This document shows, in pieces, positions 1-41,308 of a stretch of 41,308 bases of DNA. The stretch is taken from NCBI GenBank assembly GCA_947452315.1, contig CANGCX010000014.1, positions 1-41,308 of the forward strand, written 5' to 3'. Position numbers and translations under genes: made by a program. Source of the DNA: Opitutia bacterium (lineage in GTDB: Bacteria > Verrucomicrobiota > Verrucomicrobiia > Opitutales > Opitutaceae). Each line of letters starts with the position of its first letter. Positions within the stretch are counted from its first letter, which is position 1. The notes under the pieces are model-generated. The model saw only the letters and a list, made by a program, of their open reading frames with translations. It searched no databases and was not told the DNA's origin.

Positions 1-2
1 AT

Positions 3-62
3 AAATTAAATGTGCAAGCGATGGGGGTTCTAGTCGGTACCGTCGAGTTTGTCGTTAAGTAA
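3..62 (+). CDS. possible 3' end of an upstream gene (partial)
   Basis: An open frame enters from the left window edge and stops at TAA 60-62. It gives about 19 residues ending in VGTVEFVVK, which would suit a C-terminal beta strand. The piece is too short to assign to a family, and it could equally be chance reading frame. The spacer from 63 to 193, before the next gene, shows no convincing terminator or promoter. Confidence 0.3.
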   Translation, partial: KLNVQAMGVLVGTVEFVVK

Positions 63-193
63 ACACCTCTGCGGGATGCAAATGTAACCCCGCTGTCACA
101 AACCACCATGTCGACTGCAGCGAAGCTGCGTTAGAGCGAAAATCTCTCGCTTGCCCGCATCGCCAGCCGCGCTCAGCTTCCAGCTCAAAGTTC

Positions 194-2236
194 ATGTCGT
201 TTCCCTCCCTTCCTGCGCTCCTCGGCTCCCGCGAGCTCCATCCCGCTGACCTCGCCCGCGATCCCATCACGGCTTTACTCCGCATCTATGCATGGATGCA
301 CGTCGCGCGCACCAGTGATAACCGCATCCTCGATCTTTTTCGCCAGGGTCTAATCAAAGGTACCGTCACAGGTGGCCAAGGTAATGAAGGACTCGTGGTT
401 CCGCTCGCTCTGCTCGCCGACAAGTCCACCGATGTTATCTCATTTTCACATCGCGGTTACGGTGGCCATCTCGTCTGGAGCGGTCACCTCTGCGATCATC
501 TCAACCAGTATTTCGCCAACGCTGGCAGCCCAACCCTCGCACGCGAGGGCAACATCCACCATGGCGACCCCGCCGCGCGGTCCTTGCCCATGATCAGCCA
601 CCTTGGCGCCATGCTCAGTAACGTCGTGGGCGCGACCGATTCCCAACGTCGCCTCGGCCGCCCCGCGATAGGCTTGGCATTCTTTGGCGACGGCAGCTCG
701 AGCACCGGTGATGTCCATGAGACGTTGAACCTCGCCTCACTCCTTTCACTGCCCATTCTCTTCGTCGTCGAAAATAATCGCTACGCGTACTCTACGCCCG
801 TCGCCGAACAATTCGCCGGTAACGCCGAACTCTGGCAACGCGCTGCCGGCTACGGCATTGAGGGTTTCGCGCTCGACACCACCCTCGACGTCGCCGCCAC
901 CGCTAGCACTTTTGCCGCCGCAATCGAAAAGGTCCGCACCACCTCTCGCCCACTCCTCATCGAGGCCCACACGCTGCGCCTCCGCGGCCACGCGGCCTAC
1001 GACACGGGCGACTACCTCAAACCCGGCGAAGCCGAGGGGTTCTTCGCCCGCGACCCGCTCCCTAAACTCCGTGCGCAGCTTGTAGCCACACACGGCGCTG
1101 CCCACCTCGACTTACTCGACTCAGAGCTCAACGCTTTCATCGAATCGTCCATCAATGTCTCCCTAGCCATCCCTCGCCCCACCGCCGATGCGGCCGCGAT
1201 GCTAGCAGATGTTTTCGCCCCAGCGAGCGCCCCGCTCCCGTGGAAACCCACGCCCGCCACGCCGCAAAATCTCAACGCCGCCCAAGCCCTCAATCTTGGC
1301 CTACGCAAAATTCTCACCGAACGCCCGGAATCCTTGGTTCTCGGCCAAGACATCGGCACCTACGGCGGCGCTTTCAAAGTTACGGAAGGTCTCCTCGCCG
1401 ATTTTGGCCGCCCACGCGTGTTCAACACCCCCCTGGCCGAAAGCGCCTGTACCGGCTACGCCATCGGCCTCGCACTCAACGGCCACCGCCCGATCGAGGA
1501 ATTTCAATTTTCTGATTTCGTCACCGAGGCCGCCACGCAAATCACCCTCAACGCCGCCACCTACCGCTTCCGCTCGGGAGCTGCCGTGCCCATGGTGTTG
1601 CGCCTTCCCACCGGCGGCGGCCTCACTTTCGGCTCATTCCACTCGCAGGAACTCGACTCGTTTCTACTCGCGATGCCTGGCCTAAAAGCCCTTTACCCGA
1701 GCACGCCGCAAGACGCCTTCAACGCCCTCCTCGCCGCCTATGAGGACAATAACCCCGTAATCCTCTTCGAGCACAAGGCTCTCTATCGCCGCGGCAAAGC
1801 CCCCGTCACTTGGGACCCCAATTACCGTGATGTCTGGTCGCCGAAAAAACTTCACGCCGGCGACTACGCCACGCTCCTCACCTACGGCGACATGGTCCAC
1901 CTCGCCGAGGAGGCCGCTGCCTACTTCGCCGCCGAATACGAAATCACCCTCGAGGTCTTCGATCTCCGCGCCCTCGCTCCGCTGCGCCTCGACCCCATCG
2001 AAGCCTCCCTTCAAAGCACCGGCCGCCTCATCGTCCTGCATGAAGGCCGCCGCACCCACGGCTTCGGCGCCGAACTCGTCGCTCGCCTCACCGAGAAACA
2101 CTTTTCTGCGATGAAGGCTGCCCCGCTGCGCATCGCTTCGCTCGATTTACCCGTGCCCTTTGCCCCCGAGCTCGAACAGGCCTTCCGCCCCACCAAAGAT
2201 AAAATCATCGAGCGCATCACAGAGTGGATGGGGTGA
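194..2236 (+). CDS. 2-oxo acid dehydrogenase E1, alpha and beta subunits fused
   Basis: A 680-residue thiamine-diphosphate enzyme that would carry out the decarboxylating step of a pyruvate or branched-chain 2-oxo acid dehydrogenase complex. Residues 1 to about 340 are the alpha subunit. They contain the ThDP motif, GDG at 165-167 and the closing NN near 193-194. Residues from about 355 to the end are the beta subunit, with FNTPLAES, the FSDF stretch and a transketolase-type C-terminal domain. Length and order match the fused alpha/beta E1 proteins known from Bacteroidetes and related phyla. E2 and E3 are not beside it, so the substrate (pyruvate or branched-chain acids) cannot be told. ATG 194 is the first sensible start and has no Shine-Dalgarno. 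kdsC follows 32 bases downstream. Confidence 0.9.
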   Translation: MSFPSLPALLGSRELHPADLARDPITALLRIYAWMHVARTSDNRILDLFRQGLIKGTVTGGQGNEGLVVPLALLADKSTDVISFSHRGYGGHLVWSGHLCDHLNQYFANAGSPTLAREGNIHHGDPAARSLPMISHLGAMLSNVVGATDSQRRLGRPAIGLAFFGDGSSSTGDVHETLNLASLLSLPILFVVENNRYAYSTPVAEQFAGNAELWQRAAGYGIEGFALDTTLDVAATASTFAAAIEKVRTTSRPLLIEAHTLRLRGHAAYDTGDYLKPGEAEGFFARDPLPKLRAQLVATHGAAHLDLLDSELNAFIESSINVSLAIPRPTADAAAMLADVFAPASAPLPWKPTPATPQNLNAAQALNLGLRKILTERPESLVLGQDIGTYGGAFKVTEGLLADFGRPRVFNTPLAESACTGYAIGLALNGHRPIEEFQFSDFVTEAATQITLNAATYRFRSGAAVPMVLRLPTGGGLTFGSFHSQELDSFLLAMPGLKALYPSTPQDAFNALLAAYEDNNPVILFEHKALYRRGKAPVTWDPNYRDVWSPKKLHAGDYATLLTYGDMVHLAEEAAAYFAAEYEITLEVFDLRALAPLRLDPIEASLQSTGRLIVLHEGRRTHGFGAELVARLTEKHFSAMKAAPLRIASLDLPVPFAPELEQAFRPTKDKIIERITEWMG

Positions 2237-2268
2237 TTTTTCGCCGTATAAAAATCTAGGGTTTTCCT

Positions 2269-2808
2269 ATGTCCCAATCGAAAGCCGGCCCCCGCAAATC
2301 ATCCCGCCCAACCGCGGCCCGTTGGGCCCGCATTCGCCTCTTCGCCATGGATGTCGACGGCATCCTCACCGATGGCACCGTTCTCATCTCTTCGGACGGC
2401 ACCGAGGCCAAACGCTTCTCCATTCTCGACGGCCTAGGCCTTGCCCGCCTCCGCGACGCCGGCCTCCCGCTTGCATGGATTTCCGGCCGCGCGTCCGGCG
2501 CCACCGCCGCCCGCGCCACCGAGCTTAAAATCCCCCACCTCATTCAAGGCCGCTCTGATAAACTCGCGGCCCTCACCGAGCTCGCCACCCAACTCAACCT
2601 TCCCCTCTCCGCCTGCGTTTATATGGGTGACGATGTGATCGACGTGCCCGCCATCCGCGCTGCCGGGATTGGCGTCAGCGTACCCGGGGCCATCGCGGAA
2701 GCCCGCACCGCGGCCGACTACGTCACGAAACGCGAAGCCGGCCTGGGCGCCGTCCGGGAAATCTGCGACCACCTCCTCGCCGCTCGCGGGAACAAACCTC
2801 GCCGCTAG
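2269..2808 (+). CDS. kdsC: KdsC-type 3-deoxy-D-manno-octulosonate 8-phosphate phosphatase
   Basis: A 179-residue HAD phosphatase of the small C0 class. It should release phosphate from Kdo-8-phosphate in the cytoplasm and so provide Kdo for lipopolysaccharide. The catalytic DxD lies at Asp28 and Asp30 (MDVDGILTDG). The SGR motif II follows, and GDD at 120-122 supplies the magnesium ligands. There is no cap domain, as in KdsC. About 20 residues of basic, Ser/Pro-rich sequence precede the domain, so a later start is possible, but ATG 2269 is the usual choice. Position directly before lptC-lptA-lptB repeats the classical kdsC-lpt order and supports the function. Confidence 0.88.
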   Translation: MSQSKAGPRKSSRPTAARWARIRLFAMDVDGILTDGTVLISSDGTEAKRFSILDGLGLARLRDAGLPLAWISGRASGATAARATELKIPHLIQGRSDKLAALTELATQLNLPLSACVYMGDDVIDVPAIRAAGIGVSVPGAIAEARTAADYVTKREAGLGAVREICDHLLAARGNKPRR

Positions 2809-2833
2809 AGCACAATTGCTCTCCCCTTTCTAA

Positions 2834-3280
2834 GTGCTCCGGCCTGCTTCAATTTTCTGGTTTCTCTTACTCCTCGCGAGCCTGACGCGCGCGGCCGAGC
2901 CCACACGCACCGTCCAACCCGTAATCGCCAAAAATTGGAGCCTTCCCCTCTTCACCAAAGAGGGCCACCGCAGCATGACGCTCCGAGGCAGCGAGGCGCG
3001 CACATTTAGCGCGGAACGCATCGACATCATCGATCTCAATATCACTACCTTCAACGGTGACGCTGCCGCAAAAGTCGACTCAATCCTGCTCTGCCGCGAA
3101 CTTGCCAGCTTCTTTCCGAACGAAAAAGTTGTCCGCGGCGAATCTAGCGTCCGCCTCGTGCGCGATGACCTAGAAATCACTGGCGAACAATGGACCTACG
3201 ACCACGCCGCCAAAAAAGTTTCCCTCGGCCGCCACGCTCGCATAACCTTTAAGGCGCAGTTGCCCGACATCCTCAAATGA
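2834..3280 (+). CDS. lptC: LptC-like LPS export protein, short form
   Basis: A 148-residue protein starting at GTG 2834. Residues 1-20 form a hydrophobic signal (WFLLLLASLTRA then AE) and the rest is beta-rich. In Lpt systems LptC receives lipopolysaccharide from the LptB2FG transporter and passes it to LptA. The assignment rests mainly on its place between kdsC and lptA and on its OstA/LptC-like strand pattern; no diagnostic motif is visible. It is shorter than typical LptC (about 190 residues). The signal looks cleavable after TRA, whereas LptC usually keeps a membrane anchor. The stop overlaps the lptA start as ATGA, so translation is probably coupled. It could also be a second LptA-like protein. 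Confidence 0.6.
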   Translation: MLRPASIFWFLLLLASLTRAAEPTRTVQPVIAKNWSLPLFTKEGHRSMTLRGSEARTFSAERIDIIDLNITTFNGDAAAKVDSILLCRELASFFPNEKVVRGESSVRLVRDDLEITGEQWTYDHAAKKVSLGRHARITFKAQLPDILK

Positions 3281-3909
3281 CGCTTCGCTCGCTCCTCTCC
3301 CTCCTCGCCGCGCTCAGTGTTGCGCCCGCTGCCCTCCGCGCTCAAACGGCCGCGCCCGAGCCTGCAAAAGAAACGATCATCGAATGCGCCGGCCTCGCCG
3401 AGACCACCAGCACCGAAACTGAAAGCATCGCCACTTTCCGCGACCGCGTCGTAGTCACCGCCAGTAATCTCAAACTCACCTGCGATTACCTCAAAGTCGT
3501 CACCTCCCGCAAAGGCGACCCCAAGGCCATCATCGGCAAACAAAGTTATTTTAAATCCCTTATCGCCACCGGTCACGTCCGCCTCGTGCAGAGCGACCGC
3601 ATCGCCACCTGCGGTCGGGCCGAGATTTTCCCCGACGAAGATCGTGTTGTCCTCAGCCGCGAAGCAAAGTCTGAGCCTTTCCCATCCGTCACCTTTGATA
3701 AAACGGTCATGACCGGCCCGCGCATGATCCTCTACCGCGGTCAGCGCCGGGCCGTGGTCGAACCCGAGGACGGCGTCGGCGTCCGTCTCACCGGCCCCAC
3801 GATCAAAGACCTCGGTTTCGAAAAACTAAAACCCACTCCAGGGCTCACCCCCGCGCCGAAATCCGCCACTCCTAGCACAACGGCCGAGTCGCCCAAATTA
3901 ACCCCATGA
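3277..3909 (+). CDS. lptA: LptA/OstA-like periplasmic LPS bridge protein
   Basis: A 210-residue protein with a signal peptide (hydrophobic stretch at residues 5-21, likely cleavage near LRAQ). The body shows the OstA/LptA pattern of repeated short strands (VVVTASNLKLTCDYLKVV, then ATGHVRLVQ, ATCGRAEIF and VVLSREAK). LptA proteins stack into the periplasmic bridge that carries lipopolysaccharide to the outer membrane. The last 30 or so residues are rich in Pro, Thr and Ala and are probably disordered. Its ATG overlaps the lptC stop, and its own TGA overlaps the lptB start (both ATGA), which ties the three genes into one translational unit. Confidence 0.8.
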   Translation: MTLRSLLSLLAALSVAPAALRAQTAAPEPAKETIIECAGLAETTSTETESIATFRDRVVVTASNLKLTCDYLKVVTSRKGDPKAIIGKQSYFKSLIATGHVRLVQSDRIATCGRAEIFPDEDRVVLSREAKSEPFPSVTFDKTVMTGPRMILYRGQRRAVVEPEDGVGVRLTGPTIKDLGFEKLKPTPGLTPAPKSATPSTTAESPKLTP

Positions 3910-4655
3910 GCGACCCCGCCCCCACGAGCCCGCGCTCCGAGATCATCACCCAGGGTCTCGTTAAAACGTTTGGGGCCCGCACCGTCGTCGATGGCGTCAG
4001 CCTACGCGTGAGCGCCGGCGAGATCGTCGGTCTACTCGGACGCAACGGCGCGGGTAAGACTACGGCGTTTTACATGGTCGTAGGCCTTGTGCCTGCCACC
4101 GCCGGAACGGTTTTTCTCGACGGCCACGACCTCACTCGCCTGCCCATGCACGAGCGCGCCCGCCACGGCATCGGTTACCTCCCGCAAGAAGCCTCCGTCT
4201 TTCGCAAACTCACCGTCGAGGAAAACATCCTCGCCATCGTCGAAGTGATCAACGTCCCTCGCGCCGAGCGTGCGGCCCGCGTCGCGCACCACCTCGCCGA
4301 ACTCTCGCTCACGCACCTCGCCAAACAAAAAGCCTTCACGCTCTCGGGCGGCGAACGTCGTCGCCTTGAAATCGCCCGCGCCCTCGTCACCCGGCCGAAG
4401 TTCCTCCTCATGGACGAACCTTTCGCCGCGATCGATCCTATCTCCGTCGCCGAGGTACAGAAAATTATTCTCGAACTGAAAACCCGCGGCATCGGCGTTA
4501 TTATCACCGATCACAACGTCCGCGAGACGCTCCGTATCGTCGACCGCGCCTACCTTCTCGAGAAAGGCAAAGTCCACTTTGAGGGCACCGGCGAAGAACT
4601 CATCAAAGACGATCAAGCGCGCAAATTTTACCTCGGCGAAGATTTTAATATGTAA
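3906..4655 (+). CDS. lptB: LptB, ATPase of the lipopolysaccharide export ABC transporter
   Basis: A 249-residue ABC ATPase that would power extraction of lipopolysaccharide from the inner membrane with LptF and LptG, which are not in this window. The Walker A motif GRNGAGKTT is at 45-53. The signature LSGGERRRLEIAR begins at about 146, the Walker B ends in Asp170-Glu171, and the H-loop His203 sits in ITDHNVRETL. The signature and the ITDHNVRETL sequence are characteristic of LptB. ATG 3906 overlaps the lptA stop by four bases. hprK follows after 77 bases. Confidence 0.95.
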   Translation: MSDPAPTSPRSEIITQGLVKTFGARTVVDGVSLRVSAGEIVGLLGRNGAGKTTAFYMVVGLVPATAGTVFLDGHDLTRLPMHERARHGIGYLPQEASVFRKLTVEENILAIVEVINVPRAERAARVAHHLAELSLTHLAKQKAFTLSGGERRRLEIARALVTRPKFLLMDEPFAAIDPISVAEVQKIILELKTRGIGVIITDHNVRETLRIVDRAYLLEKGKVHFEGTGEELIKDDQARKFYLGEDFNM

Positions 4656-4732
4656 CGCCCCCAGAACAGCCGCCCACTATCATCACCGCATTCTTGACGG
4701 CCCCTCGCGAATAAACGGACAAACCATTCCCC

Positions 4733-5737
4733 ATGCAAAAAGCCATCCAAGGCATCACCGTCGCGCATTTTTTCGAAACCTATCGCGAAAAACTCAAAAT
4801 GGAGCTAGTTACCGGTGAAGTCGGTCTACACCGGCTCATTCGCGAGGGGAGCATTAATCGGCCGGCCCTAGCCCTCACCGGCTTCTTCAAATATTTCGCG
4901 CACCGCCGCGTCCAAGTCCTCGGCGCCGCCGAGATGAACTACCTGAAGACCCGCTCTCAAAAAAACCAGGCCGAGACCTTTCGAAAAATGATCAAGGCCG
5001 GCGCCCCCTGTCTGATCCTCACGCGCAATTTTAACCCCACCGAGGCGATGCTCCTCGTCGCCCAAGAGTTGGATTTCCCTCTTATCCGCACGACGATGAT
5101 CACGATGAACTACATCAATCTCGCGACGCTCTGCATCGACAACGAATTTGCTCCTTCCTCGACCGAACACGCCACCACCCTCGACATCAAAGGCGTCGGC
5201 GTAATGCTCCGCGGCGATTCCGGCGTCGGCAAAAGCGAATGTGCCCTCGCTCTCATCGAGCGTGGCCACTCTCTCGTCGCCGACGATCTCACGATCATCA
5301 AGCTCCTCGACGAACGCGAACTCATGGCCTCCAGCCGCCTGCTCAACCGCGGCTACATGGAATGCCGCGGCATCGGCATCATCAACATCGCCGAGATGTT
5401 CGGCATCAAATCCATCCGCCTCGAGAAACGCATCGACTTAGTCGTCTCTCTGCGCGAGTGGACTCCTGAAGTTATCGAAGAACGCACGGGCCTCGAGGAA
5501 AACTACTACGAAATCCTCGGCATGCGCGTGCCTCACGTAGAACTCTACGTGCGACCAGGCCGCGACATCGCCCGCCTCGTTGAAGTGGCTGCCCTCACCC
5601 AAGCCCTCAAAAAAATGGGCCACGACCCCGCACGCGATTTCAACGACCGCCTCATCGCCTTCATGTCGAAACAGACCGCCGCCCCGGTCACCAAAATCAA
5701 GCCCACCGAACGCGAAGAACGCGCGCCCGGCTCCTAA
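4733..5737 (+). CDS. hprK: HPr kinase/phosphorylase
   Basis: A 334-residue protein. The N-terminal half carries the HprK regulatory fold. The C-terminal half carries the kinase, with P-loop GDSGVGKS at 161-168 and the family signature around CRGIGIINIAEMFG. HprK phosphorylates a serine of HPr, or of an HPr-like protein, and removes that phosphate again, linking carbon status to gene expression. No HPr or PTS gene is in this window. The gene follows lptB, a place where many proteobacteria have rpoN and PTS-Ntr genes; rpoN is absent here. ATG 4733 has no Shine-Dalgarno. Confidence 0.92.
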   Translation: MQKAIQGITVAHFFETYREKLKMELVTGEVGLHRLIREGSINRPALALTGFFKYFAHRRVQVLGAAEMNYLKTRSQKNQAETFRKMIKAGAPCLILTRNFNPTEAMLLVAQELDFPLIRTTMITMNYINLATLCIDNEFAPSSTEHATTLDIKGVGVMLRGDSGVGKSECALALIERGHSLVADDLTIIKLLDERELMASSRLLNRGYMECRGIGIINIAEMFGIKSIRLEKRIDLVVSLREWTPEVIEERTGLEENYYEILGMRVPHVELYVRPGRDIARLVEVAALTQALKKMGHDPARDFNDRLIAFMSKQTAAPVTKIKPTEREERAPGS

Positions 5738-5809
5738 ACCGCACGCGCTTTCAAACCGACTTCGCGCCGCGCTCGACACCGCCCACTCCCGTCGTTCCGC
5801 TCTTCCCTT

Positions 5810-6556
5810 ATGTCCACTTCCCGCTTCGACGGCCGCAGCCCCAACCAACTCCGCCCGATCACCTTTGAGGCCGGCATTGCCCCGCACGCGACCGGCTCCG
5901 TCCTCGTCTCTTTCGGCGCCACTCGCGTCATCTGCGCAGCCACGATCGAACCCGGCGTACCAAGCTGGATGAAACAGCAAAAAGTCCCTGGCGGCTGGCT
6001 CACCGCCGAGTACTCGATGCTCCCGTATTCCACCCTCGAGCGTAAATCACGCGACATCTCTCGCGGCAAAATCGACGGCCGCACCGTCGAGATCCAACGC
6101 CTCATCGGCCGCTCACTGCGCGCCGTCATCGATCTTAATAAGCTCGGCCAAAACACGCTCTGGCTCGATTGCGACGTGCTCCAAGCCGACGGCGGCACCC
6201 GCACCGCCTCGATCACCGGCGCCTACCTCGCCGCTAGACTCGCCGTCCAAAAGTTGATCGACGCCAAAAAAATCGCCGAGAACCCGCTTCTCGATTCCGT
6301 CGCCGCCATCAGCACCGGTATTTTTAACGGCCAAGCGCTCCTCGATCTGAACTACATCGAAGACAAAGACGCCGAGGTCGACGCCAACATCGTCATGACC
6401 GGCCGCGGCCAATTCGTAGAAGTTCAAAGCAGCGGCGAGGAAACCACCTTCTCGGGCGAACAACTCCAAGCCTTGCTCGCCCTCGCGCAAACTGGACTAA
6501 AAGAACTCTCCGCACTGCAGACCGCCTTTCTCACGCAACAGTTGCTGAAGTTTTAA
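5810..6556 (+). CDS. rph: ribonuclease PH
   Basis: A 248-residue phosphorolytic 3'-5' exoribonuclease that trims tRNA 3' ends. It shows the family sequence from the start: RPNQLRPITFE, the GSVLVSFGATRVICAA strands, VPGGWLTAEYSMLP, and the SRGKIDGRTVEIQRLIGRSL block with the RNA- and phosphate-contacting arginines. DCDVLQADGGTRTASITGA follows. Length is normal for Rph. It begins 72 bases after hprK and is closed by the hairpin terminator at 6602-6643, so it probably ends the kdsC-hprK-rph transcription unit. Confidence 0.95.
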   Translation: MSTSRFDGRSPNQLRPITFEAGIAPHATGSVLVSFGATRVICAATIEPGVPSWMKQQKVPGGWLTAEYSMLPYSTLERKSRDISRGKIDGRTVEIQRLIGRSLRAVIDLNKLGQNTLWLDCDVLQADGGTRTASITGAYLAARLAVQKLIDAKKIAENPLLDSVAAISTGIFNGQALLDLNYIEDKDAEVDANIVMTGRGQFVEVQSSGEETTFSGEQLQALLALAQTGLKELSALQTAFLTQQLLKF

Positions 6557-6601
6557 GCCGCCTCTTCCCCATAACCGGCGCCCGGCTCGCCCGTTACTTC
6601 G

Positions 6602-6643
6602 ACCCGCCTCCGCACTTTCTGCGTACGGCGGGTTTTATTTTTT
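6602..6643 (+). terminator. rho-independent terminator after rph
   Basis: The arms ACCCGCC (6602-6608) and GGCGGGT (6627-6633) pair perfectly. A nested CGCA/TGCG stem (6611-6614 with 6620-6623) lies inside, and TTTTATTTTTT follows from 6633. The U-run is on the + strand side only, so it should stop rph transcription. It slightly overlaps the 3' end of the convergent gene. Confidence 0.85.
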
Positions 6644-7117
6644 AACGATAGGTTTGGCCTCGGCTTTGACCGCGCCAAAAGCCCCCTCTTCCGATGCCCG
6701 TACAAAACCTTCCGTCACGCTTTTAAGCTCCTCCCAGCGCGCGCGGATTTTTTTGGCTTCGTCTTTAGTGATCACGCTATCGGCCGAGGAGATCGCAATC
6801 GTCGCCAACATATCGGCAAATTCCTGCACGATCCCGTTGGTCATCGGAATCAAGGGTTGATTCGGCGCCAGTTGTTCCGGATTGCGGATAAAAAAACCGT
6901 CCGCTTGCTGCGCCACCCACTGCGCAATCCGTTCATCGCGCGTACTGCGGATTAATTGGCCGACTCGATCTAGGGGATTATTCGCCCCGCCTCCCGCATC
7001 CACTTCAGGCAACTCCGCCCACTTATAAATCAGCGAGAGCGAGAGTTGCAGATCGGCGGCGACCTGCTTCGCGCTCGTTTTTTTGAGAACTTCCCGGATG
7101 ACTTCGTGCGATTCCAT
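6635..7117 (-). CDS. small helix-turn-helix protein, phage CII-like
   Basis: A 160-residue protein. Residues about 5-35 (VIREVLKKTSAKQVAADLQL, then SLSLIYKWAE) look like a helix-turn-helix that reads DNA, similar in style to phage regulatory CII-like proteins. The middle holds alpha-helical sequence around Leu/Ile heptads, and the C-terminus is rich in Lys, Glu and Ala. No signal or membrane segment is visible. It is isolated on the - strand between rph and sucC. The 146-base gap to sucC would let it share a divergent promoter region with the sucCD operon, so regulation of sucCD is possible but unproven. No specific function can be named. Confidence 0.75.
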   Translation of the reverse strand: MESHEVIREVLKKTSAKQVAADLQLSLSLIYKWAELPEVDAGGGANNPLDRVGQLIRSTRDERIAQWVAQQADGFFIRNPEQLAPNQPLIPMTNGIVQEFADMLATIAISSADSVITKDEAKKIRARWEELKSVTEGFVRASEEGAFGAVKAEAKPIVKK

Positions 7118-7263
7118 GACGGAAACGAGGCTACCGGAGCATTAGCTAAACGCAATCCTGCGCGCACCCGCTCTTACAAGACGTGCTGACTACCCCCGGC
7201 CCCGTTTTTGTGCGTGCCACGCCCCGCTTCATTCTGCCAGACCTACCGACCAACTTTCCCCGC

Positions 7264-8445
7264 ATGAACATCCACGAGTATCAGGCCAAAGCCCTCTTTG
7301 AGAAATTCGGCGTCGCTGTGCCCAAGGGCACCACCGCCACTAGCCCCGAGACCTTCGTCACCGCCCTCGGCGCCCTCCCCGAGGGCCCGACCATGGTGAA
7401 ATCCCAGATCCACGCTGGCGGGCGCGGTAAAGGCACCTTCACCAATGGCTTCAAGGGCGGCGTAAAATTCTGCAAAACCAAAGCCGACGCCCTCGCCATG
7501 GCTGGCAACATGCTTGGTCAGACCCTAGTAACCGCCCAGACCGGCCCCGCCGGTCGCAAGGTCCAAACGATCTATTTCACCGTCGCGAGCGACATTAAGA
7601 AAGAATACTACCTAGCCATTCTTCTCGACCGCGCCACCTCGCGCCCCGTCATCGTCGCTTCCACGGAAGGCGGCATGGATATTGAGACCGTCGCCCACGA
7701 TACCCCGGAGAAACTCTTTAAAGTCCTCATCGACCCGGCCTACGGCATCGCCGACTTCCAGATTCGCGACCTCATCACCAAGCTCGGCCTCGCCGGCGCT
7801 GAAGCCAAGAACGCCGCCAAACTCATCCGCAACCTTTACACAATGTTCTGGGAAACCGACGCCGCCATGGTCGAGGTCAACCCACTCATCACCACCCCCA
7901 CCGGCGAGGTCCTCGCCCTCGACGCCAAGGTCTCCTTCGACTCCAACGCCCTTTACCGCCACCCCGAGATCGTCGCCCTGCGCGACCTCAACGAGGAAGA
8001 CCCCAAGGAAATCGAGGCCTCGAAATATTCTCTTAGCTACATCGCTCTGGACGGCAACATCGCCTGCCTAGTCAACGGCGCCGGCCTAGCTATGAGCACG
8101 ATGGATATCATCCAGCACTTCGGCGGCACCCCGGCTAACTTCCTCGACGTCGGCGGCGGCGCCTCCAAGGACCAAGTCATCGCCGCATTCAAAATCATCC
8201 TGGGTGATCCCAACGTTAAAGGTATCCTTGTTAATATCTTCGGAGGCATCATGGACTGCAACGTCATCGCCACGGGCATCGTCGAAGCCGTCAAAGAAGT
8301 CGGCCTCAAACTGCCCCTCGTCGTACGCCTCGAAGGCAACAACGTCGTAGCCGGTAAAGCCACCCTCGCTGCCTCAGGCCTTGCCCTCGTCTCCGGCGAC
8401 ACGATGGCCGACGCCGCCCAAAAAATCGTCAAACTCGTCGCTTAA
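7264..8445 (+). CDS. sucC: succinate-CoA ligase (ADP-forming), beta subunit
   Basis: A 393-residue subunit that, with SucD, converts succinyl-CoA to succinate while making ATP or GTP in the TCA cycle. It starts with the family N-terminus [17 protein letters not shown]. An ATP-grasp domain follows ([14 protein letters not shown]), then the C-terminal ligase domain with GGAS and FGGIMDCN near residues 295-335. The frame is open back to GTG or TTG codons before 7264, but homology places the start at ATG 7264. sucD follows after 20 bases. Confidence 0.96.
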
Positions 8446-8465
8446 ACTTCCGCGCCCCCACTCCC

Positions 8466-9389
8466 ATGGCCATTCTCATCACTCCCGAAACGAAGATCAT
8501 CGTTCAAGGCATCACCGGCGACTTCGGCGGTCGTCACGCCAAGCTCTCCCTCGACTACGGCACGCAAGTCGTCGCTGGCGTCACCCCCGGCAAAGGCGGA
8601 CAATTCTTTGAATACGGCGCCCACAAAGTGCCCATCTACAACTCCGTCGCCGATGCCGCCAAAGCCACCGGCGCCACCGTCTCCGTCATCTTCGTCCCAC
8701 CCCCATTCGCCGCTGACGCCATTCTTGAGTGCGTCGACGCCGGCCTCGACCTCGCCGTCGCCATCACCGAGGGCATTCCGATCAAAGATATGATCCGCGT
8801 GAAACGCGCCATGACCGGCGCCAAGACCCGACTCGTTGGCCCCAATTGCCCCGGCATCGTCACACCCGGCACCGGCAAAGACTCCTTCGGTGGCTGCCGC
8901 ATCGGCATCGCCCCCGGCTACATTCACAAAAAAGGCCACGTCGGCGTCGTCTCCCGCTCAGGCACGCTCACCTACGAAGCCGTCTTCCAACTCACCTCCA
9001 AAAACATCGGCCAAACCACCTGCGTAGGTATCGGCGGTGACCCAGTTAACGGCACCAACCACCTCGACGTCATCAAGCTGTTCAACGCAGACCCCGAGAC
9101 ACACGGCATAATCCTCATCGGTGAAATCGGCGGTAACGCCGAGGTCGAAGCAGCCCGCTGGATCAAGGCTAACTGCAAAAAGCCCGTCGCTGGCTTTATT
9201 GCTGGCGCAACCGCACCAGCTGGTCGTCGCATGGGTCACGCCGGCGCGATCGTCGGGGGAGCCGAGGACACTGCTGCCGCCAAAATCGCCGTATTTAAAG
9301 AATGCGGCATCGAAGTTGCCGCAACGCCGTCCGATATGGCCGACGCCCTCCTCCGCGCCGCTAAAGCCAAAGGCGTGACGCTCACCTAA
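8466..9389 (+). CDS. sucD: succinate-CoA ligase, alpha subunit
   Basis: A 307-residue CoA-binding partner of SucC. The N-terminal Rossmann fold (IIVQGITGDFGGRHAK) binds CoA. The phosphorylated active-site histidine is His258 in RRMGHAGAIVGG. It is somewhat longer than typical SucD (about 290). Part of the extra length is a short insert, TGKDSFGG, after NCPGIVTPG, where most relatives run straight into the CxIGI strand. The operon ends at a strong terminator 27 bases later. Confidence 0.96.
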   Translation: MAILITPETKIIVQGITGDFGGRHAKLSLDYGTQVVAGVTPGKGGQFFEYGAHKVPIYNSVADAAKATGATVSVIFVPPPFAADAILECVDAGLDLAVAITEGIPIKDMIRVKRAMTGAKTRLVGPNCPGIVTPGTGKDSFGGCRIGIAPGYIHKKGHVGVVSRSGTLTYEAVFQLTSKNIGQTTCVGIGGDPVNGTNHLDVIKLFNADPETHGIILIGEIGGNAEVEAARWIKANCKKPVAGFIAGATAPAGRRMGHAGAIVGGAEDTAAAKIAVFKECGIEVAATPSDMADALLRAAKAKGVTLT

Positions 9390-9416
9390 ACGGAATCCAA
9401 AATTGCGTTTCTTTTC

Positions 9417-9451
9417 AGGGCCGCGTCACCACGCGGCCCTTTTTATTTTTT
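9417..9451 (+). terminator. rho-independent terminator after sucCD
   Basis: A perfect 9-bp stem, AGGGCCGCG (9417-9425) with CGCGGCCCT (9432-9440), closes a six-base loop and is followed by TTTTTATTTTTT. The opposite strand has no U-run after the hairpin, so it acts mainly for sucCD. The last U bases overlap the stop codon of the convergent RND gene. Confidence 0.92.
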
Positions 9452-12400
9452 AGCCCTCCGCCGACTTGCGCCGGAATTTCAGGCGCACGCGGTCCAGCCA
9501 GAGGTATACGACCGGGACCGTATAAAGCGTCAGCAACTGACTCACCACCAAGCCCCCCACGATCGCAAGCCCGAGCGGGCGGCGCAATTCCACGCCTTCA
9601 CCCGCGGCCAATACTAAGGGCAGCGCGCCCAGCAAGGCCGCGAAATTCGTCATCAAAATCGGCCGTAAGCGCATCTGCGCCGCTTCGAAAATCGCCGCTC
9701 GCGGTGTAAGCGCGTTGCGCCGTTCCGTATCAATCGCGAAGTCGATCATCAAAATCGCGTTCTTCATCACGATACCGATGAGCAAAAATAATCCGAGCAA
9801 CGCGATCAGCGTAAATTCAGTCCCCGTTAAGCGCAGCGCTAGCAACGCCCCGAGTCCCGCCGAGGGCAGCGTCGAGAGAATCGTCAGCGGATGAATCAAG
9901 CTTTCGTAAAGAATGCCCAACACCAAATACACCGCGACGAGCACCCCAAGGATCAATAACGGCTGCGCCTGCAGGCTTTTTTGAAAACCCTGCGCAGCAC
10001 CTGAAAGCTCAGTTTGAATTTCCGTCGGCAATAAAATTTTACCCATCGCTTTATCGATGGCGGCCAACGCTTGTTCGAGCGAAACATCCGGAGCGAGAGC
10101 GAAGCCGATGTTCTCCGCCGCGAACTGGCTGCGATGCCGCACCCGGTCATCCACGAGCGAATAATCGTACCGCGTAAACGCCGAGAGCGGGACTTGCTCA
10201 CCGTTGGCGCCGATGACCTGGACTTGTTTTAGCACCGCCGGATCAGCCGTGTACTGCGGCGCTAGTTCCATGATCACGCGGTATTGATTCAACCGATCGT
10301 ACAGCGTCGCGATCTGACGCTGGCTAAACGAACTATTGAGCACCGAGGTTACCATCTGCATATCGACGCCGAGCCGGCGCGCCGCCTCGCGGTCGATCGT
10401 GAGCATCACCCGCGTCGTACCGCCCTCAGAAGGTGCATCGATGTCGGTCAATTCCGGCAACTCCCGCAGCGCCGCCGCAATCTTTGGCGTCCACTCGCGC
10501 AGCAGCGGCATCTCCGCCGACATTAAACTCAAACTGTAAGAGGTGGAATCCGACATGCGCGGCGAATCAATATCCTGTGCACCGAATAGATAAAGCTGCG
10601 CCCCCGCGACGATCGGTGCCGTGGCGCGGATGCGATTAACCACGTCGTTGGCGGAAATTTTTCGCTCAGCCAATGGCTTGAGCCGAATCGTCAGGCGCGC
10701 ATTACCCAAACCGGTCGCACCCCCTGAAGTGCCAATCACATCTGAAATCGCGGGATCCGCCAAAAGATGTCGCCGGAAGACCTCAACTTTCGGCTGCATC
10801 ACCTGGAAGGAAAATGCATCATCACCGCGCACAAATCCCTGCAACGTGCCCGTGTCTTGCTGCGGCAAAAAGCCTTTCGGGATGGCGATGTAGAGCGAGA
10901 CGTTGAGCGCGATCGTGCCGAGTAAAATGATCAACGTGAGCGTCGCGTGCTCCAGTACCCACGCGAGCGTGCGAGCGTAGCCATTTTTCAAGGCTTCGAA
11001 AGCAGCCTCGGTCCAACGACGAAATCCACCAATGGGCTGCGAGCCATGCCGCACCAAAATTCGCGCGCACAAACTCGGCGTCAACGTGAGCGAAACAACT
11101 AAAGAGACCAACATCGCCGCCGCGAGCGTGATCGAGAATTCGCGGAATAGTTTTTCCACCAACCCGCCCATAAATAAAATCGAAACAAATACCGCCACGA
11201 GCGACAGATTCATCGCCAGCAACGTAAAGCCGACTTCACTCGAGCCTTTCAATGCCGCACGAAACGGCGAGAGCCCACGCTCAATGTGTCGCGAGATATT
11301 TTCCAGCACCACAATCGCGTCGTCCACCACCAGGCCCGCCGCCACGATCAGCGCCATGAGCGAAAGGTTGTTCAGCGAAAAACCATACAGATACATGATC
11401 GCCAACGTACCGATCAGCGAGACCGGGATCGCCAGACACGGTATCAACGCCGCGCGCGCACTACCGAGAAAAAGAAACACGACGAGCATCACCAGGCCGG
11501 AGGCGATCGCCAAGGTCTTCTGCGATTCGCGCAACGTACCGCGAATGCCCGGCGAGCGATCCATCACGACATCTAGCCCTGCGTCCACTGGCACAAGAGC
11601 GCGTAATGCGGGCAACTGCGCGTTAATGGCGTCAATCGTAGCGATGATGTTAGCCCCGGGTTGACGGCTGATAAGGAGCGTCACCGCCGGCCGGCCGTTG
11701 TGAAATCCGCTGCTGTAACGATCTTCGATAGAATCCGTGATCGTAGCGACATCGCCGAGTCGCACCGGCGCCCCGTCGCGATAGCGGATAACCAGATCGT
11801 GATACTCCGATGCGTGGCGCAGTTGGCCGCTCAACTGCACTTCCCATTGGCGGTCACCCGCCTCGACCACACCGCGGGGACGCACGGAATTGGTCGCACT
11901 GATCGCCCGCCGCACTTCATCAAGCGCGATGCCGTAATGCGATAAAGCATGCGGATTGAGTTGCACCCGCACCGCCGGCAACGAACTACCGCCGACGGAG
12001 ACTTCCCCCACACCGTTGATCTGCGCGATTTTTTGCGCGAGCACCGTGACCGCGAGATCGTAAAGGTCGCCGGGAGCCAAATTCGGCGAATTCAATGCAA
12101 GAGCCATGATCGGCGCCTGCGAGGGATTGGATTTCTTAAACGTCGGGTTGCCCGGCATGCCCGAGGGCAACTGACCGCGCGCAGCATTAATTGCCGCCTG
12201 CACGTCACGTGCGGCGCCGTTAATATCGCGCCCAAGCGCAAATTCTAACGTGATACTCGTAGAGCCCTGCCGGCTGTCTGAATATATTCCGCTCACGCCC
12301 GCAATCCCGCCGAGCGCGCGCTCAAGTGGCGCCGAGACACTCGCCGCCATCGTATCCGGACTCGCGCCCGGTAACGAAGCGTTGACGCGGATGGTCGGGA

Positions 12401-12524
12401 AATCGACCTGCGGCAACGGCGATACCGGCAACAACCCATACGCGAGCACGCCCACCAGCACGAGCGCGACCGCGATCAAGCCGCTCGCCACGGGACGCCG
12501 AATAAAAGGACGCGAGAGGTTCAT
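9450..12524 (-). CDS. RND multidrug efflux permease, MdtC-like
   Basis: A 1024-residue inner-membrane proton/drug antiporter of the HAE1 family. It has the N-terminal NLSRPFIRRPVA segment, two large periplasmic loops and twelve predicted helices. The paired aspartates of helix 4 are Asp401-Asp402 (GLVVDDAIVVLENI), and a helix-10 lysine lies in LIGIVMKNAILMIDFA. It resembles MdtC more than AcrB. ATG 12524 shares its A with the TGA of the upstream pump gene (TGATG). A GTG one codon earlier is the alternative start. It is the last gene of a three-gene operon and probably forms a mixed trimer with the neighbouring pump. Confidence 0.93.
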   Translation of the reverse strand: MNLSRPFIRRPVASGLIAVALVLVGVLAYGLLPVSPLPQVDFPTIRVNASLPGASPDTMAASVSAPLERALGGIAGVSGIYSDSRQGSTSITLEFALGRDINGAARDVQAAINAARGQLPSGMPGNPTFKKSNPSQAPIMALALNSPNLAPGDLYDLAVTVLAQKIAQINGVGEVSVGGSSLPAVRVQLNPHALSHYGIALDEVRRAISATNSVRPRGVVEAGDRQWEVQLSGQLRHASEYHDLVIRYRDGAPVRLGDVATITDSIEDRYSSGFHNGRPAVTLLISRQPGANIIATIDAINAQLPALRALVPVDAGLDVVMDRSPGIRGTLRESQKTLAIASGLVMLVVFLFLGSARAALIPCLAIPVSLIGTLAIMYLYGFSLNNLSLMALIVAAGLVVDDAIVVLENISRHIERGLSPFRAALKGSSEVGFTLLAMNLSLVAVFVSILFMGGLVEKLFREFSITLAAAMLVSLVVSLTLTPSLCARILVRHGSQPIGGFRRWTEAAFEALKNGYARTLAWVLEHATLTLIILLGTIALNVSLYIAIPKGFLPQQDTGTLQGFVRGDDAFSFQVMQPKVEVFRRHLLADPAISDVIGTSGGATGLGNARLTIRLKPLAERKISANDVVNRIRATAPIVAGAQLYLFGAQDIDSPRMSDSTSYSLSLMSAEMPLLREWTPKIAAALRELPELTDIDAPSEGGTTRVMLTIDREAARRLGVDMQMVTSVLNSSFSQRQIATLYDRLNQYRVIMELAPQYTADPAVLKQVQVIGANGEQVPLSAFTRYDYSLVDDRVRHRSQFAAENIGFALAPDVSLEQALAAIDKAMGKILLPTEIQTELSGAAQGFQKSLQAQPLLILGVLVAVYLVLGILYESLIHPLTILSTLPSAGLGALLALRLTGTEFTLIALLGLFLLIGIVMKNAILMIDFAIDTERRNALTPRAAIFEAAQMRLRPILMTNFAALLGALPLVLAAGEGVELRRPLGLAIVGGLVVSQLLTLYTVPVVYLWLDRVRLKFRRKSAEG

Positions 12525-15500
12525 CACGAAACATCCACCGCAGCGCGCGGTTTGACCAAACGGGCCCGGAGTCGGTCAAAATAAAGATAAACCACCGGAG
12601 TCGTGAATAACGTGAGTACTTGGCTCACAAGCAGTCCGCCGACCATCACGAGGCCTAGCGGTTGCCGCAACTCGGCGCCAGAGCCCGACGAAAACATTAA
12701 TGGCAAGGCGCCGAAAAGCGCCGCAAGTGTTGTCATCAAAATCGGCCGAAACCTTAGCAACGCCGCTTGATGAATGGCTTTCTCAGGCGACAACCCTTGG
12801 CGGCGCGTCGCCTCTAGCGCGAAATCCACCATCATGATGCCGTTTTTCTTCACCAACCCGATGAGCAAAATAATACCGATGATCGCGATCATATCTAAAG
12901 GCCGGCCCGTAATCCACAATGCCAGCAATGCACCCACCGCAGCCGAGGGCAGCGTAGAGAGAATCGTGATCGGATGAATCAAACTCTCGTACAAGACACC
13001 AAGCACGATGTACATCGTCACCACCGCAGCCAAAATCAGCCACAAGGTACTAGAAAGCGAAGAGCGAAACGCGCGTGCCGCACCTTCAAAACGCATCTCA
13101 ATCGCCGGCGGTAACTCAACGGTACGCACCGTACGCTCGATCGCCGCGACGGCGTCACCCAGTGAGGCCCGCGGTCCAAGATTGAAAGAAACACTGACCG
13201 AAGGGAATTGCCCAACGTGATTGATAAGTAGCGTCGTCGGCCGCTCGCTCACCCGCGCAATGCTCGACAACGGTACCGGTTGACCGTTGCGCGTGCGCAC
13301 AAAAAGCGAGGTCAACGCCTCTGGCCCCTTAGAGAGGCGTGGATCGATTTCCATGACCACGCGGTATTGGCTCGCTTGGGTGAAGAGCGTCGAAATCTGC
13401 CGCTGCCCAAATGCACTGTACAGCGTGTCGTCGATATCCGCCATCGTCACGCCCAGCCGACTCGCGGCATCGCGGTCGATTTCCAAAAATGCCTGCAGCC
13501 CACGATTCTGTAAGTCGCTCGCAACATCAGAAAGCGCGGGAGCTTCTTCAAGGGCCGCGATCAACTGCGGAACCCACTCCTGCAATAACTGCTCATCAGG
13601 ACAGGTGAGCGTAAATTGAAACTGCGTGCGGCTCACGCGATCCTCAATCGTGAGTTCCTGTACGGGCTGAAAATACGCCGTGATGCCAGAAACCTCACGC
13701 ACCGCCACGCGCAGTCGGTCGATAATCTGATTCGCCGTTTCACGACGCTCTTGATGCGATTTCAAATTAACCAACATCCGGCCGCTGTTGAGCGTGGCAT
13801 TGGTCCCGTCCACTCCGATAAACGACGAGAGGCTGCGCACGGTCGGATCTTCGAGAATTTTAGCCGCGAGTGCCTGTTGCCGTTCGGCCATCGCGGCAAA
13901 CGACACGGATTGCGGAGCGTCGGTCACAACTTGGATCGCGGCGTTGTCTTGCACCGGGAAAAAGCCTTTCGGCACGATCACATAAAGCCCTGCCGTCACG
14001 AGCACGGTGCCGATCGTGACGCCAAGCGTGAGCCGCTGGTGTAGCAACACCCAGTCGAGCCAGCGGCCGTAGCGCGCGATGACCGCGTCGAGAAATCCGG
14101 GCGCCGCATGGGCATGCGCGTCAGGCGCGGGCAACATGCGCGCGCACATCATCGGCGTGAGTGTGAGCGAAACGAGCAACGAAATCAGAATCGAAACCGC
14201 CAAGGTGATCGCGAACTCGTGAAACAAGCGTCCGACAACATCGCCCATGAAGAGCAACGGGATCAAAACCGCGATGAGTGAGATCGTGAGCGAAACAAGC
14301 GTAAAGCCAATCTGCGCGGCACCTTTGAGCGCCGCTTCCATTGGCCCGTCACCTTCTTCGCGATAGCGCGCGATATTTTCGAGCATCACGATCGCATCAT
14401 CCACGACGAAGCCCGTCGCAACCGTCAGCGCCATGAGCGTGAGAATGTTGAGCGAATAACCCGCTAGGTACATCACCCCAAACGTGCCAATCAACGATAA
14501 CGGCACCGCGATGCTGGGGATGATAGTTGCCGCAACGTTGCGTAAAAAAATAAACGTCACCAACACCACCAGCAACACGGCGAACACGAGCTCGTGTTCC
14601 ACCGAGCGCACCGAGGCACGGATACTCTGGGTGCGATCCGTGAGTACCACCAGCTCCGCCGCTGACGGCAGGCTCGCTTCAAGTTGCGGCAAAAGCGCAC
14701 GCACACGGTCCACGACTTCAATCACGTTGGCTCCAGGTTGGCGTTGAACGTTGATCAAAACCGCCGGTAAATGATCGGCCCATGCGGCGAGGCGGCGGTC
14801 TTCGGAGGCGTTCTCGATTTGGGCCACATCGCCGAGTCGCAGCGGTGCTCCATCGCGCCAGGTAATGATAAGATTGCGAAATTCTTCGACCGAGCGGAGC
14901 TGGTCGTTGGCATCCATCAGGATCGTGCGGATCGGGCCGTCGAAGCTGCCTTTTGGCTGATTCACACTCGCCGCGTTGATCGCGCTACGTACATCGGACA
15001 AGTTCAACCCACGCGCCGCCAACGCGCCGGGATTGATCTGCACGCGGACCGCTGGGCGTTGGCCGCCGGCGAGGCTCACCATGCCCACGCCGGGAATCTG
15101 CGCAAGTTTCTGCGCGATGCGCGTGTCCACAAGATTGTGCACCTGCGGCAACGGCAACGTCGCCGAGGTCACCGCAAGCGTGAGGATCGGTGTGTCGGCA
15201 GGATTAACTTTACGATAAATCGGCGGCGCCGGGAGATCGTTGGGGAGCAGATTGCTCGCAGCGTTGATGGCCGCCTGAACTTCTTGTTCCGCTACAGCCA
15301 ATGAGACTTCGAGCGAGAACTGCAACGTGATCACCGAGGAACCGCCCGAGCTCGACGAGGACATTTGGTTCACACCGGGGATTTGGCCGAAGCGGCGCTC
15401 AAGTGGCGCAGTGACCGAACTCGCCATGACCGTCGGGCTGGCACCGGGATAAAAAGTGAAGATCTGGATCGTCGGAAAATCGACCTGCGGGAGCGCCGAG

Positions 15501-15601
15501 ACCGGCAGCAAGCGATAAGCCATGATGCCCGACAGCAACAACGCGACCATGAGGAGGCTCGTCGCCACCGGTCGCAGAATAAACGGACGTGAGGGATTCA
15601 T
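12524..15601 (-). CDS. RND multidrug efflux permease, MdtB-like
   Basis: A 1025-residue RND permease, a paralogue of its downstream neighbour with the same length and architecture. Helix-4 aspartates are at 401-402 ([14 protein letters not shown]), and helix 10 reads [18 protein letters not shown]. It resembles MdtB. In E. coli MdtB and MdtC form a heterotrimer driven through MdtA and TolC, and the same arrangement is likely here. ATG 15601 lies two bases after the adaptor stop. No outer-membrane factor gene is found in the operon or elsewhere in the window. Confidence 0.93.
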
Positions 15602-15603
15602 CC

Positions 15604-16848
15604 TTACTTGGTGGCCCCGCCCTTGCCGCCTTTACCGCCCTTGCCCGAGCCCTTCGTCATGCCGCCGGGCGCCATGGGCGGCGGAGGATTTTGGCCATCT
15701 TTTTCGACCATGATTACGAGGCGGCCTTCGCGCAGTCGATCCACGCCTTCAATGACCACGCGCTCGCCGCCCTCGAGGCCCTTCGCAATGGATTGCATAG
15801 ATCCATCTGAGGGCCCGATAACGATGTCGCGCACTGTGGCCTCATTTTTTTCGTTTACTAAAAACACATAAGTGCCGCGCGAACCGAATTGGACCGCGGC
15901 GCTGGGGATCACAACCGCTTTGGTCAACGTGCGCACCCGGAGCCGGACATTGACGAATTGATTGGGGAACAGGCGTTCATCGGCGTTGGGAAATTCGGCC
16001 TTCAAGCGCAGCGTGCCGGTTGTTAGGTCAATCTGGTTATCCACCGTGCGCAAAACGCCGGAAGCGAGTAGCGTCTGCTCATTACGATCCCAGGCCTCGA
16101 CAGGCATCTGTTCACCAGCGCGGAGCGGCTCGACGACTTGGCGCAGATCCATTTCGGGCACGGTAAAGGAAACCGCCATGGGTCTAGTCTGCGTGATCAC
16201 GACTAGACCTTTGGTGTCGGCGGATCGGATAAAATTACCCGCATCGACCTGCCGAAGGCCGAGACGACCAGCGATAGGGGCTTCAATCTTGGTGTAAGCG
16301 AGCTGACGGCGGGCATCGTCAACTTGCGCTTGATATGCGGCTTGTGCACCCTCGCGATCCGCGACGAGGGCTTGTTGCGCCTCAAGTTGCTGGGACGAAA
16401 TCAAGGCTTGCCCACTGAGTTGCTGAAAACGCTCGAGGTCGGCACGCACCGTGCGAAGCTGGGCGGCGTTCTGTCGCATCTGTGCCTCCATCTGAGCGAG
16501 ACGAATTTTATACGGGGCGGGATCGACCTCGGCGAGCAACTGCCCCTGCTCGACGGACTGGCCCTCGGTGAAGGCCACGCGGAGCAGCTCGCCGTCCACG
16601 CGACTGCGTACGGTCACGATGTTGAGCGGTTGGACGGTTCCGATCGCGCGAAGTTGGACGGTGAGGTCTTGGCGCTTTACGACTTCAGCGCGAACAGGGG
16701 TTGGCTGGTTGCTGTTACGCTGGCGCCAGGGGTTACCCGTGACCGGCGGCGGCGTGCGCAGGCCAAAATACCCGACTCCCCCAGCAAAAATTAAGGCGAC
16801 GACTGAGTATAATAACCAAGGGCGACGGCGTTGGGGTGCTTGCGACAT
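15604..16848 (-). CDS. RND periplasmic adaptor (membrane fusion protein), MdtA-like
   Basis: A 414-residue adaptor that would link the two pumps to an outer-membrane channel. Residues 12-30 are a hydrophobic anchor or signal ([20 protein letters not shown]). A lipoyl/barrel-sandwich hybrid half follows ([20 protein letters not shown]), then a coiled-coil hairpin at about 115-185. The second lipoyl half is [17 protein letters not shown], followed by beta-barrel and membrane-proximal domains. The C-terminus has a Pro run ([10 protein letters not shown]) followed by a Gly/Lys repeat ([13 protein letters not shown]) that is not usual for the family. First gene of the efflux operon; no regulator is adjacent. 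Confidence 0.92.
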
Positions 16849-17020
16849 ATATAAAGATGAAAGTTAGAATCACGCGGTCCGCAATACGGCCGAGTTACCC
16901 GGACAGACGACCAACGTTACCCCTTCGTTGCTAGAAGTTTTGTTAAAAATCTTACAACTGCCGCGGCGGGGGCTCGTTTCAACTCTTGCCGGCTGGGTCC
17001 GTTTCTCGAAATGTGCGCCC

Positions 17021-18046
17021 ATGCGCCTCACCCCACGCCGAATCCTCGCCCTAGTCGCCACTTTGCTTGCGACCTCACCCTTCAGCGCCCTCGCCTCCAC
17101 TGCGGAAATGACTGGCGCGGCCCAAAAATTCCTCGCTGCGCTCGATTCCGCGCAACGCTCCCGGGCCGTCTTCAGCCTGGCCGGACCCGAACGCGAAAAA
17201 TGGTTCTTCGTCCCCATCAAGCGCGACGGCCTCACGTTCAAAGACATGACGCCCACGCAACAAGAACTCGCGCGCGCCCTGCTCCGCTCCGGTTTAAGCC
17301 AACGCGGCACCGCCCGCGCCGAGACGATCATCACCCTCGAAAACGTACTTCGCGAAATCGAAAAAGACCCCGTTCGCCGCGATCCCACGATGTACTACGT
17401 GACGATTTTTGGTGATCCATCAGCAGCCGCGCCATGGGGTTGGCGCTTTGAAGGCCATCACCTCTCGCTTAATTTTACGATTTTTGACGCCAACCACGTC
17501 GCCGTGACGCCATCCTTTTTTGGCACCAACCCAGCAGAAGTCCGCGCAGGCCCGCAAAAAGGCACTCGCGTCCTGGCCGAAGAAGAAGACCTCGGTCTTT
17601 CTTTCGTAAACACGCTCGATGCCACGCAACGAGCCGCCGCCATCATCGCTGTAAAAGCCCCTAACGAAATCGCCACCAGCAACAAAGCTCGCGTCGACCC
17701 TCTAGCCCCCGCCGGCCTCCCTGCCACGGCGCTCACCGCCGCTCAACGCGACCAACTCCGCACCTTACTGCAGCTCTATTTTACGCGCTACCGCGCCGAA
17801 ATCGCCGACCCTGCCCTCACCGAAGCGACCAGCCAAAACCTCGATAGCCTCCACTTTGCTTGGGCCGGCGTACTCGACCGTAGTGCGGGCCATTATTATC
17901 GCATTCAGGGCAAAACTTTCGTCGTCGAATTCGACAACACCCAGAACGAGGCCAACCACATCCACACGGTCTGGCGCAACTTCGCGGGCGACTTCGGCCA
18001 CGACGTCCTCGCCGCGCACTACGCTCACGAGCACGCGAAAAAATAA
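17021..18046 (+). CDS. secreted DUF3500 family protein
   Basis: A 341-residue protein with a signal peptide (residues 1-25, RRILALVATLLATSPFSALAS). The mature part matches the DUF3500 pattern: an early helix with ALDSAQRSRAVF, WFFVPI, GLTFKDMTPTQQELARALL, a YYVTIFGDP segment, then GWRFEGHHLSLNFT. The end has FHFAW-like sequence and the family hallmark FVVEFDNTQNEANHIHTVWRNF with DFG. The function of DUF3500 is unknown, although the closing His/Asn-rich stretch suggests a metal or ligand site. The frame is open back to 16928, but the signal peptide fixes ATG 17021. It is divergent from the efflux operon. Confidence 0.85.
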   Translation: MRLTPRRILALVATLLATSPFSALASTAEMTGAAQKFLAALDSAQRSRAVFSLAGPEREKWFFVPIKRDGLTFKDMTPTQQELARALLRSGLSQRGTARAETIITLENVLREIEKDPVRRDPTMYYVTIFGDPSAAAPWGWRFEGHHLSLNFTIFDANHVAVTPSFFGTNPAEVRAGPQKGTRVLAEEEDLGLSFVNTLDATQRAAAIIAVKAPNEIATSNKARVDPLAPAGLPATALTAAQRDQLRTLLQLYFTRYRAEIADPALTEATSQNLDSLHFAWAGVLDRSAGHYYRIQGKTFVVEFDNTQNEANHIHTVWRNFAGDFGHDVLAAHYAHEHAKK

Positions 18047-18145
18047 ACCGCGCGGACGCCGCGCCTGTGTAGGGTTGTAATCAGCCGCCTTGCCGATCAC
18101 ATCACTATTGCCCGATCCCACCTTAACGTCATCGTAATTAATACA

Positions 18146-18679
18146 ATGAAAACTTATCTCACCTACGGTTTTTACATGGCGCTAGGCAACGCGCTGATCG
18201 TGTTTGCGCTCTATTTTTTTGGTATGCACAGCGAGGCCGCGAAACTCGATCTGGCCCAAAAACTTCAGATGTTTAGCAGTATCGGGATTAGTATCGCTTG
18301 CTTGATCTATGGCACCCGAGAACACCGGGATGCATTACCCGCCGCTGACCCTTACGGCTACGGCCGAGCCCTCGGCACTGGTTTCATGATAGTGCTCTTC
18401 GCCTCCCTATTCGGTGCGATCTTCAACTACCTTTACGCCACAATTATCAACCCCGGATTTATCGAGGTCTTACTTCAAGCCCAGTCCGATAAATTAGAAG
18501 CCGCCGGCATGGGTGCCGACAAAATTGAGCAGGTCAACAGCATGACCCGCAAGATGATGAAACCGGCGATCCAGGCCGGGATCGGTTTTTTCATGGGTCT
18601 TTTCTTTGGCACCCTATTCGCCCTCATTACTGCCGCGTTCCTGAAACGCACCCCGCGCGACGAAATCGTCGCCAGCTAA
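18146..18679 (+). CDS. DUF4199-type membrane protein
   Basis: A 177-residue integral membrane protein with four hydrophobic helices at about 7-25, 38-55, 78-100 and 148-170. It has a soluble, charged loop between helices 3 and 4 (residues 105-140, QAQSDKLEAAGMGADKIEQV). The arrangement and sequence agree with DUF4199 proteins of Bacteroidetes and Verrucomicrobiota, whose function is unknown. The start at ATG 18146 is preceded by an AT-rich stretch and no Shine-Dalgarno. It lies 99 bases after the DUF3500 gene and convergent with the next one. Confidence 0.75.
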   Translation: MKTYLTYGFYMALGNALIVFALYFFGMHSEAAKLDLAQKLQMFSSIGISIACLIYGTREHRDALPAADPYGYGRALGTGFMIVLFASLFGAIFNYLYATIINPGFIEVLLQAQSDKLEAAGMGADKIEQVNSMTRKMMKPAIQAGIGFFMGLFFGTLFALITAAFLKRTPRDEIVAS

Positions 18680-18684
18680 AGGCA

Positions 18685-18715
18685 CCTGGCCTGCCTAGCA
18701 TCAACGCTGGCCAGG
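18685..18715. terminator. possible bidirectional hairpin between convergent genes
   Basis: CCTGGCC (18685-18691) pairs perfectly with GGCCAGG (18709-18715), with a nested AGC/GCT pair in the loop. It begins just after the stop of the DUF4199 gene and covers the stop of the opposite gene. There is no U-run, so efficient intrinsic termination is uncertain. Confidence 0.35.
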
Positions 18716-19831
18716 AATAAACAGTTTGGTGTGTCCAGGCAGCGTCGGGATTTCACGATCACACGCGATCGCCCACATATCCCAGTGGCCGTCGATATAG
18801 TTGCCGTTACCCGGAAGCGGACAGGCTTGCACGTAAAGATACCACTTATCATCGAACTGATAAAACGCGGGTGTCGCCACGTGATACATCGTGTCGTCGC
18901 GGTAAAGCCCGGTCCATTTGGTCTGCAACACCGTATCAACCTCGAGCTGTTTCCAACCTCGGTCCGGGTGCTGACTGACGGCGATCACCGGCCGCCAGCG
19001 TTTGCCTTTTTCGATACCAACCTCGATTGCGAGCACATAGGTGCCGCCAATTTTTGAAATCTGATGCCACTCATAATAAGCACCGGGCGTAGAATCAAAA
19101 ATGTGGCCCATGCCACGCGGATCCTGGGCGTCGTAATGGCGCTGCCAGGTTTTTCCGTCACTTGAAGTCGCGAGTCGAATGCCGGGCAAGGTGCCGTTTT
19201 TGCCGCGATACGAATAATACATGAACCAGCGCCATTGCTGCGTCGCAGCATCTTTTTCCCGCCAAACCGCCGCCTGCGAGGCCATCGTTTCGGCAAAGGG
19301 TTCTGCGGGCTCTGGCGCGAGCACCGGCGTCGCCCCCACGCGCTGAACTAAAGCGGGGCTAATCTCCGAGTAGCCGTCGGCGCCCGCCGGACAAATCGCG
19401 AGACCGATCTGATCCTGCACCGTCGCCTTCGTGCCCGAATAATAAATATAATACGCGTCTTCTTCGGCAATATACAGCACCGCATCCAACCGGATGCTGC
19501 CGGAATCCCAACCTTGCTTGGCCGGCGCAAAGACGGGATTAGCCGCGTCCTGATGCCATGTAAACGGATCCGATTTCAACGCCCACGCCTTGCCGATGTA
19601 GCATAATTTACGGTCCGAGGCCGGCACGCCCGAGTAAAACATCACCAGCCGCTTCGGGTCCTTCGGGTTTGTTAAAATACATGGCTCCTGCACCTGCTGC
19701 GATTCCCAGGGCGCCGTCTGGCGATTGATAATGACTTCACCGCGAATCGGTGTCGCAGCGGATGCAGCTAACGCCGCACCTGTCGTCACAAAAAATCCAA
19801 ACAATCCAATTAAAAACAGGGGTGATTTCAT
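18701..19831 (-). CDS. secreted beta-propeller protein, glycoside hydrolase-like
   Basis: A 376-residue protein with a signal peptide (MKSPLFLIGLFGFFVTTGAA). The body has repeated WY/DG-rich strands typical of five-bladed propeller glycosidases (GH43, GH32 and GH117-like). Examples are CILTNPKDPKRLVMFYSG, DAYYIYYSGTKA and WRWFMYYSYRGKNG, then GIRLATSSDGKTWQRH. I cannot identify the catalytic acids with confidence, so substrate and even activity are open. An upstream in-frame GTG at 19849 would add six residues before the signal; ATG 19831 is preferred. It lies beside malQ on the same strand, so a role in polysaccharide use is plausible. Confidence 0.7.
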   Translation of the reverse strand: MKSPLFLIGLFGFFVTTGAALAASAATPIRGEVIINRQTAPWESQQVQEPCILTNPKDPKRLVMFYSGVPASDRKLCYIGKAWALKSDPFTWHQDAANPVFAPAKQGWDSGSIRLDAVLYIAEEDAYYIYYSGTKATVQDQIGLAICPAGADGYSEISPALVQRVGATPVLAPEPAEPFAETMASQAAVWREKDAATQQWRWFMYYSYRGKNGTLPGIRLATSSDGKTWQRHYDAQDPRGMGHIFDSTPGAYYEWHQISKIGGTYVLAIEVGIEKGKRWRPVIAVSQHPDRGWKQLEVDTVLQTKWTGLYRDDTMYHVATPAFYQFDDKWYLYVQACPLPGNGNYIDGHWDMWAIACDREIPTLPGHTKLFIPGQR

Positions 19832-19921
19832 GAGGGGGTAAGAAAACACCCGTCATCACGCGCAGGGCTCGCACCGATTCAACGGCAAACCTTGTGAATA
19901 ATATCCGTCGCCGATCGCAAT

Positions 19922-21484
19922 TTAACGCCCGTACATCGCCGCCAGCGACTTCAGATACGCCGCTGTACCATCAAGGATGAGCTGCTCAAGTTGCCCGCTA
20001 CGGTAACGCCACTGCCAATTACCCTGTGGTTTTCCGGGCGAATTGAAACGCGCCGAGCTTCCGAGGCTCATCACATCCTGCAACGGCACGACCGCGAGCC
20101 GGCTCACCGCCGCATAACTCGTGCGAATAAAATCCCAGCCAATTTCTCGGCCATCCACTCGCAAATAACGCCGTGCATGATCACGCTCTTTCTCCGCGGC
20201 GGTCGCATACCAACCAAGCGAGGTGTCGTTGTCGTGCGTGCCGGGATAAATCGCCGCGTTGGCCACAAGATTATGCGGTAGATAAAGATTCTTCGCGTCG
20301 TCCCCGCCGAAGGCAAATTGCAGAATCGCCATGCCCGGCAACCCCGTCGCCTCGCGCAACGCCACGACACTCGGCGTGAGCTCGCCCAGATCTTCCGCAA
20401 TGATCTTCGCCTGCGGAAACGCCGAGCGCACCGAGCGAAAAAAATCAAGTCCCGGCGCTTTGACCCATTCACCCGTGCGCGCGGTCGGGGCATCCGCCGG
20501 AATCCGCCAATACGCGTCAAACCCGCGGAAGTGATCAATGCGCACCACATCGCTTAACGCAAACGAGGCCCGCAACCGCGCGTGCCACCACGCATAACCG
20601 TCGGCCGCGTGGCGCGACCACAGGTAAAGTGGATTGCCCCACAATTGTCCGTCGGCAGAAAAATAATCCGGCGGCACACCGGCCACCGCTAGGGGCCGCG
20701 CGGTTTGCGGATCGAGCTCAAACAACTCGGGATTGGCCCACACATCAGCCGAATCCGCCGCGACGAAAATTGGAATGTCTCCGATAATCTCGATCCCGCG
20801 CAACGCTGCCTCCGTACGCAACGCGCGCCACTGGGCGAAGAAAAGATATTGGTAAAACGCGTGGGCCTCCGTTGCGGTCGCGAGCTGTGTGCACAGCGGA
20901 GATTTTTTTGCCGCCGCGTACGAACGCACCGCAACCGGCCATTCCCACCAGGCGACGCCGCGATGGTAATCCTTCAATGCCCTAAAAAACGCGTAACCAT
21001 CAAGCCACGCCGCCTGCTTGGCTTGAAACTGCACAAACGTTTCACCGTCTGCCGCCAGCGCGGGCGCACCGGCTACTTTGAACCGCGCAAAAGCCTGAGC
21101 GAGCAGCGGCCATTTTTTTTCGTAAAGCGCCCCATAATCCACCCGATCGGAATCTAACGCGGCGAGCGGCTCGATTTCCGCCGAAGTGAGAAGTTTCGCA
21201 GCGACCAGGGCCTTGAGGTCGATCAGATAAGGATTACCGGCAAACGCCGAAAAAGACTGATAAGGCGAATCGCCGTAGCCCGTCGGCCCTAGCGGACAAA
21301 GTTGCCAGTATTTAAGTCCGGCCGCTTGCAAAAAATCGAGAAATTGCACCGCGTGTTCGTCGAAGGTGCCAATGCCTTGACCACCGGGTAGAGCGGTAGG
21401 ATGCAGCAGCACGCCCGCCGCGCGAGTATCGAGCCAATTGAACAAAGGCTGAGTCGGCGTAGCGGTAGTGGTAGCAGGAGACAT
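19922..21484 (-). CDS. malQ: 4-alpha-glucanotransferase (amylomaltase)
   Basis: A 520-residue GH77 enzyme that transfers glucan chains between maltodextrins in starch or glycogen metabolism. N-terminal motifs are GVLLHPTALPGGQGIGTF and QLCPLGPTGYGDSPYQSFSAFAGNP. The likely nucleophile is Asp317 (VRIDHFRGF), the acid/base Glu364 (IIAEDLGEL), and the third carboxylate Asp418 (GTHDNDT). Length fits the short amylomaltase type, without the extra N-terminal domain of E. coli MalQ. The frame opens 12 codons earlier, but ATG 21484 gives the usual N-terminus. Confidence 0.95.
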   Translation of the reverse strand: MSPATTTATPTQPLFNWLDTRAAGVLLHPTALPGGQGIGTFDEHAVQFLDFLQAAGLKYWQLCPLGPTGYGDSPYQSFSAFAGNPYLIDLKALVAAKLLTSAEIEPLAALDSDRVDYGALYEKKWPLLAQAFARFKVAGAPALAADGETFVQFQAKQAAWLDGYAFFRALKDYHRGVAWWEWPVAVRSYAAAKKSPLCTQLATATEAHAFYQYLFFAQWRALRTEAALRGIEIIGDIPIFVAADSADVWANPELFELDPQTARPLAVAGVPPDYFSADGQLWGNPLYLWSRHAADGYAWWHARLRASFALSDVVRIDHFRGFDAYWRIPADAPTARTGEWVKAPGLDFFRSVRSAFPQAKIIAEDLGELTPSVVALREATGLPGMAILQFAFGGDDAKNLYLPHNLVANAAIYPGTHDNDTSLGWYATAAEKERDHARRYLRVDGREIGWDFIRTSYAAVSRLAVVPLQDVMSLGSSARFNSPGKPQGNWQWRYRSGQLEQLILDGTAAYLKSLAAMYGR

Positions 21485-21625
21485 GGCTAAGTTTTCACAG
21501 CATGAGCGAGGCCAGCGCACAGCGCACCCTGTTTTTTCGGAGATACACCGTTTTTAGGCGAGGCGGTTCAAAATAGGCTCAATCGACAACTTTTACCTCA
21601 GTCACACCTAGGACTCGCCCTTCGC

Positions 21626-22459
21626 GTGTTTTCCGCTTCGCTACATCCCGTGCAACTCCGCGATCAACACGTGCTCATCACAGGCGGCTCGAGCGGCATC
21701 GGCCTCGCCCTCGCTCAGCGGGCCGTAGCGGCCGGCGCCCGCGTGAGCCTCATCGCCCGCGATCCAGCCAAACTCGCCGCTGCAGCCACTTCCCTGCGCG
21801 CCGCAAATCCCGCGGTCTCGTTATTTACCGCTTCGGCTGATGTTGCCCATGAGAACGAGGTCAACAACACCTTCGCGGCCGCGGCACTCGCTCTGGGACC
21901 CGTCGATGTGCTCATCACCTCAGCCGGCATCGCACAGCCCGGCTATTTTGAAACTATTCCCGTCAATATATTCGAGCGCACTATGGCGGTGAATTATTTC
22001 GGCACCGTTTACGCCTTGAAAGCCGTCATCCCCGCAATGCGCCAGCGCCGACACGGCGCCGTCGTGCTCGTATCTTCGGGTGCAGGCTTGCACGGTTTTT
22101 TTGGCTACACAGCGTATGCGCCGTCGAAATTTGCGTTACGCGGCCTCGCGGAGTCACTGCGCGCGGAACTCGCCGACACCGGCGTGCAGGTGAGCATCGT
22201 TTACCCGCCCGATACCGACACGCCACAACTCGCCGAAGAAAACCGCACCAAGCCCGCCGAGACGAAAGCGGTGACCGCGGGCGGCGGGCTTTGGACAGCA
22301 GATGCAATCGCGCGCGTGACACTCGACGGAGTCGCACGCAGGCGTTTTTCGATCACACCCGGCTTGCCCGTGACGGCCTTAGCGTGGTTCGGCGGCATCC
22401 TAGCGCCGTGCCTACGCTGGAGTTTTGACCGCGCGGCCCGTCGAGCCCGATCTCGCTAA
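21626..22459 (+). CDS. short-chain dehydrogenase like 3-ketodihydrosphingosine reductase
   Basis: A 277-residue SDR. The NADPH-binding motif is GGSSGIG near residue 20, followed by the NAG-type segment ITSAGIAQPGYFE. The catalytic residues are Ser151, Tyr164 and Lys168. Beyond the general fold, the segment YPPDTDTPQLAEENRTKPAE is nearly the same as in eukaryotic KDSR/TSC10, which reduces 3-ketodihydrosphingosine. FVSS/FGYTAYAPSKFALRGLAE also matches closely. It lacks the N-terminal membrane helix of the human enzyme but has a hydrophobic C-terminal part (PVTALAWFGGILAPCLRW). No serine palmitoyltransferase gene lies nearby, so the substrate is inferred. GTG 21626 is the start used here; a later start near residue 10 is possible. 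Confidence 0.82.
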   Translation: MFSASLHPVQLRDQHVLITGGSSGIGLALAQRAVAAGARVSLIARDPAKLAAAATSLRAANPAVSLFTASADVAHENEVNNTFAAAALALGPVDVLITSAGIAQPGYFETIPVNIFERTMAVNYFGTVYALKAVIPAMRQRRHGAVVLVSSGAGLHGFFGYTAYAPSKFALRGLAESLRAELADTGVQVSIVYPPDTDTPQLAEENRTKPAETKAVTAGGGLWTADAIARVTLDGVARRRFSITPGLPVTALAWFGGILAPCLRWSFDRAARRARSR

Positions 22460-22529
22460 ATCACCCCTTCGCTCGCGACGCGGCTCGACACTGCCGCCCG
22501 TCACGCTTTGCCTCGCGCTCACTTTACGC

Positions 22530-23438
22530 ATGTCCGCCTCCGTTCAACGCCCTTCCCTCATCGTCGCCGACCGCTGGCGCGACTATCAACTACTCGACTG
22601 CGGCGACGGTCTCAAACAAGAGCGTTGGGGCGCCTACAACTTAGTCCGCCCCGATCCCCAGATCATCTGGCCCCGCCACGGTACGACCCCAGGCGCAAAA
22701 TGGGAAAACTGGGATGGCTTCTACCACCGCAGCGAACAGGGCGGCGGCAAATGGGAATACCGCAAATCCCTACCCGATCATTGGAAACTCGCTTACGATT
22801 CACTCGGGCTAACGTTTAAGATCCACCCCACTTCGTTTAAACACACCGGTCTTTTCCCTGAGCAAGCCGTCAACTGGGAGTGGTTTTCCGCCAAAATTAA
22901 AACCGCCCGTGCCGCCGGTCGCCCCGTCAACGTACTCAATCTGTTCGGCTACACTGGAGCCGCCACCTGCGCCGCGGCCAAAGCCGGCGCGAGCGTCACC
23001 CACATCGACGCCGCCGAGGGCATGGTCAAGTGGTGCAAAGAAAACGCCGTTCTTAGCGGTCTGGTCGACGCACCCATCCGCTACATCGCCGACGACTGCC
23101 TCAAATTTGTCCGCCGCGAACAAAAGCGCGGCAAATTCTACGACGCCATCATCATGGACCCACCTACCTACGGTCGCGGCGCCACGGGCGAAATGTGGAA
23201 ACTCGAGGAACACCTCTGGCCACTCCTCACCGAGTGCCGTGCGTTGCTTACGCCCTCGCCGCTTTTTTTCCTGATCAACGCGTATACCGCGCGCCTCTCG
23301 CCGACCGTCGTCGCCAACCTCCTCACCGAACTCATGTCCGGCCGCGGCGGCCACATTACAGCCGGCGAAGTCGGGCTGCCGATCCAGCGCGACGACAAAG
23401 TCTTGCCGTGCGGCATTTACGGGCGCTGGGAAGCGTAA
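22530..23438 (+). CDS. class I SAM-dependent methyltransferase, RlmI/COG1092 type
   Basis: A 302-residue methyltransferase. The SAM-binding motif I is NLFGYTGAATCAAAKAGASV, followed by the acidic HIDAA strand. The catalytic loop is DAIIMDPPTYGRG, typical of the RlmI/RlmK-like group that modifies large-subunit rRNA. It lacks an N-terminal PUA domain; instead about 100 residues with WENWDGFYHRSEQGGGKWEY precede the fold. The exact target is unknown. The frame is open from 22425, overlapping the previous gene, but ATG 22530 gives the best N-terminus. It lies 70 bases downstream of the SDR gene. Confidence 0.85.
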   Translation: MSASVQRPSLIVADRWRDYQLLDCGDGLKQERWGAYNLVRPDPQIIWPRHGTTPGAKWENWDGFYHRSEQGGGKWEYRKSLPDHWKLAYDSLGLTFKIHPTSFKHTGLFPEQAVNWEWFSAKIKTARAAGRPVNVLNLFGYTGAATCAAAKAGASVTHIDAAEGMVKWCKENAVLSGLVDAPIRYIADDCLKFVRREQKRGKFYDAIIMDPPTYGRGATGEMWKLEEHLWPLLTECRALLTPSPLFFLINAYTARLSPTVVANLLTELMSGRGGHITAGEVGLPIQRDDKVLPCGIYGRWEA

Positions 23439-23475
23439 CCCCATTATGCGAATAATCCTCCTATGGGGATATTAG

Positions 23476-23913
23476 ATTAGAAACCTACATCGCTCAAATA
23501 TCGTAACCTTTGCGCCCATCACGCTCGAATCTGGGATTTGCGAATGGTCGATCAAGCCAGACCTCCCCGCCGGCAACCTCTGGGCACGGCCCACCGTCCC
23601 TAGCAACGCCCAGCTCTTCGCCCGCCTGCTCATTCAGTCGACCATGCTCCGGCCGATCACGCCGGAAAGCGCCTTCATCACCGATTGGCGCAGCCGGGTG
23701 GAAAACCTTCTCACCCATCGCCTCCCGACTTGCCCGGACACCCTCAAAAAATGGGGCTGCCCATTAAAATCAAAAATTCAGGATGCTGGGGCAATGGCGA
23801 GGGGCGACCAAGTCCTTCAAGTGCGAGATCAACTCATCGCCAGGTTTTCTTCCACGCCGCAAATTCCGCCGGTCGCAGCCGGTAGCGGGCGAAGTTGCCC
23901 TCGTGCAGGCTAG
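23476..23913 (+). pseudogene. unassigned coding remnant without a start codon
   Basis: This frame is open from just after TAG 23473-23475 to TAG 23911-23913, but no ATG, GTG or TTG occurs in its first third. From about 23510 to 23760 the codons have the strong GC-third-position bias of real genes here. They give a sensible protein segment (NLWARPTVPSNAQLFARLL, then ITPESAFITDWRSRVENLL). After 23760 the composition changes and looks non-coding. I read it as the internal piece of a gene that has lost its 5' end. I do not recognise the family. Confidence 0.4.
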
Positions 23914-24010
23914 TGAGTTCGGTCTCGGCCATTTCGGCGAAACGTTTCCGGTCGTTCGCGTCCGGCAGTTTCTGTGCCTCGCGCCGGGACCTAAGACGTT
24001 TCAGACCACC
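23770..24010 (-). pseudogene. unassigned C-terminal gene remnant, probably frameshifted
   Basis: Directly behind the VOC gene stop, and in the same frame, 58 sense codons run to TGA at 23834-23836. They have coding-like composition (LRSRREAQKLPDANDRKRF and AETELTSLHEGNFARYRLRP). The only ATG, at 23932, would leave 32 residues. At the end, the neighbouring frame takes over with a coherent tail (DELISHLKDLVAPRHCPS) to TGA 23770-23772, as if one base had been lost or gained. It has no proper start. It may be the end of a small antitoxin-like or other accessory gene, but I cannot assign it. Confidence 0.4.
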
Positions 24011-24475
24011 TCAACGATACTCCGCTAGTTCCACAATCACTCCGTCGGGATCGACGAAGTAGACGAGAGTTTTTCCGCCCGCGCCCATGTCGAATTTCAC
24101 TACGCCGCCCGGCACCGCCGTCGGCTCGCCCCATACTTCGATGCCAGCAGCGCGCAGCTTTGCGGTCACGGCGGCAATATCGGTGACGCGCAACGCAAAG
24201 TGGCGCAGGCCGCGGGTGTTAGCCCGCGAATTTTCCGGCAACGCCGCGCCGACGGGCGCGTGATACTGCAACAACTCGATACGCGGCTCGCCGCCGGGCG
24301 AAACGATAAACACCGCGTGCGCCTTCACGCCGCGCAGGCCCACAATTTTTTCAATCCACTCGCCTTCGAGTTGCGCTTGCTTGGTTTGGGTGAAACCCAA
24401 AACGTCACAATAAAACGCCAACGACCGAGCCATATCGGCGACGACAATGTTGAGGTGATCAATGCCGAGGATCAT
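24011..24475 (-). CDS. VOC-family (glyoxalase-like) protein
   Basis: A 154-residue vicinal-oxygen-chelate protein with two beta-alpha-beta-beta-beta modules. The metal ligand pattern is complete: His7 in GIDHLNIVVAD, a glutamate in RIELLQYH, a histidine in RHFALRVTD, and a final glutamate in VYFVDPDGVIVELAEYR. Such proteins include glyoxalase I, dioxygenases, epimerases and antibiotic-resistance enzymes. The closest style is a glyoxalase/methylmalonyl-CoA epimerase-like protein, but the substrate cannot be inferred. Its stop at 24011-24013 is followed in frame by a gene remnant. Confidence 0.85.
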   Translation of the reverse strand: MILGIDHLNIVVADMARSLAFYCDVLGFTQTKQAQLEGEWIEKIVGLRGVKAHAVFIVSPGGEPRIELLQYHAPVGAALPENSRANTRGLRHFALRVTDIAAVTAKLRAAGIEVWGEPTAVPGGVVKFDMGAGGKTLVYFVDPDGVIVELAEYR

Positions 24476-24633
24476 GCGTGGATTACAGGCTGAACGGCGC
24501 GTCGACGTGATTGCATCGACCTAGCCTGCACCGCGATTTCCTCCACGGACAACTGGATTCTGGAAATCGCGGTTGTGACCGGCGGCGAATAAATATTTCC
24601 CCACGCCCGCTTCCGTGTATTCCCTCAAACCCT

Positions 24634-25536
24634 GTGGGTAACTCCTCTTTTCAAATCGGCGTCGATGGTGGCGCGACCAAGACCGAGTGCATCCTCGTCG
24701 ATGCCGCCGGCGCCATCGTCGCACGCCACCTCGCTCCAGGCTGCAACGCCAACATCACTGGCACCGAAGTCGCCGCCGCCACGCTCACCGCCGCCCTCGC
24801 CGCGCTCCACGCTCAACTCCCATCAGCCAACCTCACCGCGACGCATTTATTCATGTCCGGTGTGCCCGCATTCTGGACCGAGTTCGCCGCGACACTTACC
24901 GGCTACGGCCGCGTAACCGCCGCGCCCGATTCCCTTCCGACACTCGAACTCGCCACCAACGGTGCGCCCGGGCTCGTGATTCATGCCGGCACGGGGTCAT
25001 TTGTCGCCGCCCGCGCGCCCGCGGGCGGCGTCCACTACGCCGGCGGCACGGGCTGGCGCTTCGGCGATCCGGGCAGCGGCTACGAACTGGGCCGCCGCGC
25101 CATCGCCCGCGCATTGTTGGAACTCCAGGGCTGGCTACCTGCCTCGCGGCTCGGCCCCACCGTGCGCGCGCACACGCAACTAGGCGACGCCGCCGATGCC
25201 CGCGCGATCACGCGCTATTTTTACGCCCACGCCGAGCCCAACCGCGTCATCGCCGCCCTTGCCCCCTCAATCCTGCGCCTTGCTGAAGAGGGAGACGCCC
25301 CCGCTCATCAAGTGCTAATCGAATCTGCCACTGAACTTCTAGACCTCGCCTCGCACGTCGCCGCAAAACTTTTCCCAGAAACACCACCGGCCTCGATTAC
25401 GACTGGCCTCAGTGGCGCCTTGCTCACCCATCCCGCCGTGCTCGCCGCGCTCAAAGCCCGCACTTCGCTTCCACTCACGCCGATCACCGCCGCGCCTATC
25501 GAAGGCGTGCGACGCTTGCTCGCGCGATCCGCTTGA
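24634..25536 (+). CDS. BadF/BadG-type kinase, probable N-acetylglucosamine or muramic-acid kinase
   Basis: A 300-residue protein of the ASKHA fold. The phosphate-1 motif is IGVDGGATKTECILVD near the N-terminus, followed by NANITG. The second phosphate and sugar region reads IHAGTGSFVAARA, then HYAGGTGWRFGDPGSGYELGRRA. This is the pattern of NAGK and MurK-type kinases that phosphorylate GlcNAc or MurNAc in the cytoplasm. The frame is open back to 24511, but the sequence before 24634 has no homology-like character, so GTG 24634 is chosen. The NagB-PIG-L gene 8 kb away could use its product. Confidence 0.82.
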   Translation: MGNSSFQIGVDGGATKTECILVDAAGAIVARHLAPGCNANITGTEVAAATLTAALAALHAQLPSANLTATHLFMSGVPAFWTEFAATLTGYGRVTAAPDSLPTLELATNGAPGLVIHAGTGSFVAARAPAGGVHYAGGTGWRFGDPGSGYELGRRAIARALLELQGWLPASRLGPTVRAHTQLGDAADARAITRYFYAHAEPNRVIAALAPSILRLAEEGDAPAHQVLIESATELLDLASHVAAKLFPETPPASITTGLSGALLTHPAVLAALKARTSLPLTPITAAPIEGVRRLLARSA

Positions 25537-25569
25537 GTTCGGTGGGGCCCGCCTCTCCTGATTTTTTTC

Positions 25570-26052
25570 ATGCTCGTTCGTTTCACCAAAAACACCCCGT
25601 CTGATTCTGCCGACGCCCTTATGTGCCTCCGCAAGGACGACACTCGCACAAAGGGTAAGATGCCCAAGCAGGCGATTCTCCCGCACGTGGCGTTTCATTT
25701 CGTGATCGAAACCACCCTCGGTTGGAGCGACGGGTTTTTCGGCCAGATCGCTGATGGCGCCGACTTCGCTAGCGTGACGGCGAAATTTCAGACGGCGAAA
25801 AAATCGCCCGTGAAAATTCCGCGTCTCCGCCAATGCGAAGCGTTGGTCGCCTGTCTCGCCGCCGAGCAATGGGGTGGCGCCAGCGAACCCGCCGCCTTCG
25901 CCGTGAAACTCGCCGCTGCCTGCAAAAAAGAACGCGTGCCGACACTCCCGCTCACGCCCGAGGAACTCACCCGCGTGCGCACCGCGCTACGTGAATTCGG
26001 CGCCGCGTGGCGCCCACTCTCACCCGGGCATTCTCTCGAGCGGAGGTTCTGA
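25570..26052 (+). CDS. conserved-looking protein of unknown function
   Basis: A 160-residue soluble protein, 33 bases after the kinase gene and in the same direction, so likely co-transcribed. It is rich in Ala, Lys and Phe, with an N-terminal part MLVRFTKNTPSDSADALMCL, a middle part with LGWSDGFFGQIADGADFASV, and a helical C-terminal half. There is no signal peptide, membrane helix or motif I can name. The codon bias matches real genes of the window, which supports it as coding. Confidence 0.65.
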   Translation: MLVRFTKNTPSDSADALMCLRKDDTRTKGKMPKQAILPHVAFHFVIETTLGWSDGFFGQIADGADFASVTAKFQTAKKSPVKIPRLRQCEALVACLAAEQWGGASEPAAFAVKLAAACKKERVPTLPLTPEELTRVRTALREFGAAWRPLSPGHSLERRF

Positions 26053-26087
26053 TTTTTTCTTTGGCCGCACGCGACCGGCGCCAAGTC

Positions 26088-27302
26088 TTAACCTTTCGCC
26101 GGCGGCAACGTGATTTCACCCGCGGCGACGCGGTGTAAAAACAGCGCAACCACCTGGGCGCGGGGCGCGATGGTCTCAACGCGGCAAAACTCGCGGTTAC
26201 TATGCAGATTATCGCCAATGGGGCCGACCCCGTCGAGGTTGGGTAGACCACCAGCGGTGAGAAAATTACCGTCGGAGCCACCCCCACCGTGCACCCACGT
26301 AAACGGCGCCACGCCAACATCGGCCGCTGCGCGTTGCCATTCGGGAAATACAGCTTCTTCAGCCGGGAGACATTCCTTGGGAGGGCGATTAAAGCCACCC
26401 TTGAGCGTGAGCTTAATGCCGTCGCGAGTGTTAAAACGTTCTGCGATGGCGTGGAATCGCGCCAGCAGCGGTGCTCCATCGGTGACTTTGGTGATGCGGA
26501 TATCGATCTCTGATTCGGCAAAGTGCGGGACCACGTTGGTGGCGGCGGTGCCACCGCGGATGTTACCGACGTTAACCATGACATCAGCCATCTCGGAAGG
26601 GATTTTCGCCGCCTCCAATAGAAACTCGGCAAGAGCGAGAATGGCGCTGCGACCATCGTTGGGAACTTTAGCGGCGTGGGCGGCGCGGCCGTGACAGGTA
26701 GCAACAATTCCACCGGTGCCTTTGCGAGAATGGATGATATTGCCGTTAGGGCGGCCGGGCTCGAAGACGAAACCGAATTGGTGTCGACGGGAGGCGGCGC
26801 GAAAAAGATCCACCGTGCCGTGCGAGCCGGTTTCTTCATCGGGCGTGAGTAGCACCTCCCAACCAACTTGTGCAGCGTGAGGTGTAGCCTCGAAGGCTTG
26901 GAGCGCGGCAAGAAGTGTGACGAGGCCACCCTTCATATCGGCAGTGCCGGGGCCGTTGAGCGTGATGGCGTCGAGCCAGCGGCAGGTTTGAAACGCGTCG
27001 TCGGCTTCGTAGACGGTGTCGTAGTGACCGCAAAGCATAACTTGAGTGGGTGCGCTCGGGCGCTGGCTAATACTAAGAGCGCGCGAGCCGGGAGGATTGA
27101 AGCCGGGTGCATCTGTCACCAGTTCGGTGATCGTGGCGGCGGGGAAGGCTTGCGCAAAATCAACACGGAGCGTTTCGCGCATCTTCGCAAGACCCGCGGC
27201 GTGACCGGAGCCGGAGTTGATGTTAGCCCAGCGCTCAAGGAGCGCACCGAGTTCAGGCGTGCGGGAGGGGAGCGCGGCGATGGAGGGAGGAACGGAAGCC
27301 AT
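26088..27302 (-). CDS. M20-family metallopeptidase, carboxypeptidase G2-like
   Basis: A 404-residue zinc peptidase. The metal site is visible: His93 with Asp95 (GHYDTVY), bridging Asp122 (GTADMKGG), and the catalytic pair Glu156-Glu157 (TPDEETGSHGT). A later histidine near the C-terminus lies in GDNLHSNREF. A dimerisation domain is inserted in the middle (GRAAHAAKVPNDGRSAI). The family includes carboxypeptidase G2 and aminoacyl or dipeptide hydrolases. No signal peptide is present, so it probably acts in the cytoplasm. It lies 15 bases behind the DUF1460 gene and is likely its operon partner. Confidence 0.9.
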   Translation of the reverse strand: MASVPPSIAALPSRTPELGALLERWANINSGSGHAAGLAKMRETLRVDFAQAFPAATITELVTDAPGFNPPGSRALSISQRPSAPTQVMLCGHYDTVYEADDAFQTCRWLDAITLNGPGTADMKGGLVTLLAALQAFEATPHAAQVGWEVLLTPDEETGSHGTVDLFRAASRRHQFGFVFEPGRPNGNIIHSRKGTGGIVATCHGRAAHAAKVPNDGRSAILALAEFLLEAAKIPSEMADVMVNVGNIRGGTAATNVVPHFAESEIDIRITKVTDGAPLLARFHAIAERFNTRDGIKLTLKGGFNRPPKECLPAEEAVFPEWQRAAADVGVAPFTWVHGGGGSDGNFLTAGGLPNLDGVGPIGDNLHSNREFCRVETIAPRAQVVALFLHRVAAGEITLPPAKG

Positions 27303-27317
27303 GAAACCAAGAGGTAA

Positions 27318-28313
27318 TCAGAAGCCCGCGCCGTTGGGCAAGGTCACGCGCGGGGCGTCGGGGCCATCGAGCTGACGGAGTTGAGCAAGCGGATCATCGG
27401 TGAGTCGGAGAAATTTGAAACCGACGAGACGTTGCTTGGCGCCGGGCGCGGCAGCTTTTTCGCGGGAGCGGGCGATAAATTCCGAGATCGGTTCTTCACG
27501 CACGGCGGGTTCAGCAGAGTGTATCAAATGAACCGTGCCGTCGGGGCCGTGCGCGATAAGGCCGGTGTGACCGACCCAGGCGTTACCGCCGTAGATCTCG
27601 GCGTTGGGGTGGCCGCCGGGGGTGATCGAAGCGCGAACTACGTTGACGAAATCACCGTCTCGCAAGTGAGGGAGCGCGGCATCCAGAGCGTCCAGCGGAA
27701 TGTAAGTGTCGCGGAACAGCTCGAAGGGGACGGAAGTCTTGAGGCCATAGCGGCCGAGGAGAAATTTGGCGCGATCGATTTTCTCTTCGAAGGGTACGGC
27801 TTTGGCCCCAGCGAGCTCGGTCGTAAGATCGCGTACGAGCCAGCGGTTAGACAAATTCCAATCGGCCTCGGTGTAATGATTACGGGAGGCAACACCGAGG
27901 TGGCCGTCGCGGTAGCGGATGCGTTGAAGTAGGCGAATGAAACCGGTCCAGTCGCGAGTAAGCGCCATAGCGTAGATGTGCTCGGTGAAGACCAGGCAGT
28001 CGCTCTTGCCGAGGCAATAGATCGGCTGCGGGTCGTAGGTCTCAAATGGCATTTCCCCGAGCAAATAAATCTCGTAGGGCTGACCGATGTTTTTGCGCGC
28101 GAGGTGAACGACCCGGCGGCGCAGATCGGGCTCGCTGGCCTGGAGGTACGCGAGGTAACGGCCGGTTTCGGCCTCGGTAAATTGATAGAGCGGCTTGGCG
28201 AGAAGCGGCGCAAGCGGATCAGCCGTCGTTGCAGGAGCCGTGGATTCAGCGGCGAGCAATCCGCAAGCAGCGAATGCACAGACGACGGGCAGGCAGAGAG
28301 AGCGGAGCGTCAT
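27318..28313 (-). CDS. secreted DUF1460 protein, N-acetylmuramoyl-L-alanine amidase-like
   Basis: A 331-residue protein with a signal peptide (MTLRSLCLPVVCAFAACGLL). It carries the DUF1460 signature: YLLGEMPFETYDPQP, then the presumed nucleophile Cys106 in GKSDCLVFTEHIYA. RIRYRDGHLGVASRNHYTEADW follows, and a histidine lies in the later VGHTGLIAHGPDG. Members have an NlpC-like cysteine-hydrolase fold, and one Bacteroides member has been described as a muramoyl-alanine amidase, so a periplasmic role in wall fragment cutting is plausible. It follows the TonB receptor gene but lies beyond its terminator. Confidence 0.87.
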   Translation of the reverse strand: MTLRSLCLPVVCAFAACGLLAAESTAPATTADPLAPLLAKPLYQFTEAETGRYLAYLQASEPDLRRRVVHLARKNIGQPYEIYLLGEMPFETYDPQPIYCLGKSDCLVFTEHIYAMALTRDWTGFIRLLQRIRYRDGHLGVASRNHYTEADWNLSNRWLVRDLTTELAGAKAVPFEEKIDRAKFLLGRYGLKTSVPFELFRDTYIPLDALDAALPHLRDGDFVNVVRASITPGGHPNAEIYGGNAWVGHTGLIAHGPDGTVHLIHSAEPAVREEPISEFIARSREKAAAPGAKQRLVGFKFLRLTDDPLAQLRQLDGPDAPRVTLPNGAGF

Positions 28314-28321
28314 GAAAAAAA

Positions 28322-28357
28322 GAAAATAAAAAGGGGCGATCCGGTCGGGATCGCCCC
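28322..28357 (-). terminator. rho-independent terminator after the TonB receptor gene
   Basis: The 10-bp arms GGGGCGATCC (28333-28342) and GGATCGCCCC (28348-28357) pair perfectly around a five-base loop. Read on the - strand, the stem is followed by TTTTTATTTTCTTTTTTT, which runs up to the DUF1460 start codon. It should end most receptor transcripts while allowing some readthrough. Confidence 0.9.
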
Positions 28358-28380
28358 CGTAAAGGAGAACTCAACAGCGT

Positions 28381-31300
28381 TTAAAACTGACCCGTGATAC
28401 CGAATTTCAAAGTGCGCGGCACGATCCAGATGCTGCGTGTGCGAGTTTGTTCAAACATGTATTCTTCGGGGCCCTGCTGAGCGATGTTGTTGAGGCTGAT
28501 AAATGCCTTCGTGTCGTGGTAGATTTCATAGGTGAGACCGACATTCATGACAGTCCAATCTTTGCGGTAACGGTTGCCGTTGCCGGGCGCGGTCAAGCTA
28601 TAGGTCACGGGATATTTGCCCGTGTAGTTGACATCGAAGGAGGCGCCAAATTTGCGATAATTATAAAGCAGGCCGACGTTGTAGGCGCGAGGGATGAAGC
28701 CCGCGACCTGACCTGGATTGAAACCAATCGTGCCAGCAAACTTACCCTTAGCCTGGAGATAAGTATAGTTGGCGCGAGCCGTGAGGCCCTTAAGTAATCC
28801 CGGCAAGAAGGTGAGGCGTTGGCGGTAATCGAATTCGAGGCCCTTGTAGGTAGCGTCGCCGAGATTCAACGGCTGGATAATCTCGTAGCCTTCATAGAGG
28901 CCCTCAAAGCCGTTGTCGTTACCGGCGCCAACGATTTGCCCGGAGCGTCCTGCGGAACCGATGTAATCGGTGATATTTTTCTGATAACCGCGGACGGTAA
29001 CCATGCCGGTCTTGAAGTAATACTCGAGTTTCAGATCAAGGTTCTTGCCGAGCTGGGGCTTGAGGGCGGGATTGCCGATGGTGAGCGTGCGGGCGGCGTC
29101 GCTGGCTGTAGCGGCGGTGACAAGCGAAGCCAACGGCGCACGACCATAGCTGGTGGACCAACTGGCGCGGGCCTTGAGGTTGGAAGTTAAATCGTAAGCG
29201 AGGTGGATACTCGGGAACGACTTGGTGTAGCCGCCATCAACTGCCAGGCGGCCATAATCCATCTCGGCGCGTTTGAAGTGATCGGGTTGAGCAGCGATCG
29301 TGGTGGTACGAGCGCGAAAATACGTGAACGTGTCGGTTTTAACATCTTCCATGCGAACGCCACCGAGGATCGCCAAGCGGCCAACCTTGGTGCTGGCCTG
29401 GATATAGGCAGCGTCGACGCCTTCTTCCATGATGCGTCGATTAGTGTATTGCTGCGTAGCCGTAAAATTTACGTCTTCATACCAGAGGGCGCTGTTGCCC
29501 AACGTGGTACTAATAGCAGCGGGATCAACCACAGGAAGGCGTTTGCCGCCACTGTTTTGGCGCTCAAACTCAGTCAACGGCATGAGACCCGAGGTGGGCA
29601 ACACGGAGCCAACCACGCCGTACCAACGACGCGGTAATACGGGCCGATTGTTAACGCGACGGTTAACCGTATCGAGCCCCGTTTTTAGCGTAATCGGCAA
29701 AGCGGTTGGAAGCAGGTAGCTCACGTTGACGTTGGCGCTAACTTCGTTGGTGTCCGTGACGGTATCACGTTTATTAAACACCGTGGAGGTTACGGGCACA
29801 GGTTGCGTGGTGGTATTGGCCGCGGAGGTAACGAAGGGCGTGTAGCTGGCCGCGTCGTAGACATTCGCGCCACTGGTGGGCGTGTAGACTTGGCCACGGG
29901 GATTTGAGTAATCGAGGATAAAGCCGATGGCGTCTTTGGTCCGCATGCTCACAGTGCCGTTTTCGCGCTGACGACCGGCGCCAGAATTCCAGTGCGTATT
30001 ACTCCAGCGGTAAGCGTGATCCACTTTGAGACGACCCCAATTATGCTCGAAAGCGAGGGTGCCGGTGGGATTTTTGCTCGTGAAAGAATAGCGCTGAGGA
30101 TTGAGCCGCATCTGGGCGGCGCCGACGGCCACGCTGCCTGGTTGGAGCGTGGTGTTGTTCACCGGCATGAATTCGATGCGGTTGGTCGTGTATCCGGATT
30201 TAATACCGCCCGTAGGATTAGTCTGCGGATCATAAATCGTTAAGTTGCTCGCCAACCAAGGATTCACGTCGGTGTAATTAAAATACGGTTCCGAGCCGGC
30301 GTTATACAGAAAACGCAACGAGACCAAAGTGGCAGGCGACCAGCGGTAATCGGCGCGAGCGCTGAAGCCGGTAAGGAAGCGATCATTCAAACCACTTTGA
30401 CGGGTGTAATCACGCAACTGGGCGAGTGAATTGGTGGTGTTTTCGTAAAGAAGGACATCTTTGTCGTGCGGGTTGAGCACTTCTTGGTAAGAAGCGGTGA
30501 TGGCTATGCCAAGGTTGCGACTACCGCCAAACGCATCGAATACTTCGGTGTAGCTACCGCTAAAATCAGGACGCAACGGGCGCTCGGAGACCGTGTAGTT
30601 GCGATCCGACCAAGACGGAAACCAGCGACCACTTAGGCCATAGCTGAAGCGACGTTTTTCCTTCATCGCGAGTGGCGAACGCGTCTTGAGGTTGAGTTGA
30701 CCGCCAAGGGAATCAGCCCGCTTGTCGGGCGTCTGGCCAGCGATGATCTCAACCGCTTCATACATCGAACCGGAAAAAGAATGCAGGGTAGCCGTGCGGC
30801 CATCACCACCCACGCCTGTCGATGACATACCATCAATATTAAGGCGCGTGTAACTAGCCGGTAGACCGCCGATACTCACGTTGTTAATAAGATTATCCTC
30901 ATCCGTCGTGAACGTGATGCCGGGCATACGCGAAACGAGTTCGCCGACGTTTTGAGTAGGTAGCACACCCCACTCGTCAAAAGCCGTGACGTTTTTGACA
31001 TTGGCTGCATTGCGCTGCTCGGTAAGCGCCAGAGCCTGACCTTCACGTTGCGTCTCGACGGTGAAAGCTGCCATGGCAATTACTTCCGAAGATCGCAGGA
31101 CCGCGTCTATTCGCGCTATTTGGCCAGATGATACTACAACGCGCTCCCGGCTTTCCGCGAAACCAGTGTAGCTGATCACGATCTCCTGCGTACCAGCGGG
31201 GATGCCTTGAAAATTGAAGACGCCCGCGTTGTCGGTGAACTCCGTACGCTTGAGCACAGGGATGCTCACCGTGGCACCTTGCAAAGCATTCTTGGTGCCC

Positions 31301-31455
31301 ACACTCGTGACCGTACCCGTGATATTACCCGTGGCCATCGACTCAGCGGCAAAACTGGGTGAGGCCGCAAGGACCAGCATGACTAATAAACTAACAACGC
31401 CACGCCAAAGGCGGACGGCCAAACTACGAGCAGAGCTGACGGTTTGATGGTTCAT
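28381..31455 (-). CDS. TonB-dependent outer-membrane receptor
   Basis: A 1024-residue receptor. Residues 1-37 include a signal peptide (LLVMLVLAASPSFAAES). Residues about 40-125 form a carboxypeptidase-regulatory-like domain (ITGTVTSVGTKNALQGATV). The plug follows at about 145-270, with NVGELVSRMPGITF and NIDGMSSTGVGG. The rest is the 22-strand barrel, ending in the aromatic FGITGQF typical for outer-membrane insertion. Such receptors in Verrucomicrobiota often import oligosaccharides, but no SusD partner or polysaccharide enzyme lies beside it, so the substrate is unknown. An AraC gene lies upstream and DUF1460/M20 genes downstream. Confidence 0.93.
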   Translation of the reverse strand: MNHQTVSSARSLAVRLWRGVVSLLVMLVLAASPSFAAESMATGNITGTVTSVGTKNALQGATVSIPVLKRTEFTDNAGVFNFQGIPAGTQEIVISYTGFAESRERVVVSSGQIARIDAVLRSSEVIAMAAFTVETQREGQALALTEQRNAANVKNVTAFDEWGVLPTQNVGELVSRMPGITFTTDEDNLINNVSIGGLPASYTRLNIDGMSSTGVGGDGRTATLHSFSGSMYEAVEIIAGQTPDKRADSLGGQLNLKTRSPLAMKEKRRFSYGLSGRWFPSWSDRNYTVSERPLRPDFSGSYTEVFDAFGGSRNLGIAITASYQEVLNPHDKDVLLYENTTNSLAQLRDYTRQSGLNDRFLTGFSARADYRWSPATLVSLRFLYNAGSEPYFNYTDVNPWLASNLTIYDPQTNPTGGIKSGYTTNRIEFMPVNNTTLQPGSVAVGAAQMRLNPQRYSFTSKNPTGTLAFEHNWGRLKVDHAYRWSNTHWNSGAGRQRENGTVSMRTKDAIGFILDYSNPRGQVYTPTSGANVYDAASYTPFVTSAANTTTQPVPVTSTVFNKRDTVTDTNEVSANVNVSYLLPTALPITLKTGLDTVNRRVNNRPVLPRRWYGVVGSVLPTSGLMPLTEFERQNSGGKRLPVVDPAAISTTLGNSALWYEDVNFTATQQYTNRRIMEEGVDAAYIQASTKVGRLAILGGVRMEDVKTDTFTYFRARTTTIAAQPDHFKRAEMDYGRLAVDGGYTKSFPSIHLAYDLTSNLKARASWSTSYGRAPLASLVTAATASDAARTLTIGNPALKPQLGKNLDLKLEYYFKTGMVTVRGYQKNITDYIGSAGRSGQIVGAGNDNGFEGLYEGYEIIQPLNLGDATYKGLEFDYRQRLTFLPGLLKGLTARANYTYLQAKGKFAGTIGFNPGQVAGFIPRAYNVGLLYNYRKFGASFDVNYTGKYPVTYSLTAPGNGNRYRKDWTVMNVGLTYEIYHDTKAFISLNNIAQQGPEEYMFEQTRTRSIWIVPRTLKFGITGQF

Positions 31456-31635
31456 CGGTAGGTAGTGTTATAACAACCCGCCCGCAGGGAAAATTCCCAC
31501 GGTGGATCTAGGTGGTTAGAATATGAAACAGATTAATCTTTATTAGCCCACCTCCAAGACGAAATCCAGCTGACCACACGCCTAGCACGATATTTAGAGT
31601 AAGCTAAACAGACCAACTGGCGTTTTTGTTAAAAA

Positions 31636-31664
31636 ATACATCAATTCTGTCCATCCATACATCA
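31636..31664. promoter_or_regulatory. two direct repeats, possible AraC-type operator
   Basis: ATACATCA occurs at 31636-31643 and again at 31657-31664 on the + strand (TGATGTAT on the - strand). The starts are exactly 21 bases apart, or two helical turns. AraC-family proteins often bind such paired half-sites. The repeats lie 22-50 bases behind the AraC gene and about 180-210 bases before the receptor start. They are short, so chance is possible. Confidence 0.35.
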
Positions 31665-31685
31665 TCGTGGATACTCGAAGCTGCG

Positions 31686-32630
31686 CTAACGGCGTTCCTT
31701 CACCCACGACCTACCCGGCCGGCCAGCTGGCGCCGCCCGGCCGCTATGCCGATACGCCAATGGTGACACGCCGTAGGCCAACCTAAACGCTCGGCTAAAA
31801 CTATAAATCGACGCGAATCCACATTGCTCCGCGATTTCAGAAACTCGCTGAGGCCCCAGCCGCAACAACCCACAGGCCCGCTCCAGCCGCAATTGCCGTA
31901 GATGCCGACCAATACTCACCCCACACGAAGCCCGAAACCGCGCCCGCAAATGACTCGGGCTGATTCCAAGGGAGCGCGCGATCTCACCAATCCCGGGTGA
32001 CTCACCGCTGCGCTGCGCGAGTTGGTTGACGCGCAACTTTAATCCAGACTGCGGTGATACGGACGCGGTTTCCTCGGGCGCTGCCGCCGGCTTCAACCGC
32101 CGCAAACGCTCCAACAACACCGCCAGCAATAGCACCGGCAAATCCGCCGTGCGTTCGGTTTCATACGTAGCCACCAAATCCGCCACGAGCGCGATTAAGC
32201 GCGGCGTTAGACGCAACGGCCTAAATCGGAGCCCTGCCAAAGCCTCGGGCGCTTCCAACTCAAAGGTCACAAATAACCACGAAAGAGAGGCCTGTTGCGC
32301 CTCTGCATAGTGATGAAATTGAAACGGAAACACGAGCAACGCCTCACCCGCTTTGAGCCGTATCGAGCGCTCGTCCACATAGACGGTCACTGCTGTTTTC
32401 AATGCACAGATTAATACAAAGCGGTGATGCAGCGCCCGCCCGCGCCGTGGCTTGTTCAAGTCGATCGCCGTGCGCCGCTGAAAACACACGATGTTGTCGG
32501 GCAACATGAGCGCTTTTGCTGATCGCCCCTGCATTTGATGCAGCGGCTGCGGTAGACGCGCGACCAATTGCTTAAGATCGGGAGCAGCAAGCGTTGGCAT
32601 AATTGTTAAAAACATCGTCATTTTTGCCAT
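31686..32630 (-). CDS. AraC-family transcriptional regulator
   Basis: A 314-residue regulator. The N-terminal 180 residues form a cupin-like sensor (ALHHRFVLICAL, then LKAGEALLVFPFQFHHY). The C-terminal about 90 residues hold two helix-turn-helix units: IGEIARSLGISPSHLRARFR and then VSEIAEQCGFASIYSFSRAFRLAYGVSPLAYR. AraC proteins mostly activate genes for sugar or metabolite use when bound to a ligand. It is divergent from nagB and upstream of the TonB receptor, so either could be its target. The start is uncertain: ATGs occur at 32630, 32621, 32615 and 32600. Confidence 0.9.
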   Translation of the reverse strand: MAKMTMFLTIMPTLAAPDLKQLVARLPQPLHQMQGRSAKALMLPDNIVCFQRRTAIDLNKPRRGRALHHRFVLICALKTAVTVYVDERSIRLKAGEALLVFPFQFHHYAEAQQASLSWLFVTFELEAPEALAGLRFRPLRLTPRLIALVADLVATYETERTADLPVLLLAVLLERLRRLKPAAAPEETASVSPQSGLKLRVNQLAQRSGESPGIGEIARSLGISPSHLRARFRASCGVSIGRHLRQLRLERACGLLRLGPQRVSEIAEQCGFASIYSFSRAFRLAYGVSPLAYRHSGRAAPAGRPGRSWVKERR

Positions 32631-32646
32631 TTGTACCGAAGCCCGC

Positions 32647-32664
32647 GAGCTCTATTATAAGCTC
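32647..32664. promoter_or_regulatory. inverted repeat in the araC/nagB divergent spacer
   Basis: GAGCT (32647-32651) and AGCTC (32660-32664) flank CTATTATA in the 76-base spacer between two divergent starts. The 18-base element is only 17 bases from the farthest-upstream AraC-gene start and 43 bases from nagB. It could be an operator for a dimeric regulator, and its AT-rich centre could also be a -10 element. Confidence 0.35.
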
Positions 32665-32706
32665 AAACCTCTCCTCGGCGTATCATCCTGCCTTTTTTTA
32701 TTTCTC

Positions 32707-34677
32707 ATGCTCTCGTCGCACCTCATCCCTCGCAGCCGCTACGAACAAGCCGCCATCGCCGTCTATTCGGGCAGTCTTGATGCCTCCCGTGCCGTCGCCG
32801 CAGAAATCGCCGCCCTCATTCGCCAGCGTCAGGCCGAAAAAAAAACCGTCGTCTTAGGTCTAGCCACCGGCTCCACGCCCGTGAGCGTCTACGCCGAGCT
32901 CGTCCGACTGCACCGCGAAGAAGGCCTGAGTTTCGCCAACGTCACCACCTTTAATCTCGACGAATACTACCCGCTCGCACCCGAGCATCCCCAGAGCTAC
33001 CGCGCATTCATGCGCCGCCACCTCTTTGATCACATCGACATCGACCCGAAGCGTACACACCTGCCGTCCGGCACCGTCGCCAAAGCCGAAGTTGACGCCC
33101 ATTGCGCCGCCTACGAAGCCGCTATCCGCGCTGCCGGCGGCATCGATTTTCAACTTCTCGGCATCGGCCGCACCGGTCACATCGGCTTCAACGAACCGGG
33201 CAGCCCGCGCCACTCCCTTACTCGCCTCGTCACACTCGATCCCCTCACCCGCCGCGACGCCGCCGGCGACTTCGGCGGCAACGACGCCACTCCGCGCCAC
33301 GCTCTAACCATGGGTGTGCGCTCCATCCTCGACGCCCGTCGCGTCGTCTTGATGGCCTGGGGCCAACATAAAGCCGAAATCGTCCGCACGGCCATTGAAG
33401 GCGAGGTTAACTCTCAAGTTTCCGCCTCCTTCCTCCAAGAGCACCCTGCTGCCCTCTTTGTTCTCGATACGGCCGCGGCCGACGCCCTCACCCGCAACCG
33501 CACGCCATGGCTTATCGGCGCCCTCGAGGAACAAGGCCTTGCTTGGGACAACCGCATGATCCGACGCGCCATCCTTTGGCTTTCACAACTCCGCGGTAAG
33601 CCCATTCTCAAGCTCACCGACGACGACTATAACGAAGCCGGCCTTCAAGACCTCATTCACCTCCATGGCTCCGCCTACGAGACCAACCTTATCGGCTTCT
33701 ACGAACTTCAACACACTATCACCGGTTGGCCCGGCGGTCGTGATCCCAAAAAATCCAAACCCGGTGATGCTCCCGTCCGTCCACTGCGCGGAACCGGTGC
33801 CTCTGTTTTCCCCAAACGCATTCTTATCCTCTCACCCCACCCCGACGACGACGTTATCGCCATGGGCGGCACCCTCTGCCGTCTCGTTGATCAAGGGCAC
33901 GAGGTCCATATTGCTTACGGCGTTTCGGGTGCTAGCGCCGTCTCCGACGAAGCCGTGTGGCGCCTGCTGGCCTTCGTTCGCGACAGCGGGCTCGCCGACT
34001 CCGCCCAAACCACTCACCTCTCCAGCCTCACGAGCCAACTTAGTCACGGCACCACCTTACCTCAGACGCCCGAACTGCTGCGCTGGAAAGCACTCGTTCG
34101 CCGCCACGAAGCCACCGCCGCCGCCCGCGTCTGCGGTGTGCCCGAAACCCGACTGCATTTCCTCAACCTACCGTTTTACAACGCTGCCCCACGCAGTCGC
34201 GCCTACGGCGCCGCCGACGTAAGCCTAGTAGGCGATCTCCTCGCCCAACTCCAACCACACCTCATCTACGCCGCCGGCGATCTCAACGACCCTCACGGTA
34301 CACACCGGCTGTGCCTGCGCATCCTCCGCGACGCCTTCGGTCAAGCCGCCACCGCCCGCGCGCCTTGGCTCGCCGCCGCCGAACTGTGGCTTTACCGCGG
34401 GGCATGGAATGATTGGCCCGTTGACGAAATTGACCTCGCCGTCCCACTGAGCCCTCAAGAAGTCCTGCGCCGCCGCCGCGCGATTTTCCGACACGAAACG
34501 CAAAAAGACCAAGCTCTCTTCCTGGGCGAAGACCGTCGTGAATTCTGGCAACGTACCGAAGACCGCAGCCGCCGTCTCGCCGAAGCCTACAATACCCTAG
34601 GCCTCGCCGAATACGAAGCCATCGAAGCTTTCAAACGCTACGCGCCCGAAGATTTCCTGCGTTCCGCCGCCTTCTAA
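32707..34677 (+). CDS. nagB: glucosamine-6-phosphate deaminase fused to a PIG-L deacetylase domain
   Basis: A 656-residue two-domain protein. Residues 1 to about 290 are NagB, which converts glucosamine-6-phosphate to fructose-6-phosphate and ammonia. Key residues include Asp85 (FNLDEYYPL) and His158 (GRTGHIGFNEPGS). Residues about 370-640 are a PIG-L/LmbE-type zinc deacetylase with HPDDD at 378-382 and the second histidine motif NDPHGTHRLC. The same fusion is known in Bacteroidetes and Verrucomicrobiota. It suggests that the second half removes the acetyl group from a GlcNAc derivative, although no nagA is in this window to compare. ATG 32707 lacks a Shine-Dalgarno. Confidence 0.92.
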   Translation: MLSSHLIPRSRYEQAAIAVYSGSLDASRAVAAEIAALIRQRQAEKKTVVLGLATGSTPVSVYAELVRLHREEGLSFANVTTFNLDEYYPLAPEHPQSYRAFMRRHLFDHIDIDPKRTHLPSGTVAKAEVDAHCAAYEAAIRAAGGIDFQLLGIGRTGHIGFNEPGSPRHSLTRLVTLDPLTRRDAAGDFGGNDATPRHALTMGVRSILDARRVVLMAWGQHKAEIVRTAIEGEVNSQVSASFLQEHPAALFVLDTAAADALTRNRTPWLIGALEEQGLAWDNRMIRRAILWLSQLRGKPILKLTDDDYNEAGLQDLIHLHGSAYETNLIGFYELQHTITGWPGGRDPKKSKPGDAPVRPLRGTGASVFPKRILILSPHPDDDVIAMGGTLCRLVDQGHEVHIAYGVSGASAVSDEAVWRLLAFVRDSGLADSAQTTHLSSLTSQLSHGTTLPQTPELLRWKALVRRHEATAAARVCGVPETRLHFLNLPFYNAAPRSRAYGAADVSLVGDLLAQLQPHLIYAAGDLNDPHGTHRLCLRILRDAFGQAATARAPWLAAAELWLYRGAWNDWPVDEIDLAVPLSPQEVLRRRRAIFRHETQKDQALFLGEDRREFWQRTEDRSRRLAEAYNTLGLAEYEAIEAFKRYAPEDFLRSAAF

Positions 34678-34692
34678 TCGCCGCGCAGGCGC

Positions 34693-35844
34693 TCAGATCT
34701 TCACGATCCAGCGCTTGCGCCACATCAGCCCAGCAGCGGCGAGAAACACGCCGACAAACGCCAGCGCGAACCCCAGCGAAGCGTTGAGCGGACTAAAATA
34801 AGGCGTAAAAGCCCGCGTGTAGATCCATGCCTTCAGCGTTACTTTTGCACCCGCCGTATCGCTCCACGCAATCAAGCCGAGCATCCGCGCCACCAGTCCC
34901 GCGCCTACGAATATCACGATCGCATTCACGCCCAGCACTATCAGCGGCGTTGCCCAACGCCGCCACCCACGCACATCCATCACCCAATAAAATACCGCCA
35001 GCCCCACGCTCGACGCACCTGCCATGAATAACGCAAATGAGCTGGTCCAAAGATTTTTATTAATCGGCAGCCATAAATCCCAAATCAGTCCGACCCCCAC
35101 CAGAGCGATCCCCGCACCCATCAAAAGTGCCGTCCGCATCGCACCGGCCACCGGCACACGCAGGATTCGTCCCGCCCACGCCCCGAGCACCACAGTCGCA
35201 ATTGCCGCCAACGTGGAAAAAATTCCCTCCGGATCAAAACCCGGCGCCGGCGCCCCACTCCAAGTATGGCCCGCCAACACGTGCGCATCAATCCACCACG
35301 CGAGATTTCCCACCGCCTCGTCGATATGCCCCGCGCCATAACCCGGCACCGGGAAAAATTTCAATAAGGCCGCCGACCCGGCCAGCAACCCCACGACCCA
35401 CAACACCTGCCCACGCCAACCCACCCACAAACAAATCGCACCCGCCGCCGCATAACACACCCCAATACGCTGCAATACCCCAGGAATGCGCAAAGAACCG
35501 ATCGCCAGCGTATGCGTCGGCCACAAGCCAAACGGAAACGCCCCGAGTAACAACCCAAGCCCAAAAATAATCGCCGCCCGCCGCCCTACGTGCCGAAACA
35601 GCGCCGCAGGAGCTTCGCCTGCTTCAACCCGCCTCGCCCACGATAACGTCATCGCGACGCCCATAATCCACAAGAACCCGGGGAAGATCATATCAGTGAG
35701 CGTCCACCCATGCCACGCCGCATGCCGCAATGGCGGATAAACGTGCCCCCAAGAACCCGGATTATTGGCGAGCAACATCCCCGCAATCGTCGCCCCACGA
35801 AACGCATCCAAAGAGATCAACCGAGCCGGAGGATAACTATTCAT
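34693..35844 (-). CDS. DUF5009/HGSNAT-like membrane acyltransferase
   Basis: A 383-residue protein with about ten hydrophobic helices. Its start, RLISLDAFRGATIAGMLLANNPG, followed by HAAWHGWTLTDMIFPGFLWIMGVAM, is the hallmark of the family that includes human heparan-alpha-glucosaminide N-acetyltransferase. That enzyme moves an acetyl group across a membrane onto a terminal glucosamine. The conserved histidine in the HAAWHGW region suits this. In bacteria the substrate is not known; a cell-envelope amino sugar is a reasonable guess given the NagB-PIG-L and PBP4-type genes on either side. Its stop is convergent with nagB, 15 bases apart. Confidence 0.85.
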   Translation of the reverse strand: MNSYPPARLISLDAFRGATIAGMLLANNPGSWGHVYPPLRHAAWHGWTLTDMIFPGFLWIMGVAMTLSWARRVEAGEAPAALFRHVGRRAAIIFGLGLLLGAFPFGLWPTHTLAIGSLRIPGVLQRIGVCYAAAGAICLWVGWRGQVLWVVGLLAGSAALLKFFPVPGYGAGHIDEAVGNLAWWIDAHVLAGHTWSGAPAPGFDPEGIFSTLAAIATVVLGAWAGRILRVPVAGAMRTALLMGAGIALVGVGLIWDLWLPINKNLWTSSFALFMAGASSVGLAVFYWVMDVRGWRRWATPLIVLGVNAIVIFVGAGLVARMLGLIAWSDTAGAKVTLKAWIYTRAFTPYFSPLNASLGFALAFVGVFLAAAGLMWRKRWIVKI

Positions 35845-35867
35845 AAAAAAGGGGCTAGAATCGCAGA

Positions 35868-37418
35868 TCAGTCCCGCGAACCAGCGTAGCGGGCAAGGAG
35901 GGCGGCAATTTCATCGAGTTCACGGCTTGCGGAGCGACCAGGGGCCGCCGGGTAGCGATTCAGCATCAGGCTAAATGCCAGTCGCTCATTCGAGAGCGAG
36001 GTAACGTAGCCCGAGAGTGCCGTCGTCCAGCGCAACGTGCCGGTCTTCGCTTGGACTTTGCCTTCGGCAGACGTGCCTTTCATGCGGCGCCTTAAAGTCC
36101 CGTCTACACCCGCAATCGGTAACGATTCCGCAAACACCTTAGCCTCGCTGTGTTTCGCCATAAATTCCAGCAACGCCAACGTCGCGGTTGCCGTCGTGAG
36201 ATTATTACGCGAAAGGCCCGAGCCTTCGTCAAAAATCACGTCGCTCACCGGCAGCGCGTGGCGCGTCAAAAATTCCCGCAAACCCGCCAAAGCGAGCTCT
36301 TCAGAGCGCATCATCGCGGACGTCGTCGCCGTGCGCCGTAATTCGCCAAGATGCGCGAAAATCAGATCGGCTTGCAGATTTTGCGACTGTTTCATCATCA
36401 CGCCGAGATAATCACGCAGGGGAGGTGAAACGACTTCTCCGAGCCGCACGTCGCTCGTCGATGATGCTGAAGCTTCCGGCCAACGCACCCCTCGAGCCGT
36501 GCCGCCAACGTTGATGCCAGCCCGCGCGAGTGCCGCCTTCAACCCCGCTGCAAACCACGCCGCGGGCCGAGGCACGGTCGACTCGGTCAGCTCGGGTTTG
36601 TCGCCGAGCGGTAGCTCGCCGAAAATCTGCACCGTCGTCTCGCCAGGCAAGCGCAACAGACTGATCGTGCGCGTCCCGCCGACTGACGTCGTATTGGTGC
36701 GATTGTCAAAAGTAAGTCCAGCGAACGGTTGCAACCACTCAAGCGTGCACGGCGCGCCAACGCTCGGCCCAGGCGAGACGCGCACGTCGACGTAGTTGTC
36801 GTTCACTGAAACCGCAGAAATTTCCGCGCCGTAATAATCATTAATGTCATCGACCGTCCAACTGGCGCCAAAGGGTATAGAACGAAAATAAGTCGCATCC
36901 GCAACGACGTCTCCCGTGATGCGACGCACGCCAGCGTTTTTTAGCACCGCAACATACGAATCAAAGGCCGCTAAAAAATCCTGCTGCAAACGCCGCGGGT
37001 CACAGCTCGGATCACCGCGCCCGCTCACGATTACGTTGCCCTGAATCGTGCCCGCCGCATCAACCGGCGCCGAAGCAAAGACCGGCGTGCGCACACGGTA
37101 ATCGCCGCCGAGGGTGTCAAGCGCGAGCGCCGCGACGTAGAGTTTGGCGTTGGAACCAGGGCTCAAGCGTCGATCCGGCGCGTGCGCGTACAGCGTGCGA
37201 CCCGTATCAAGGGAGACGATTTTTACGCCCCAGACTGCGGCCGCGAAACGCGGATCGCTCACCTGCGCTTCGAGCCGCGACTGTAAATCTGTAAGCGAGG
37301 CCACCGGCGGGACGGGCGGCGCGCTCGCCGCCGTGGAAACCGGAGCGGAGCGGAGCGGAAAACTCAGCCCCAAGAAAATCCCAGCTAAAATCAAAATCGG
37401 CGCGCGCGACGTTTTCAT
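35868..37418 (-). CDS. dacB: D-alanyl-D-alanine carboxypeptidase/endopeptidase, PBP4 type
   Basis: A 516-residue peptidase S13 penicillin-binding protein that would trim or cut peptidoglycan cross-links in the periplasm. A signal peptide (ILILAGIFLGLSFPLRSA) is at residues 7-24. The three catalytic motifs are complete: SxxK at Ser89-Lys92 (SNAK), SxN at Ser403-Asn405, and KTG at 458-460. The long insert between SxxK and SxN, with VSVNDNYVDV, is typical of the class. The frame is open to 37568, but the signal peptide fixes ATG 37418. It lies 23 bases behind the acyltransferase start on the same strand, so dacB is probably the first gene of that operon. Confidence 0.93.
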   Translation of the reverse strand: MKTSRAPILILAGIFLGLSFPLRSAPVSTAASAPPVPPVASLTDLQSRLEAQVSDPRFAAAVWGVKIVSLDTGRTLYAHAPDRRLSPGSNAKLYVAALALDTLGGDYRVRTPVFASAPVDAAGTIQGNVIVSGRGDPSCDPRRLQQDFLAAFDSYVAVLKNAGVRRITGDVVADATYFRSIPFGASWTVDDINDYYGAEISAVSVNDNYVDVRVSPGPSVGAPCTLEWLQPFAGLTFDNRTNTTSVGGTRTISLLRLPGETTVQIFGELPLGDKPELTESTVPRPAAWFAAGLKAALARAGINVGGTARGVRWPEASASSTSDVRLGEVVSPPLRDYLGVMMKQSQNLQADLIFAHLGELRRTATTSAMMRSEELALAGLREFLTRHALPVSDVIFDEGSGLSRNNLTTATATLALLEFMAKHSEAKVFAESLPIAGVDGTLRRRMKGTSAEGKVQAKTGTLRWTTALSGYVTSLSNERLAFSLMLNRYPAAPGRSASRELDEIAALLARYAGSRD

Positions 37419-37562
37419 CGCGAAGACATTGGCGTGCCGTACGCGCGGGCACAACTGCGGAACCACACATCCGGCCGCCGCCTTACGGCAGCCTACCGCA
37501 GGTACACACACGCGAAGCTTGTTTTCCAGCGCAGACCGCGCCTCTGTGGTGGCGGAAAACCC

Positions 37563-38474
37563 ATGCACTTCTCCGCCATCGCCGCCGCCCTGCCGCCCAA
37601 GGCCATCACCCGTTTCGACCGCGTGCCCTTTCCGTTACTCGCCTCGGGCAAGGTTCGCGAAATATTCGACCTCGGCGACGCACTCTTGCTGGTCGCAAGC
37701 GACCGACTCTCAGCCTTCGACGTGATTCTGCCCGACGGTATTCCTGGCAAGGGCATCGTGCTCACCCAAATGAGCAACTGGTGGTTCGCGCAGACTCAAA
37801 AACTCATCTCCAACCACCTCTTACCCGATCAAGCCGGCGAGTTTACCCGACGTGGCTTGCACGAGCGCGACCTGCAGTTGCGCAGCATGATCGTACGTAA
37901 ACTCACGCCGCTCACCATTGAATGCGTCACGCGCGGTTACCTCATCGGCAGTGGCTGGAGCAGCTACCAAAAAACAGGCGAAGTCTGCGGCATCCATCTA
38001 CCCGCCGGCTTGCGCCAAGCCGAGCGGCTGCCCACGCCGATTTTCACCCCCACAACCAAAGCACCGAAAGGCGAGCACGACGCACCGATCAACGATGCCC
38101 AAGCTGCCGAGCGCATCGGCGCCGCGCTCTACGAGAAAGTTAAAGCCACGAGCCTCGCGCTTTACCAATTCGGGCACGACCGCGCCCGCGCCGCCGGCAT
38201 GATTTTGGCCGATACCAAATTTGAATTCGGGACCGACGCAGCCGGTAATCTCGTGCTTATTGACGAAGTGCTAACGCCCGATTCCTCCCGTTACTGGCCG
38301 GCCGAGAGCTACGCGCCCGGCGGCTCACCTCCGAGTTACGACAAGCAATTTGTTCGCGACCACTTGCTCGCTCTCAACTGGAACCAGCAACCGCCCGCGC
38401 CGCATTTACCGTACGATGTCATTACCCGCACGCAGGAAAAATACCTCGCAGCGTTAAAAAACTTACTAGGCTGA
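37563..38474 (+). CDS. purC: SAICAR synthase (phosphoribosylaminoimidazole-succinocarboxamide synthase)
   Basis: A 303-residue purine-synthesis enzyme that joins aspartate to CAIR using ATP. Recognisable segments are ASGKVREIFDL, ASDRLSAFDVILPDGIPGKG, VTRGYLIGSGWSSYQKTG, DTKFEFG and DEVLTPDSSRYW. Length and the SGWSSYQKTGEVCGIHLPAGL segment fit the longer, yeast-Ade1-like PurC group rather than the 240-residue E. coli type. The frame opens at 37434, but ATG 37563 gives the family N-terminus and leaves 144 bases to the divergent dacB. Confidence 0.95.
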   Translation: MHFSAIAAALPPKAITRFDRVPFPLLASGKVREIFDLGDALLLVASDRLSAFDVILPDGIPGKGIVLTQMSNWWFAQTQKLISNHLLPDQAGEFTRRGLHERDLQLRSMIVRKLTPLTIECVTRGYLIGSGWSSYQKTGEVCGIHLPAGLRQAERLPTPIFTPTTKAPKGEHDAPINDAQAAERIGAALYEKVKATSLALYQFGHDRARAAGMILADTKFEFGTDAAGNLVLIDEVLTPDSSRYWPAESYAPGGSPPSYDKQFVRDHLLALNWNQQPPAPHLPYDVITRTQEKYLAALKNLLG

Positions 38475-38505
38475 AACCGTTCTTTCGGGGGTCACCTGAA
38501 GGTGT

Positions 38506-39837
38506 TTATTGCATCGCTTCGCCACGCTGTGAAATCGCGCTGGCTCCACTCGCCGCCCGCAATAATTCACGGCGCAACCAATCGAGCGCTGCATTCACCG
38601 CGCGGACTTTGACCGTCGTGCGCGGGCCGGGATAACTGAGTTTTTTTGACCACACGCCATGCGGCGCATGCAGCGCCAGAAAGAAGGTCCCAACGGGATT
38701 TTCCTGTGTGCCGCCGCAGGGACCGGCGAAGCCCGTGATCGCTACCGCATAATCGGCCCCGAGTTTCTCTGCCGCGCCCGTAGCCATCGCGACGGCGTTC
38801 TCCGCGCTCACCGCGCCATGCTGCGCGAGTAGACATTCCGGCACATCGAGGAGCTGCATTTTGGATTCGTTGGAGTAGCACACCGTGCCGCCAGCGAAAA
38901 ATTTTGAGGCGCCGGAAATATCCGTAAACGAATTTGCTAGCAAACCACCGCTCGCTGTTTCGGCACACGCGAGGGTCTTTTCCTGCGAACGCAACATGTC
39001 CGCGCAGACCTTCGCGAGCGAATCGTGACCGTAGCAGACAAAATCCTCACCAAGCAGTTTCGCACACTCCGCGGCGATGACCTGCAATTGCACATCATTC
39101 AACTGACCGCCGGGCGAACTCACCCGACAATCCACGTGCCCCGAATGCGCGCAAAATGCGATGCTCAGCGCCGCGCCAAAGCGATCAAAAATCGGCTGCA
39201 ACCGCGTCTCTAGCGCACTCTCACCCACGCCCGAGGTGCGCAGTTGCACATAAGCTTCTTTTTCAGTGAGCAAACCGCGCGCAGCCAGACGTGGCACGAT
39301 CTGCTCGATAAACATTGGCTGCAATTCGTTCGGCGGGCCGGGTAACATCACGAGGATTTTTCCATCCTGCTCAACCCAAAGACCTGGCGCGGTGCCATTA
39401 GCGTTCACGAGCACTTCGCCGCGCTCAAACACCAACGCTTGCTTAAGATTGTTTGGCGTCATCGTGCGCCCGAGTCGCGCGAAACGCGCCGCGATGCTCG
39501 CCTCCACACTCGCATCATGGACCAGTTTTTGCCCGAGGACTTCGGCGAGACATTCGCGCGTGCGATCGTCGCAGGTCGGCCCGAGCCCACCCGTCGTAAT
39601 AACGACGTCGGCCCGCGCCCAGCTCTCACGGAACTGGGCAACGATCGCGTCAGCGTCGTCTGTGATCGTAATGTTGCGGCGCAACGTAACGCCCCGCCGA
39701 CCCAGTTGCGCACCGATAAACGTGAGATGGCCGTTAGCGGTCAGCCCAAGCAACAATTCATCACCAAGGGTGAGTAGTTCGTAATAAAGTTGGGCGACCG
39801 GTTTGCGGGCCGCGGGGGAGTTGCTGGAAGAAACCAT
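38506..39837 (-). CDS. cinA: CinA-like protein (MoeA/Mog-type domain plus PncC domain)
   Basis: A 443-residue protein. Residues about 15-190 are the N-terminal CinA/molybdopterin-binding-like domain (ELLTLGDELLLG, then TTGGLGPTCDDRTRE), which in some CinA proteins is an ADP-ribose pyrophosphatase. The C-terminal about 160 residues are the PncC-type nicotinamide mononucleotide deamidase domain (AITGFAGPCGGTQENPVGTFF). The usual ESCTGG motif of that domain reads ETASGG here (293-298), so the serine thought to act as nucleophile is replaced by threonine. It faces uvrC across 36 bases. Confidence 0.9.
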   Translation of the reverse strand: MVSSSNSPAARKPVAQLYYELLTLGDELLLGLTANGHLTFIGAQLGRRGVTLRRNITITDDADAIVAQFRESWARADVVITTGGLGPTCDDRTRECLAEVLGQKLVHDASVEASIAARFARLGRTMTPNNLKQALVFERGEVLVNANGTAPGLWVEQDGKILVMLPGPPNELQPMFIEQIVPRLAARGLLTEKEAYVQLRTSGVGESALETRLQPIFDRFGAALSIAFCAHSGHVDCRVSSPGGQLNDVQLQVIAAECAKLLGEDFVCYGHDSLAKVCADMLRSQEKTLACAETASGGLLANSFTDISGASKFFAGGTVCYSNESKMQLLDVPECLLAQHGAVSAENAVAMATGAAEKLGADYAVAITGFAGPCGGTQENPVGTFFLALHAPHGVWSKKLSYPGPRTTVKVRAVNAALDWLRRELLRAASGASAISQRGEAMQ

Positions 39838-39873
39838 ACTTGCGAGAAACGATCTTAGGCCGATTCTGCCAAA

Positions 39874-41308
39874 ATGCCAACTGGCGAAACCGTAAATTTA
39901 AAGGAGAAGGTCCGCCGCCTTTCCGACCAGCCCGGCGTGTACCTGATGAAGGACCGCCTCGGGCGAATCATTTACGTGGGTAAGGCCAAGAATCTCAAAA
40001 AGCGCGTCTCAACGTATTTCACGCCGTCCCGCGCCATGACGTGGCACCCAAAAATTCGCGCCCTAATCGAGATGATCGCCGATTTCGACGTGCACGAGGT
40101 GAAATCAGAACCCGAGGCTTTGTTGCTTGAAGGCAAACTGATCAAGCAATGGAAACCGAAGTACAACACTGACTTCACCGATGACAAACGCTTCCTTCTT
40201 GTCCGCGTCGACGTAACCGAGGAGCTACCGCGCGTGCGCCTAACACGTTTCAAGAAAGAAGACCGCTCGCGCTATTTCGGCCCCTTCGCCCATAGCGGCC
40301 TCCTACGCAAAACCCTAGCCCAAATGCGCCGCCAATTCGGCGTGCTTCTCGGCGACGCCACGCCAAAAAAACTCCCCGACGGCACTTGGCAACTTTACGA
40401 CGACGTCAGACAGGAACTCTACGGGTTCGAAAATACCGTCACCCCCGACGCCTACCGCTTACGAGTAGACGAAGCGTGCGCTTTTCTCGAGGGCAAATCC
40501 CGCGAATGGCTTGAGTCTTTGCGCACCGAAATGCTCGCCGCCGCCGAAAAACAACAATTCGAGAAAGCCGCTGAGCTGCGCGACATCGTTTTTGCCCTCG
40601 AAAAAACCTTAGCCAAGACCCGCAACTTCGAGCGCACCGATCCCACGCTCGCACTGCCTAATGCCAGCGCCGAAGCGGTACGCCTCCTTGGGGAGGCACT
40701 ATCACTCAATCCATCACCGCGCACAATGGAGTGCTTTGATATTTCCCATATCTCCGGCACCTTCGTCGTCGCTTCGATGGTGCGCTTCGTCGACGGCCGA
40801 CCTGACAAAGACAACTACCGCCGCTTCCAAATCAAAAGCTTCATGGGCAACGACGATTTCCGCGCCATGGAAGAAGTCGTCGGGCGCCGCTACCGCCGCC
40901 TGCGCGATGAACAAAAGCCATTGCCCGATCTCGTCGTGATCGACGGTGGCCGCGGACAAATCGGCGCCGCGCTCAAAGCCTTTGTCGCCCTCGATCTCAC
41001 GCCGCCGCCGCTCATCGGCCTCGCGAAAAAACACGAGACGATCATTTTCCCCGACGAGCGTCCGCCGCTCAATCTCTCGCTCAATTCCCCAGCGCTCAAT
41101 CTCCTTCAGCGCCTGCGCGACGAAGCCCACCGCTTCGCCAACACCTACAACGCCGATCTGCGCTCGCGCAAAATTCGCGAGAGCGTGCTCGATGATTTTC
41201 CCGGCCTCGGCGCCGTCCGCCGCACGACGTTGCTCGAACACTTCGGCGACATCGAAAAACTCCGCGCCGCCGACATCGCCGCGATCGCCGACGTCCCCGG
41301 TTTCGGCG
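39874..41308 (+). CDS. uvrC: excinuclease ABC subunit C, cut by the window edge
   Basis: The first 478 codons of UvrC, which makes both incisions in nucleotide-excision repair. The GIY-YIG nuclease occupies the N-terminus (GVY 21-23, YVG 34-36). A UvrB-binding UVR motif lies at about 215-249 (AEKQQFEKAAELRD). The RNase H-like C-terminal nuclease follows (MECFDISHISGT, VVIDGGRGQ), and the helix-hairpin-helix begins at about 448 (LDDFPGLGAVRRTTLLEHFG). The cysteine-rich segment between GIY-YIG and UVR, which binds an iron-sulfur cluster in E. coli, has no cysteine cluster here; only Cys202 is found in residues 1-240. ATG 39874 is the first start in frame. Confidence 0.95.
   Translation, partial: MPTGETVNLKEKVRRLSDQPGVYLMKDRLGRIIYVGKAKNLKKRVSTYFTPSRAMTWHPKIRALIEMIADFDVHEVKSEPEALLLEGKLIKQWKPKYNTDFTDDKRFLLVRVDVTEELPRVRLTRFKKEDRSRYFGPFAHSGLLRKTLAQMRRQFGVLLGDATPKKLPDGTWQLYDDVRQELYGFENTVTPDAYRLRVDEACAFLEGKSREWLESLRTEMLAAAEKQQFEKAAELRDIVFALEKTLAKTRNFERTDPTLALPNASAEAVRLLGEALSLNPSPRTMECFDISHISGTFVVASMVRFVDGRPDKDNYRRFQIKSFMGNDDFRAMEEVVGRRYRRLRDEQKPLPDLVVIDGGRGQIGAALKAFVALDLTPPPLIGLAKKHETIIFPDERPPLNLSLNSPALNLLQRLRDEAHRFANTYNADLRSRKIRESVLDDFPGLGAVRRTTLLEHFGDIEKLRAADIAAIADVPGFG

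Follow-up and report, generated by a model that had tools for sequence, protein, structure and literature searches.

The probable receptor half of a conserved peptidoglycan salvage locus of Opitutaceae in an Opitutia bacterium genome

Most knowledge of wall recycling comes from proteobacteria and a small number of oral bacteria, and the Escherichia coli type of pathway consists of AmpG, NagZ, AnmK, MurQ, NagA and NagB. For Tannerella forsythia, excerpts of PMC7670621 describe a nine-gene murein salvage cluster (Tanf_08345-08385) as one transcriptional unit serving the use of external wall sugar. Searches among open-licence PMC papers listed none that deals by title with the Opitutaceae locus described here or with its NagB-PIG-L fusion, and we do not claim their absence from print.

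We analysed a 41,308-nt stretch of Opitutia bacterium DNA (the window; genome G000), whose positions 24634-37418 had been proposed, in a sequence-only reading, to be a neighbourhood of peptidoglycan or amino-sugar genes. Using the ORF list with Pfam and NCBIfam profile searches, all eight ORFs behind that proposal were recovered in place, with the family affinities given to them; one ORF (25570-26052, +) had been overlooked. The region contains the following features:

24634-25536, + strand: BadF/NAGK-family sugar kinase (PF01869 74.9 bits; NagK model 73 bits against a cut-off of 370)
25570-26052, + strand: uncharacterised 160-aa ORF (coding-like codon composition, without Pfam match)
26088-27302, - strand: M20 metallopeptidase (77.1 bits)
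27318-28313, - strand: DUF1460/AmiA-like N-acetylmuramoyl-L-alanine amidase (PF07313 81 bits against a cut-off of 27)
28381-31455, - strand: TonB-dependent outer-membrane receptor, candidate muropeptide importer (Pfam barrel and plug)
31618-31652, - strand: candidate AraC operator upstream of the receptor, conserved core 31628-31645 (motif search and scoring in relatives)
31686-32630, - strand: AraC-family regulator (PF12833 and AraC_binding)
32595-32629, - strand: second candidate AraC operator, between AraC and NagB-PIG-L, conserved core 32605-32622 (motif search and scoring)
32707-34677, + strand: NagB (glucosamine-6-phosphate deaminase) fused to a PIG-L deacetylase domain (PRK02122 model 886 bits)
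34693-35844, - strand: NagX/HGSNAT-like membrane N-acetyltransferase (NagX model 177 bits against a cut-off of 480)
35868-37418, - strand: PBP4-type D-Ala-D-Ala carboxypeptidase/endopeptidase, S13 (244.6 bits against a cut-off of 107.8)

Judged from gaps and strands, these genes would be transcribed as TonB-AmiA-M20, AraC, NagB-PIG-L and PBP4-NagX. The HGSNAT/NagX-like protein is without a Pfam match at an E-value of 0.001. At the margins, BadF, PurC, CinA and UvrC are ordinary neighbours.

Comparison of gene order with related genomes supports the neighbourhood idea, as the clustering is strongly conserved and includes hallmark peptidoglycan-recycling genes. A TonB receptor lies directly upstream of AmiA, on the same strand, in all 21 Opitutaceae-type loci with a DUF1460 amidase, and M20 lies directly downstream of AmiA in 19 of the 21. 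In relatives, the stretch continues into AnmK, MurQ, a GHL10 hydrolase, AmpG-, AmpD- and NagZ-like proteins and an epimerase/racemase; the long loci L113, L117, L111, L123 and L107 show, whole or in large part, the order PBP4-NagX-(NagB-PIG-L)-AraC-TonB-AmiA-M20-AnmK-(MurQ)-GHL10-AmpG-AmpD-like-NagZ-epimerase. In L076 and L077, PBP4-NagX-TonB-AmiA-M20 adjoins AnmK, GHL10 and AmpG, with NagX again next to PBP4, which in L077 carries a fused amidohydrolase domain. The second half of the locus is found on contig C19 of the Opitutia bacterium genome, so that the locus is split and the region 24634-37418 holds one half of it; very probably this is the receptor half of a peptidoglycan salvage locus conserved in Opitutaceae.

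Gene content, order and conservation are direct observations, as are co-occurrence and co-loss. Of 76 genomes, 11 contain an AmiA-like gene (PF07313), 12 have AnmK above its cut-off and 10 have both; at genus level, both occur in the same four genera out of 63, for which the hypergeometric value of 1.7e-6 assumes independent genera, untrue here. Amidase and receptor are both gone from the locus in G005, G007 and G010, leaving only an AraC remnant, and AnmK and MurQ are retained in G007 and G010 despite this loss. One genome (G012, 85% complete) has the amidase and no AnmK or MurQ match, and MurQ is absent from G032/L115 and from the L113 locus. Two receptors occur in 7 of the 21 loci and L115 has a diverged receptor type only, so the receptor adjacent to AmiA is not always of the 28381-31455 kind. 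The scan for AmiA loci used two peptide patterns from Opitutaceae and is not a survey of other phyla; in 7 of its 28 loci, all 7 from other phyla, no other locus gene was found in the fetched flanks with the queries used.

The NAGK-type kinase, which had been counted as part of the neighbourhood, sits at this place in the closest species only (this genome, L031-L034 and L101-L105), where the 160-aa ORF accompanies it (present in L031-L034). It is ruled out as a locus member, as it lies on another contig in locus-bearing genomes outside the closest species (BadF on another contig in G001, G005, G006, G007, G010, G018, G032 and G048); the neighbour of M20 in G001, G006, G007 and G010 is AnmK. 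The best PDB matches of the kinase are hexokinase, GlcNAc kinases and a MurNAc/GlcNAc kinase.

In the amidase, Cys106, His249 and His265 are invariant in six homologues and, by analogy with the Cys-His-His site reported for the DUF1460 family in excerpts of PMC10318531, would form this triad. Its structure matches are 2im9 and 2p1g. By eye, the amidase has an N-terminal export-type sequence, and no signal peptide is seen in the M20 protein, whose nearest solved relative is carboxypeptidase G2. The receptor is a candidate, unproven, muropeptide carrier. Its neighbours are AmiA and AraC, with SusD absent beside it, unlike in a SusCD polysaccharide utilisation locus. Relatives of the receptor (67% and 60%) adjoin a beta-lactamase-NamZ exo-muramidase fusion in G042 and G036 (loci L050 and L142), and the G036 copy is also accompanied by an AraC 72% identical. 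TonB receptors are numerous in locus-bearing genomes.

AnmK is present in the same genome (G000:C19:17227-18321) with 465.6 bits, over the cut-off. Beside it, the MurQ etherase candidate (G000:C19:16250-17116) has GKRP_SIS domains and reaches 297.1 bits, just under the curated 302, and its homologues in G018 and G007 exceed the cut-off. In L077, the best models are the AmpG family (189/350) and beta-N-acetylhexosaminidase, NagZ (182/207), both below cut-off, with GH3 over its Pfam cut-off; the AmpD-like protein scores 42 bits against 143, and the best model for the epimerase is N-acetyl-D-Glu racemase DgcA (215/400), with L-Ala-D/L-Glu epimerase at 151/343. The AmpG-like and NagZ-like homologues of L097 are 70% and 73% identical to the L077 proteins. 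Many locus enzymes score below the curated NCBIfam cut-offs.

The NagB-PIG-L fusion carries the motifs GHIGFNEP, SPHPDDD and HGTH, with an intact PIG-L metal motif. All 24 distinct close fusions keep this motif intact, and in all 16 distant ones it is broken, the first His being replaced. The PIG-L domain may deacetylate GlcNAc-6-P, an unproven activity. The same genome has, on C15, a NagA-like gene (178 bits against a cut-off of 226) adjoining a NagB-like gene, so the fusion is not the only NagA candidate here. The fusion occurs in 35 genomes (full length in 32, in contig pieces in 3), and a simple replacement of NagA by it does not hold up as a rule, since a NagA match of at least 100 bits is found in 20 of these 35 versus 9 of 41 genomes without it. 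The fusion occurs without such a match in 12 related genomes at least 94% complete, six with the intact type (G015, G025, G028, G040, G045, G048) and six with the broken type only (G014, G030, G046, G051, G055, G065), five of the latter (all except G065) having a stand-alone PIG-L gene. Complementation of a broken fused domain by a nearby stand-alone PIG-L was also considered and dropped: 8 of 14 distant-type loci have one versus 1 of 8 close-type loci (other genera, L038-L045; the short L059, L020, L021 and L024 left out), a difference that is not significant (Fisher 0.07).

AraC adjoins NagB-PIG-L and/or the receptor in relatives. A conserved element occurs twice around it, once on the NagB-PIG-L side and once ahead of the receptor, a shared feature that is again observed directly. 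Nine genomes with an AraC-receptor pair were searched: eight have candidate sites to either side of AraC, and the ninth (G036) has one at the locus. In all six held-out AraC-receptor loci the receptor-side site scores 19-20 of 20, with shuffled sequence attaining up to 16; at the four receptors for which no AraC neighbour is seen (L115, L076, L050, L141) the score is 12-15. The operator pattern was itself derived from the loci of this study. With a looser pattern, 35 matches are obtained in 26 genomes, 15 of them elsewhere, and the reversed control gives 7 matches. A motif search confined to the 140 bp in front of AraC yields a weaker signal, because the second site sits in the presumed first AraC codons; the true AraC start may be the ATG at 32600. 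The second site scores 17-18 of 20 in 14 of 17 wall-type loci (16 in L112 and L117, 13 in L111) and 12-17 in other AraC/NagB-PIG-L loci (15 in L142), where random sequence can reach 16. L113 and L118 were missed by a stricter string search and recovered by score.

That the locus recycles the cell's own wall fragments only, the receptor recapturing leaked fragments or serving something else, is a lesser possibility: AnmK, MurQ, AmpG and NagZ are the classical set for that too, and G007 keeps these without receptor or amidase at the locus. However, a TonB receptor precedes the amidase in every one of the 21 loci and relatives of it adjoin NamZ. Although the related bacteria are presumably walled, searches of 76 of their genomes failed to find the amidase in 65 and AnmK over cut-off in 64. 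A general neighbourhood for chitin or GlcNAc utilisation, into which wall genes drifted, is improbable, since the recurring partners are AmiA, M20, AnmK, MurQ and AmpG. No GH18 or GH20 match was found by Pfam among 31 ORFs of the window (two 1025-aa ORFs excluded), nor a GH20 match in the AmiA loci, GH18 having been tried in the window only. In favour of such a neighbourhood, NagB-PIG-L and AraC cluster in other genera with varying NagX, GH20 hexosaminidase, SSF/MFS transporter and kinase-like protein (L040, L042, L052, L054, L058), operator-like sites adjoin NagB-PIG-L in the amidase-less G015 and G046, and a TonB receptor for GlcNAc is described for Caulobacter in excerpts of PMC13046382. 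A chance gathering of housekeeping genes would fit the plain neighbours at the edges but is contradicted for M20-AmiA-TonB-AraC-NagX-PBP4, with order and co-occurrence kept across genera, and is extremely unlikely.

In the peptidoglycan salvage that we favour, we infer every substrate and transport step, cell location, operator binding and direction of regulation. AraC would sense a wall-derived or amino-sugar signal, bind the two matching operators and switch on NagB-PIG-L and the TonB-AmiA-M20 operon. Soluble wall fragments would cross the outer membrane through the receptor; in the periplasm, PBP4 would trim or split cross-links, the DUF1460 and AmpD-like amidases would remove peptides from (anhydro)MurNAc, and GHL10 may cut the bared glycan. 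AmpG would carry muropeptides or sugars inward, where NagZ with AnmK/MurQ would turn the imported material into GlcNAc-6-P and NagB-PIG-L would convert this via GlcN-6-P to fructose-6-P, the peptide part being handled by M20 and the epimerase/racemase. Instead of being burnt, the products might just as well go back into wall synthesis. The full combination, with a muropeptide receptor and NagB-PIG-L under one AraC through two matched operators, feeding a complete wall-recycling pathway in which the PIG-L (LmbE-type) domain does the GlcNAc-6-phosphate deacetylase work of NagA, is put forward tentatively, as rather unlikely in its entirety. A conserved locus of Opitutaceae with its own outer-membrane receptor would make wall fragments a scavenged resource there and would offer a specific protein to study as an active importer of muropeptides through an outer membrane. 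The locus makes the function of the fusion directly testable.

Like the E. coli pathway, the Opitutaceae locus has AnmK, a candidate MurQ, AmpG-, NagZ- and AmpD-like homologues and an enolase-superfamily epimerase/racemase; unlike it, the genes stand in one locus with a TonB receptor, DUF1460 amidase, M20, NagX and NagB-PIG-L, and the cluster is without NagA. The amidase shares family and Cys-His-His site with known DUF1460 amidases, whereas its genomic setting differs. The T. forsythia cluster, as excerpted from PMC7670621, likewise groups AmpG, MurQ and other wall genes; it has MurT/MurK, which were not looked for in Opitutaceae, against AnmK, DUF1460, M20, NagB-PIG-L, an AraC regulator and an adjacent TonB receptor on the Opitutaceae side. 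In the Caulobacter crescentus nag clusters, so far as excerpts of PMC13046382 describe them, a TonB receptor also accompanies amino-sugar catabolic genes, but these serve GlcNAc with a PTS permease, NagA, NagB and GntR-type regulators, whereas the Opitutaceae locus has amidases and MurNAc enzymes.

All eight genes that the sequence-only reading had combined into a cell-wall fragment or amino-sugar salvage neighbourhood (24634-37418) were found in the window and had been described correctly, while a ninth open reading frame at 25570-26052 had been overlooked. Gene-order comparison sharpens that idea and supports the region as one half of a putative conserved peptidoglycan salvage locus, of which the BadF kinase would be a bystander. 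The window genome, a metagenome-assembled genome of 2.77 Mb in 175 contigs, is 84% complete. Elsewhere in the window (9450-16848), two tandem ORFs of 1025 aa adjoin a membrane-fusion protein gene, a size and neighbour that suggest candidate RND pumps.

The NagB-PIG-L protein was searched in 76 related genomes, and 27 window genes were mapped onto 30 fetched loci. The genus is represented by 13 genomes, and in seven of these (G000, the window genome, with G001, G002, G003, G006, G009 and G012) M20, AmiA (PF07313), the TonB receptor, AraC and NagB-PIG-L lie on one stretch. They are spread over two contigs in G008 and partly gone in G005, G007 and G010, and NagB-PIG-L has no match in G004 and G011. 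In G048, from a different genus, the order is kept for AmiA, two receptors, AraC, NagB-PIG-L, NagX and PBP4. At more distant loci NagB-PIG-L is often accompanied by AraC and sometimes by NagX, and sits beside a GH20 hexosaminidase, a transporter of the SSF or MFS type or a separate PIG-L protein. Related genera also have another kind of cluster (L054:8967-18485; also L040, L052 and L058), in which AraC and NagB-PIG-L are joined by a varying set of stand-alone PIG-L, GH20, SSF transporter, NagX and a protein of about 470 aa, which has no Pfam match and by eye resembles a ROK-type kinase.

The other half of the locus is seen in the G018 and G032 loci (L076 and L077), where PBP4-NagX-TonB-AmiA-M20, on a single strand, adjoins AnmK, GHL10, AmpG-like and AmpD-like genes and an enolase-superfamily epimerase/racemase, with a NagZ-like gene also present in L077. 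Many family scores are below curated cut-offs, including those of the epimerase/racemase (best model DgcA, second L-Ala-D/L-Glu epimerase). By analogy with E. coli DigH, the GHL10 enzyme may cut bared wall glycan. At L077:14722-17718, an amidohydrolase domain and PBP4 share one 999-aa open frame. AmiA occurs in 11 of the 76 genomes, AnmK above cut-off in 12 (10 with AmiA) and MurQ at 200 bits or more in 13 (11 with AnmK). Against the proposal, MurQ was not found in two locus-bearing lineages (G032/L115 and the L113 locus), and G012 has neither an AnmK nor a MurQ match. Both halves are contiguous in G001, G006 and G007, the last without receptor and amidase. The window genome carries the epimerase-NagZ-AmpD-like-AmpG-GHL10-MurQ-AnmK half well inside another contig, C19, and the window M20, adjoined by BadF, is also contig-internal; the split therefore looks real, and it is common to the closest species. 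An alpha-L-rhamnosidase gene is located within the C19 half (L097:5399-8383).

Scanning named genomes with the amidase alignment gave 28 loci, seven from other phyla and 21 of Opitutaceae type (titled Opitutaceae, Opitutae, Opitutia, Opitutus, Lacunisphaera, Didemnitutus and one Verrucomicrobia), a set that overlaps the 76 genomes (e.g. L102 is G002, L114 is G048) and includes six loci from near-identical species. Every one of the 21 has a TonB receptor immediately upstream of AmiA on the same strand, and 19 have M20 immediately downstream. The two exceptions are L122, where the contig end is reached, and L114, where M20 is absent within 10 kb of AmiA and is found next to AnmK on another contig. 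Two receptors are present in seven loci (L109, L110, L114, L117, L118, L119 and L128), and the only receptor type of L115 is far from the window's. Of the loci, 15 extend 4 kb or more past AmiA; nine of these contain AnmK, and the six that do not are L114 and five close relatives of the window.

The loci of G005, G007 and G010 have neither amidase nor receptor; all that lies between M20 and NagB-PIG-L is a remnant of AraC, and PF07313 was not found elsewhere in these genomes (96, 68 and 82% complete). Since G007 and G010 nevertheless retain AnmK, MurQ and M20, the putative import and cytoplasmic parts look separable. G005 has neither AnmK nor a strong MurQ match, and in G010 a fragmented receptor, 57% identical, lies away from the locus.

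A motif sampler, which returns one site per sequence, was run on 14 loci and gave a 16-bp block upstream of the TonB gene with an information content of 24.4, inflated by relatedness, against 11.4-12.3 in six shuffles. Six held-out AraC-receptor loci (L101, L104 and L105, close to the window, and L113, L118 and L128) score 19-20 of 20, with shuffles at 16 or less; receptors without a visible AraC neighbour (L115, L076, L050, L141) score 12-15, and L106 was left out as its upstream DNA is too short. The block recurs between AraC and NagB-PIG-L, and allowing up to two mismatches the window contains exactly these two matches (0.08 expected). The strict pattern gives one site each in seven of 18 genomes, always 5' of this receptor, and none in the reversed control. 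A looser pattern, applied to 26 genomes, places sites on both sides of AraC in eight of the nine genomes with an AraC-receptor pair, the ninth, G036, having one site at the locus; G005, G015 and G046 have a single site beside NagB-PIG-L, and G018, G032 and G042 have none. Of its 35 matches, 15 lie elsewhere, and the reversed control gives seven. We infer that AraC binds both candidate sites; its own start may be at 32600, within the second.

The receptor also occurs in another setting. G042 has a 67% identical receptor with an amidohydrolase gene on one side and, on the other, a beta-lactamase-NamZ fusion (L050:11128-13671, by Pfam, where NamZ is named exo-beta-N-acetylmuramidase), followed by a broken-motif NagB-PIG-L. 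G036 carries a receptor of 60% identity and an AraC of 72% identity, both divergent from a gene that shares 71-79% identity with that fusion (L142:13278-15707, assigned by similarity). This setting links the receptor to wall sugar independently of the amidase. Separately, the DNA identity of L103 and L104 to the window, measured per 500 bp, is about 73-92% outside the receptor gene (28381-31455) but 62-74% within it. The two receptors share 94% identity with one another and 90-91% with that of the more distant species L108, while the window receptor resembles those of other genera (71% L141, 67% L050) more closely than theirs (62%), a pattern that, judged from these identities, is a receptor allele switch.

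Among related genomes of at least 94% completeness, twelve carry the NagB-PIG-L fusion but show no NagA match reaching 100 bits; the fusion is of the intact-motif type in only half of these, six genomes. G048, which belongs to those six, has MurQ and AnmK as well, so that if the pathway runs there, another protein must deacetylate GlcNAc-6-P. The PIG-L part carries PHPDD and HGTH, which are intact in all 24 fusions of at least 69% identity, and the first His is replaced in all 16 at 46-51% (distinct loci, full-length genes). The case for a PIG-L domain acting in place of NagA is suggestive only, because contig C15 of the window genome carries a NagA-like gene with the usual active-site signatures. 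There, NagA-like and NagB-like genes form a pair (L061:4953-6712), whose neighbours encode a DUF7133-cytochrome c protein, an oxidoreductase and a sugar-isomerase-like protein. In the NagB part of the fusion, GHIGFNEP and the FNLDEY Asp, both with a catalytic role, are preserved, and Thr stands where 2bkv has the Asn of GIGRNGH.
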